Shown here: positions 1-42,021 of the stretch, piece by piece | Position numbering within the stretch: position 1 is the first letter of the stretch | Layout: the number at the start of each line of letters is the position of its first letter | IMG/VR virus record: IMGVR_UViG_3300048587_001103 | Span: 1 to 42,021 of that record | From: a virus | Length of the DNA: 42,021 bases | Strand: one strand, 5' to 3' | The notes under the pieces: generated by a model | Told to the model about the DNA's origin: nothing | Databases searched by the model: none | The model's input: only the letters and a program-made list of their open reading frames with translations | Position numbers and translations under genes: made by a program

Positions 1-36
1 GAAGTGTACTGAGCGTTGGCTCGAAGGAGACGACAG

Positions 37-393
37 ATGACGCAGAACGGAAACAACTCAAGCCAGCCAACAAGGCCGGCCTTCTTGCCAGCGAACGCCT
101 CATGGCAGTCTGCCGGGGAAGTCGAGGGGTGGATGTATACGCTCTGCGACCCCTACGGCGAAAGGTACGTGTTTTTCCTGTGGAGCGACGGAGGCGGCTA
201 CGCCGTAAGTCTTGTTGATCCGCCTCTAGAGCGGGACCCGAGTGCAACTGAGCTGAAGATCCAGCCTGACGGACGCCTTGGACCGTTCGCCCCCGGTCAA
301 CCCATGACGTTCCTCACGGCTTTCCAGATGTCGATTGCATGGATGGCCTTCCGCTCGATAGACCAGCGGATGGTTTTTGCGGAGAGCGTGTGA
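37..393 (+). CDS. Hypothetical protein, first gene of the JAB-E1 operon
   Basis: 118 residues. The ATG at 37 is preferred over the upstream TTG at 16 because AAGGAG (24-29) sits at correct spacing. The N-terminus is Asn/Ser/Pro-rich and probably disordered; the rest reads as a compact alpha/beta domain with aromatic strands, a Pro-Pro pair near residue 66, a PDGRLGPF stretch, and a Trp-Met helix at the end. That layout is loosely like E2/RWD folds (strand, PP turn, xDGxL, helix), but the position where an E2 has its catalytic Cys is Gly/Pro, and the only Cys lies in the first strand. It is 35 bp upstream of the JAB-E1 gene and likely cotranscribed with it. Its function is unrecognised; an inactive E2-like partner or a modification target are guesses. 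Confidence 0.7.
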   Translation: MTQNGNNSSQPTRPAFLPANASWQSAGEVEGWMYTLCDPYGERYVFFLWSDGGGYAVSLVDPPLERDPSATELKIQPDGRLGPFAPGQPMTFLTAFQMSIAWMAFRSIDQRMVFAESV

Positions 394-428
394 TTACCAA
401 TTAAACTTCACCAAGACTGGAGCCCCGT

Positions 429-2366
429 ATGTTTACGATCATAGACGACGTTACGACTGCAATTGAACGCAAGCTCTTGGCTTTTCCGCCGGAACGGGGT
501 GGTGCGATGCTCGGGCTTCCTGGCCTGCTGGTCATCACCGCGTTCATCTACGACGAGGAAGCGGCCACAACCGGCGCGAGCTTTGTGCCATCGAAGCGGC
601 TGACCGCACAAGTCCGCGAGCATGAGCAAACCTCTGGCACCGAACTCAAAGGCATCATCCATACTCATCCCGACTCCTTCGACCGCCTTTCGGGGCCTGA
701 CCACCGAGCAGTGGCATGTGGCCTGGATGCCAATCCCCACCTCAGTACCTACCTCTGTCCGATAGGCACCCGCGTTCCTCGCTCCAAGGCGGTCCGCGAG
801 AACGAGCTGTGGCTGAAGGGTGGAAAGCTATCGTGGTTCATCGGCCGGCGCAAAAGACCGCACGGAATCAGCATCTCCGAAGTCACGGCCCGCATTCTGC
901 CAATCGGCAGTGACTCGCAGGGAGTGGCCGAGTACCTGGGTGTCGATTCGGTCGTTGATACAGGCGTGGTTGAACTTGAAGGCCGGCAATTTTTCGGCCG
1001 CCAGATCGTCCTGTCGGAGCGAATGGACCTCACTCTCCTCTTCGGCCTCGACTACCCAGTTTCGCCGCCGATCGCCTTCATCGGCCAGAACGACGGGCAG
1101 ACGATGCAACTTCCGCTGCATTGGCCCGTCGAACGTCCGCCGCAAGAGCGGCTTCCGGCGGCGCTCCGTCCGTACATCCACCGTACGCCCTCTGGCGGGC
1201 GCACCTATCGTTCTGCGTGGGGGCCGACCGCCAATCTGCCCCTCACAGAGGACGCCAAGATGGGTGCTTCCGCCAATTGGCCGTTGATCATGACCAATGC
1301 TGACACAACTTCTCTGGCAGCTACATTCCGTGATGAGTCTCTAGCCAGGACTCGTGGCCTGCTTCCGGCTAGCCTCGCCGAAAAGCGCGTGCTGATCACT
1401 GGCAACGGCACCGTCGGTACCTATGCCGCGGAGCAGCTCGTCCGCAGCGGAATCGCGCTGCTTGATTTGGTGGACCCGGAACGCGTCGAGCGTGCCAACC
1501 TGTCGAGGACCAGCTTTCGTGCCGCTGACGTGGGAGACCTAAAGGTCGTTGCGTTGGCCCGCAATCTACTCAACATCAATCCCTGCGCCAGCATCACGCA
1601 GCACGCAGTATCGATCCAGGACCTTGGCGTCGCCGGCCTCGACAATCTCGTCAAGGCTGCGGATCTGGTTTTCAATGCCGCCGATGATCCCTCCGCAACC
1701 AAGGCACTGGGGCGCTTTGCCTACGCCCGAGGAAAGCCGTTCGTCTCCGTAGGGTTGTTCGCTGGGGCACAGGGCGGCGAGGTCATCGTCAGCGTCCCCG
1801 AACGAACGCCCTGCCCCGAGTGCGCGACGCAGTTCCGTCGCGTGATGGAGCGAGAGGCGGGGCGAGTTAGCCAGCGCACCGACTATGGTACTGGCCGCCT
1901 CCAGGGTGAGGTCGCCCTTGGAGTTGATGTGCACCATGTCGCCTCGGCGGCGGTCAAGCTGGCCTTGTCGTTGATGATGCCAATCGACGCGAAGGGAGCG
2001 CTTCGCGATCTGGCTGAAGAGGCTGTGAGCGCCAAGACGCCGTACCTACTGATGGGGATGGTTCCGAACTACTGGTTCTTCCCAGCTCTCTTCCAAGATG
2101 TGCCGGGACAGCATGCTTATCAGGCCGTATGGGCAGAGGTCGAGGGCAATCCTGAATGCCCAATCTGCGGCAAGCATCGGGTCGACCCTCTGACGGTTCC
2201 GCTCAGATCACCATCGGCGGCGGCGTTCAAGAACGCGCTGGCCAATGTGCCTAGCACTGCACACGCCGCGCGCGAGGCTGCTCTTCGGGCGTACCGGGCC
2301 ATCGGCAACACAGGACCCCAAGATCGATCTCGCGAGAGCTCGGCACAGGAGGAACCACTTGCCTGA
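429..2366 (+). CDS. JAB deubiquitinase-like / E1-like (ThiF) fusion protein
   Basis: 645 residues; GGAG (419-422) precedes the ATG. The N-terminal domain (about 10-130) is a JAB/MPN metalloprotease: Glu22, then the full JAMM signature His78-x-His80-x7-Ser88-x2-Asp91. The C-terminal domain (about 315-590) is an E1/ThiF adenylation domain: glycine-rich GNGTVG (325-330), VDPERVERANLSR with Asn357 and Arg360, Lys372, Asp419-420, and a Zn site from CPEC (462-465) plus CPIC (577-580). The middle (about 135-310) has no Cys and contains an E2/RWD-like DYPVSPP segment (208-214). Known families join these activities in separate genes (CBASS Cap2/Cap3, Bil and Bub operons), where E1 activates a ubiquitin-like protein and JAB trims or removes it. 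No E1 transthiolation Cys is obvious in the crossover region. Joining both in one chain is the notable feature; an antiphage role is inference. Confidence 0.9.
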   Translation: MFTIIDDVTTAIERKLLAFPPERGGAMLGLPGLLVITAFIYDEEAATTGASFVPSKRLTAQVREHEQTSGTELKGIIHTHPDSFDRLSGPDHRAVACGLDANPHLSTYLCPIGTRVPRSKAVRENELWLKGGKLSWFIGRRKRPHGISISEVTARILPIGSDSQGVAEYLGVDSVVDTGVVELEGRQFFGRQIVLSERMDLTLLFGLDYPVSPPIAFIGQNDGQTMQLPLHWPVERPPQERLPAALRPYIHRTPSGGRTYRSAWGPTANLPLTEDAKMGASANWPLIMTNADTTSLAATFRDESLARTRGLLPASLAEKRVLITGNGTVGTYAAEQLVRSGIALLDLVDPERVERANLSRTSFRAADVGDLKVVALARNLLNINPCASITQHAVSIQDLGVAGLDNLVKAADLVFNAADDPSATKALGRFAYARGKPFVSVGLFAGAQGGEVIVSVPERTPCPECATQFRRVMEREAGRVSQRTDYGTGRLQGEVALGVDVHHVASAAVKLALSLMMPIDAKGALRDLAEEAVSAKTPYLLMGMVPNYWFFPALFQDVPGQHAYQAVWAEVEGNPECPICGKHRVDPLTVPLRSPSAAAFKNALANVPSTAHAAREAALRAYRAIGNTGPQDRSRESSAQEEPLA

Positions 2367-2541
2367 GAAGACGACAACCGAAAGACTCAGAGAGCAAGTT
2401 GGCAATACGAAGACGGAGCGCTGCTCGCGGTGTGGCAAGACGGTCCAGTGGACGTTTTGCAGGTCTACGCCGTTCTTCAGCCTGACATCAGAATTCTACT
2501 GGCGGTGTGAAGGAGGCCATCGGGTGTATGTGTACCGCTGA
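2359..2541 (+). CDS. Small zinc-ribbon protein coupled to the JAB-E1 gene
   Basis: 60 residues starting at TTG 2359. A perfect AGGAGG (2347-2352) lies six bases upstream, inside the end of the JAB-E1 gene, and the frames overlap by 8 bp, so translation is coupled. The sequence has a charged N-terminus, then Cys-x2-Cys (CSRCGK), a lone Cys about ten residues later, and a C-terminal Cys-x3-His (CEGGH), enough ligands for one zinc. No catalytic motif is seen. Length and coupling suggest an accessory or target subunit of the JAB-E1 enzyme; a C-terminal glycine for conjugation is absent (it ends in VYVYR), so it does not look like a processed ubiquitin-like tag. Function unknown. Confidence 0.65.
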   Translation: MPEKTTTERLREQVGNTKTERCSRCGKTVQWTFCRSTPFFSLTSEFYWRCEGGHRVYVYR

Positions 2542-2767
2542 GGCCTGAACGGCCACGCGGGTGTGCCTCAATAGGGTCGATTCTGACGCCACATCGTTGA
2601 CGGTAGTAGGTGTTCCTCATTGGCAGACCAGGGCATCTGCTCCGAGGTGATCGCGAACCCTTCCTCGAACCTCGACCATGCCGAGACCAACCCAACCATT
2701 TCGGTCCCCATTTCTCGGCCGCAACCCGCGCTGCCTTACATCGTGGAATCTCTCCGATGCATCATTT

Positions 2768-3994
2768 ATGATTGGCCCGATCCGCCCCATTTATCACATT
2801 TCCAATTCCTTGAAATGCCACGTGTTTTCAGCCGCGCGGCCCGAGTGGATCGAAATCGATCCACGCGATTGTCCGGTCGACATCTCTATCGCCCGAAAGG
2901 TAGCTTTGCACATTCATAAGGAGGCCCGGCACAAGACTGTCCGTTGGCGTCGGCTGGGCAATCGCGAGCGCCAGCGGCGTGTAGACATGTCCCTCGACAT
3001 CGTGGCGCTTCAGCGTGCAGTCGGCAAGCAGGAGTTCAACACAGCTTCCAAATTTGCTCACTCATCATTTGCAATTGTGCGTCTTCTCAAGGATCTTCCG
3101 ACTGCTATAAGTTGGGTGAGAACCCAACCGATGCTCACGATGATTGTGCTGGCGCAAACGTGTGCATGGGATTCTGTGGTGGAGGCTGCGGCCAAGGCCA
3201 TTGTCACCGATCGCCGAGAAACGCTTCGAGCTTTTGGCTTTCCGCCGGAATGTGCCAGTGCCATGGCGCGAATTGGTCCTGAGATCGCGAGCATCAATCA
3301 TGTCGATGGCCTAAGGCGCGCGCTCCAGGACGCATCAATTCGCCGCAGTTTCTGTCATCACCGCGAGTTCTGCCACCCCGCACTTTCGATCTTCGCGGAT
3401 CCATCGCTGTTTCCCATGTTGACGCCAAACTTTCTTGCTTCACTGACGCCCGCGGACACTGATGTGGTGCGCCAAGTAGAGCTTATTTCGAAGGTCGTCC
3501 AGATCCTGGGTATTGAAACACCAATGCGCTTTGGAAGTAGAAATCGGTTGGCCGAGAGTTTCGACCGGTACTACGGAATCCTGGATGATCGTGCGCTACT
3601 GCGGAAGCATGGATTACGCCCATTTCCCACGTGCCCTGTACCAATGCCTTCGGACGTCCGTTTTATTGAGAGCGTGTCGTCGCTGCTCCGAACTGCAATG
3701 GTGTTCGAAAATTGCCTCTTTTCACTGTCCCGTGTACGTCAGATGGCGCGGGGAGCTCGAGCCGTGTTCGAGATCTGTCGCTCTGAATTTGCCCCGACTC
3801 TGTTTGAAATCGTGCGTCACTCCGATGGTTGGCAGCTCGGCGAGATCGCTGGCATGCCAGACGCTCGAACGCCAGATGATGCAGTGGTCCGATTCGTCTA
3901 CCGGCTCTGCCGAACAACTGGTATCGTAATCCGCCCCGCAAAGTTCGAGCAACTGGAGCTTTGGGAAGACGGGAACCCGGATATTCCGTTCTAG
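2768..3994 (+). CDS. Hypothetical alpha-helical protein
   Basis: About 408 residues from the ATG at 2768. An in-frame ATG at 2678 would add 30 residues that do not read like protein, and neither start has a clear Shine-Dalgarno. After an N-terminal part rich in His/Arg, the body is a run of amphipathic helices (for example around 3085-3500) with conserved-looking phrases RRETLRAFGFPPE and RRSFCHHREFCHPALSIF. The tail is acidic. The helical part faintly recalls PcfJ-type plasmid/phage proteins, but I would not name it on that. It ends 32 bp before a phosphoesterase gene on the same strand, so the two probably form one transcription unit. Codon use is less GC-biased than in the prophage. Confidence 0.7.
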   Translation: MIGPIRPIYHISNSLKCHVFSAARPEWIEIDPRDCPVDISIARKVALHIHKEARHKTVRWRRLGNRERQRRVDMSLDIVALQRAVGKQEFNTASKFAHSSFAIVRLLKDLPTAISWVRTQPMLTMIVLAQTCAWDSVVEAAAKAIVTDRRETLRAFGFPPECASAMARIGPEIASINHVDGLRRALQDASIRRSFCHHREFCHPALSIFADPSLFPMLTPNFLASLTPADTDVVRQVELISKVVQILGIETPMRFGSRNRLAESFDRYYGILDDRALLRKHGLRPFPTCPVPMPSDVRFIESVSSLLRTAMVFENCLFSLSRVRQMARGARAVFEICRSEFAPTLFEIVRHSDGWQLGEIAGMPDARTPDDAVVRFVYRLCRTTGIVIRPAKFEQLELWEDGNPDIPF

Positions 3995-4026
3995 AATTCT
4001 GAGCCATAGTTTACGTTGAGGCACCT

Positions 4027-4668
4027 ATGTTGATCATTGGCGATGTCCATCGGCAGTTTGATCTGTGGCAGGAACTGCTGCGCGAGCATGCGGATGCTTC
4101 AGGTTCCCTGCAACTGGGTGACATGGGTGTGTTCTCAAGCGCGGACGCCAAGGCGGTATGTCAAATGCCAACTATTCATAAGTTTATACGCGGCAACCAC
4201 GACAATCCACAAGCATGCCTTTCGTTGCCACATTATCTTGGTGATTTCGGATTTGTCCCCGAATGCTCACTTTTCTTCATCTCGGGGGGTATGTCGGTCG
4301 ACCGACATTTTCGAACTGTCGGCGTGGACTGGTGGGAGGATGAGGAATTGTCGTATGACGCACTCGGCAACGCGGCAGCCGCTTTCATCAGTTCGCGCCC
4401 GCGACTTGTGGTGTCTCATGAAGCGCCAGTCGTAGTGATGCGTCACATCATGGGCTGTTGGGCGCGGCCGTCACGGACCGCTACGGCGCTTCAATCGATG
4501 TGGGAAGCGCATCACCCGGATCTATGGGTGTTTGGGCATTGGCACCGATATGTTGATATCCAACTGCTGGACACCCGTTTCATCGGATTAGCGGACTTGC
4601 GGCCGCATGGAAAGGTCGATGAGATGACTCTTTGTGTTCGAGATCTGTGTTGGCCAGATGAGGCCTGA
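4027..4668 (+). CDS. Calcineurin-like metallophosphoesterase
   Basis: 213 residues. The metallophosphoesterase motifs appear in order: GDVH near residue 5 (metal-binding Asp and His), GDMG near 32 (Asp), GNHD near 57 (Asn, His), SHEAP near 139 (His) and GHWHR near 176 (two His). Such enzymes hydrolyse phosphomono- or diesters with two divalent metals; substrates range from proteins to cyclic nucleotides and nucleic acid, and nothing here fixes the substrate. No signal peptide, so cytoplasmic. It follows the 408-aa hypothetical gene by 32 bp and is the last gene before the converging phage late operon. A GAGG at the end of the gap precedes the ATG. Confidence 0.88.
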   Translation: MLIIGDVHRQFDLWQELLREHADASGSLQLGDMGVFSSADAKAVCQMPTIHKFIRGNHDNPQACLSLPHYLGDFGFVPECSLFFISGGMSVDRHFRTVGVDWWEDEELSYDALGNAAAAFISSRPRLVVSHEAPVVVMRHIMGCWARPSRTATALQSMWEAHHPDLWVFGHWHRYVDIQLLDTRFIGLADLRPHGKVDEMTLCVRDLCWPDEA

Positions 4669-4679
4669 GGTCTGAAAGA

Positions 4680-4717
4680 TTTAACAACACCCCGCCAGCC
4701 GTGAGGCATAGCGGGGC
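4680..4717 (-). terminator. Terminator hairpin of the phage late operon
   Basis: Read on the minus strand, a GC-rich stem GCCCCGC/GCGGGGT (4711-4717 with 4689-4695, one G-U pair) with a 15-nt loop is followed by TGTTGTTAA. It lies just past the last late gene (ends 4747) and between converging transcription units, so it could stop both. The T-tract is imperfect. Confidence 0.5.
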
Positions 4718-4746
4718 GCTTCCGGGGGCTGGGTTGTGCCGTCATT

Positions 4747-5859
4747 TTACCCGCTGTACTCCCAGCACCAACCCGGGATGACGCGTGGGAACGCGCCCGT
4801 GCCGCCGTACCAGCCGTCGGCGATGTCCCAGGTGACGGTGCCGGGGAAGATTTGCACCCGCGACAGCCAGCCCTGGTAGGTAACCGTCGAGCCGGATTGG
4901 ATGAACCGCGTGATGTACGTGTCGCCGGTGCCACCCAGCGGCATCTTGGTGTTGATGGCGTTCCACGGCACCCAGCTCTCGTTGTAGATGGTAGGGTCCG
5001 ACGCGCTCATGTGATAGAAGAAGCTGCGGAACGGCTGATAGGCGTTGGCGCGGACGATGATGTCGTCGCTCAGCGGCGACTTGGACACCTTCTGCCAGTA
5101 GCGTGAGGTGCTGCTGTTGAAGAAGTTGGACGTGGAGCCCTGGCCGAAGCTGGTGGTCCAGAGCTGCGTGCCGGTGGGTCCGATGGACGTGATGATTGGC
5201 TGGTCGAAGGCACGGTTGCCGCTGACGACGGTGTTGAGCCCGACGACCAGGGTCCTGCCCAGCGAGTCGGTGGCCAGTTCGCCGGGTTGACTGGTACGCG
5301 TGCTGGCGGTCCACAGTTGGGCGGGGTTCTGACCCACGAGGCCGTAGCTGCGGACGACGTCGATGGTGCCGGCCTCGTTGCCGACCGACATGGTGCGGTT
5401 GAGGGCGGGATAGCGCCCGGCGGCCTGGGCTGTGGTGGTCCACCAGCGCGTGGTGTGGACCTGATTGCCGTCGGCGTTGTACTCGAACCCGGCGAACACG
5501 CGGCCGTTCTGGGTCACGATGAGCAGATTCGTCCTGGGGATGGCGATGTCCCAGACGACGGAGCGCGTGGCCACGTCCATCCTCAGCAGCCGGAAGTTCG
5601 TCACTGTGGCGTCCTGCCGCAGGCAGTAGAGCCGACCCATGGCGTCAATGCCGACTCCGGTGACCGCCGCGACCGGCGTGGCGAAGGTCGTGTCCCACAG
5701 GATGGTGCCGGTGTCGGCGTTGATGGCACCTATGCCCAGGACGCCCGCAGCGCGGGTGTGCGCGAAGTAGAGGGTGCGGTTGATGCCGATGTAAGACCGC
5801 GCCCCTAGCGGTGACTGCACCCACGCGCCGAGGTTCGATTGCTGGGGAACCAGGGGCAT
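4747..5859 (-). CDS. Beta-propeller (PQQ-like repeat) virion/tail protein
   Basis: 370 residues. The start at 5859 is chosen because AGGAGGAGG stands just upstream and the ATG overlaps the previous stop as TGATG; a longer frame to 5919 exists but would overlap that gene. The sequence is built of repeated beta-blade phrases: ALNADTG-type turns, ILWDTTF, VVWDIAI, QLWTTSF, VTWDIAD, each followed by GIDAMGRLY- or ATDSLGRTL-like segments, as in PQQ/WD-type propellers. Being the last gene of the tail cluster it may be a distal tail or receptor-binding protein; that role is inferred from position. No signal peptide. Confidence 0.7.
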   Translation of the reverse strand: MPLVPQQSNLGAWVQSPLGARSYIGINRTLYFAHTRAAGVLGIGAINADTGTILWDTTFATPVAAVTGVGIDAMGRLYCLRQDATVTNFRLLRMDVATRSVVWDIAIPRTNLLIVTQNGRVFAGFEYNADGNQVHTTRWWTTTAQAAGRYPALNRTMSVGNEAGTIDVVRSYGLVGQNPAQLWTASTRTSQPGELATDSLGRTLVVGLNTVVSGNRAFDQPIITSIGPTGTQLWTTSFGQGSTSNFFNSSTSRYWQKVSKSPLSDDIIVRANAYQPFRSFFYHMSASDPTIYNESWVPWNAINTKMPLGGTGDTYITRFIQSGSTVTYQGWLSRVQIFPGTVTWDIADGWYGGTGAFPRVIPGWCWEYSG

Positions 5860-6800
5860 CAGGCCTCCTCCTGCCGCAGTTCCGCCCAGGCGCAGCCAAC
5901 GCGGTTCAGGTCGAGCCACGCCACCGCCTCGTTGCCCGGCCCCGGAAGGGTCACACCCGTGACGGCGGGCGCGGCCTCGATGACCTGGTTGACGGCGTGC
6001 TTGGGGTTGACGACCCAGCGCTCAGACCCGCCGTTCACGTCGATGGTCTGCACATCCACCGCGGTGAAGCTGGTCACGCTGGCGTAGTACCGCTGCAACA
6101 GCGTCAGGTCGTGGCGGAGGCTTTCCCACTTGGCGACGTAGATGTCAGACGCGCCCTCGGTGGCCAAGGCGGCGTCCCAGGTCCGGCAGCGGAGGTAGTC
6201 CGCAAAGACCTCCTTGATCCGCATGGGTTGAGTCGAACTGCCCACACTGCCGAAGCGAATCACGGCGAGGTTCGTGGGCTCGGGGAGTGGGTTTCCGGGG
6301 GCACCACTGTTCTCAATCCAGATCAGCTCGACGGGTCCGGAGGTGGTGGCGGCCAGGTACGCCGGGCCCGTGGCGTCTGCGGCCAATGCCGCATGGGTGG
6401 GGTTCAGGATGTTCGTGGGGTTGAGCACCCGGGCCGTGGTGATGCCGCTGAGCGCGACCTTGCCGATGGCTCCGGCGGCGATGGGTTCCACCGCGACCAC
6501 GAACCGCTGGGCATGGTCAGCCACCGTGGGCGCGACCAACGTCAGCACGACCGGCGAGCCGAACGTGTCGCCCTGGTCCACGGGCAGGAACACCAGGCCG
6601 GCCACGCCTGCGACGGACCACCGAGCCAGGTCGGCACCGCCGTCGTTGCGGCCGTAAATCAGGTCGTCCTTGACCTGCCGACCTGCACCTCCCGCGTTCA
6701 GCCGTTCCTGCTGGTACGCCTGCGCCATCTCGCGCACGGCATTCCACTCGGCCGCGCGGAAGGCTAGGCGATCACCGGGTTGGACACGGCGGATGCTCAT
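5859..6800 (-). CDS. Distal tail protein, hypothetical
   Basis: 313 residues. The N-terminus, RVQPGDRLAFRAAEWNAVREMA, is of a kind repeatedly found on planctomycete phage tail proteins as I recall them: a short adaptor helix followed by beta-rich domains. The middle holds a beta-rich region rich in Ala/Gly/Thr (about 75-185) and the end has ERWVVNPKHAVNQVIE. No enzymatic motif is visible. It sits between two other distal tail genes and its stop overlaps the next start (TGATG), so it is translated together with the propeller protein. Function as tail-tip structural protein is inference. Confidence 0.7.
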   Translation of the reverse strand: MSIRRVQPGDRLAFRAAEWNAVREMAQAYQQERLNAGGAGRQVKDDLIYGRNDGGADLARWSVAGVAGLVFLPVDQGDTFGSPVVLTLVAPTVADHAQRFVVAVEPIAAGAIGKVALSGITTARVLNPTNILNPTHAALAADATGPAYLAATTSGPVELIWIENSGAPGNPLPEPTNLAVIRFGSVGSSTQPMRIKEVFADYLRCRTWDAALATEGASDIYVAKWESLRHDLTLLQRYYASVTSFTAVDVQTIDVNGGSERWVVNPKHAVNQVIEAAPAVTGVTLPGPGNEAVAWLDLNRVGCAWAELRQEEA

Positions 6801-6807
6801 GGATTTG

Positions 6808-7632
6808 CTAAAGGTCCAGGAATGTCCAGTTGCCGTGGCGGTAGACGCGCTCCACGTAGACCGCGATCGGCCGCACGATGAGGCGTTTGGCCACGGCGTC
6901 CTCGGCCTTGGCGTAGTACGCCCAAAGGTACTCCCACCCGGCCTTGGCGATGTCGGTGATGGTGCCGATGGACAGGCCGGTCACGTTCGGTGAGGCGGCG
7001 AAGGCGTGAGTGATCTCCCAGGGCTGGCCGCTGCGCTTGGTGCCGGCCGCGCCCAGGTACAGTCCCTCACCGGCGGCAAGCGTGATGGATGCATCGTCGT
7101 CGGTACTGAACGTCACCGGCGCGCTGTTCACCGTGGCCGTCAGCCCGTACAGGTTGCCGATGTAGGTCTGGTCCACCGTCTGGCGGATGTCCACGATGTT
7201 GAACGAGAAGACCGGCACGTTGATGTCCACGCCCTGGGGCCCGTTCTCGTCCACGTTGATGGCCCCGCCGAAGTTGGGCGGCGCGAAGCTGGCACTCGCC
7301 GCCGGGTACGTCGCCACCGTCTGCAGCGACTGGGTGATGTGCTGCGTACCGCCGCGGGTCTCGAAGCTGAAGGACGTCGCTTCCTCCACCGCACCACTGC
7401 GCTCGCGGGGCGCGTAGATGGCGCGGCAGTGCCACAGACCGTTGGAGGTTTCCTCGACCTCGCAGGAGGAGCGATACAGCCTGAGCGGACCGATGTCGAT
7501 AGAGGATGGGCTTTCGTCCTCGACGACCTGGCGAGCCTCCACGGGACTGTCGGTGTCGAAGACGGTGTAGAGCCGCTCGGCACCTTTGTCCGAAAGCGAC
7601 CAGCCGAATCGGTCCTGGATCGTGGCGGGCAT
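6808..7632 (-). CDS. Tail protein downstream of tape measure, hypothetical
   Basis: 274 residues, beginning 14 bp after the tape measure stop with a GGAGAG ribosome site. The sequence is beta-rich, with ITQSLQTVATYP, VDINVPVFSFNIV and a C-terminal half resembling a baseplate hub or distal tail lobe (GEGLYLGAAGTK, WEITHAFAASPNVTGL, ending in VYRHGNWTFLDL). In siphoviruses the genes directly after the tape measure encode distal tail (Dit) and tail-associated proteins, so that is the likely class, but I recognise no signature residues. A single Cys occurs, so no zinc site. Confidence 0.7.
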   Translation of the reverse strand: MPATIQDRFGWSLSDKGAERLYTVFDTDSPVEARQVVEDESPSSIDIGPLRLYRSSCEVEETSNGLWHCRAIYAPRERSGAVEEATSFSFETRGGTQHITQSLQTVATYPAASASFAPPNFGGAINVDENGPQGVDINVPVFSFNIVDIRQTVDQTYIGNLYGLTATVNSAPVTFSTDDDASITLAAGEGLYLGAAGTKRSGQPWEITHAFAASPNVTGLSIGTITDIAKAGWEYLWAYYAKAEDAVAKRLIVRPIAVYVERVYRHGNWTFLDL

Positions 7633-7646
7633 GGCTCAACTCTCCA

Positions 7647-9644
7647 TCATTCGAAGGCCAAGCCACCGGCGCGGGCGGCGTCGGCCAGGCGCTTGGTGTG
7701 ATTGGCCGTCTGCTCGGTGGCAGCGGCGATGCGGTCCTGGGTGCGCGTACCCATGAGGCTTTGAATGGCGGCCGCGTTGAACGTGCCACGCACTTCGGTG
7801 CGATCGCCGACCGCCTCCAACGTGTCGCCCAGGCCGGCGAGGCGATTGAAGAGGTCGTCCAGTCCGCTGGGCTTGGTCGCGGGCGCAGCAGATTCGCTGT
7901 CGCGGCGCTTCTGCGCCGCCTCGTCCACGGCCGAGCGGTACTCCTTGCGCGCCGCCTCCAGCGCGGACATGGATTCATCGATCTGCTGCTGGTACTGCTG
8001 ACGTCGCTGGTCCTGCGCCGCCTGGGCAGCCTGGTCGAGGGCCTGCTTCTGGGCTTCGTACTCGCTGCCGATCTTGCCCAGGTCCTGCTGGCGCTGCTGC
8101 TCGCTCTGGTCCAGGGCGGTCTTGCGCTGCTGCTCGATCTGGCCCTGGTCCGCCTGCTCGTTGGTGCGGGCGATGTTGATCGCCATGTCCACGTCGTAGG
8201 ACTCGTCAAAGAACCCGCGCAGGCGATGCAGACCTTCCTCCACCTTGAGCTGTGCCTTGCGGAAGGCGGACTGCATGCCTGCCGTGAACTGCGTCCACCC
8301 CTTGGCCAGGAAGCTGAGCGTCTGCACCCACACCGCACGCAGGCCGTGCCAGGCGGCGGCCAGCGCCTTCACCGCGCCGTAGAACGCGTCCGTCGCGATG
8401 GAGAGGAAGGAATCCTTGAACCCCAGCCACAGACCCTGGATGTAGTGGATGCCACGCTGCCACTCGACCTTCAAGGCGAGCCACAGTACGCGTGCCGCCA
8501 GGGCAATGTCGCCAGCAGCCAGCGCGTCGGCGATGCCCTGGTAGGCGACCAAGGCCCGATCCTTGAGCGACTGGAATTGCTCCGTGAGCCACGCCAGCAC
8601 CTGACCGGCGACACCCATACTGTGCGCGATGTACGCACCCAGGGCCACGGCTCCGGCAATGACCAGACCCACCGGCGACAGCAGCGCCGCCAATGCCGTG
8701 CCCAGGAAGCCAAGGGCCGCACCCGCGCCCGTGATCACCGCGGCCACACCTCCGAATGCGGCGGCCAGGCCTTGGATGGCGTAGCCAATGCCCACCAGCG
8801 CTACGCCCGTGGCCACGCCGGCGACGGCGAGTTTCGTCACGCTGACGATCAGGTTGCGGTTGCGGTCGATCCACTGCACGGCCTGCACCACCACGCGCGT
8901 GATGGTCTCGGCCAGGCGCGTCAGGGTCGGTGCCAGCGCCTGGCCCACCGCGAAGGCGGCACGCTTGATCACCTTCCACATCACGTCCAACGTGTCGCCG
9001 AAGCGCTCGGCGTCCCGCGCCGCCTCGGTGCTGAGCGTCAGGCCCAGGGCCCGGGCCTGGTCCTGCAGGGCCTCGATCCCCTTGGCTCCGTCCTTCATGA
9101 GAGGAAGCAACTCGGCCCCGCCGCGGCCGAAGATCTCCATGGCGGTTGCCGCGCGCTGGGCAGGATCAGGGATCTGCGACAGCCGGTCGGCGATCACCTT
9201 GAACATCTGATCCGGGGTCAGCCCCTGGAGTTCGTTGACCGTGAGCCCCAGCGTGGAGAGCGCGTCCACCGCCGTCTGCGTGCCGTTGGCCGCTTCGACC
9301 ACAGTGCGCTGCATGCGCCTGACCCCGTTCTCGAACGACTCGAGGTTGGCCCCGCTCATCTCGGCGGCGAAGGTCAGCTCCGACAGGGTTTCGACCGCGA
9401 TGCCAGTGCGGTCACTAGTCTTGGCCATGGCATCGCCCATGCCGATGAACACCTTGGACGTGGCCAGCAAGGGCGCAGCCACGGCGGCACTGGCGGCGGT
9501 GAGCTTGCGGCCGATACCGACCACGCCCTCGCCGAAACCCTTCAGCTTGGCCTGAGCAGACTTCAGCCCGCGCACAAGCCGGTTGTCCGAGACCAACAGC
9601 TCGACGTAGGCGGACCCTGCCTTGATGCCGCGTGCGGAGACCAT
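7647..9644 (-). CDS. Tail tape measure protein
   Basis: 665 residues, the longest gene of the tail cluster, preceded by tube, chaperone and membrane genes as expected. The N-terminus (VKAGSAYVEL-like, LVRGLKSAQAKLKGFG) and the segment MAKTSDRTGIAVETLSEL (about 73-90) are characteristic of tape measure proteins of the TP901/lambda class. A hydrophobic membrane-prone stretch (about 265-345, many Ala/Gly/Val) precedes a long polar coiled coil rich in Gln, Glu and Lys (about 500-590, QQRKTALDQSEQQRQQ). The protein sets tail length and is ejected ahead of DNA. A length of 665 residues would predict a tail of roughly 100 nm by the usual 0.15 nm per residue rule. Confidence 0.92.
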   Translation of the reverse strand: MVSARGIKAGSAYVELLVSDNRLVRGLKSAQAKLKGFGEGVVGIGRKLTAASAAVAAPLLATSKVFIGMGDAMAKTSDRTGIAVETLSELTFAAEMSGANLESFENGVRRMQRTVVEAANGTQTAVDALSTLGLTVNELQGLTPDQMFKVIADRLSQIPDPAQRAATAMEIFGRGGAELLPLMKDGAKGIEALQDQARALGLTLSTEAARDAERFGDTLDVMWKVIKRAAFAVGQALAPTLTRLAETITRVVVQAVQWIDRNRNLIVSVTKLAVAGVATGVALVGIGYAIQGLAAAFGGVAAVITGAGAALGFLGTALAALLSPVGLVIAGAVALGAYIAHSMGVAGQVLAWLTEQFQSLKDRALVAYQGIADALAAGDIALAARVLWLALKVEWQRGIHYIQGLWLGFKDSFLSIATDAFYGAVKALAAAWHGLRAVWVQTLSFLAKGWTQFTAGMQSAFRKAQLKVEEGLHRLRGFFDESYDVDMAINIARTNEQADQGQIEQQRKTALDQSEQQRQQDLGKIGSEYEAQKQALDQAAQAAQDQRRQQYQQQIDESMSALEAARKEYRSAVDEAAQKRRDSESAAPATKPSGLDDLFNRLAGLGDTLEAVGDRTEVRGTFNAAAIQSLMGTRTQDRIAAATEQTANHTKRLADAARAGGLAFE

Positions 9645-9647
9645 GGC

Positions 9648-10007
9648 TCAACCTCCCTGCCCCCGGTTCCGGAGATAGCGACGGAACCGGGCCAGCGGCA
9701 CCCGCGTCTCGTGGCGCAGTTGCCCACGCGGGTCGAACCGCTCGAACACGGCGTACTCAAAACCCTCGGCCGCCAGGCACAGCGCCATGGCCCACCAATC
9801 CGCTGGCTCGATGCCCGCCCGGTTCGACGTGCTGTGCGGCAGGTGGTAGCCGGCAACCTCGGCCGCGTTGCCCTCGCGGCGGAACACGGTGCAGGACCGA
9901 TCGAACGGCAGATGCAGCGTGTGGTCGTAGTCGCCCGCCCCGATGCGCAGGCAGCCGCAGTCGCGACTGGCGTTCCACTGAATGGTGGCCCGGCGGTTCA
10001 GGGGCAT
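9648..10007 (-). CDS. Hypothetical protein preceding tape measure
   Basis: 119 residues, ending 3 bp before the tape measure start, so coupled. The sequence is mixed alpha/beta with WNASRDCGCLRIGAGDYDHTL near the N-terminus and a basic C-terminus (RVPLARFRRYLRNRG). Three Cys lie within 20 residues but do not form a recognisable zinc motif. No clear Shine-Dalgarno precedes the ATG; it follows a hairpin-containing gap. Position suggests a small tail assembly factor. Confidence 0.6.
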   Translation of the reverse strand: MPLNRRATIQWNASRDCGCLRIGAGDYDHTLHLPFDRSCTVFRREGNAAEVAGYHLPHSTSNRAGIEPADWWAMALCLAAEGFEYAVFERFDPRGQLRHETRVPLARFRRYLRNRGQGG

Positions 10008-10066
10008 GGAACGTACCCAGTAGTCGACCCGTGAGGCGATTGAAAACTTCCGGGGGAGGCAAAGCG

Positions 10067-10090
10067 CCGGCCGAGGTTTCCCTTGGCCGG
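10067..10090 (-). other. Hairpin with GAAA loop in the late operon
   Basis: On the minus strand CCGGCCAAGG-GAAA-CCTCGGCCGG forms a 10-bp stem (one A-C mismatch; a G-T pair on the other strand) closed by a GNRA tetraloop. It fills the 94-bp gap between the small membrane gene and the gene before tape measure. There is no T-run after it, so it fits an attenuator or RNA-processing/stability hairpin better than a strong terminator. Confidence 0.5.
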
Positions 10091-10101
10091 AGCGTGAGGG
10101 T

Positions 10102-10191
10102 TTAGAACAGTCGGATCAGTTCCTGAGCCAGCCACCAGCAGAACCAGGTTCCGAGGATGGCCAGCAGCACGAACGCGATCCGCACCGGCAA
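10102..10191 (-). CDS. Possible 29-aa single-TM peptide
   Basis: Short frame beginning TTG at 10191 (or GTG at 10185), with one nucleotide between it and the TGA of the preceding gene. Almost the whole peptide is one hydrophobic helix (RIAFVLLAILGTWFCWWL), flanked by Arg on the N side and acidic/basic residues on the C side. No Shine-Dalgarno is visible; translation would depend on reinitiation. A membrane peptide here could take part in lysis with the neighbouring lipoprotein/TM gene, or be spurious. Confidence 0.35.
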   Translation of the reverse strand: MPVRIAFVLLAILGTWFCWWLAQELIRLF

Positions 10192-10192
10192 C

Positions 10193-10618
10193 TCAGCGGC
10201 GAAAGAATTCGGCCACCTTCTGCGCGTGCGGGGCGACGGTCGCCTTGTCACCGATGGCGTTGGCCACCGCGGCGTGGCGGGCGATGCGCTGCCAGGCCGC
10301 GAAGAGCTGCACCTGCAGATCGGCGTAGCCGATCCAGTCGTGCACATCGATGGCCTGGTCGTGCTCGCCCACACTGACGGTGGCGATCAGGCTCCCGGGG
10401 GCGGGGCGGTCGGCCACGATGGGCTTGGTCGCCTCGATGGCCTTGGTCAGCTCGGCCAGGATGAGGGCTTCACCCTCGGCGCTGCCGGCGTCGGTCAGGT
10501 CGGTGTGCTGGGCGTCGCCGCAGTACAGGCCGACCACGACCATGTGCTTGCCCCCGGAAGCCACGCCCCCGGAATTGGGAGCTTCGGCGACAGGAGCTTC
10601 GAGAACGGTGTCGGTCAT
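10193..10618 (-). CDS. Hypothetical late protein
   Basis: 141 residues starting at the ATG at 10618, chosen for the TGGAGGA box just upstream; the frame is open to 10732 but the extension has no start with a ribosome site and overlaps the previous gene. The N-terminus is a Pro/Ala/Gly-rich tether; the body has HMVVVGLYCGD, an Ala-rich helix LILAELTKAIEATKP, and a C-terminal helix ending in AEFFRR. It lacks membrane segments. It is located between a lipoprotein/TM gene and a possible TM peptide, in the stretch of the operon where lysis or membrane genes cluster. Function unknown. Confidence 0.6.
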   Translation of the reverse strand: MTDTVLEAPVAEAPNSGGVASGGKHMVVVGLYCGDAQHTDLTDAGSAEGEALILAELTKAIEATKPIVADRPAPGSLIATVSVGEHDQAIDVHDWIGYADLQVQLFAAWQRIARHAAVANAIGDKATVAPHAQKVAEFFRR

Positions 10619-10676
10619 GATGAAATCCTCCAGAAAAGGAAGGTGATGGGGCAGGGAACACAGCGTCACCGGCGGC

Positions 10677-11237
10677 TCAAGACTGGATGACAGGCGGCGC
10701 TCGCGAGTCCGCGCCACTCGGCTTGTTGGCACGCAGCTTCACGATGTTGTCGATGCCGCTGGTGAGGTACAGGAGCGCCACGCCGCCGATCAGGGCCAGG
10801 AACAGCCAGCTGTACTGCTCGAACAGCGTGGGCAGCCACAGCAGCACCAGGCCCACACCCATGGCGGCGAGGCTCGCGCCGATCGGAATCACCGGCACCC
10901 ACGATCGCACCACCAAGAGGCCGGCCCCGAGCACGCACAGCGCCACGCCCGACCAGGTGATGATGCCGGACCGCTTCACCGCGGCGTGATCGATCGGCTG
11001 ACGAGCGCCGGTGGAAGCGTGGATGATCGGCACCATGGGCTCGGCCCGATCCTGTTGCAGCAGCGTCGCGGGCTCGACGGCCTTGCCGGGCTGCTCGACG
11101 ATCACGCGGCGGATCAGGCTGCGGCCGGGACCGGGGGCGTGGGTTTCGGTGACGATGCGGCCGGCTTGCACACAGCCCGAGCAACTCACCAGCGCCACCA
11201 CCACCGCCGCGATGATGAACCACGTGCTCAGCTTCAT
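10677..11237 (-). CDS. Lipoprotein-like multi-pass membrane protein
   Basis: 186 residues. The N-terminus is a signal peptide (Lys, then a hydrophobic run) leading to ALVSCSGC, which contains a lipobox-like LVSC, so the protein is probably lipid-anchored. A soluble part (about 25-95) follows, then three hydrophobic helices (about 97-112, 116-135, 142-162), and a polar C-terminus. No holin or spanin family is recognised, but a lipoprotein with membrane helices in a phage late operon suggests lysis, superinfection exclusion or membrane docking of the tail. Its ATG overlaps the stop of the GT frame (ATGA), so it is translated with the tail chaperones. Confidence 0.65.
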   Translation of the reverse strand: MKLSTWFIIAAVVVALVSCSGCVQAGRIVTETHAPGPGRSLIRRVIVEQPGKAVEPATLLQQDRAEPMVPIIHASTGARQPIDHAAVKRSGIITWSGVALCVLGAGLLVVRSWVPVIPIGASLAAMGVGLVLLWLPTLFEQYSWLFLALIGGVALLYLTSGIDNIVKLRANKPSGADSRAPPVIQS

Positions 11238-11566
11238 GATTTGCTCCCTGGGGTGGGATGAGCCTTGACGAACACGTCCTTGAGCAGGCGAATGCTGCCG
11301 GGTAGCGATTCCGCCTCGGCCTGCTTCCGCTGCTCGAAGGGATCAAAGTCCGAAGGCTTGAAAGTCTTGGTTGAAGTCGAACTGGACTTGCCGCCCAGGG
11401 CCCGCGCGACGTTGGCGATCATGGCCAGCAGCGACGAGGTCCGGCCCCACGCTTCACGCTGGCGGGCTTCCGCCATCCAGACCAACTCGCGGAGGGTCAA
11501 CGGACCAGGGTCAACCGCGGCGATCCCGGCGAGCTCGGCGATGAATCGGGCGGCGTCGAGCCGTCG
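11234..11566 (-). CDS. Tail assembly chaperone T extension (GT by -1 frameshift)
   Basis: Coding sequence in the -1 frame relative to the G gene. Reading the -1 frame right after GAAAAC gives RRLDAARFIAELAGIAAVDP and then PLTLRELVWMAEARQREAW, which is typical of the T part of siphovirus G/GT tail chaperones, whereas the zero frame over the same stretch is a Pro/Ser-rich tail (STPPDSSPSSPGSP). The only independent start is a TTG at 11500 with no ribosome site, in the middle of the conserved block. So the functional product is most likely a G-T fusion that loads the tape measure. The extension from the shift is 110 residues; its C-terminus is basic and flexible. The stop overlaps the next start as ATGA. 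Confidence 0.75.
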   Translation of the reverse strand, partial: RRLDAARFIAELAGIAAVDPGPLTLRELVWMAEARQREAWGRTSSLLAMIANVARALGGKSSSTSTKTFKPSDFDPFEQRKQAEAESLPGSIRLLKDVFVKAHPTPGSKS

Positions 11567-12021
11567 TTTTCGAGATCGGCCATGGCTTGTTCCATCGCTC
11601 GATCGATCTGCGGGCTGTCCAGTCGGCGCTCCGCCAGGTCGATCACCCGGGCCTCCAAAGACCGCAGCTTGCGAAGCGCCTTGTCGAGCACGCGGCGCTT
11701 CGCCTGCGGGAAAAAATCCACCAGTTCCTCCAGCAGCGCCGTGGTGCCGGCGTCGATGGCGTCACCGGCCATCGACCTGCCGAAATCCTCGTCGCTGATG
11801 TTGCGGGTGTCCGCTTCCGGCTTGCACGCGGCGTACAGAATGTCGCAGAGCAGAATGGGATCGCTGCTCAACTTGCCCAGCAGCCCGCCCTCGCTCTGGT
11901 CGGAATCGCCATTCACCACGTCCAGCAGGTTCACGCCCGTGAGGCCCTTGACCCGCTTGATGGCGTTGACGTTGATGGCCACGGTCCAGGTGCGGCCCGC
12001 GTTGTCATGGAACGTCTTCAT
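11497..12021 (-). CDS. Tail assembly chaperone G
   Basis: 174 residues following the tail tube gene directly (stop/start overlap), the standard place for G. It begins MKTFHDNAGRTWTVAINVNA, as many siphovirus tail chaperones do, followed by helices (LLGKLSSDPILLCDILYAAC; FFPQAKRRVLDKALRKLRSL). The last 20 residues are Pro/Ser-rich, as expected where the zero frame runs past a frameshift site. G and its longer GT form coat the tape measure before tube polymerisation and are not in the finished virion. The last codon overlaps the TTG of the T frame. Confidence 0.82.
   Translation of the reverse strand: MKTFHDNAGRTWTVAINVNAIKRVKGLTGVNLLDVVNGDSDQSEGGLLGKLSSDPILLCDILYAACKPEADTRNISDEDFGRSMAGDAIDAGTTALLEELVDFFPQAKRRVLDKALRKLRSLEARVIDLAERRLDSPQIDRAMEQAMADLENDGSTPPDSSPSSPGSPRLTLVR
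11566..11571 (-). promoter_or_regulatory. Candidate -1 frameshift site of G/GT
   Basis: Minus-strand CTC GAA AAC GAC: the AAC codon can re-pair as AAA after a one-base backward slip. The P-site codon (GAA to CGA) re-pairs poorly, so the exact slip position is uncertain. The switch from Pro/Ser-rich zero frame to conserved T-like -1 frame occurs just after it. Confidence 0.5.
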
Positions 12022-12449
12022 CAGGGCGTACCTCCTTCAATCCACGCCGGGGCGCGGGTCGAGTACGTGGGTTTGACCGTCACGCTCACCGTCACCGCCT
12101 CTTCCAGCGGCTCGGCGCGGCTAAAATTGGTCACTGAAAAGTCGGCGTCCAAACCTTCGCCGTCTTCACCGTCGAGGATGGCCAGAGCGATGGGCGTGTT
12201 GTTGAAGTACGCGTTCTTCAGAGCGGTGAAGCCGGCGTCATCCGTATCCCAGACCATCTCGAACTCGACGGTGCCGCTCTTGAGCGTGGCGACGATGGCA
12301 CGCCAGCCCTGGTTGGCACGGGTGGTCACGTCCGCCTCACCCTTTTCCAGGTTGAGCGTCAGGTCCCTGACGTTGCCCATCACGGTGTCAGCGGTCTGGC
12401 CGGCCGGACCGTGGTAGAGCTTGCATTCCGAACCCAGCTTGATGCCCAT
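12021..12449 (-). CDS. Major tail tube protein
   Basis: 142 residues. It opens with GIKLGSECKLYHG and includes VRDLTLNLEKGEADVTTRAN and a middle block ATLKSGTVEFEMVWDTDDAGF followed by ALKNAYFNNTPIALAILDG, the usual succession in lambda gpV-type/phage tail tube proteins. It polymerises in hexameric rings round the tape measure. The gene lies between the gp10-like tail completion gene and the G/GT chaperones, exactly as in lambda-like siphoviruses. Its stop overlaps the ATG of G. A C-terminal Ig-like decoration domain is absent. Confidence 0.85.
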   Translation of the reverse strand: MGIKLGSECKLYHGPAGQTADTVMGNVRDLTLNLEKGEADVTTRANQGWRAIVATLKSGTVEFEMVWDTDDAGFTALKNAYFNNTPIALAILDGEDGEGLDADFSVTNFSRAEPLEEAVTVSVTVKPTYSTRAPAWIEGGTP

Positions 12450-12463
12450 GACAATTCACTCCT

Positions 12464-12868
12464 TTAGCGCACCGATCCGGCCCAGAACTTGGGCAATCGA
12501 TCGAGGTTCTTTTCCAGTGCGGGTCCCATGAGCGGGCGCTTGGGGTACATCTGCTTCCGAAAGCGTCCGCCGAACTCGTGAGCCATGGCAGAGGGTCCGA
12601 CCAACTCGTGCGTGGGACCGATGACGGCCTTCTGCTTCGACTTCTCCACTGCGTACACGATGGCCCGCTTGAGCTGACCCTGCCGCGTGTGCGGCGGCGT
12701 TCCTGGCGTCGAGGGTCCCTTGCTCTTGCGGATGCTGCGCTTGGACGTGAGCCGGATCGCGCCGCCAGCATGGCCCAGGTTCTTGAAGGTGCTGCGATCG
12801 ACCGGGCGCTTCACGCGCTTAATGTCGATGCCCTCACGCGGCTTCAGCTTGACCTTCATCTCGACCAT
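12464..12868 (-). CDS. HK97 gp10-like tail completion protein
   Basis: 134 residues, strongly basic. The second half, GQLKRAIVYAVEKSKQKAVIGP followed by a segment with HEFGGRFRKQMYPKRPLMGPAL, matches the pattern of the HK97 gp10/minor tail (Z-like) family: a beta-hairpin, an E-x-GG turn, P-x-RPF/L-M-x-PA, then a final helix. These proteins cap the tail at the head-proximal end. Directly upstream of the tube gene, as expected. The ATG at 12868 has a second in-frame ATG three codons on; either could be used. Confidence 0.75.
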   Translation of the reverse strand: MVEMKVKLKPREGIDIKRVKRPVDRSTFKNLGHAGGAIRLTSKRSIRKSKGPSTPGTPPHTRQGQLKRAIVYAVEKSKQKAVIGPTHELVGPSAMAHEFGGRFRKQMYPKRPLMGPALEKNLDRLPKFWAGSVR

Positions 12869-12881
12869 GGCCGTCCCTTGA

Positions 12882-14465
12882 CTACGCGGGGATCGAGCCG
12901 CCCAGGTGCGCGGCCAACTGCGTGGCCAGGCGATCGATGGCGGCCTTCAGGCTCGCGGGTGCCGAAGTGGCCCAGGCGCTGCCCGAGGCCCCGTCGCTGG
13001 AGCCGTCCACGTACGGCTTCAGGGCCACGAGGCCCAAACCGTTGATCTCGATCGTGGTGTCGTCGACTGCGACGTTCCAGGTCGAGCCGTCGGCGGCCAG
13101 GCCTGCGCCGGCGACCACTTCAAACGCCGGCAGCGCGGCGATCTGGCCCTTGAGCTCATCGATCGCCGCCTGCACATCCGTGGCGGTCAGGCCGGAAGTC
13201 GTGTTGTCGAAGCTGACGCCGTCCGCTGCCAGGGCGCTGAGGTCGGCCGCCAGTTCATCGATGGCCGCCTGGGCGGTGACGGCGGTCAGTCCCGACGTGG
13301 TGTTGACGTAACCCACCTGGTCCGAGGGCACGACGCGGCCCAGCAGCGCAGCGCTGGCCACGGTGACCGGAACGGGCGACCCGTCGGCCTTGGTCACCAC
13401 GCCCAGCAGCACGGTCGCACCCGCCGCGGCGTCAATGCCGCCGTTACCGCCCCCAGGGAGCTGGCCCGTGTTCACGTCGCGCAGGCTGATCACGCCCGTG
13501 CCACTGTGGGTGACGATGTGGCCGTTGCCGCGCGGGTTGGCGTAGACCGTGTTCAGGTGCAGACCCGCCGTACCGGCCAGGGTGACCAGGTTGGTGTCGG
13601 TGCCGCCGGCGACGGTGAGCTCACCACTCCACAGGGTGATGGACGCGCTGCCGGACAGGTTGATGGCCGCCGCCGAGCCGCCCCAGACGTTGGCACCGCG
13701 GAGGTTCATCCAGCCGCGTTCCATGCGGATGGCGTGGCCGGTTCCGGACGAGTGCACGACGAAGTTGGTGTGGCCCACGCCGTACAGGCCGAACGAACCG
13801 CCGCCCACCGCGTCCACGTAAAAGGCGTCGGTCGCCTTGCTGTTGGTGTGGAACTGCATGTCGCTGAGGTACATTCGGATCTGGCCGGTGAAGCTGGCGT
13901 GGCCCTGCACGTGCAGCACCTGGGCAGCGCCGCCGGTGACGCCGGCGAAGCACAGGCCTCGCATGGCGATGAAGTTGACAGACCCGTTGCCGGGTGCGTC
14001 GATCCGCAGCGGCGGCAGGATGAGGGTGTTGGACGCACTGACCGAGTCGCCCACGATGGCCAGGCGACGCGCGGCCGAAGCGTCGGTGGGCAGCGTCATG
14101 ACCAACTGGCTGGTCTCGGTGACGTAGGCACGGGACGGCGCGAGCCGCAGCACGCCGTTGACTTCGCTGCTGACGGCGGTCAGCGCCATGAGGGCGTCGA
14201 GGCCGGCCTGGGCGGTCTTGTACGGCAGACTGATGGAACCGTCGGCGGTGTAGTCATCCGTGCGATCCGGATCAACGTGGATGGTGCGCGTGGCAGGAAT
14301 ACTGCCCCCACCCCCGGAGCCGCCCTCCGCAGGGATTTCCGTCAACAGGGCCAGCACACGACCCTCGGGGTCGGCCAGCCGATCACTTCCGGGGGTCCAC
14401 TGGTCCTGCTCGTGCAGGACGACGCCGTCCAGAACTTCGCCGATGAGTGCCTTGCGGTCTGCCAT
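12882..14465 (-). CDS. Beta-helix virion protein with AIDEL repeats
   Basis: 527 residues, GGAG before the ATG. After an N-terminal adaptor (LIGEVLDGVVLHEQDQWTPG) and a Gly-rich linker, residues about 60-360 show the look of a right-handed parallel beta-helix: IHVDPDRTDDYTADG, pectate-lyase-like turns, and rungs such as HFTNSKATDAFYVDAVGGG-like segments with stacked small residues. The C-terminal third carries two to three copies of a TTSGLTAVxxQAAIDEL repeat, common in phage fibres and appendage proteins, and ends in LAAHLGGSIPA. Beta-helices of this kind often bind or cleave surface polysaccharide; no catalytic residues can be assigned. Its position between head-tail and tail-tube genes is unusual for a spike and suggests a collar or head appendage. 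Confidence 0.72.
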   Translation of the reverse strand: MADRKALIGEVLDGVVLHEQDQWTPGSDRLADPEGRVLALLTEIPAEGGSGGGGSIPATRTIHVDPDRTDDYTADGSISLPYKTAQAGLDALMALTAVSSEVNGVLRLAPSRAYVTETSQLVMTLPTDASAARRLAIVGDSVSASNTLILPPLRIDAPGNGSVNFIAMRGLCFAGVTGGAAQVLHVQGHASFTGQIRMYLSDMQFHTNSKATDAFYVDAVGGGSFGLYGVGHTNFVVHSSGTGHAIRMERGWMNLRGANVWGGSAAAINLSGSASITLWSGELTVAGGTDTNLVTLAGTAGLHLNTVYANPRGNGHIVTHSGTGVISLRDVNTGQLPGGGNGGIDAAAGATVLLGVVTKADGSPVPVTVASAALLGRVVPSDQVGYVNTTSGLTAVTAQAAIDELAADLSALAADGVSFDNTTSGLTATDVQAAIDELKGQIAALPAFEVVAGAGLAADGSTWNVAVDDTTIEINGLGLVALKPYVDGSSDGASGSAWATSAPASLKAAIDRLATQLAAHLGGSIPA

Positions 14466-14482
14466 GACTGTGTCTCCGTTCG

Positions 14483-14734
14483 TTACTCGGGAATCTGCGT
14501 CCCGAGGTGTTGCTTCAGTAGCCGGGCGATGCGGGCGATCGCCTCATCTGTCGTGGTCGGCATCGTGCCGGACCAGGTGTCTGCCTCGCCTGCGGCGAAG
14601 CCTCCGATGGCCTGCCGCTCAACTTCAGTGATGACCTGGCCGCTTCCGGCGGCAGTCAGCTGGTCGAGCACACCCTTGTTCGGGTGCGTGTGGTTGGTGC
14701 CACCGCCTGTCGATCCACCGCCGTAGTAGCCCAT
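14483..14734 (-). CDS. Small virion protein with NHTHPNK motif
   Basis: 83 residues. The start MGYYGGGSTGGGTNHTHPNKGVLDQLT is a glycine tether followed by the H-x-H-x-N-x-x-LDxLT phrase that recurs in phage appendage and tail-fibre proteins, where the histidines can bind a metal at a trimer interface. The remainder is a short helix-rich part ending KQHLGTQIPE, similar in style to the end of the beta-helix protein downstream (AAHLGGSIPA), which suggests a shared C-terminal trimerisation or docking element. No enzyme motif. Confidence 0.65.
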   Translation of the reverse strand: MGYYGGGSTGGGTNHTHPNKGVLDQLTAAGSGQVITEVERQAIGGFAAGEADTWSGTMPTTTDEAIARIARLLKQHLGTQIPE

Positions 14735-14737
14735 GGT

Positions 14738-14998
14738 TCACCACGTCCCGCCCGTGAGCGTGACCAGATCGTTGGCCGCGCCCTTGACCTCGATGTTCGC
14801 GAGGTTCACCCGTTGAAAATCGTGCCATTCGCCGGGCACCCACGGCACCTCATGCGCCGGTTCCGCCTTGGTGCGGAACAGCACCGTCGCGGCATTGGTC
14901 GGCGGCGTGCTGATCGTCACCGAGGCCACCAGCTTGCTCGGCGACAGTGGCTGCCACGCCGTGGTCACGACCACCTTTCGGAGGATCACGTTGTTCAT
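14738..14998 (-). CDS. Small virion protein, hypothetical
   Basis: 86 residues from the ATG at 14998, which overlaps the stop of the previous gene (ATGA); the longer frame to 15025 is inside that gene and is not used. The sequence is an all-beta small domain (ILRKVVVTTAWQPLSP, VASVTISTPPTNAATVLFR, ANIEVKGAANDLVTLTGG). It sits between the tail terminator and the NHTHPNK protein. It may be a collar/decoration domain; nothing specific is recognised. Confidence 0.62.
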   Translation of the reverse strand: MNNVILRKVVVTTAWQPLSPSKLVASVTISTPPTNAATVLFRTKAEPAHEVPWVPGEWHDFQRVNLANIEVKGAANDLVTLTGGTW

Positions 14999-15501
14999 GG
15001 CGTGTTTCCCGGGGCGGCGGCCCACTTGAACGTGAACGTGACGACACTGGTGAACGTGCGGAACTGCTCGAGGTGCTCAGCCGAGTAGATGGGCTTGTTC
15101 TCCGTCTTCGTCCACACCGCCGCCCCCGCCCCCGCCCCCGGAAGGCCGCTCAGTCGCCGGCGCGAGAAGAACTGCCCGATCCGCTCAACCAGGGTCATCA
15201 GTGCGTCCAGGCTCGCCTGATCTGCGTCGTTGACCTTTTGCTGCACGGCCACGTCGATCTGCACGTCGTGCTGGTTGCCGGCGCGATTGGCTGGTGTGAT
15301 CACGATCCCGCGCGGTACAACGGTGACCTTCAAGTCTGCCAGATCCCGCAGGTCCACCACGGGGCGGTAGTGGCGCTCAGCCACGAAGCCGCCTGGGATC
15401 AGCGCGGCGGCGGCGACATTCAGCTCCGCCACCACGGCGTCAGCGATGTCAGTGATGACGCTCACGGGTTGCTCCGGCTGGGCAGGTTGTTGCGAATCCA
15501 C
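14995..15501 (-). CDS. Tail terminator-like protein
   Basis: 168 residues. The pattern of an N-terminal helix (ITDIADAVVAELN), strands (VVDLRDLADLKVTVVPRGI), a HDVQIDVAVQQKV strand and a following helix with LDALMTLVERIGQFF is that of tail terminator/minor tail proteins (gpU-like), which end tail polymerisation and dock to the head. It follows the head-tail adaptor and a membrane protein and precedes the tail genes. A Pro/Gly-Ala run near residue 120 (encoded by repeated GCCCCC at 15122-15140) is an insertion-like low-complexity spot. The start overlaps the membrane protein gene by 40 bp. Confidence 0.65.
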   Translation of the reverse strand: MDSQQPAQPEQPVSVITDIADAVVAELNVAAAALIPGGFVAERHYRPVVDLRDLADLKVTVVPRGIVITPANRAGNQHDVQIDVAVQQKVNDADQASLDALMTLVERIGQFFSRRRLSGLPGAGAGAAVWTKTENKPIYSAEHLEQFRTFTSVVTFTFKWAAAPGNTP

Positions 15502-15713
15502 CTGACATCGGCGGCGATCTCGGAGGTCTGCTTCTCGATGGCGCGGAGGCGGGCCTCGTGGTCATCGACCCGGGCCACGGTGGCGTCGACCTGCCGGACC
15601 AGGCTGGTGCGATCAGCCGAGGCGGCCCACACCGCGCCGACGATCGTCGCCGACCAGGTCAGCAGCAGACCCACCAAGGCCACGCTCCAGCGTTTGCGTT
15701 CGTCGTCGCTCAT
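15462..15713 (-). CDS. Single-TM coiled-coil protein (holin/spanin-like)
   Basis: 83 residues: a short basic cytoplasmic start (SDDERKRW), one transmembrane helix (SVALVGLLLTWSATIVGAVW, about 9-29), then a coiled coil (VDATVARVDDHEARLRAIEKQ) and a basic tail. This is the layout of small phage inner-membrane proteins such as i-spanins and some holin-like proteins. It is embedded among head-tail genes, overlapping the adaptor at its start and the terminator gene at its end. No endolysin was found nearby, so a lysis role is only suggested. Confidence 0.65.
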   Translation of the reverse strand: MSDDERKRWSVALVGLLLTWSATIVGAVWAASADRTSLVRQVDATVARVDDHEARLRAIEKQTSEIAADVRWIRNNLPSRSNP

Positions 15714-16090
15714 GGCCCTGGGATCTCCTTGGTGTGAATCCGCAGCGTCAATCGCTGGGGGTCGCTGAAGCGCCAGTCCGGCTCGCCGCTCCCAGGGCCC
15801 ATCACTTCGTGCGTGACACCATTCAGCTCGACGATCTGGTCACCGCGTTGGGGCAGCGTCTGCTCGCCGTTGAGCACCAGGTCGGCGGCACGGATCAGGT
15901 AGTCACGACTGACGTACCGGGTCGTGACCCCAAATCCGTCGCTGGGCGCGTCGAGCCGGAAGATGGTGCGCCCGATCGTGGCCTGCACCTGCACGTTCTG
16001 GTCGCCGCGGCGGTACGTCACCGTCGTGGTGAGGTAGCGATGCCGCTGGTCCTCGAGCCAGGCAGAACCTTGTGCTAGCAGGTCGGCCAC
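15710..16090 (-). CDS. Head-tail adaptor protein
   Basis: 126 residues. It starts with a helix (ADLLAQGSAWLEDQRHRYL) and continues as a beta barrel with TVTYRRGDQNVQVQATIGRT, DYLIRAADLVLNG and GDQIVELNGVTHEVMGPG. That helix-plus-barrel order, with P-x-x-GD-xI and a final strand, fits the gpFII/head-tail joining family which plugs between portal/adaptor ring and tail terminator. The stop overlaps the TM-protein start (ATGA-type). Confidence 0.7.
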   Translation of the reverse strand: MADLLAQGSAWLEDQRHRYLTTTVTYRRGDQNVQVQATIGRTIFRLDAPSDGFGVTTRYVSRDYLIRAADLVLNGEQTLPQRGDQIVELNGVTHEVMGPGSGEPDWRFSDPQRLTLRIHTKEIPGP

Positions 16091-16117
16091 GATCGGGGCT
16101 CCGCGATGGTGGTGCGG

Positions 16118-16450
16118 CTACTGGGACAGACGGGCCCGGACGGTGGTGTCGGCATCCACCGCGGCACGCACCGTCTTGCCGATCAGCTTGCCCCCGGCGG
16201 CCGTGGTGTTGGCCTGCTTGACGTCGCTGTGCCAGTAGACGTTGACGCCGGCGGCGATGGCACTGCCGGCACCCGTGGCCTTGGGGAAGTCGAACACGCC
16301 GGTCACCGCCAGGGCACCCAGCGTGCCGGCGGCGATGTCCAGCTTCGCCACGCCCACCAGGTCGTTCTGCACCACCACGTCGCCGGCGGCGATGGTGCTG
16401 GAGGGAGTGAAGTCGATGCTGTCGCCGATATGAATGAATCGCGTCGCCAT
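16118..16450 (-). CDS. DUF2190 capsid decoration-type protein
   Basis: 110 residues, AAGGAG upstream. The sequence is that of the DUF2190 family: IHIGDSIDFTPSSTIAAGDVVVQND, LVGVAKLDIAAGTLGALAVTGVFDFPKA, then GVNVYWHSDVKQANTT. These small beta-tulip proteins decorate or stabilise capsids and their genes stand just after the major capsid gene, as here. Very Ala/Val-rich, with no Cys. Function as a head decoration protein follows from family and position. Confidence 0.85.
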   Translation of the reverse strand: MATRFIHIGDSIDFTPSSTIAAGDVVVQNDLVGVAKLDIAAGTLGALAVTGVFDFPKATGAGSAIAAGVNVYWHSDVKQANTTAAGGKLIGKTVRAAVDADTTVRARLSQ

Positions 16451-16513
16451 GGAGGAATGCTCCTTGTGAGTCTTGGAGGTGGAGAACGGATCGAGCTGAA
16501 AATGGGGGCTGGA

Positions 16514-18664
16514 TTACGCCTCGCCCTTCATCTTCAGCGCGCCGCGGAAGTCCTGTTCGCGGACACCGACGTCAATAAATCCGCGGAATTGCACGCCGAG
16601 CGTGGAGAAATCTGCGTCGGTCTTTTCGACGGTGGGACGGTCCACGCCGTTGAGGAACGCGATCTCGATCGCCGGCAGCCGGTTGGGGTCGGTGAGCAGG
16701 TACCAGGCCTTGCTCGACGCGCCGGGGAAGCTGGTGTTGGAGAGGTAGGTCGAGCTGACCACCTCGTACTTGCCCACGTGCGGATTGCTGGCCGGCTTGG
16801 GCTTGTTGGCCGTGGTGGTCTCGTTGACCTGCGGGCTGGTCATCAGCAACTGGGCCGGCACCTTCAGCGCGGTGGGGACCAGCAGCAGCGTGGGCTGGAT
16901 GCCCAGCGGCCGGCCGTTGGGCTTGACCTGCTCACCGAACGAGATTTCAGCGGCGGTGACGCCGTCGATGGTGAGCGCGGTGTCCACGCCCTCGGCGTAG
17001 TTCTTGTGGTTGACCGAGAAGAACGCGTGGCCGTCGTCCTGGACGGGGTTCTTCAGCCACAGGCCCCAGACCGCATCGGCGATCGACTCGCCTGCACCCA
17101 TGCCGATCTGACGCGGGATGTCGGTGAACGCGCCCATGTCATCGTTGATGATCATCTGGCGCGTCAGCGCGAACATGATGCCGTGCGTCTCGGCCTTCTG
17201 CCCGAACTTCTGCTCGTCGAGCTTGCCGTGCTTGAGCTCGCCGTCCGGGCCCACCTGCTCGAATCGGAAGCTGCCGGTCATGCGGTAGCGGGTGTGCTCC
17301 TTGAAGTCGTTCACGCTGGCGATCTTGGCAATGCGACGCCAGGTGTCCTCGACGTAGTTGTAGCCCTCCAGCAGCATCTTGTTGGCGATGTTGCTCAGGA
17401 TGCCCGGCAGACTGGTGGTGCTGAACGCAGCCTGGAGCCAACCGCTGGCGTCGCGACGGTAGCGCGGCAGTTGCGCCCCGCACGCCAGCTCGCAGAACTC
17501 CTGGATGCCCACGCCGCGCAGCTTGTCCGCCGCTTCGAGGATCGGCTCGTCGTACATGGCCTCGATCCGCGAGTTGGGCAGGCCCGACGCCATCAGGGCG
17601 ACAGCCTCGAAGACCTGCGGCGTGCAGTTGCGCGGTCGGCCGGGACCACCACCCATCGCACCCGGGGCACTGGTCACCTGCGGCCGCGAGGCGCGCAGGA
17701 TGTGCAGCTCCGTGCGGCTCTCGTCCCAGCCTTCCTCGATGGCCTGGGCCTCGACCGCCGGGAACTTGCCCGCACAGATCTTGCGGATGGCCTCGACGCG
17801 GCGCATCTCGGCCGCCATCTGGCGTCGCATCTGCGTCACCGGATCGCCCGTACCGGTGGCAGCGGTCGCAGCCGCCTGGATCGTGGCCGGGGTGGCCGTG
17901 GTGCCGGCGTCGGCGCTGCCGGCAGAATCCTGAGACGAGGCCAGCACGTCCGTGCTGCTTCCGGGGGCGCTTCCGGGGGCGTCGGCCTGAGCCGCATCGC
18001 TGCCGTCGTGAGTGTCGGTGCTCTGGTCGGTCACATGGTCGGTGCTGTGATTGGTCGCAGCCATGGAATCGGGCTCCTTCTGAGTGCTGTGCTGGGCGGC
18101 GATCTGGGCCGAGGTGGCCGGGTCAGCGCCGCTGTCCACGAACGAGATTTCCTTGAGAACGGCCCTGCGAACCACGTGCAGGGGCCCGTTGAACGACTTG
18201 CCGTTGACCGTCACCTGCTGGCCGTTGGGGATGAACTCGGCGTCCACCACCGCGGCCCCGATGCTGGCCTGCCAGGGGAAACCATTCACACCGCTCTTGG
18301 CCACGTCGCGGGCCCAGGAGGTGTCGCGGCTGATCAGACCCTCAGCGATCACCTGCCCGCCGCCCACGCCGGACGATCGCTCGATCACCACCCGCTGCGT
18401 GTGGCCCACACCCTGGCGCGGGTTGTGGTCGAGCCGGACGGGGATGTCCTGCCGATCGATGGCCAGGCCCTCCAGGTCCACCACCACCGGATGCGGGAAC
18501 CCGGCGATCCGCATCACGCCGCCGGTGTAGGCCACCATGCGGAACCGCGGCGTCGCGTGGGCCCGCTTGTCCGCCGCATCCGCCGCCTGCACGGTGAGCG
18601 GGCAGCGGAAGGTCAGGAACTCAGGCGGCGCGATTGAAGGTGTGGACACGTCGAGTGATGGCAT
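16514..18664 (-). CDS. Prohead protease / major capsid protein fusion
   Basis: 716 residues from the ATG at 18664 (GAGGAG ten bases upstream; a TTG at 18673 is the longer alternative). The N-terminal domain (about 35-190) is an S78-type prohead protease: RLDHNP with His80, ASIG with Ser134, and LKEISFVDSGADP. Then comes a Ser/Asp/Ala/Thr-rich scaffold-like linker (about 200-270), a helical delta-like region, and the capsid fold (about 350-716) with GYNYVEDTWRRIA, SFRFEQVGPDGELKHG and HAFFSVNHKNYAEG. Protease and capsid are normally separate genes; a fusion of this kind is known in some prophages. An internal ATG at 18064 with AAGGAG nine bases upstream lies exactly at the domain border and could give free capsid precursor. 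Confidence 0.88.
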   Translation of the reverse strand: MPSLDVSTPSIAPPEFLTFRCPLTVQAADAADKRAHATPRFRMVAYTGGVMRIAGFPHPVVVDLEGLAIDRQDIPVRLDHNPRQGVGHTQRVVIERSSGVGGGQVIAEGLISRDTSWARDVAKSGVNGFPWQASIGAAVVDAEFIPNGQQVTVNGKSFNGPLHVVRRAVLKEISFVDSGADPATSAQIAAQHSTQKEPDSMAATNHSTDHVTDQSTDTHDGSDAAQADAPGSAPGSSTDVLASSQDSAGSADAGTTATPATIQAAATAATGTGDPVTQMRRQMAAEMRRVEAIRKICAGKFPAVEAQAIEEGWDESRTELHILRASRPQVTSAPGAMGGGPGRPRNCTPQVFEAVALMASGLPNSRIEAMYDEPILEAADKLRGVGIQEFCELACGAQLPRYRRDASGWLQAAFSTTSLPGILSNIANKMLLEGYNYVEDTWRRIAKIASVNDFKEHTRYRMTGSFRFEQVGPDGELKHGKLDEQKFGQKAETHGIMFALTRQMIINDDMGAFTDIPRQIGMGAGESIADAVWGLWLKNPVQDDGHAFFSVNHKNYAEGVDTALTIDGVTAAEISFGEQVKPNGRPLGIQPTLLLVPTALKVPAQLLMTSPQVNETTTANKPKPASNPHVGKYEVVSSTYLSNTSFPGASSKAWYLLTDPNRLPAIEIAFLNGVDRPTVEKTDADFSTLGVQFRGFIDVGVREQDFRGALKMKGEA
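18064..18078 (-). promoter_or_regulatory. Internal ribosome binding site in protease-capsid gene
   Basis: Minus-strand AAGGAGCCCGATTCCATGG, with a strong Shine-Dalgarno and an in-frame ATG at 18064. It opens a frame of 516 residues comprising scaffold-like linker plus capsid, without the protease domain. Comparable nested starts exist in lambda (C/Nu3). Confidence 0.55.
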
Positions 18665-20123
18665 GAGCCTCAATCTCCTCTTCGTCGTTGGTCTGCTGTT
18701 CGTCCCCGGGGGCCGGGGGCGTCGGCATGAGGGACAGGCCGAGTTCGCGCATCAGCGCCACTTCCCGGGCCCGCTGACGCAGTTCGACTTCCCAGTCCTT
18801 GCCGGCCCGGGCGTATTCGGCGGCCAGCGTGGTGGTGTTGCTGCTGAGGCGGGTCGCCTGGGCACTGGCTTCCTTGGCCGGGTCCACGTGCTCGGTCCCG
18901 TCAAAGAACCACTGCCCCCGGAACTGGGTGCTCGACGAAAGTGTTCGCAGCACCGCGAACTCAGGCAGAAGCATGGCCTCGTTGACCCACGCGGTGAAGA
19001 TGCGGTCGAGCACGGCTTCGGCCAGGTGCGCCTGCTCGACGCGGATGGCCTTGTAGTAGGTCTGATGGTCGAGGCGACCGGAGGCGTAGTTGTAGCCCGA
19101 CGAATTGCAGGCCGCGATGTTGTAGGGCAGGTTCAGGCAGCGGGCGATCTCGTTGAGAATCTCACGCTTGAACTCGGCGTAGCTGGTGGTCGGCTGCTGC
19201 GCTTCGATCTGGCCCAAGCGCCAGCCGTCGGGCAGCACCGTGGCCATGCGCTTCTCGAGCTCGACCACGTCCATCGGCTCCAGGGCCTGGGCTTCGCCGT
19301 TCGCCGGCGAGTCGGTGAACAGCACGGCAGCGAAATCGGCGGCAGTCTCGGCTGCGGCGATCACGGCCAGGGTGTAGCGCCGCAACTGGGCGAACAGCGG
19401 CAGCGCCGGGGTCAGCTCCGGAATGCCGCGATGCTGACCGGGCCGATCCGCCCGGTACCAGTGAACCACCGCGTGGGCGGGCACCAGGTCCGCCTGCGTC
19501 TGCCAGCCCGTGGCGCTGCCCAAGTCGCCGGGGTGCTGACGCAGGATCGAGTAGGTCTCGGGGTTGTCGAACGGATCGAGCACGATGCCGTCGATGTCGG
19601 TGTAGGGGTTCGCCAGGCTGACGCCCGAAAACAGCGGCGAGGTCACGCGCTCGGCCTCGATCAGCTTGAGATCGAGCATGACCGGCGAATCGATCCGCGG
19701 GTTGTCGGTCAGTACCGCGAACGCTTCACCATCGGTGCATTTGGCCAACCGCATGGTACGGAGCTTTTCAGCCAGGTTGACCGCCCGAGCCCACTGGGCG
19801 AACGCGGTCTCGACTCGGTTGCTGATGGCGCTGTCGGGCGTGAGCAGTTGCAGGCGTGGGCCGGTGCCGATGCAGTCGTTGGCCAGCGTGAGCACGATGC
19901 CCTTGGCGTAGCTGTTGTTGGCCACCTCGTAGCGGGCGCGTTCACGCAGGCGTTTGCGAACCTCGGGTGCGGCGGCGCTGTCGGCCGACAATGCATCGGC
20001 CATGGCCCAGTGCCGGGCGTTCTCACTGGTGGTCTGCGCCGCGTCGTAGCGAGCATGCAGCGTCACCGGGAGGGACCGTTGGGCCTTCGTGGTTTTCCGG
20101 GGGCGGGGGCGGAACGGCCACAT
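18621..20123 (-). CDS. Portal protein, lambda family
   Basis: 500 residues. After a basic N-terminus (MWPFRPRPRKTTK) it shows typical lambda-type portal phrases: ARYDAAQTTSENARHWAMAD, RYEVANNSYAKGIVLTLANDCIGTG, DGEAFAVL, IDGIVLDPFDNPETY, a YAEFKREILNEIARCLNLPY block and an SSGYNYASGRLDHQ segment. Portals form the dodecameric ring through which the terminase packages DNA. It overlaps the protease-capsid gene by 44 bp and its ATG shares an A with the stop of the preceding small gene. The C-terminus is acidic and Pro-rich. Length is normal for the family. Confidence 0.93.
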   Translation of the reverse strand: MWPFRPRPRKTTKAQRSLPVTLHARYDAAQTTSENARHWAMADALSADSAAAPEVRKRLRERARYEVANNSYAKGIVLTLANDCIGTGPRLQLLTPDSAISNRVETAFAQWARAVNLAEKLRTMRLAKCTDGEAFAVLTDNPRIDSPVMLDLKLIEAERVTSPLFSGVSLANPYTDIDGIVLDPFDNPETYSILRQHPGDLGSATGWQTQADLVPAHAVVHWYRADRPGQHRGIPELTPALPLFAQLRRYTLAVIAAAETAADFAAVLFTDSPANGEAQALEPMDVVELEKRMATVLPDGWRLGQIEAQQPTTSYAEFKREILNEIARCLNLPYNIAACNSSGYNYASGRLDHQTYYKAIRVEQAHLAEAVLDRIFTAWVNEAMLLPEFAVLRTLSSSTQFRGQWFFDGTEHVDPAKEASAQATRLSSNTTTLAAEYARAGKDWEVELRQRAREVALMRELGLSLMPTPPAPGDEQQTNDEEEIEAHAITRRVHTFNRAA

Positions 20124-20344
20124 CAGACGGTCCCTCCCGGCGAGATGCGGGTGAGCTTGATGCCCAGTCCCTTGGCACGGCTGGCCTTTTTGGACTCGAG
20201 GTACTTGTCCGCCGCGATCTGGTCGGGCAGCGGATGCTGCTCCATCTCGGCGCTATCGCCCTTGGCCCGCTTGGGGCTGTTGGCGTTGTCGCGGATGGCC
20301 TGGTCCAAGTTGTCCAGCGGATCGGGCACGATTGCTTCCTGCAC
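20123..20344 (-). CDS. Small gpW-position protein
   Basis: 73 residues between terminase/zinc protein and portal, the place of gpW-like head-joining proteins in lambda-type phages. The sequence is polar and helical (DNLDQAIRDNANSPKRAKGD, DQIAADKYLESKKASRAKGLG) and lacks the gpW tyrosine/glycine pattern, so homology to gpW is not asserted. The stop is fused with the portal start as TGATG. A 100-bp gap upstream of it carries no visible promoter. Confidence 0.6.
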   Translation of the reverse strand: MQEAIVPDPLDNLDQAIRDNANSPKRAKGDSAEMEQHPLPDQIAADKYLESKKASRAKGLGIKLTRISPGGTV

Positions 20345-20445
20345 AACACAGCGTGGGGTGCAGTAGTCAATTACCCGGTGGCGTAGAGATCGGGCGTGAG
20401 ATGAAGACGTGAAGCGAAGATTGTTCTACGGGTAGAACCAAACCG

Positions 20446-20640
20446 TCATTTTGAGGCCACAGCGGCGTGGCATTCGTAGGTGCTGATGCGCCGCCCGCAG
20501 TGCCGGCATTCGCGCCGGCGCAGCACGCGGTTGCCCCAGGCCCCACGCGTGTAGATCACCTTGAAGTGACCGCACCCGCAGCTGGGGCACTGCAAGCCGC
20601 GTCGATCCGAAAGCTGGAGACGATCGGTGGTGACTGGCAT
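20446..20640 (-). CDS. NrdR-like zinc-ribbon protein
   Basis: 64 residues; the ATG overlaps the terminase stop as TAATG, so it is translated by coupling. The core, CPSCGCGHFKVIYTRGAW and RRRECRHCGRRISTYE, closely follows the N-terminal zinc ribbon of the NrdR repressor (CPxC, RRR-x-C-x2-CG-x-R-F-T-T-x-E) but without an ATP-cone domain, so it is not a full NrdR. It could be a small DNA- or RNA-binding regulator acting like phage Ogr/Delta late activators, which are also compact zinc proteins. That role is inference; the ribbon itself is clear. Confidence 0.8.
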   Translation of the reverse strand: MPVTTDRLQLSDRRGLQCPSCGCGHFKVIYTRGAWGNRVLRRRECRHCGRRISTYECHAAVASK

Positions 20641-22955
20641 TACCGCTTGCTCCGTTGCAGGGCGGACAGTCGCATCGGTGCCCGTGCTTGTCCCACCTTG
20701 GCGTCCGTGCCCGGCAGGACCGCCCCTTGGATCGACGCCGCGACGGCGCAGCCGACGAGGCAATCGAACCAGTGATTGTCGGGTGCGTTGGCGCGCAGCT
20801 TCCACTCGTCCACGACGCGGCCACGCGCCTCGGTGTGCACGCGATACTCGGCCGTGAGATGCTCGGCCAGCAGTTGATGCTCGCCGGCCTTGCGTCCGAA
20901 CAGCGACAAGCTGCCGGGATCGCCCATGGCCACAGCGAAACGGGCGTAGACGAAACTCTTCCAGTAGTTGGTGTCGATCAGGGCATGGCGCACCTGCCGA
21001 CGGCCCTGCACGTTGGGGATGCGCCAGTGGTGCCCGACGCGCTCGCCTTGCTTGCGCTTGTATTCGCTGAACGGGATGCTGGACGCACCCACGTAGCGGC
21101 CGTGGCTGGGCATGATGACGGTGGCGTGGGTGCTCTGGCGGCAGAACTGGTAGACGACATCCGTGGATTGCCCCCAGTTGGCGTCGATCAAGCACCGCTC
21201 GATGTGCATCTCCGCGCCGTCGTCGCGCCGCCATCGCCGCGCCAGCAACGACTCGGTGAGCTTTTCCAGGCCGGAGTAGATGGAGCCCTCCAGCCCAGCG
21301 CCAGGGGCGGCTCGGCTCAGCGTCTTCTGCACGTCGCGCAGCGTGAAGCAACTGCCTGGCGGCCGCTGCTGATCGGGATAAGTGCCGTAATCCACGACGT
21401 ACCCCGTGAAGTCGTCCTGCCAGGCGACGACGGCGTAGAACAGCAGCTTCGCCTGCACGTCCACGAACATGGTCAGGTGCGTTGCCCCGATGGGAATGAC
21501 GTTGCGGGGGTGCCCGTTGGTCTTGCCGGCAATGGCCTCGGCGCTGAGCTGCTCGCCATCACCTTCGTCCTGCGGCAGCGGCTCGTTCTGGTACTCGGCC
21601 CAGAACGCCCGCTCGTCCTGCAGGCGCAGGTTCATGGCGTGTTGGATGGCGGACAGTTCGTCCTGGTTGTGGCGCTGGGGCCAGGCGATCACCGCGCCGG
21701 CATCCATCTGCTGCCGGTGACGGCGATAGAAGTCGGTGGCTTCGTGGCCGTCGCCATCGTTGCGGAAGCTGTCCGCCCGGATCTGGGCGTACTGGTCCCA
21801 CAGCTTCGTGTTCGAGGGGAAGGCGTACACCAGCTTGGTGCGCTCGCCTTGCCATGCCGGGTGCTTGTCGCGATCGAGGATCTGGTCGGCCATGTCACCG
21901 GGCCGGATCACGGTGCAGGGCATGATGCCCGAGATCTTCTCGCCAGGTCCGGCGAGATTGAGGATCGCGCCGTTGAGGGTTTCCAGGCGGGCCCGCACCT
22001 GCTGATCACTGCGCGCGGATTCGTCGGTCTGTGGATCGTCCAGCACGACCAGGGTGGGACGCACGGCCCGGCCGTCGGAGCGCTTGAACTTCATGCCGCG
22101 GATGCGGCTTTCGATGCCGGCGACGCGGATGATCGCGCCGGAAGCAACGCTGCCGGGAGTCGTGGGCAGCACGATCTCGTCGGCGGTCCACACGATGCGC
22201 GTCGGCTCACCGCTGCAAAGCTGACCCTTGGCGCGGTTGTGGATGCGCTCCAGCGCATGGATCGGGAACACAGCTTCGGGATAGTCCTCCAGCAGGCGAT
22301 CGTTCGTCTCGAACTCAACCTTGATGCTTTCGAGCATGTTGCGGGCGTGGCCGGCGTCGGAGCCGATGAGGCAGACGAATTCACGCGCGCCAGTGAGCAT
22401 GGCCCAGATGCAGGCCGTCTCGGCCAGCGTGGTCTTGCCGCTGCCGCGCGGCATGGCCATGGCGAACAGCCCGCCGCGCAGCACGGCCTGCTCGATCTTG
22501 GCGATTACCTTCAGGTGATCGTCCGACCAATCGAGTCGGAACGCCTCGGGGAAGTACGACTCGCAGAAGAACCGAAAGCTCGTCGCCGCCTTCGCCTTGC
22601 GCTGCGGGTCAACGACGGCCGGCAGCGGACCGATGTCGCGGCCGATGGCGGAGATCTCGGCGTTGCGGGCACGAGCCGCTTCCTTGACCGCTTCGTAATC
22701 GGCGGCGGTGGGCTGGCGATCGGCCGCCGAGGGATCGTGTCGCAGCCAGGCCAGCCAGGCCGCGTAGCGCAGCAGATCGACGTGGCGATCGCCGCCGATG
22801 CGGTAGCCCGCGCGGTTGCGGTGCCGGAGCAACTGACGCTCGTTGATCACCTCGCCCAGCGGCGTGGTGTTCAGCATGCGCGTCAGCGCCGACGGTCGGA
22901 GATTCCGGACGTTAATCCCTTCCGGAGCCGGGACCGGGGGCCGGGGTGGGGGCAT
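20640..22955 (-). CDS. Terminase large subunit, GpA family
   Basis: 771 residues. Residues about 15-70 form a small module ending LLRYAAWLAWL. The ATPase domain has Walker A MPRGSGKTTLAE (168-179), Walker B PTLVVLDDPQTDE (300-311) and a motif III-type SGIMPCT region. The C-terminal nuclease carries acidic strands (TMFVDVQAKLL near 480; ERCLIDANWGQS) and the HWFDCLVG signature typical of GpA-like terminases. The enzyme cuts and translocates phage DNA into the prohead through the portal. It is somewhat longer than lambda GpA because of the N-terminal module. The start overlaps the upstream small gene by 44 bp, with AAGGA nearby. Confidence 0.93.
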   Translation of the reverse strand: MPPPRPPVPAPEGINVRNLRPSALTRMLNTTPLGEVINERQLLRHRNRAGYRIGGDRHVDLLRYAAWLAWLRHDPSAADRQPTAADYEAVKEAARARNAEISAIGRDIGPLPAVVDPQRKAKAATSFRFFCESYFPEAFRLDWSDDHLKVIAKIEQAVLRGGLFAMAMPRGSGKTTLAETACIWAMLTGAREFVCLIGSDAGHARNMLESIKVEFETNDRLLEDYPEAVFPIHALERIHNRAKGQLCSGEPTRIVWTADEIVLPTTPGSVASGAIIRVAGIESRIRGMKFKRSDGRAVRPTLVVLDDPQTDESARSDQQVRARLETLNGAILNLAGPGEKISGIMPCTVIRPGDMADQILDRDKHPAWQGERTKLVYAFPSNTKLWDQYAQIRADSFRNDGDGHEATDFYRRHRQQMDAGAVIAWPQRHNQDELSAIQHAMNLRLQDERAFWAEYQNEPLPQDEGDGEQLSAEAIAGKTNGHPRNVIPIGATHLTMFVDVQAKLLFYAVVAWQDDFTGYVVDYGTYPDQQRPPGSCFTLRDVQKTLSRAAPGAGLEGSIYSGLEKLTESLLARRWRRDDGAEMHIERCLIDANWGQSTDVVYQFCRQSTHATVIMPSHGRYVGASSIPFSEYKRKQGERVGHHWRIPNVQGRRQVRHALIDTNYWKSFVYARFAVAMGDPGSLSLFGRKAGEHQLLAEHLTAEYRVHTEARGRVVDEWKLRANAPDNHWFDCLVGCAVAASIQGAVLPGTDAKVGQARAPMRLSALQRSKR

Positions 22956-23145
22956 TGGACATTTCCTTCACCAGCCAGGCGGCGTAGTGGACCAGGTTGA
23001 CGGTGCCGTCGGGGTTGGTCGGAGCACCGGCGGCGATGTCGGCGCGGACCATGTCTTCCGTGATGCGGCGACTGCCGGCGGTGGCCAGCACCTGGGCCAC
23101 CTGCTCAGGCGTGAGGGCGGTGATTCTGGGCGTTTGGGCGGTCAT
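22912..23145 (-). CDS. Small HTH-type module protein upstream of terminase
   Basis: 77 residues from the ATG at 23145; the frame continues to 23394, but that part overlaps the divergent promoter region and reads as noncoding. The pattern, LTPEQVAQVLATAG-x-RRITEDMVRADIAAGAP and VNLVHYAAWLVKEM, is the same succession as residues 18-70 of the adjacent terminase (PSALTRMLNTT, INERQL, AGYRIG, VDLLRYAAWL). Both look like compact helical DNA-recognition modules, and a small-terminase (Nu1-like) role is plausible. It is the first gene of the late operon. Confidence 0.7.
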   Translation of the reverse strand: MTAQTPRITALTPEQVAQVLATAGSRRITEDMVRADIAAGAPTNPDGTVNLVHYAAWLVKEMSNAPTPAPGPGSGRD

Positions 23146-23275
23146 ATCTCTAGCCCTGGGGCATGCTTCTGGGCGGTCAGAAATAACTGCGGAATCCTCA
23201 ACACATGGCCTTGATGTTCCGGCCCGGTTCCGGCTCAATGTGCATGTAACGCAGGCATTACCAAGGAGATAAGAA
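23146..23275 (-). promoter_or_regulatory. Divergent control region of late operon and + strand genes
   Basis: 130 bp separate the first late gene from the + strand block. It contains a direct repeat, GTTCCGGCCCGGTTCCGG at 23216-23233, about midway, and AT-richer pieces on each side. I could not identify a convincing sigma-70 promoter in either direction, which would fit activation of the late operon by a phage factor such as the sigma-like protein at 38.9 kb. Assignment is by position. Confidence 0.4.
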
Positions 23276-23497
23276 ATGGCGACGACCAAGACCAACACGA
23301 GGCAAAACCACAAGCCCGGCACCCTGGTGGTTTCCAAGCTCGACGGCGAGCCGGGCCGGGTGGTGGAGGTTTCCACCTTCCGCCGCAACGGCACCGCCGC
23401 CTAGAGCTACCTGGTCCAAACCGCCACCGGCCAGGAGGTCTGGCACGCCGGCGACCTGTTCGTACCCGCCGCCGGCCCCGCCCTCGACCAGGCCTGA
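23276..23497 (+). pseudogene. Small gene interrupted by an in-frame amber codon
   Basis: AAGGAGAT (23263-23270) and ATG at 23276 open a frame of 73 codons with TAG at codon 43 (23402-23404) and TGA at 23495. Both halves read as protein: a basic start, then SKLDGEPGRVVEVSTFRRNG before, and SYLVQTATGQEVWHAGDLFVP after the TAG. The beta-strand pattern continues across the stop as if one residue were exchanged, CAG or GAG to TAG being one-step changes. Either the gene is broken, it is read through, or the sequence carries an error. First of four small + strand genes with strong ribosome sites. Confidence 0.6.
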
Positions 23498-23527
23498 GCC
23501 CCACGCACCCCTTTCCAGGAGCACGCC

Positions 23528-23851
23528 ATGAGCAGCCAGAAGAACAACACCAAGACCACCGGCGAGACGCTCGCCGAGATTGCCCGGACGCACCTGCACA
23601 TCGAGACGCTCGAGACGCAGCGGGCCGACCGCCTCGACTTCCACGACGTCTCGGTCTGGGGTGTCCGCGACGCCTTGACCGCCGCCTTCGACGCGGGCCA
23701 GGACCATGCCCAGCGCCGAGCCGCCAAGCGCAGCGCCGCCATGGACGAGGTCCTCGCCGCCGCCCAGGCCCTGCTCGACGCCCACGACAACCAGATGGTC
23801 ACCAGCGTCGAGTGGCGACGCCTGCGCCGCGCCGCCAAGGCCGCACGCTGA
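23528..23851 (+). CDS. DUF6900-like protein
   Basis: 107 residues. The segment ETLAEIARTHLHIETLETQ, then DFHDVSVWGVRDALTAAFDAG, is the signature I associate with DUF6900: a helix, the L-x-I-x-T-L-E-T-x-x-x-D-x-LDFHD turn and a WxxxxALxAAxxAG helix. The rest is an Arg/Ala-rich helix. The family is common on plasmids and phages, with unknown function. The leader AGGAGCACGCCATG is identical to that of the next gene, suggesting duplicated expression cassettes. Confidence 0.75.
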   Translation: MSSQKNNTKTTGETLAEIARTHLHIETLETQRADRLDFHDVSVWGVRDALTAAFDAGQDHAQRRAAKRSAAMDEVLAAAQALLDAHDNQMVTSVEWRRLRRAAKAAR

Positions 23852-23881
23852 ACCGCACGCACCACCCGCAAGGAGCACGCC

Positions 23882-24169
23882 ATGCAGACCAAACGGATCG
23901 AAATCGAAGGCCAGGCCGGCACGCTCACCATTGAGCGTGAGAGCCGCAACGGCAAGCGGAGCAAGACCATCCGCATCGACAGCATTCTCAGGAACCCCAC
24001 CCCCGGGGGCGACCAGCTCGCGTGGAAAACCTGGGAGATCGCGGCCCGCAGCGACGACACCACCATCATCAACCTGGCGGAAATCCTCCACCAACGCACC
24101 GAGGGTTTTCGGGGCACCAACAGCGACATCCACGCCTACGCGCAGGAGCTGTACCGCTTCACCGAGTGA
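23882..24169 (+). CDS. Hypothetical small phage protein
   Basis: 95 residues with AAGGAG before the ATG. The N-terminal half is a beta-hairpin set (KRIEIEGQAGTLTIERES, KTIRIDSILRNP), then WKTWEIAARSDDTTIINLAEILHQR and a Tyr-ending tail. The C-terminus forms a helix (DIHAYAQELYRFTE). No motif is recognised. It lies in the same + strand unit as the DUF6900 and HARE-HTH genes, which are probably early or plasmid-like accessory genes of the phage. Confidence 0.68.
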   Translation: MQTKRIEIEGQAGTLTIERESRNGKRSKTIRIDSILRNPTPGGDQLAWKTWEIAARSDDTTIINLAEILHQRTEGFRGTNSDIHAYAQELYRFTE

Positions 24170-24217
24170 AAACAACGAGGCCTGGCCAGCCCAAACACGG
24201 CCGCAGGAGATTGCACC

Positions 24218-24730
24218 ATGAAGAAGAACGAGATCACCATCGGCGGAACCTACCTGGCCAAGGTCAGCGACAAGGTCGTCCCGGTACGCATCGAAGCCGA
24301 GAGTCGCCACGGCGGGTGGGACGCCACCAACATGGCCACGAACAAGAAGGTCCGCATCAAGAGTGCCCAGCGTCTGCGCGGCGAAGTCAAGGCTGGCAAT
24401 AAGCCACAGGCTGAGAAGCCCGAGCCCGCCCAGCCCGAGGCCAGCGCCGCAGTGGCTGAGACGAAGGCCCGCAAGCCGCGCGACCCGGGCAAGACCAAGA
24501 AGGTCAGCCTGCTCGACGCCGCCGCCCAGGTCCTGGCCGAGTCCGCCGAGCCGATGAACGCCAAGCAGATGGTCGAGGCCGTCAGCGCCAAGGGCCTGTG
24601 GTCCAGCCCCAAGGGCAAGACGCCGCACGCCACCCTGTACGCGGCGATCCTCCGCGAGACCAGTACCAAGGGCGCGGAGGCCCGCTTCCGCAAAACCGAT
24701 CGCGGCCTCTTTGCCAGCGTGGCCAAGTAG
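24218..24730 (+). CDS. HARE-HTH domain protein
   Basis: 170 residues. The N-terminal 50 residues form a small beta domain ([22 protein letters not shown]...). A Lys/Pro/Ala/Glu-rich linker follows (about 60-95), then a C-terminal HARE-HTH winged helix: [20 protein letters not shown], then [29 protein letters not shown], and [18 protein letters not shown] domains link DNA-binding to restriction, chromatin and RNA polymerase factors. Here it may be a phage DNA-binding regulator. GCAGGAG lies before the ATG and a strong terminator follows the gene. Confidence 0.82.
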
Positions 24731-24766
24731 CGGCGATCGACACGGGTGTCCACCGCCGTCTTGCCG

Positions 24767-24796
24767 ACCCCAGCCGCAACATCGGCTGGGGTTTTG
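24767..24796 (+). terminator. Rho-independent terminator
   Basis: ACCCCAGCCG-CAACAT-CGGCTGGGGT (24767-24792), a 10-bp perfect stem with a 6-nt loop, followed by TTTTG. It separates the phage + strand genes from the MntA/HepT pair, so that pair must have its own promoter. Confidence 0.9.
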
Positions 24797-24878
24797 TCCT
24801 GATGGATTCTGACGCCGCCCTTGCGCGACCGCGGGTTCGTGAGGTACCATAGAACGGCGTCGCGTCGAGAGTTCAACC

Positions 24879-25169
24879 ATGGTCGCCATGACGGACATCC
24901 AGGCCCATCGGGACCAGATCCTGCAGCTAGCCCGCGCCCACGGTGCCCGCAATGTGCGAGTGTTTGGCTCCGTCGCCCGTGGGCAATCGGATGCGGCAAG
25001 CGACATCGACCTGCTCGTGGAAATGGCTCCGGACCGATCCTTGCTCGACCGCATCGCACTGATCCACGATCTGCAGGACTTGCTGGGCTGGCCGGTGGAT
25101 GTCATCAACGAACGTGCCCTGCATCGCGCCATTCGCGACAGGGTTCTGGCCGAGGCGGTCCAGCTATGA
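24879..25169 (+). CDS. mntA: MntA-like nucleotidyltransferase antitoxin
   Basis: 96 residues (a second in-frame ATG at 24888 could be the start). It has the exact antitoxin signature GS-x10-D-x-D: Gly30, Ser31, then Asp42 and Asp44, with a third acidic Asp74 in WPVDVI. In the type VII MntA/HepT system this minimal nucleotidyltransferase inactivates the HEPN toxin by adding AMP units to its tyrosine. The ATGA overlap with the following HEPN gene and the gene order fit. The pair is flanked by terminators and by convergent phage genes, a typical cargo insertion. Confidence 0.88.
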   Translation: MVAMTDIQAHRDQILQLARAHGARNVRVFGSVARGQSDAASDIDLLVEMAPDRSLLDRIALIHDLQDLLGWPVDVINERALHRAIRDRVLAEAVQL

Positions 25170-25501
25170 ACCGCGACCGGCACTTCCTCCTCCACATCCA
25201 GGAGTCGATCGCCAAGATCGATCGCTACACCCGCGAAGGCAAAGACGCGTTCATGGCTGACATCAAGACGCAGGACGCCGTCATTCGCAACTTCGAGATC
25301 ATCGGCGAGGCCACCAAGCGACTCTCGGCAACCGCCAAAGCGCAGCGCCCTGAAGTGCCCTGGCGAGACGTCGCCGGCTTGCGCGACATCCTGATCCACG
25401 ATTACGAGGGCGTGGATCACCTGGAAGTGTGGAACATCGTTGAACATCATCTGCCTCGCCTGCGTGAAGCCGTCAAGGCCCTGTTGGATCAGGTGAGTTG
25501 A
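25166..25501 (+). CDS. hepT: HepT-like HEPN toxin (DUF86)
   Basis: 111 residues; the ATG at 25166 overlaps the mntA stop. The helical bundle ends in the HEPN active site R-x4-H-x-Y: RDILIHDY, with Arg73, His78 and Tyr80. In HepT proteins Arg and His form an RNase centre, and the Tyr is the residue modified by MntA. The segment AVIRNFEIIGEATKRLS is the usual dimer helix of the family. The toxin would cut RNA when MntA is lost; no catalytic residue is missing, so the module looks active. Confidence 0.9.
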   Translation: MNRDRHFLLHIQESIAKIDRYTREGKDAFMADIKTQDAVIRNFEIIGEATKRLSATAKAQRPEVPWRDVAGLRDILIHDYEGVDHLEVWNIVEHHLPRLREAVKALLDQVS

Positions 25502-25545
25502 TCGGGAGTGACGGGTCGAGTGCGATGCCGACGGGCATGACTTGT

Positions 25546-26895
25546 TCACTCAGCGTCATTCGCTGCTTTCAAACGCTCGGCCTTCTTGCCGGTGAACTTT
25601 TCCCACCGCTGCACGATCACATCGCAGTACGCCTGGTCCAGCTCCATGAGGAACGCACGCCGGCCCGTCTGCTCGCAGCCGATCAGCGTCGAGCCGCTGC
25701 CGCCGAACAGATCGAGCACGTTCTCACCCGGCTTGCTCGAGTACTGAATCGCGCGCACCGCCAACTCGACGGGTTTCTCGGTGAGATGGACCATCGCCTG
25801 CGGGTTGACCTTCTTCACATGCCACAGGTCGGTGACGTTGTTGGGGCCGTAGAAATGGTGGCCCGCGCCTTCCTTCCAGCCAAAGTACGCCAGTTCAAAG
25901 GCTCCCATGAAATTTTTTCGCGTAAGTACTGGATGCTGCTTATCCCATACGATTCCCTGGCTGAAATACAGGCCGGACTTCTTCAGCGGCGCGGGGTAGT
26001 TGCCCAGGTTGGCGTAGCCGCCCCAGATGTAGAACGAGCCGCCGGGCTTGAGCACGCGCGAGGCGTTGCCGAACCAGTCGAGCAGCATCTGATCAAACGC
26101 CTCCTCGCTGACGAAGTCGTTCTCCAGTGGCCGGTCCTTGGCCCGCATTTTCTTGGTCGTCGCCGCCTTCTCACCCTGGCGCGCCACGTCGAAGGACTGG
26201 TGGTGCGTGCGCTTCTCGGCCTTGGCGAATGAGCTCTTGCCGGCGGCGATCGCGTTGTTGGATCGCGGCTCCACCTTGACGTTGTACGGTGGGTCCATGT
26301 TCACCAGGTCAATCACATTCACGCCGCCGGCGGCGAGGAGCCGATCGAGGTCGGCGACGCTGCCGCTGTTGCCGCACATGAGCCGGTGGTCGCCGAGCAC
26401 CCAGATGTCGCCGCGCTGCGTGATCGGATCGTCCGGCGGTTCGGGGATGGCGTCCGGATCGGTCAAACCCTCCTTGATGCCGGCAGCCTCGCTGAGCAGC
26501 TTGCCCAGTTCCTCGTCGTCGAAGCCGAGCACTTCCATGTCGTAGCCGCTGTCGCGGAGGTCGCTCAGCTCGATGGGCAGGATGGTCATGTCCCACTCGG
26601 CGATCTCGCCGGTCTTGTTGTCGGCGATGCGGTAGGCCCGCACCTTGTCCGGCGGCAGATCGGTCGCGACGTGGACGGGCACCTTGGCCAGGCCCAGCTT
26701 CTTGGCCGCCTTCCAGCGCGTGTGCCCGACGATGATGACGCCCTCGGCGTCCACCACGATGGGCTGGCGGAACCCGAACTCCCTCAGGCTGGCCGCCACC
26801 GCATCGACCGCGCCGTCATTGAGGCGGGGATTCTTCTCGTAGGGCTTGATGGCATCGATGGGGCGAAGCTCAACGTCAAAGGTGCTGATGGTCAT
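25546..26895 (-). CDS. ParB-like / DNA (N6- or N4-) methyltransferase fusion
   Basis: 449 residues from the ATG at 26895 (GGAG upstream; the frame is open to 26961). The N-terminal ParB/sulfiredoxin-like domain (about 1-95) has PYEKNPRLND, FRQPIVVDAEG and IIVGHTRWKAAKKLG. The methyltransferase domain (about 165-449) has DPPY (201-204) before the AdoMet motif DLFGGSGST (396-404), the beta-class order for N4-cytosine or N6-adenine enzymes. No cognate endonuclease is seen, so it is probably an orphan phage enzyme protecting DNA or timing replication. It is the last gene of the early block and converges on hepT. Confidence 0.9.
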   Translation of the reverse strand: MTISTFDVELRPIDAIKPYEKNPRLNDGAVDAVAASLREFGFRQPIVVDAEGVIIVGHTRWKAAKKLGLAKVPVHVATDLPPDKVRAYRIADNKTGEIAEWDMTILPIELSDLRDSGYDMEVLGFDDEELGKLLSEAAGIKEGLTDPDAIPEPPDDPITQRGDIWVLGDHRLMCGNSGSVADLDRLLAAGGVNVIDLVNMDPPYNVKVEPRSNNAIAAGKSSFAKAEKRTHHQSFDVARQGEKAATTKKMRAKDRPLENDFVSEEAFDQMLLDWFGNASRVLKPGGSFYIWGGYANLGNYPAPLKKSGLYFSQGIVWDKQHPVLTRKNFMGAFELAYFGWKEGAGHHFYGPNNVTDLWHVKKVNPQAMVHLTEKPVELAVRAIQYSSKPGENVLDLFGGSGSTLIGCEQTGRRAFLMELDQAYCDVIVQRWEKFTGKKAERLKAANDAE

Positions 26896-27411
26896 GGAAG
26901 CATCTCCGCTTGGAAGGAAGTCGACTCTGGAAAATCGGACAGCGCAAACCAACTCTGTCATCCGTCGTGATGGTTCCCGCCGCGATCAGGAGCAACCGTC
27001 TTCGGGAAGTACCTATTGGCCCAGCCCATCCGCCTCAGTTCCCCACTGCCAGACTGGCGGCTTGTGGACAACTCATGGCCTCGCCCACGTTCGCCCCCGT
27101 GGCCCAGGACGTGGCGTGGTAGCCCTGCACCACCACGGCTACCCGGTGGCGACGTGGACCAACGTCGGCCCTCCCGTGGGGCCACGACGCAGGCCACCGC
27201 GACTTCTTTCCCTCTTTCACCCCCACCTCACACACACACATAAATACGCGCGGGCGGGCGTCGCGCGAGGGGGTAAGGGTGAAAGGGAGAAAGAAGGAGA
27301 GAGAGTTGTTGTTTTCCTTTATATTCATGGCTTTTTCACGTCCAACTTCTTTCACCCCCATCCCGTGAAAGAAGGGTGAAGGATGGTGAAGAATGGGTGG
27401 GTTGCAGGCCA
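26896..27411. other. Long intergenic region with repeats
   Basis: About 515 bp without a convincing gene. It holds a CA-dinucleotide run (27229-27240), a purine-rich GA run (27281-27303), an AT-richer patch (27309-27330) and the GGGGGTGAAAGA repeats listed separately. Frames across it, for example one beginning at 27415 on the minus strand, give low-complexity peptides. Base composition and repeats fit an origin or operator region between replication genes and the methyltransferase gene. Confidence 0.6.
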
Positions 27412-27426
27412 TCATCTTTCACCCCC
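27213..27426. repeat. Iteron-like cluster TCTTTCACCCCC
   Basis: Three perfect 12-mers TCTTTCACCCCC at 27213-27224, 27348-27359 and 27415-27426. There are inverted GGGTGAAAG copies at 27277-27285 and a related one near 27365, plus a 10-bp palindrome, CTTCTTTCAC-N9-GTGAAAGAAG (27346-27374). The third copy overlaps the end of the primase gene. Spacing is irregular. This could be a replication-protein binding array or operators. Confidence 0.65.
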
Positions 27427-29856
27427 CGTGCTTGTTTCACCGGCTTCTTTCACCGCCTCGGCCAGCCGGTAGGCCCGCATGCTGCGACCGGGGGTGGACA
27501 CCGTCACCACCTCGATGTCGCCCTGCTGGATCAGCGTCTCGATCAGCACGGTGAACGCCTTGGCATCCAGCTTCATCCGCTTGAGCAGCACGCTGTGCGT
27601 CAGTACATGGCCGGCGGCGCTGCGCAGCTTCTCGATCGCCTTGAGGCACTCGGCGTGGAACGGATTTTCCGCGACATGGCCGGCCGCCATGAACAGCATG
27701 CGGCGGGTCTGGTGCATGACGAATCGCGACGCCCATTGGACGGCCGCCAGGCCGATGTGTGGCGACCGATGGTCCTCGCTGATGGCGTAAAGCAGTGCCA
27801 GCTTGCGGATCTGCTCACTGACGCGACCCCACACCGTGGTGCCGACCGGATCGCTTCTGCTTTCAGCCGCGGTGTACTCGATCTCGGCCTGCCTGCGCGT
27901 CTCGATCAGCAGGCACCTGGCCCCATCGCTGTGCTCGACCACGGTGGGCGTCGGATGCCAATCCTGAAGGTTGCCCGTGCCGGGTCGGTAGTCGGCCCAC
28001 CACCTGGCCGTCGCCAGGACTCGCGGCGGCAAGTCGCCGATGCGCGGCTCCTGGCCCTCGGGTCGCGGCCCCGACTCAAGGATGATCATGCGGGCGAAGA
28101 ATCCGTTGGTGAGCATCCGCTCGCTGAGCGCCTGGTAGTAGCGATTGGGGATGGCCGTGCCGTAAAGCACGAGACAGGGCTGGTCGATCACGCCGGGCGG
28201 TTTCGCGGGGCCGCCGGGAGTGGACGTGCTGGCCTTGCGGCGCATGGGGTAGACGCTGTTGGCCGACGAGTACATCGTCAGCATCGTGCCCATGATCGCT
28301 TCGTGCCGGGCGTCCTTGGCCTTGTTGATCGACTCGAGCATGCCGTCGATCTCGTCGGTCTGGAACAGCATGGCCGGCGTCTGGAAAAGCGCGTCCTGCA
28401 ACCCTTCGCCACTGGCGAAGTGCAGACCCAGGCAGTCGGCCATGCCCACGGCGTGGAGCACGTCGGTGTTGACCTTGCGCGACTGGTCCTTGCCGGCGCT
28501 CGAGTGCGCCAGGCCCAGCAGGTAGATGTTGGTGCGGTTGTCGCCTGGATCGCGGACCTTGCGGCCTGCCAGCACCGCCTGCAGCGCCAGGGCTCCGGCG
28601 AAGGCCATGACCGGGTTGGGGTACGGCGCGATGGTCAGTGTGTGGTCCATGACCTCGCTCACGAAGCCCGGCACCCGCAGCATTTCGATGGGCAGCGGCC
28701 CGGGGTCCTCGGGTGCAAGAGTCACCGACACCTGTGCGGTTTGTTCACCGCACAGCGTTACGAGGTGGCCACTTTCGCGGTTGTGCGACGCACAATCGGC
28801 CTGTGCGGCGGGCATTTTCACCATGGCCGAGATGTCCACGCCATCAGCCAGAGAGCACGCAAACGTGCCGCCATGGCCCAGCTGCGAAAGCGTGCTGGCG
28901 GAGTATGCCCAGTCCCCGTCGTGTTCGAGCATGGTGTAGACCGCGAACGGCGAATACGCTCGGTTAGGCTCGAACGGGGCGGCGTTGGCGCTGAAGACGT
29001 AGAAAACGCGATGCTTCAGGGTTGCTGACCAGCCGTGGTTCTTCCCCGGGCGACGCCAGTACTCGTTCTCACCAGGTTTGGCCAGCGCCCATCCGTGCTG
29101 TTCAAGCAACCTTCGCACATCTCCGCGGTGGTTGTAGTCATCGCCAGGCCTGTCGGCGCTCTCTGGCGAACCATGGACGGTGTGCGACGAGTGCAACGCC
29201 AGTTCGCCGGGTGCAGCCGCTGACTCTGACATCGGGCCGATGTCGCCGCTGTGCGACGCACAGTTGGGCCCATTGATGACCGGCGGCACATACTCATTCA
29301 GATCCCACGCGGTCTGAAGCAACAGATCACGCTCGGTCTCCGTCAGGACCGGCAAGTTGGCATAGTCGCCGTGGGCCAGCATGTAACCCTGGGTCGGGGC
29401 GCACAGGAACAGCCCACCTTCGCCGCGGGTTTCGATCAGGGTCTTGATCTGGTCGCCCACCTTGCGCTGGGCCAGTTTCAGATTCCCGCTGATCGGCACG
29501 TGGCAACGGTAGGTCACATGCATGCCGCCGGCGGGCGTGGTCTCCACGACCAGTCGCTCACGCAGTTCCAGTGGGATGCGGTCCCACCAGGCCTCGAACC
29601 GGTCGCCACCGGCGTCGAAGTCGATCATCTCAGCATTGCCGGATACTGATCCGCAAAGAATGCAGATCCCGTCGGGTTGACGGGCCATCCAGGCCGAGAG
29701 CTCCGCCTGGGAGGGCAGTCGCTTCTGATAGCGCTTCCACGAGCCGACCGCCGGCCGCTTCTCCAGCCGCTTGGCGGGCAGAACACACAGGCCAGTGGCC
29801 ATGTACTCGCTGGCACACACCTGCAGCAGGTTGGCATCTCGTACAATTTCAGTCAT
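27412..29856 (-). CDS. Bifunctional primase-polymerase / DUF3987 helicase-like protein
   Basis: 814 residues. The N-terminal Prim-Pol domain (about 10-190) shows CVLPAKRLEKRPAVGSW, the catalytic pair IDFD (Asp79, Asp81), GGMHVTYR with His113 and LIETRGEGGLF. After a linker comes a DUF3987 ATPase domain (about 395-700) with Walker A around LAHSSAGKDQS (450-459) and an acidic Walker B-like FQTDEID. Such fusions prime and unwind DNA in phages and plasmids. The ATG at 29856 overlaps the start codon of the divergent + strand gene (CATG), so the two genes share a promoter zone lying inside each other's coding region. Confidence 0.88.
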   Translation of the reverse strand: MTEIVRDANLLQVCASEYMATGLCVLPAKRLEKRPAVGSWKRYQKRLPSQAELSAWMARQPDGICILCGSVSGNAEMIDFDAGGDRFEAWWDRIPLELRERLVVETTPAGGMHVTYRCHVPISGNLKLAQRKVGDQIKTLIETRGEGGLFLCAPTQGYMLAHGDYANLPVLTETERDLLLQTAWDLNEYVPPVINGPNCASHSGDIGPMSESAAAPGELALHSSHTVHGSPESADRPGDDYNHRGDVRRLLEQHGWALAKPGENEYWRRPGKNHGWSATLKHRVFYVFSANAAPFEPNRAYSPFAVYTMLEHDGDWAYSASTLSQLGHGGTFACSLADGVDISAMVKMPAAQADCASHNRESGHLVTLCGEQTAQVSVTLAPEDPGPLPIEMLRVPGFVSEVMDHTLTIAPYPNPVMAFAGALALQAVLAGRKVRDPGDNRTNIYLLGLAHSSAGKDQSRKVNTDVLHAVGMADCLGLHFASGEGLQDALFQTPAMLFQTDEIDGMLESINKAKDARHEAIMGTMLTMYSSANSVYPMRRKASTSTPGGPAKPPGVIDQPCLVLYGTAIPNRYYQALSERMLTNGFFARMIILESGPRPEGQEPRIGDLPPRVLATARWWADYRPGTGNLQDWHPTPTVVEHSDGARCLLIETRRQAEIEYTAAESRSDPVGTTVWGRVSEQIRKLALLYAISEDHRSPHIGLAAVQWASRFVMHQTRRMLFMAAGHVAENPFHAECLKAIEKLRSAAGHVLTHSVLLKRMKLDAKAFTVLIETLIQQGDIEVVTVSTPGRSMRAYRLAEAVKEAGETSTGGER

Positions 29857-30298
29857 GACAGGTTCCGCACCAGCTCGACATCCCAGCGATAGCTCTGAGC
29901 AGCGGGCCGCTGAAGCCCTGATCCTTGAGGCTCTGTCGCGGCAGTTGGGGCAGCCACTCGATCACAAGCTGACAGTCGAGGCAGGCGTAAAGCTCGACGG
30001 GTTCTGTGATGGCACGACTCCGATCTGCGTTGAGGTTTGGGCGCATCAAGGTTCGGCCAAGGGCGGGCAGCCAGCGAAGGTGATGAAGGACATGTGCAAG
30101 CTCCTGCTCGCCGAGCGCCTGCTGGAGCGACCCTGTCGGAAGGTCATTGCCGTGTGCGATCCCCAGGCACTCGCTTTCATGCAGAGCTCCTGGACTGGCA
30201 TGTTCGCCAGAGAGTTCGGCATCGAGACCATCTGCGTGGCGATCGATCCCACTATCTGCAACGCCGTCGCTCAAGCCCAGAAGCGACAATGGCGCTGA
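29855..30298 (+). CDS. Nuclease-like protein, opposite strand
   Basis: 147 residues, reading against the surrounding early genes. Start ATG 29855 shares CATG with the primase start. A helix (EQRAAEALILEALSRQLG) precedes strands LTVEAGVKLDGFCDG and ICVEVWAHQG with an acidic residue in each, then a helix with Lys and a strand ERPCRKVIAVCD, an arrangement like a PD-(D/E)xK fold (Asp, then Glu-x-Trp; the usual Lys is not obvious). It ends 1 bp before the converging helicase stop. No Shine-Dalgarno is seen. Function uncertain: nuclease-like or a small DNA-binding protein. Confidence 0.65.
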   Translation: MTGSAPARHPSDSSEQRAAEALILEALSRQLGQPLDHKLTVEAGVKLDGFCDGTTPICVEVWAHQGSAKGGQPAKVMKDMCKLLLAERLLERPCRKVIAVCDPQALAFMQSSWTGMFAREFGIETICVAIDPTICNAVAQAQKRQWR

Positions 30299-30299
30299 C

Positions 30300-32021
30300 C
30301 TAGAACGGCACCTCATCATCGGGAATAGGCAGTGCATCCGGCTCACCGCCGGCCAGATCACCGGCGTGGACAGCCGCGGGTCTTGCCCCCAGTTGGTGGT
30401 GGACGATGCGGTCGTACTTCTCGCCGCTGACGTGGCGAATGGTAATGCTCAACGTGGTAGCCAGCGCACCAGCCTCGGCCAGTGCAACGGCGTCCTCGGC
30501 GTCCGTGGGGCACGGCTCGAACGACCGGGCCCGCCACCAGGCCTCGGCTTTCTGCCGGGCGTAGCTGCCCGGCGGATGCTCGATGCAGACCCACTCGCTG
30601 TGGTGGTCATTCAGGCCCACGCGGTAGTCCACGCGAAGCGTGCGAGGGTGGCCCTCAGGTGCGTCGCGCTTCACGTGCACCGAGTAGTAGACGTCGTCCA
30701 CGTCGTACTCGATCTCAGTCACCTCGCCGGACAGGACGCCCGCCGTACTGGCTTCACGCTCGTGCTGCTCACGCCGTGGTGGCGGGAACTCATGGCCGCA
30801 TTCCGGGCAGGTGGTGTAGGCCGCGTGGATGACGGCATGGCACTGCGGACATTCCTTGGCCGGTGGCTCGCCTCCCCCGGAAACCCGATCCGTCACCTGC
30901 AGGGCATCCACCGGGCCGTGGCGCAGGATGTTGCCGCCGAAGTCCAGGACCAGGCAATTCTGCTTCGACGGGTGCAGGCGGAAGCCACGTCCCACCATCT
31001 GGTAGTACAAGCCCGGCGAGTTGGTCGGACGCAGCAGGGCCACGCAGTCGATGTTGGGTGCGTCGAAGCCGGTGGTCAGCACGTTCACATTGACCAAAAA
31101 CTTCAGATTTCCAGCCCTGAACCGCTCCAGTGTCTGGGCCCGGTCGAACGGCAGGGTGTCGCCGCAGACGAATCCGCACTCGTGCCCGGCGGCCTGCAGC
31201 ACGCGCTGCACATGCTCGGCATGTTTGACGCCGGCGGCGAAGATCAGCACTGAGTGTCGGTCGCGCGTCTGCTCGATGATCTCGTAGCAGGCCGACTGCA
31301 CCAGGGCGTCGTCGTCCATCAAGGCCTCGACCTCGCCGGCGATGAATTCGCCGCCTCGCAGGTGAAGTCCCGAGGTGTCAGCCTTGCGCCGGCCCGCCTT
31401 GCTCTTGAGCGGGCAGAGGTAGCCCTGCACGATCAATTCACGCACGCCGACCTCGTAGCACACGTGGTTGAGCAGCCCCCCGGAAGAGCAGATCGTGCCC
31501 GTGGTCATGCGGTACGGCGTGGCCGTCAGACCCACCAGCCGCACGTTGGGGTTCACCACCCGGGCTTCGTCCAGGAACGTGCGGTACATGCCCTCGCCGT
31601 CTGGGGGCAGCATGTGGGCTTCATCGATCAGGATCAGGTCGAAGCGGTCGAGTTCGGCCGCCCGCTTGTAGACCGACTGGATGCCCGCCACGATGATCGG
31701 GTGATCGGTGTCTCGGCTGCGCAGCCCCGCGGAATAGACGCCGATGCGGTTCCACAGGTCCGGGGCCATGGCGTGCAGCTTGTCCACGGCCTGTTCGAGC
31801 AGCTCCTTGACGTGGGCCAGAATGAGAATGCGGCCGGCCCACTGCGTGGCCGTGTCGCGCGAGATGGCGGCCATGACCGGCGTCTTGCCCGACGCGGTTG
31901 GCAAGACCACGCACGGATTGTCATCACGCGTGCGCAGGTGCTGGTAGACCGCCGCCATGGCCTCGGCCTGGTACGGGCGCAGGGTGATCCGCTCTGATGC
32001 ACTTGTGGCAGATTGCATCAT
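30300..32021 (-). CDS. SF2 DEAD/DEAH helicase with zinc ribbon
   Basis: About 573 residues from the ATG at 32021; the frame is open to 32078. Motifs in order: LRPYQAEAM (Q-like), Walker A LPTASGKTPVM, DEAH (LIDEAHML), LTATPYR, then helicase C with IFAAGVKHAEHV, TTGFDAPNID and QMVGRGFRLHPSK. After it a CPQC...CPEC zinc ribbon and a C-terminal domain with DVDDVYYSVHVKRD and WVCIEHPPGSYARQKAE follow. It belongs to the SSL2/UvrB-like group used by phages for replication or recombination. No Shine-Dalgarno decides the start. Neighbours are primase on one side and, across a + strand toxin-antitoxin pair, phosphoesterase. Confidence 0.9.
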   Translation of the reverse strand: MMQSATSASERITLRPYQAEAMAAVYQHLRTRDDNPCVVLPTASGKTPVMAAISRDTATQWAGRILILAHVKELLEQAVDKLHAMAPDLWNRIGVYSAGLRSRDTDHPIIVAGIQSVYKRAAELDRFDLILIDEAHMLPPDGEGMYRTFLDEARVVNPNVRLVGLTATPYRMTTGTICSSGGLLNHVCYEVGVRELIVQGYLCPLKSKAGRRKADTSGLHLRGGEFIAGEVEALMDDDALVQSACYEIIEQTRDRHSVLIFAAGVKHAEHVQRVLQAAGHECGFVCGDTLPFDRAQTLERFRAGNLKFLVNVNVLTTGFDAPNIDCVALLRPTNSPGLYYQMVGRGFRLHPSKQNCLVLDFGGNILRHGPVDALQVTDRVSGGGEPPAKECPQCHAVIHAAYTTCPECGHEFPPPRREQHEREASTAGVLSGEVTEIEYDVDDVYYSVHVKRDAPEGHPRTLRVDYRVGLNDHHSEWVCIEHPPGSYARQKAEAWWRARSFEPCPTDAEDAVALAEAGALATTLSITIRHVSGEKYDRIVHHQLGARPAAVHAGDLAGGEPDALPIPDDEVPF

Positions 32022-32050
32022 CGTGCCACCGCCTGTCCCGAAGACAAATC

Positions 32051-32079
32051 TTGCCTCTGGCATCGCCCATACGTACAAT
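32051..32079 (+). promoter_or_regulatory. Sigma-70 promoter of the DUF6364/PIN pair
   Basis: TTGCCT (32051-32056), 17-bp spacer, TACAAT (32074-32079), giving a start near 32086, with CAGGAG at 32099-32104 and ATG at 32112. It gives the toxin-antitoxin pair its own promoter, overlapping the upstream end of the divergent helicase gene. Confidence 0.8.
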
Positions 32080-32111
32080 TACGCAACAAGTACACGTGCA
32101 GGAGCGGTGCC

Positions 32112-32360
32112 ATGGTCAAATTGACCCTTAGCGTGGACAGGAACGTGATCGAGAAAGCCAAGCGGATTGCCGAGGATCGCGGCACCAGCGTCTCGGCGAT
32201 GTTCAGCCAATTCGTCGAATCGGTTTCCGCTGGTACCGACGCGGACCGCGCCAAGCTAGGCCCTATGACGCGCAGGGCGATCGGTCTGGCCAAACTGCCT
32301 GCCGACAAGTCTGACCGACAGTTGATCGAGGAGGCCCTCGCCGAGAGGTATGGCAAATAA
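32112..32360 (+). CDS. DUF6364-family antitoxin
   Basis: 82 residues with strong CAGGAG. The sequence KLTLSVDRNVIEKAKRIAED, then GTSVSAMFSQFVE, is a ribbon-helix-helix-like antitoxin of the DUF6364 group, followed by a toxin-wrapping tail (TRRAIGLAKLPADKSDRQLIEEALAERYG). It likely represses the promoter just upstream and neutralises the PIN protein. Stop and next start overlap as TAATG. The pair interrupts the minus-strand early genes and carries its own promoter. Confidence 0.85.
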   Translation: MVKLTLSVDRNVIEKAKRIAEDRGTSVSAMFSQFVESVSAGTDADRAKLGPMTRRAIGLAKLPADKSDRQLIEEALAERYGK

Positions 32361-32776
32361 TGCGACGGCCACTCCTGGACATCAACATCCTGCTCGACGT
32401 GCTCGGTCAGCGCGATCCGTTTCTTAATGATGCCGCCAAGGTCTGGTCGGCGGTTGAGACGGGCCGCATCACAGGCTTGATCTCCGCCGACAGCTTCACA
32501 ACCGTCTATTACCTTCTGCGCCGCGCGTCGAACGCCCGTACTGCCTTGCGAGGCATGAAGCTGATGCGCGGCCTGTTTGAAGTTATCCCGGTCGACGCTC
32601 AGATCATCTCTCAGGCTTTGGATTCTCCGCTGCCCGACTTCGAGGATGCGATCCAGTATCACTGCGCCATTCGCGGTAATGCAGACTGCATCGTGACGCG
32701 CGATCTGCGCGATTATCGCGCTGCCGACTTGCCGGTGCTTAGCCCCGACGCGTTCGTCGCCTCTCTCGACGTTTGA
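32360..32776 (+). CDS. PIN-domain ribonuclease toxin (VapC-like)
   Basis: 138 residues. Acidic PIN residues are in place: Asp7 in LLDINILLDVL, Glu33, Asp93/Asp96 in PDFEDA, and Asp115/Asp118 in TRDLRDY. They coordinate Mg/Mn for RNA cleavage. The ATG overlaps the antitoxin stop. VapC toxins usually cut tRNA or rRNA; the target here is unknown. All catalytic residues seem present, so it should be active when unopposed. Confidence 0.9.
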   Translation: MRRPLLDINILLDVLGQRDPFLNDAAKVWSAVETGRITGLISADSFTTVYYLLRRASNARTALRGMKLMRGLFEVIPVDAQIISQALDSPLPDFEDAIQYHCAIRGNADCIVTRDLRDYRAADLPVLSPDAFVASLDV

Positions 32777-32793
32777 TACGAAAGCATCTGGCG

Positions 32794-33615
32794 TCATTCC
32801 GCGACTCCTGAGATCGCATTCGTCATTGGAAATTTGCCCGCCGCCACCTCCGCGCCGTCCGGCAGGATGCAGCGATCATTCAAGATCGGGATGGTGTAGA
32901 GCGTGTCGCTGCGCCGGCCCAGGTAGCCCAGGATGAATCCGTTGACCCACTCGACGGGCCGACCCGTGCCATAGAGCGGGATCGGCTTGCACAGGCACCC
33001 GCCGCTGCGGGCCTGGATGACGTTCCCGGGCGACCAGATGTTTTGGATGATGCTCGAGTCGGCGCGGTGCGTGTGCCCGTGGATCACGCTCTTGCCCTGG
33101 CTCATCTGCAGGTGGTTCTTGGTGGCGTGCCGGGCATACGACCAGCCATGCACCGCGATGATGCGGCTGTTGACCGCGTAGTGCGGATACCGGGCCGTGG
33201 CGGAGCCATAAGGCACGTAGGTGAACTGCGATCTGCCGCGAGTGAGTTGCAGCCGGGGCGCGAGCATGGAGTACGCCCCGCGCCCCTCGCTGGTCTGCGC
33301 CGCCCAGCGGTCGAGCCGGTACTCGTGGTTGCCCTCGACCATGACCAGGCGGTTGCAGCAGGCCTGGACGCGATCCAACAGTGCGTTGGCCGCCTTGAGA
33401 TCGTCCTGGTAGTCGGTCTCCGGCACGCCATGCGTCGGCGGATGGCTGGAGAATTGGCCGCAGTCCAGCGCGTCGCCCAGGCAGACGATGAGGTCAGGCT
33501 TGATCCGCTCAGCCGCCCGGCAGAACACTTCCAGCGCGAGCGGGTTCTGGTGCGGGATGTGCACGTCGCCGAAGGCGAGCATGGTCTTGGCGCAATGGTG
33601 ACTGGGGTGCGGCAT
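32794..33615 (-). CDS. Metallophosphoesterase, phage type
   Basis: 273 residues from the ATG at 33615. Two ATGs lie in tandem (33618 and 33615); the second is four bases from GGGGAGG and is preferred. Motifs: GDVH, GDALD (GD-x-x-D), GNHE, HGW, and GHTHR with the two-metal ligands in order. Phage proteins of this form occur next to recombination and replication genes and may process DNA ends or nucleotides; the substrate is not visible. The C-terminal part (about 195-273) is beta-rich (GTGRPVEWVNGFILGYLG). Different in sequence from the phosphoesterase at 4 kb. Confidence 0.88.
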   Translation of the reverse strand: MPHPSHHCAKTMLAFGDVHIPHQNPLALEVFCRAAERIKPDLIVCLGDALDCGQFSSHPPTHGVPETDYQDDLKAANALLDRVQACCNRLVMVEGNHEYRLDRWAAQTSEGRGAYSMLAPRLQLTRGRSQFTYVPYGSATARYPHYAVNSRIIAVHGWSYARHATKNHLQMSQGKSVIHGHTHRADSSIIQNIWSPGNVIQARSGGCLCKPIPLYGTGRPVEWVNGFILGYLGRRSDTLYTIPILNDRCILPDGAEVAAGKFPMTNAISGVAE

Positions 33616-34256
33616 CATTCCTCCCCCGCGACCATGGCCGCCGTGCGGGCGTAGCCGGCGATGTCCACCAGGTTGTCGCGCTTGTGACGATGGGCCTGCC
33701 GGGCGAGCTTGACCGCCACCATGCACAGTGGCACGTCCATGGCCGTCACGGAGCAGCCGGGCCGCAGCTTTTCGGCCAGGACGCCGGTCCACATCTGCGC
33801 CGTGCGGGCGAAATCATCCCGGGGATGGCCGTAGTCGCTGTGCCGGGTGCCGGAGGTCAGGCGTCGCGCTTCGGACAGGATGTCGTCCTCGGTCCCGGCG
33901 GCTCGACAGCCCAGCACGGCGACGGCGCTCGGCAAGGTGGGGAGCGGCAGACCGTCACGGGCGTCGTGGATGGGCAACCCCAACTCGCGGGCCAGGAGGT
34001 ACTCCAGCCGCGCACCGGCGGACTGCTCCCAGCCCGGGATCAGGGCCAGGGCGTCGCACTGCAGTAGCAGCGCGACATCGATGCGCAGGTAGCTTTTGCG
34101 CGGCAGGTTGGTCTTGCCGCCGAAGTTGTCGGCGGGATTGACGACCTCCCACCCCAGCTTCTCCAGCCGTCGCGCAGCGGCGTCGAAGGCCGGGAAGTTG
34201 TGGTTGGCAATGCCGGTCATGGGACCGGCGATGTAGATGCGGCCTCGGGTGTTCAT
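33615..34256 (-). CDS. DUF4406 + DUF6378-like protein
   Basis: 213 residues. The N-terminal half, RGRIYIAGPMTGIANHNFPAF, then WEVVNPADNFGGK and DALALIPGWEQSAGARLEY, is a DUF4406/nucleoside 2-deoxyribosyltransferase-like domain, a fold that exchanges or cleaves deoxyribonucleosides. The C-terminal half (about 120-213; LTSGTRHSDYGHPRDDFARTA and CMVAVKLARQAHRHKRDNLVD) matches the DUF6378 helical unit. Phages often carry both domains, singly or fused, in nucleotide or recombination clusters. The stop overlaps the phosphoesterase start. Confidence 0.82.
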   Translation of the reverse strand: MNTRGRIYIAGPMTGIANHNFPAFDAAARRLEKLGWEVVNPADNFGGKTNLPRKSYLRIDVALLLQCDALALIPGWEQSAGARLEYLLARELGLPIHDARDGLPLPTLPSAVAVLGCRAAGTEDDILSEARRLTSGTRHSDYGHPRDDFARTAQMWTGVLAEKLRPGCSVTAMDVPLCMVAVKLARQAHRHKRDNLVDIAGYARTAAMVAGEE

Positions 34257-34259
34257 GGT

Positions 34260-35039
34260 TCAGTTGTTCTCCTGATTGGCTAGAACCCGACCGGCGCGGC
34301 GGCACGCCTTGCATTCGCGCCCGACACCCAGGGGTTGGTTCCGCGCGACGTTGAATTCGGAAAGGGCCTTGATTTGCCCGCAATACGAACAGACCTGGCA
34401 ATCCTCGCCTCTGTCCTGGCCGACGCCCACGAACAGTTTTGGGTTGTTCTTGACGACTTCCCAGTCCAGGCGACGAATGCAGAACCACCGATCGTCAACG
34501 CGGTCCATGGCGTCCTTTACGGCGTCGCACACCAAGTCGACGACGTTTACGGCATCGCCCTTGTGGTTGGGCTTTTGGACCAGGATGTCGATCCAGACCT
34601 TGTTGTGAACGATCGGCATGCAATGCAGGCCCGCACGCAGGGCGGCCGTGATTGCCTGACGAATCTGCCGTGACTCTCGTCTCAAGGCGATGTGCCCGCT
34701 GCGACGTAGCGTGTAGATGTGGTTCTTGGAGGCTGCGTAGCTGAAGGGAACAGCAACTCGGACGTGCCATAGCAGTTCGGGGCCCTCGGGGTCAGACCAT
34801 GCGATGCCATGCGCAGCAGCTCTGCTGGCGTCGATCCCGGCCTCTCTGGCGCGTTCCACTCGAACATGGCGTTGCAGCAGGCTCCGTTCTGCCTTCGCTG
34901 CAGACCGAGGGTTCGCCCGCGCCCACAAACGTTTGCGATGCAGGTCCCGCTTCTCAGAGCAGCCGCGGCAATACTTCTGAGTCGGTGCTGTTCGATCGAC
35001 GCACTCACCGCAACCCGCACATGTCAGTTGAGCGACCAA
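34260..35039 (-). CDS. RusA-like resolvase flanked by zinc ribbons
   Basis: 259 residues. Start TTG 35039 is supported by AAGGAGG five bases away. An N-terminal zinc ribbon uses Cys7, Cys10, Cys24 and Cys27. The middle holds a RusA-like core: KGDAVNVVDLVCDAVKDA followed by VDDRWF, with Asp162, Asn165, Asp168, Asp172 and the Asp182-Asp183 pair, the spacing used by Holliday-junction resolvases of this family. A second ribbon at the end uses Cys217, Cys220, Cys243 and Cys246 (CSYCGQIK and CKAC). A RusA domain between two zinc ribbons is uncommon. Its role should be branch resolution before packaging. Confidence 0.78.
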   Translation of the reverse strand: MVAQLTCAGCGECVDRTAPTQKYCRGCSEKRDLHRKRLWARANPRSAAKAERSLLQRHVRVERAREAGIDASRAAAHGIAWSDPEGPELLWHVRVAVPFSYAASKNHIYTLRRSGHIALRRESRQIRQAITAALRAGLHCMPIVHNKVWIDILVQKPNHKGDAVNVVDLVCDAVKDAMDRVDDRWFCIRRLDWEVVKNNPKLFVGVGQDRGEDCQVCSYCGQIKALSEFNVARNQPLGVGRECKACRRAGRVLANQENN

Positions 35040-35290
35040 TCGAACCTCCTTGATCCATTCAGGTCGAGGTCCCGACGACCCGGATCGGGTGGAAACGCGT
35101 CCATCGCCAACGCGATGCGTCCGCCCGTCGGCGGCTTACGTGGACCGTTGCCGCTTAGCTCCGCCGAGAGGCCACGGAGGGCGCGGGGGTCCTCGCGCAA
35201 CCCAACTCCCGCCTCGGTGACATCCATACGGTCTCGGCAGCGACACGAGCAAGGGGCCATCGACGGGGGATAAGGCTGCGCCAGCTTCAT
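35024..35290 (-). CDS. Small early protein, hypothetical
   Basis: 88 residues. The start overlaps the preceding stop (ATGA) and the stop overlaps the TTG of the resolvase gene by 16 bp, so all three frames are packed as one translational unit. The resolvase ribosome site is inside this gene. The sequence has a Cys pair (CSCRC), a central basic helix and a charged C-terminus (FPPDPGRRDLDLNGSRRFDW). No motif is recognised; gene packing is the main support. Confidence 0.5.
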   Translation of the reverse strand: MKLAQPYPPSMAPCSCRCRDRMDVTEAGVGLREDPRALRGLSAELSGNGPRKPPTGGRIALAMDAFPPDPGRRDLDLNGSRRFDWSLN

Positions 35291-35580
35291 ACCGCCTCCC
35301 GATCCCAGGGAATCTCGTCGGTGAGGTCGTCACCGGCGTCCTGCTGCTCCTGCCATGCAAGGAACTCCGTCAACTCCAGAGTCGCTTCCTTGCGGCTTTC
35401 AAACTGCCGGCGGCAGCGGTAGTCCTTCGTCCAGATCAGGCCGTCAAACGGCTCGGTGCTCATCCAGTGGCCGAAGTCCGGATCGTAGATGGCGAAGAAC
35501 GTGCGGCCAGGCGCGCCGTTCCAGGTCTCGACGATCTCGACCACGTGCGCGGTCGGAATGTCATCGTCGTGGGTGCTCAC
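35287..35580 (-). CDS. Small acidic early protein, hypothetical
   Basis: 97 residues from the GTG at 35580, supported by GAGGAG nearby in the end of the upstream gene; the frame is open to 35673 but that extension is Arg/Pro-rich and overlaps a coding region. The sequence has AHVVEIVETWNGAPGRTFFAIYDPDFGHW and CRRQFESRKEATLELTEFLAWQ. It is acidic at the end (DAGDDLTDEIPWDRE). No family is recognised. Confidence 0.62.
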   Translation of the reverse strand: MSTHDDDIPTAHVVEIVETWNGAPGRTFFAIYDPDFGHWMSTEPFDGLIWTKDYRCRRQFESRKEATLELTEFLAWQEQQDAGDDLTDEIPWDREAV

Positions 35581-35593
35581 GGTTGTGGTCTCC

Positions 35594-36076
35594 TCATCGC
35601 TTCCACGGCGGCGTGTTGCTGACAGCGGGTGCCTGCGGCGCAGCGGGGTTCGCGGTCGTCGGCTTGGCGGCACTGATGGCCGACTTGGGCTCGTAGCCCT
35701 TGATCTCGTTGGCCAGCTCGTCGTTGTCCTTGCGCCGCTTCACCTTGACGGTCACGACGAGCGGGATGTTGTGCAGCTCGACGCTGTCGCGCGGCTGCAT
35801 GACGCCGACCGCGTGGCAGATGGCCGACAGCTTGCCCCGGGCGATCTTCACCGTGGTGGCGTTGGGGTGGTTGGTGCAGAGCCGGTCCCAGACCTTGCGT
35901 CCCCGGAATTCACCGTCGAGCACCGACAGCTCGATCTCGAGGTAGCTGCCGTCGCCCTTGGCCGTGGGCTTCATCTGCGTGTTGGTGATGGCCGCCAGGT
36001 ACTTGCCCGCGGGCAGGGTTTCGTAGGGCGCGATGGGTTCCACGTCGTGCGCATTGAAATTGCCAAGATTGGCCAT
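35594..36076 (-). CDS. DUF669 (ssDNA-binding-like) protein
   Basis: 160 residues; AAGGAAGG precedes the ATG. The segments APYETLPAGKYLAAITNTQMK, YLEIELSVLDGEFRGRKVWDR and GKLSAICHAVGV match the DUF669 pattern (P-x-G-x-Y, LEL-x-V-x-x-G-x-x-G-R-x-x-x-D-R). An OB-like beta domain is followed by a flexible Ala/Pro-rich tail ending PPWKR. DUF669 proteins occur beside recombination genes in phages and probably handle single-stranded DNA with the Sak4-like ATPase encoded next to it. Confidence 0.85.
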   Translation of the reverse strand: MANLGNFNAHDVEPIAPYETLPAGKYLAAITNTQMKPTAKGDGSYLEIELSVLDGEFRGRKVWDRLCTNHPNATTVKIARGKLSAICHAVGVMQPRDSVELHNIPLVVTVKVKRRKDNDELANEIKGYEPKSAISAAKPTTANPAAPQAPAVSNTPPWKR

Positions 36077-36100
36077 TGTGATCGCCTTCCTTTCTTCGGG

Positions 36101-36712
36101 TTAGTGAATGTTGCTCCACGTGAGTCCACGCTTGATCGCACCGATGGTCCCGTGGGTCACACGGAATCTGTGGCCGATGGCTCTTTGTGGAACGCCACCA
36201 GCAAGAAGTTCTCGGATCTCCCGCACATCGCGTTCGCAGAGCGTGGGATTGGTTCGAATGCAACGGGTGCGTGGGCGCTTGTTCTGCATGTTTTCCTTCA
36301 CCGACACGAAGCGGCAGTTGTCAGGTGAGTAGCCTTTGTCGTTGCCAATGCGGTCGATCTGGAGGCCGGGCTTGTAGTTGTTCTGTTGGGCCCACGCTTC
36401 AAAGGACTCGAAGCTCTCGCGCCACTCCCGGCATACTTCAACTCCGCGGCCGCCATAGCTTGGGAAGCTGTCGTGCTTCGGGTTATGGCATCGCGCCCTC
36501 ATCGCGACCCAGGTCGAATACAACCCGCCGGTGATTTCCTGTTTGCGTCGGTACCACTGCCGCCCGTGCGCCGCGTTACATTCCCTGCATCGGGACGCCC
36601 GGCCGTCTTTGCGGCCGAGATGTCGGCTAAACTCCGAAAGGGAAAGCTCTCGTTTACAGACGGAGCAGATCCTCACCGACTCACTCGGGCGGGTCGTGAG
36701 CGTGGCGGCCAT
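36101..36712 (-). CDS. HNH/homing-type endonuclease with zinc ribbon and HTH
   Basis: 203 residues, GGAGG before the ATG. An N-terminal ribbon has Cys16, Cys19, Cys42 and Cys45. The central part, TWVAMRARCHNPKHDSFPSYGG with RGVEVC, LQIDRIGNDKGYSPDNCRF and a following Q-N-K-R, is the phage-type HNH/AP2-like nuclease (YGGRG-x-x-V, D-R-I-x-x-D-x-x-Y, N-C-R). The C-terminus (about 160-195) is a helix-turn-helix, as in homing endonucleases that need to recognise DNA. It is inserted between DUF669 and the ATPase, so it could be a free-standing homing gene. Confidence 0.82.
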   Translation of the reverse strand: MAATLTTRPSESVRICSVCKRELSLSEFSRHLGRKDGRASRCRECNAAHGRQWYRRKQEITGGLYSTWVAMRARCHNPKHDSFPSYGGRGVEVCREWRESFESFEAWAQQNNYKPGLQIDRIGNDKGYSPDNCRFVSVKENMQNKRPRTRCIRTNPTLCERDVREIRELLAGGVPQRAIGHRFRVTHGTIGAIKRGLTWSNIH

Positions 36713-36715
36713 GGA

Positions 36716-37513
36716 TCAGACCTCCGTGTTGGTGGGGGTGACGGAAGACTGGGTCAGCGCCTGCATCAGGGCAGGCCATGAGAGGGGCAGTTCAGCGGGC
36801 AGGTCGTAACGGTTCTTGGCTACACAGGCAGGGCTGCCGATGGTGCGCAGGACGCGCTCACCGCCACCCCCGGAAGCGTCCTTGCCCAGACCGGCGGCGA
36901 TGGTGCGCTCGCGCCCAAAACCGCCGTCCTGGGTCTTGGTGATGATCTTCCGTGTGGCGAATAGCACGGCGTCGGCCCACTCGGTGATCAGCGCCGTGGC
37001 GTGCTTGTGCAGGCGCGGTGAGTAGCGGTCGTAGGCCGGATGCTCGGGATCGGCGAAGGTTTCGACCTTGGCGTGGGCCAGCAGAATCACGCACATCCCG
37101 CGCTGGTTCCGGAGTTGGTCCAGGTCGTTGAGGATGGCACGCCAGTGCGTCAGCGCGTGCGTGTAGCCCTTGGCATATCCGCCATCGACCTTCTCGATGC
37201 TGTTGACGCCGTACTGCTCGCACAGGGCGTCGAAGATCAGGCGCTCCAGCCAGTCGGCGCTGTCGAGGATCACGGTCTCGAACTCGTGATCGTCACGCAG
37301 CAGTTCGCCCAACGCCGTCCGCACGTCGGCCAGCGACTTGGCCAGCGGGAAGCTGGCGCAGTCGATCTGGTCGAGGCCATCTTCCGTGGGCACGAAGATG
37401 GGCTTGGGCGATTGCGACGCCGTGGTCGATTTGCCGATGCCCTCGGTGCCGTAGATCAAAATGCGCGGCGGGGTGTGGCGGCGGCCTTGGTGAATCTTCT
37501 GCAGCAGAGTCAT
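36716..37513 (-). CDS. Sak4-like recombination ATPase
   Basis: 265 residues from the ATG at 37513 (GGAG upstream); the frame upstream to 37978 is noncoding. RecA-like core: Walker A GTEGIGKST (22-30), Walker B TVILDSADWLE (80-90), and the sensor strand MCVILLAHAKVE. The following GGGFGRERTIAAGLG-type region and an acidic C-terminus are typical of Sak4/phage nucleotide-binding proteins, which pair with SSB-like partners for single-strand annealing. The neighbouring DUF669 gene fits as that partner. The stretch around 36865 encodes GKDASGGGG and carries one copy of the CCCCCGGAA motif. Confidence 0.85.
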   Translation of the reverse strand: MTLLQKIHQGRRHTPPRILIYGTEGIGKSTTASQSPKPIFVPTEDGLDQIDCASFPLAKSLADVRTALGELLRDDHEFETVILDSADWLERLIFDALCEQYGVNSIEKVDGGYAKGYTHALTHWRAILNDLDQLRNQRGMCVILLAHAKVETFADPEHPAYDRYSPRLHKHATALITEWADAVLFATRKIITKTQDGGFGRERTIAAGLGKDASGGGGERVLRTIGSPACVAKNRYDLPAELPLSWPALMQALTQSSVTPTNTEV

Positions 37514-37815
37514 GCCAGGTCTCCGTTGACAGGCTTGGGGTTGGGGGTCACGTGCCAGGTCAGAGCCTGACGTTCGCTGACGGTGCAGGTGCGCATGGGG
37601 CCGTTGTCGATCAGCCCCGCGTGGCGCAGCTCGGGCAGCCGCTTGTGCGCCTTGATTCCGAGTTCCGCCTCGATCTCCCGGGCGGTCAGACCCGGCCGGC
37701 GCTGCACCGCGTCGAAACACATCTCGCGCTGGACGCGTGCTACGCCGGACCTGTTGACGAACTGGCCGGCCATGACGGAGGTGGGTGGGTCGGTGGATCG
37801 ATAGTTCTGGAACAT
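37510..37815 (-). CDS. Winged-helix protein
   Basis: 101 residues. The core, MCFDAVQRRPGLTAREIEAE, then LGIKAHKRLPELRHAGLID, is a winged helix-turn-helix of the type with T-A-x-E-I, followed by H-x-R-L-x-E-L-x-x-x-G-L-I and a wing strand (RTCTVSERQALTWHV). Such small proteins are common phage replication or transcription factors. Its ATG has GGAG upstream and the tRNA-like RNA directly precedes it in the same transcript. The stop overlaps the ATPase start. Confidence 0.78.
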   Translation of the reverse strand: MFQNYRSTDPPTSVMAGQFVNRSGVARVQREMCFDAVQRRPGLTAREIEAELGIKAHKRLPELRHAGLIDNGPMRTCTVSERQALTWHVTPNPKPVNGDLA

Positions 37816-37843
37816 GTGTCAGTGCTCCAAAGATCGAGTGAAG

Positions 37844-37922
37844 CGGCAGGCGTGGGAGTCGAACCCACCCGCGCCGGGGGCGAGGTTTTGATCCCTCGCC
37901 CCCGGGCTGTTCCGAACCTGCC
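37844..37922 (-). ncRNA. tRNA-like RNA lacking a D-arm
   Basis: Minus strand, 79 nt. Acceptor-like stem of 7 bp, GGCAGGT (37922-37916) with GCCTGCC (37851-37845; one U-G pair), and a directly adjoining T-arm GTGGG-TTCGACT-CCCAC (37868-37852), exactly as in tRNA. A 10-nt unpaired connector replaces the D-arm. The anticodon-like arm is a perfect 12-bp stem CCGGGGGCGAGG/CCTCGCCCCCGG (37905-37894 with 37885-37874) with an 8-nt loop GATCAAAA, and a 5-nt variable loop follows. No CCA is encoded and the next bases are GCTT. A CAA triplet sits at the anticodon position of the loop but the identity is uncertain. The layout resembles the tRNA-like part of tmRNA more than a translating tRNA. Confidence 0.6.
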
Positions 37923-38002
37923 GAAAGATGCGCCCGGGGGTGGCCGTCGCTTGCTTTCGGACCCGCCACAAGCCGCACGGGCGCACGGAGAAATGCAGGG
38001 GT

Positions 38003-38812
38003 TTACGCCACGTCCAGGACGCGGATCTCCTCGTAGCCGGTCGGCCACACGTCCTGCTTGCGGCACGTGATCAGTCGCCGGATCGCCGCTTCGTTCTCAC
38101 GCTGCGCGAGCGTCAGCGTGTCGTCGCTGACGCGCCAGACACCGCAGCGGAAAGGCTCCTTCTTCTCCACGGCCGTGAGATGGACCGGCACCTGCAGGGC
38201 ATCCAGCACCTGGGCCAGCACGGCGCGGTAGAACGCCATCTGGCGGTGGTAGCCAAAGCGCCGGGCGTCGGCCTCGAACCAGGTCAGGTCGTCGCAGGTC
38301 TTGAGGTCCACGATTCCACGATGCGGGTGGACCCAGTCGATCCGGATCTGGCACGGCACGCCGCAGTACTCGGCTCGCACCACGCCTTCGGCCCGGCCGT
38401 ACAGCAGCAAATCCACCGCTTCATTGTTCATGGCCACGCCACAGGCCATCTGCTCGATCAGCTCAACGTGCTCCTGCGCCAGCACCGGCTTGCCCTGAAT
38501 CTCGGCCCACTCCAGGAACGCCTTGGTGCCGGTGCCGAATGGCTTGCCGGTCCGCGGATTGAGCGGGCCGCCGAGGGCAAACGCCGCCTCGTACGCGTCG
38601 CGTCCCTCGAGAATCCGCACGTGGGCAGCGCGGCCGATCAGGTAGCTTGTTGACTCCGCATCGTTGATCAGCCCGATCGCCTTTTTGCGATGCAGCCACG
38701 GGCACTTCATGAAGTCGAGCAACTGGTGGCTGCTGAGGAACTGATTCGCCCGCGCGTGGTATTCCTCGGCCGGCTCGGTCTCCAGAACGTTGAGGTCGAT
38801 GTTCAGATCCAT
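38003..38812 (-). CDS. RecE/DUF3799-like exonuclease
   Basis: 269 residues from the ATG at 38812 (the frame is open to 38899, without support). PD-(D/E)xK pattern of the RecE/exonuclease VIII group: SSHQLLDFMKCPWLHRKK, YLIGRAAHVRILEG (His), then IRIDWVHPHRGIVDLKTC with the Asp-x-Lys pair and FGYHRQMAFYRAVLAQV. Such 5'-3' exonucleases generate single strands for annealing by Sak4/SSB-type partners, encoded next to it. A C-terminal basic part (about 240-269) contains the few Cys. No strong ribosome site is seen. Confidence 0.83.
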   Translation of the reverse strand: MDLNIDLNVLETEPAEEYHARANQFLSSHQLLDFMKCPWLHRKKAIGLINDAESTSYLIGRAAHVRILEGRDAYEAAFALGGPLNPRTGKPFGTGTKAFLEWAEIQGKPVLAQEHVELIEQMACGVAMNNEAVDLLLYGRAEGVVRAEYCGVPCQIRIDWVHPHRGIVDLKTCDDLTWFEADARRFGYHRQMAFYRAVLAQVLDALQVPVHLTAVEKKEPFRCGVWRVSDDTLTLAQRENEAAIRRLITCRKQDVWPTGYEEIRVLDVA

Positions 38813-38913
38813 GGGGGTCACTCGCGTAAGGTTGTCCGCCGTTTTCCCCTGGGGGGCAGTAAGTCGATTACCCGGCCCAGGGGAAAACGGGCGGAACAAA
38901 TCTCACATCCCAC

Positions 38914-39498
38914 TCAATCCTGGCTGTAGTCAGCGAGCGCCTCACGAAGTTGAACCAGGTGCTTCTCACGGAACGTGCGCCGCGGCACGCCCATCGCGCG
39001 AGCGGCTTGTGTCACCGACATCGTCTGCAGGAGCTCGGCGGCCCGCCGCAGTTCTGCCGGCAGCTTCTCCAGGACCTCTTCGACATCCATCTGGAGGTGA
39101 TGCCGCTCTTCCGCCGTTTGCCGATGCCTGCCGATGCGAATATCCGCGTCGTCGTTGTCCATCAGGGTGTAGCGTTGGACGGGGTCTTGGTTGATGCCGA
39201 GTCGCACCTCGTCGTTGAGCGAACACTCCTCGCGACGACGATCCCGCATCTCGGACTGGCGATGCCGGATCAGGTTGCGAGCCTTGCGGTCAATGACGCA
39301 GGTGACGAACAACTTGAAGTTCGACTTGCTGGGATCGAACTTCGGCAGCCGCTCCAGCAGGTCCAGCAGCATGTCCTGCTTGATGTCCTCGATCTCGTCG
39401 AGGGGGAAGCCGGCGCTACGCACCAGATGCGTCGCCTTGATGTTGACCATGTTGAACGCGAACCCGTCGAAATCATGGATGCTGTGCTTGGATTCCAC
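38914..39498 (-). CDS. Sigma-70-like transcription factor
   Basis: 194 residues, starting at GTG with GGGAG nine bases upstream. Region 2 (about 28-80): LDEIEDIKQDMLLDLLERLP, KFDPSKSNFKLFVTCVIDRK, ARNLIRHRQ. Region 4 (about 137-190): VEEVLEKLPAELRRAAELLQ, TMSVTQAARAMGVPRRTFRE. Between them is a charged linker. These are the sigma2/sigma4 domains of an ECF-type or phage-specific sigma factor. It could direct host RNA polymerase to the late operon, for which no sigma-70 promoter is seen; that is inference. Confidence 0.88.
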   Translation of the reverse strand: MESKHSIHDFDGFAFNMVNIKATHLVRSAGFPLDEIEDIKQDMLLDLLERLPKFDPSKSNFKLFVTCVIDRKARNLIRHRQSEMRDRRREECSLNDEVRLGINQDPVQRYTLMDNDDADIRIGRHRQTAEERHHLQMDVEEVLEKLPAELRRAAELLQTMSVTQAARAMGVPRRTFREKHLVQLREALADYSQD

Positions 39499-39562
39499 TT
39501 GGAAAATCTCCCGTTGGCCCGGGAGGCGTCGCGTGGATGCCGACAGGAGCTGCGACCACAGC

Positions 39563-39614
39563 AGTGGAGGCGTTGCAGGATTGCCGCTTCTGCGGCACCC
39601 ACAACGCCTCCACT
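39563..39614. repeat. Long inverted repeat with nested hairpin
   Basis: AGTGGAGGCGTTG (39563-39575) and CAACGCCTCCACT (39602-39614) are perfect 13-bp complements. Inside lies TGCCGC-TTCT-GCGGCA (39582-39597). It sits in the 183-bp gap between the sigma gene and the upstream small gene on the same strand and can form a two-level cruciform or RNA hairpin. No T-run follows on either strand. Confidence 0.8.
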
Positions 39615-39681
39615 TCGTGGCCGGTTGGTTGTGCTGTGACTTCAGATCAACGTTGAACAGGAACCTGGGAGGCCACCCCTC

Positions 39682-39999
39682 TTAGGCGCACACCTCCTCG
39701 ACCGTCATCCGAAAAGGCAGGCCGTGCTTGATCTCGATCGAGCTGACAATGCCATCGCCCAGCGCCTCCAACTGGGCGATCAGCTCCCTGGCCTGTGACT
39801 TGAGTTCAAAATCGGAAGAGCCGATTTCCGGGCGCGGCCCGTTCTCGCCGCCAAACTTCACTTCGCGCACCACCTTCGGGGGCGGATCAAAGACGGGGCG
39901 ACCGTCACGAACGTGCAGGCGCTCCAGCCGGCCAAAGTTGATCCGCTGGCATTCGCGGATCAGACGTTGATGAGATGGCGACAGGTCCCGCTTCTGCAT
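39682..39999 (-). CDS. Small early protein, hypothetical
   Basis: 105 residues; GGAG nine bases before the ATG. The sequence is charged: QKRDLSPSHQRLIRECQRIN is a helix, FGRLERLHVRDGRPVFDPPP a beta-hairpin with Pro, and the end LIAQLEALGDGIVSSIEIKH, then FRMTVEEVCA, is helix-strand. I know similar small genes in planctomycete phage early regions, without a function. It is the first gene after the repeat-containing control region at 40.0-40.3 kb. Confidence 0.62.
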   Translation of the reverse strand: MQKRDLSPSHQRLIRECQRINFGRLERLHVRDGRPVFDPPPKVVREVKFGGENGPRPEIGSSDFELKSQARELIAQLEALGDGIVSSIEIKHGLPFRMTVEEVCA

Positions 40000-40287
40000 G
40001 GTTGACGCTCCATGAACGTTGTGGTGCAGCCGCTTCGACGGCCGCGTTCATGGGGTCAGTTTCCACGACGTTTTGCTGGCGCAACCAAAGCGCAACGCCT
40101 GAGGCAATGGGTTGCGCCGGAGTTGAGGCTTCGTGGAGGTGCGACAGCGTTCAGGCCGCGTGAAAAAATGTGCCGGCGCAACTCAATCGGCGGCGCGACT
40201 CGCTCGCGCAATCTGGTGGCTGCGCGCAGGAGGCGCGTGCCGACCTTGTTCGGTCAACGACATCCAGACCCTGATTGGATCGAGAAA
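40000..40287. promoter_or_regulatory. Early control region with GCGCAAC operators
   Basis: 288 bp gap. It contains a 9-bp inverted repeat, GGCGCAACC (40078-40086) and GGTTGCGCC (40110-40118), a further GCGCAAC at 40090-40096, GGCGCAAC at 40175-40182 and GCGCAA at 40206-40211. Spaced, oriented copies of one 7-mer suggest binding sites for a dimeric regulator such as the repressor at 41.4 kb. No sigma-70 hexamer pair is convincing. Confidence 0.6.
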
Positions 40288-41238
40288 TCAGGGCTTGCGT
40301 GAGTTGATCTCGCCAATGATGGCGTTGCGAATCTGCGTCTGCTCGTCGGTCCCAAGGCTGAACTGCCGGACCACCCAGACCAGAAAGCTGGCGACGCGGA
40401 TGCGCGAGCATGGTCCAGTCTTGCCGTTGCTCTCGATCTTCCGCGACGCGCTCGCACGCGACAGAACGCCCTTGTTCAGCATGTCACTGCCGAGCACTTG
40501 GTTCGTCGCCCGCACCAGCTCGGCCTGGCGCGCCCATTCGAAAGTCTCACCGGATGCGGCCACGACCGCCTGATGATCAGGTACTGGCAGCGAAGGAGGC
40601 GTGGTCGGTGTGGTGACGATCTCAGAGGTTGTCACCTGCGCCTTGGGCAGGACGCTGGCACTCGAGGCTCTACTGGGTTGGTTGCTGCGAGCCTGGCGCG
40701 CGGCGCGAGCCTTGGTCACGCCGTAGGGCGTGGCCATCAGCGCGTAGCGCCAACCCGACCCGCTCGCCATGCCAGGTTGCCAGGCGTCGTACTGCTTCTG
40801 GTCCACGAAACCCAGTCGCACCGCCTCGGTGATGGCATGCTCGATGGTGACCGCGATCGCGTCCGGATCACGATCATGGAAGACCAAACCCACGATCTGC
40901 TTGGTTACCCGGTCTACGGTGGTTTGGTCAATCCAGTAGTGGGATTGGACGCGTGGGCCGCTGTATCCAAACGGGAGATGGACGGGATTGTGCCGCGGCA
41001 CCTGACCCAAGGCTGAGGTGACGATCGTCACAGCCAGCCCAAGGTGCAAAGAATGGTCTGGGTCGTGGCCCAGAATCTGTGGAATTGAACGCAGATCAGC
41101 CATCTGCTCCAGCATCGATTCCGCTTCGTCAAGCCTGATCCGGCAGATCTGGAGCAGGATTTCATCCGTCAGGACGCTTCCAACGGACGGTGAAGAGGCG
41201 GTTGGGACTTGCGCTGATCCACAGGTTTCGCCGGCCAT
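40288..41238 (-). CDS. Hypothetical early protein opposite the repressor
   Basis: About 316 residues from the ATG at 41238 (GGGGGA nine bases upstream); a longer frame to 41256 exists. N-terminal half: helices (TDEILLQICRIRLDEAESMLEQM, LGLAVTIVTSALGQVP). Residues about 125-180 contain a region with EHAITEAVRLGFVDQKQYDAWQ. After a Ser/Thr/Pro linker (about 185-215) there is a C-terminal helical domain with EFTWARQAELVRATNQVLG-like pattern (FEWARQAELVRATNQVLGSD). The gene occupies the place of cro/early regulators, reading divergently from the repressor, but no HTH is clear. Confidence 0.65.
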   Translation of the reverse strand: MAGETCGSAQVPTASSPSVGSVLTDEILLQICRIRLDEAESMLEQMADLRSIPQILGHDPDHSLHLGLAVTIVTSALGQVPRHNPVHLPFGYSGPRVQSHYWIDQTTVDRVTKQIVGLVFHDRDPDAIAVTIEHAITEAVRLGFVDQKQYDAWQPGMASGSGWRYALMATPYGVTKARAARQARSNQPSRASSASVLPKAQVTTSEIVTTPTTPPSLPVPDHQAVVAASGETFEWARQAELVRATNQVLGSDMLNKGVLSRASASRKIESNGKTGPCSRIRVASFLVWVVRQFSLGTDEQTQIRNAIIGEINSRKP

Positions 41239-41264
41239 CGTCAATCCCCCACACAATCAGGCAC

Positions 41265-41293
41265 TTGACGTACGGTAACTGTTAGGGTGTAAT
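41265..41293 (+). promoter_or_regulatory. Promoter of the repressor gene
   Basis: TTGACG (41265-41270), 17-bp spacer, TGTAAT (41288-41293): a near-consensus sigma-70 promoter giving a leader of about 75 nt before the ATG at 41374. It lies in the repressor/early-gene divergent gap, so autoregulation is likely. Confidence 0.7.
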
Positions 41294-41373
41294 GTATCCG
41301 CACAATCCAGCGCATGCAAGTCGTGTTGCCGGGATCGTGCGACATAGTGCTGTCAGGTGCTGGAGAATGAACC

Positions 41374-42021
41374 ATGTCTGCCATAGGCCAAGTCGTGAAG
41401 CGACTGCGCGAGGAGCACGGTTGGACGCAGGCCGAGCTTGGCGAGAAGGTCGGGCTCGACCGCACCAATATCGCACGCCGCGAATCAGGACAGACCCGCG
41501 TTCGTGCCGCCGAGCGCTTCAAGTTCGCGGAAGCCTTCGGCATGAGCGTGGTGGACTTCGATGAGCAGTGGCGTCAGTGGTCCGTGCCACGGACCCGTGG
41601 CGGAAACGGTATCCCGGTCATCAACCGAGCGCCGGCCGGCCAGATCATCGACTACGAGGAATACGGCGTCGACTCTGGCCAAGGCTTCGAGTACATCGAC
41701 TTCGGGCTGATCACCGATCCCAACGCATTCGCCGTGATCGTTGTGGGCGACTCGATGCAGCCGGCGCTGAGCAATGGCGATCAGCTCGTGCTGTCGCCAG
41801 TCGACCCCTACAAGGCCGATCCACGGCTGACCAACGGCACCATCGTCTTTGTTCGGTTCACACAAGAAGCCGGTGGCGGCTGCACCCTCGCCCGCCTTTT
41901 TGATGAGGGAGAGGGAAGGATTCGCCTGCACAAGGACAACCCGAAGTACGCGCCCGTGAACTGTACGAGAGACGCGATCCAGGGGCTGGCTATCGCGATT
42001 GAGCGGCGGGTGCGTCTGTAG
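41374..42021 (+). CDS. XRE-HTH / S24 peptidase-like repressor
   Basis: 215 residues. HTH of the XRE type at about 5-60 (QVVKRLREEHGWTQAELGEK with TNIARRESG). The S24 domain has a cleavage-like Ala88-Gly89 (RAPAGQ), the catalytic Ser127 in GDSMQPALSNGDQLVL, but Ala173 in CTLARLF stands where LexA/CI have the catalytic Lys (TVKR). So self-cleavage through the normal Ser-Lys pair seems impossible as encoded. It probably represses early genes to hold lysogeny, with induction by another route. GGAG lies upstream of the ATG. The gene ends at the window edge. Confidence 0.85.
   Translation: MSAIGQVVKRLREEHGWTQAELGEKVGLDRTNIARRESGQTRVRAAERFKFAEAFGMSVVDFDEQWRQWSVPRTRGGNGIPVINRAPAGQIIDYEEYGVDSGQGFEYIDFGLITDPNAFAVIVVGDSMQPALSNGDQLVLSPVDPYKADPRLTNGTIVFVRFTQEAGGGCTLARLFDEGEGRIRLHKDNPKYAPVNCTRDAIQGLAIAIERRVRL

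What the first reader, a model, noticed from the sequence alone, without database searches (positions are those of the whole stretch)
37..2541. JAB protease and E1 enzyme in one chain, with a coupled zinc-ribbon partner
Seen: a complete JAMM signature (His78, His80, Ser88, Asp91) and a complete ThiF/E1 nucleotide site plus Zn site in one 645-aa protein, followed by an 8-bp overlapping 60-aa zinc-ribbon gene with perfect ribosome site. Known: in CBASS, Bil and Bub systems the activating and removing enzymes are separate genes. Inference: this operon is a compact variant of a ubiquitin-like defence system, with both steps in one enzyme and small partners (118 aa, 60 aa) as target or carrier. The ubiquitin-like protein itself is not visible.
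Basis: partly seen in the sequence, partly recalled or inferred. Interest (0 to 1): 0.72.

Follow-up and report, generated by a model that had tools for sequence, protein, structure and literature searches.

The report
Phage-borne JAB–E1 fusion enzyme operon
A temperate-phage contig carries one protein that joins a ubiquitin-removing protease (JAB) to a ubiquitin-activating enzyme (E1), with two small partner genes; fusions of this general kind have been described since 2006, but this one has an unusual long middle segment and partners that match no known family, so it is a new variant rather than a new kind of system.

Summary
Window 429-2366 encodes one 645-aa protein with an N-terminal JAB/JAMM domain (E22, H78, H80, S88, D91) and a C-terminal ThiF/E1 domain (GNGTVG, D349, N357, R360, K372, D419; C462/C465 and C577/C580). 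A 118-aa gene precedes it. A 60-aa CxxC...CxxxH gene overlaps its end by 8 bp behind an AGGAGG site. N-terminal JAB-E1 fusions were described in 2006 (polyUbl operons, type 6e), and I retrieved four: Ubl, E2_E, JAB-E1, DUF6527. The window copy is not demonstrably one of them. It has about 200 residues between JAB and E1 (56 in 6e), the small genes match neither Prok-E2_E nor DUF6527, and its E1 groups with CBASS Cap2-type E1s (83/85), although a 6e placement is not rejected (p-AU 0.25). One collinear relative was found, in a planctomycete genome, downstream of a WD40-bearing gene. Most likely it is a self-contained attach/detach enzyme for a small modifier whose gene lies beyond the contig's left end. 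The E1 lacks the MoeB-position crossover-loop cysteine, so transfer straight from the adenylate is inferred. A defence role is plausible but untested.

The parts
1..12 (+). possible last codons of an upstream gene (GAA GTG TAC TGA), 24 nt before the 118-aa gene; the contig begins here
   Evidence: sequence read directly; not testable because the contig ends
37..393 (+). 118-aa small protein of unknown family, with AAGGAG ribosome site; it sits where 6e operons have their E2_E gene
   Evidence: no family hit above cut-off; AF2 without alignment pLDDT 43, beta-beta-beta...alpha order
429..2366 (+). 645-aa JAB-linker-E1 fusion
429..764 (+). JAB/JAMM domain, residues 1-112: E22, H78, H80, S88, D91
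   Evidence: Prok-JAB E 6.8e-5; 30% identity over 112 aa to the planctomycete fusion, pairwise E 2e-11
765..1358 (+). middle segment, residues about 113-310, fold undetermined; holds a YPxxPP motif and no cysteine
   Evidence: no Pfam match incl. Prok-E2 and E2-E1mid families; AF2 pLDDT under 50; weak similarity to the pre-E1 part of two Cap2 proteins, Z 4.9 and 3.2
1359..2366 (+). E1/ThiF adenylation domain with two CxxC pairs (C462/C465, C577/C580) and C-terminal tail; no Cys in the crossover loop
   Evidence: ThiF E 1.5e-29; model and fold search; alignment
2359..2541 (+). 60-aa putative zinc-binding protein (C22xxC25, C50xxxH54), TTG start, AGGAGG site, overlaps the fusion gene by 8 bp
   Evidence: motif only, no family match above cut-off

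Best explanation
Window 37-2541 is the right-hand part of an operon carried at one end of a temperate-phage contig. Its central enzyme is a JAB-linker-E1 fusion that both activates and releases a small protein tag. The E1 domain adenylates the C-terminus of a modifier (inferred to be encoded just left of position 1, or by an unlinked gene). Because the crossover loop has no cysteine, the tag is inferred to pass straight from the acyl-adenylate to its acceptor, perhaps with the 118-aa protein as adaptor. The JAB domain then trims the precursor or cuts the conjugate. The 60-aa protein may position the substrate. Shown: domains, catalytic motifs, gene order, coupling of the last two genes, absence of the cysteine. 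Inferred: tag identity, chemistry of transfer, partner roles. Biological role, inferred: regulation of a host conflict or superinfection-immunity response.
For: Both domains have their active-site motifs complete. A planctomycete protein (L201 5710-7491) matches collinearly in JAB (pairwise 2e-11) and E1 (9e-12), with its own unaligned linker of about 120 aa, and follows a 1325-aa gene with WD40 repeats and a P-loop-like N-terminal sequence on the same strand. The E1 groups with E1s of Ubl-type conjugation and CBASS systems, 83/85, and its best PADLOC models are E1-E2 families. The crossover-loop Cys seen in MoeB is absent. Four 6e loci have the same gene order around a JAB-E1 fusion. The 60-aa gene is translationally coupled by position. 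GC is 60.8% for 1-2541 and 55.3% for 2542-4700, against 67.0% for the tail-side genes, as expected of acquired cargo.
Against: No modifier gene is visible. Neither small protein has a recognised family. The fold of the middle segment is unknown and could hold an activity that changes the mechanism. The JAB Pfam score is just under the cut-off. Many E1-like enzymes adenylate peptides or cofactors rather than protein tags. The one fusion relative has a different gene context, so partner conservation cannot be shown.
Confidence: 0.55

Rival explanations
1. It is a fast-diverged member of the known 6e polyUbl operons (multi-Ubl, E2_E, JAB-E1, DUF6527): the 118-aa gene is a degenerate E2_E, the 60-aa gene a shortened metal-binding protein, and the Ubl gene is cut off.
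For: Same order of small gene, JAB-E1, small metal-motif gene; N-terminal JAB; no MoeB-position crossover Cys in the 6e E1s either; E1 tree does not reject grouping with 6e, p-AU 0.249.
Against: 6e E1s form their own clade, 100/99, with the window copy outside it; linker about 200 aa against 56 aa; small proteins match neither Prok-E2_E nor DUF6527; JAB closer to a different JAB group.
Confidence: 0.25
2. The E1 domain makes a peptide or small-molecule product (MccB/PaaA-like), and JAB trims it: a phage-borne peptide-modification cassette rather than protein tagging.
For: MccB and PaaA are among the structural matches; no thioester Cys in the crossover loop.
Against: No precursor-peptide-like or transporter gene recognised in 1-4700; JAB domains of E1 operons are tied to Ubl systems (PMC1779556); the top E1 matches by sequence are Cap2 and Uba4.
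Confidence: 0.1
3. It belongs to sulfur-carrier metabolism (ThiF/MoeB with a JAB that matures the carrier).
For: ThiF/MoeB models match the E1 part.
Against: All score far below curated cut-offs (80.5 against 159 for the best); no rhodanese domain; no metabolic neighbours recognised; outside the MoeB clade in the tree.
Confidence: 0.04
4. About location only: the cluster is bacterial chromosome flanking a prophage, not phage cargo.
For: Sibling phage records carry serine-recombinase-like genes or unrelated genes at the same side of the tail genes; GC and third-position GC differ from the phage genes; 0 of 52 sibling records hold the fusion.
Against: The adjacent 4027-4668 gene matches a phage metallophosphoesterase family, 1e-20; no integrase or att site was identified between the cluster and the tail genes; the record is classed as viral.
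Confidence: 0.35

Closest known systems
Type 6e polyUbl operons (Iyer, Burroughs and Aravind 2006, PMC1779556); e.g. Methylocystis iwaonis plasmid L197, Pseudomonas fluvialis L058
   Same: N-terminal JAB fused to E1; small gene before and small metal-motif gene after; short overlapping genes; no MoeB-position crossover Cys
   Different: Linker about 200 aa instead of 56; no detectable Multi_ubiq, Prok-E2_E or DUF6527; E1 outside the 6e clade in the best tree (6e placement not rejected); JAB of another group
Planctomycete JAB-E1 fusion (L201 5710-7491)
   Same: Collinear JAB and E1 matches (30% and 25%), unaligned linker between them
   Different: Cluster with a WD40-bearing large gene; no 60-aa Zn gene seen; JAMM has HSHP instead of HTHP
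Type 6a / '6A-MBL' cap2_3 (NF058523)
   Same: E1 and JAB in one chain in a putative anti-phage system
   Different: Order E2-E1-JAB with a catalytic E2 and a metallo-beta-lactamase gene; window protein scores 60.9 against a cut-off of 320
CBASS type II Cap2/Cap3 (PMC10097602, PMC11153139)
   Same: E1 group nearest in the tree; a conjugate-and-release pair of activities
   Different: Cap2 carries an E2 and Cap3 is separate; no CD-NTase or SAVED gene in the visible cluster

Membership tests
6e polyUbl operon | JAB fused at the N-terminus of an E1 | tested here: met
6e polyUbl operon | Multi-ubiquitin (PF14452) gene in the operon | tested here: inconclusive
   no hit in the visible genes; contig ends 36 bp upstream of the first gene
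6e polyUbl operon | Inactive E2/RWD (Prok-E2_E PF14462) gene | tested here: not met
   118-aa protein: no PF14462 hit at E up to 1, best alignment Z 1.4 or less against four E2_E proteins; positive control hits E 1e-35 to 1e-45
6e polyUbl operon | Metal-binding protein with C-x3-C-x35-38-H-x2-C (DUF6527 PF20137) | tested here: not met
   60-aa protein has C-x2-C-x24-C-x3-H and no PF20137 hit; control L058 gene hits 8.6e-22
6e polyUbl operon | E1 within the 6e E1 clade | tested here: inconclusive
   outside it in the best tree, but p-AU 0.249 for holding them together
6a / 6A-MBL cap2_3 | E2-E1-JAB order, score above NF058523 cut-off, MBL partner | tested here: not met
   order is JAB-x-E1; 60.9 against 320 bits; no MBL among the neighbours tested
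CBASS type II | CD-NTase and SAVED-type effector beside E2-E1 and JAB | tested here: inconclusive
   absent from 1-4700, but the left side is cut; no E2 domain found
BilABCD / Bub | Separate Ubl, E2, JAB and E1 genes; E1 with an inactive adenylation half and a Cys domain | tested here: not met
   JAB and E1 are one chain; a single ThiF match, no crossover Cys; BilD anatomy taken from PMC11354881
ThiF/MoeB sulfur-carrier activation | Score above equivalog cut-offs; metabolic context | tested here: not met
   80.5 against 159, 70.8 against 275, 56.7 against 266 bits; no such neighbours

The most novel reading that the evidence does not exclude
The window protein and the planctomycete protein L201 define a separate, so far unnamed JAB-linker-E1 family. 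It arose independently of the 6e fusion from a different JAB group and a Cap2-side E1, attaches and removes a tag without an E1 thioester cysteine, and has been captured by a temperate phage with a new 118-aa/60-aa partner pair.
Probability: 0.4. Interest if true: 0.55.

Novelty: new variant of a known kind. Interest (0 to 1): 0.42.

Why it matters
If right, a single phage-carried enzyme both attaches and removes a protein tag, apparently without the E1 thioester step. That would give a compact, testable model of reversible protein tagging in bacteria and its use in phage-host conflict, and would show that JAB-E1 fusion happened more than once. If it is only a divergent 6e operon, it still adds a phage-borne case with unknown partner proteins.

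Tried and rejected
No close relatives came from single-protein scans of viral contigs or genome contigs, nor from JAB-motif scans or an E1-motif scan. Apart from the 6e proteins, the JAB-motif hits were mostly phage-tail-type JABs, stand-alone JABs or unrelated proteins. To steer the pattern picker I aligned the protein with short made-up motif variants; these were search aids only and not evidence. Genome searches of 385 and 369 genomes with the whole protein gave MoeB/ThiF-type E1 matches; searches of 398, 247 and 246 genomes with residues 1-310 gave one relative, and a search with that relative gave only itself. An early idea that the middle segment is an inactive E2 (YPVSPP, then GQTMQL where an active E2 of locus L009 has GQTLCL) was tested and not supported: Z under 2 against the prokaryotic E2 sequences tried, no Prok-E2 Pfam hit. 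An idea that it is the Cap2 E2-E1 linker has only weak support (Z 4.9 and 3.2 in two of eleven proteins; no PF20273 hit), and profile alignment to five Cap2 proteins did not extend past the E1. A hit of the 118-aa protein in a Brevundimonas phage has E 0.6 and no E1/JAB annotation nearby: rejected. Structure prediction of the 118-aa protein was too poor to search.

Full report
Observation. The window holds three + strand genes at its left end: 37-393 (118 aa), 429-2366 (645 aa) and 2359-2541 (60 aa, TTG start). The 645-aa protein matches ThiF at E 1.5e-29 (residues 315-516) and Prok-JAB at 6.8e-5 (13-94). The JAMM set is complete: E22, H78, H80, S88, D91. The E1 part has GNGTVG (325-330), D349, N357, R360, K372, D419 and two CxxC pairs, C462/C465 and C577/C580. 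The structure model is confident only for the E1 core (pLDDT about 90 for 312-444, under 50 for most of the rest, mean 52.7), and it matches Uba4, UBA5, Cap2 and MoeB. The 60-aa gene overlaps the fusion gene by 8 bp, with AGGAGG five bases before its TTG. Its C-x2-C-x24-C-x3-H pattern is the only basis for calling it a zinc protein.

Setting. The record is a linear IMG/VR contig of 42,021 bases. It carries a lambda-type terminase, a lambda-family portal, a major capsid protein, a tail tape measure, a primase-polymerase, a helicase and an S24 repressor, so it is a temperate tailed phage or prophage. The structural genes lie on the minus strand with third-position GC of about 0.87; the fusion gene has 0.69. 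GC is 60.8% for 1-2541, 55.3% for 2542-4700 and 67.0% for 4701-16000. Many contigs carry a terminase 65-87% identical to this one, but none of 52 such records holds the fusion; many are fragments, so this shows only that the cluster is not a core gene. In siblings the same side of the tail genes carries serine-recombinase-like genes or unrelated genes. Whether the cluster is phage cargo or flanking chromosome is therefore open. The neighbouring gene 4027-4668 matches a phage metallophosphoesterase family at 1e-20, which favours cargo.

What was known. Iyer and colleagues reported in 2006 that bacterial E1 enzymes in Ubl operons are typically fused to JAB at the N- or C-terminus (PMC1779556). 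Type 6a is E2-E1-JAB beside a metallo-beta-lactamase. Type 6e has a polyUbl, an inactive E2-like protein, JAB-E1 and a metal-binding protein. The NCBI family NF058523 (6A-MBL cap2_3) appears, by name, to cover the first. So a JAB-E1 fusion by itself is not new. Four 6e loci were retrieved: Pseudomonas fluvialis L058, a planctomycete L057, a Rhodospirillales genome L060/L076 and a Methylocystis iwaonis plasmid L197. Family searches identified Multi_ubiq, Prok-E2_E, ThiF, Prok-JAB and DUF6527 among them, and L197 is annotated in the order multiubiquitin, E2/UBC, ThiF, DUF6527.

Is the window copy a 6e operon? The gene order is alike: a small gene, the JAB-E1 gene, a small metal-motif gene, with the Ubl position falling off the contig. 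But the tested features do not match. The 118-aa protein has no Prok-E2_E hit and no better than Z 1.4 against four E2_E proteins; the 60-aa protein has no DUF6527 hit. The gap between the JAB and ThiF matches is about 200 residues, against 56 in L058. In an E1 tree of 23 sequences the 6e E1s form a clade at 100/99, while the window E1 falls with CBASS Cap2-type E1s and E1s of other JAB/E2/E1 loci at 83/85. Forcing it into 6e is not rejected (p-AU 0.249), so kinship is undecided. It works like a 6e enzyme at the level of domains; membership is not shown.

A relative. A search of 246 planctomycete-phylum genomes with residues 1-310 found one 605-aa open frame. The protein, L201 5710-7491, aligns to the window protein in JAB (30% over 112 aa, pairwise E 2e-11) and in E1 (25% over 186 columns, 9e-12), in the same order with about 120 unaligned residues between; Pfam confirms both domains. 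It follows a 1325-aa gene with WD40 repeats and a P-loop-like stretch near its N-terminus, on the same strand. The JAB resembles stand-alone JABs of Selenomonadales and Clostridia. The family is therefore real but rare in the genomes sampled.

Mechanism. Shown: JAB and E1 motifs complete in one chain; coupled small gene; no cysteine in the E1 crossover loop where MoeB has one. Inferred: the E1 adenylates the C-terminus of a small protein, transfer goes straight from the adenylate, and JAB processes or removes the tag. The 118-aa protein ends in ...FAESV, without the glycine usual for Ubls, so it is more likely an adaptor or target than the tag itself. The tag gene is best sought upstream; GAAGTGTACTGA at positions 1-12 could be the end of such a gene, but this cannot be tested. 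A conjugate-and-release cycle has a precedent in CBASS Cap2/Cap3 (PMC11153139). Ubl systems also occur in NTPase-based conflict systems with beta-propellers (PMC7159879), which fits the L201 context loosely.

What remains unknown. The fold of residues 113-310, the roles of the two small proteins, the tag, the target, the host and any defence activity. Two ideas about the middle segment, inactive E2 or Cap2-type linker, were tested and neither is established.

Verdict. Observation confirmed; interpretation partly supported; a new variant of a known kind, of moderate interest.

Noticed in passing
window 25546-26961 (-): 471-aa protein combining a ParB N-terminal domain with an N6/N4 DNA methylase domain; possible phage self-methylation.
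   Followed up: no
window 4027-4668 (+) and 32794-33792 (-): Two different calcineurin-like metallophosphoesterases in one phage contig, one beside the fusion cluster.
   Followed up: partly
window 2678-3994 (+): 438-aa frame between the cluster and the metallophosphoesterase, without family match above cut-off or plasmid relative, GC about 55%, no clear ribosome site at its first ATG.
   Followed up: partly
L195 2963-9333: Bradyrhizobium plasmid locus with separate JAB, 155-aa possibly E2-like, E1, a CD-NTase-like fragment (my reading), dsDNA nuclease and TIR genes; its E1 and that of viral contig L009 group together.
   Followed up: partly
L002 584-6308: Human-gut phage-labelled scaffold with a ThiF-type E1 followed by a 1423-aa frame that looks like an FtsK/EssC-type ATPase; a possible E1 link to secretion-type loci.
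   Followed up: no
L186 492-2051, L187 7956-9491: Large serine-recombinase-like genes just past the tail genes in related phage contigs, marking the likely attachment-site side in this phage group.
   Followed up: no
L201 8012-13528 (-): Planctomycete cluster of a P-loop/WD40 1325-aa protein, 216-aa and 238-aa proteins upstream of the JAB-E1 fusion; possible NTPase-based conflict system.
   Followed up: partly
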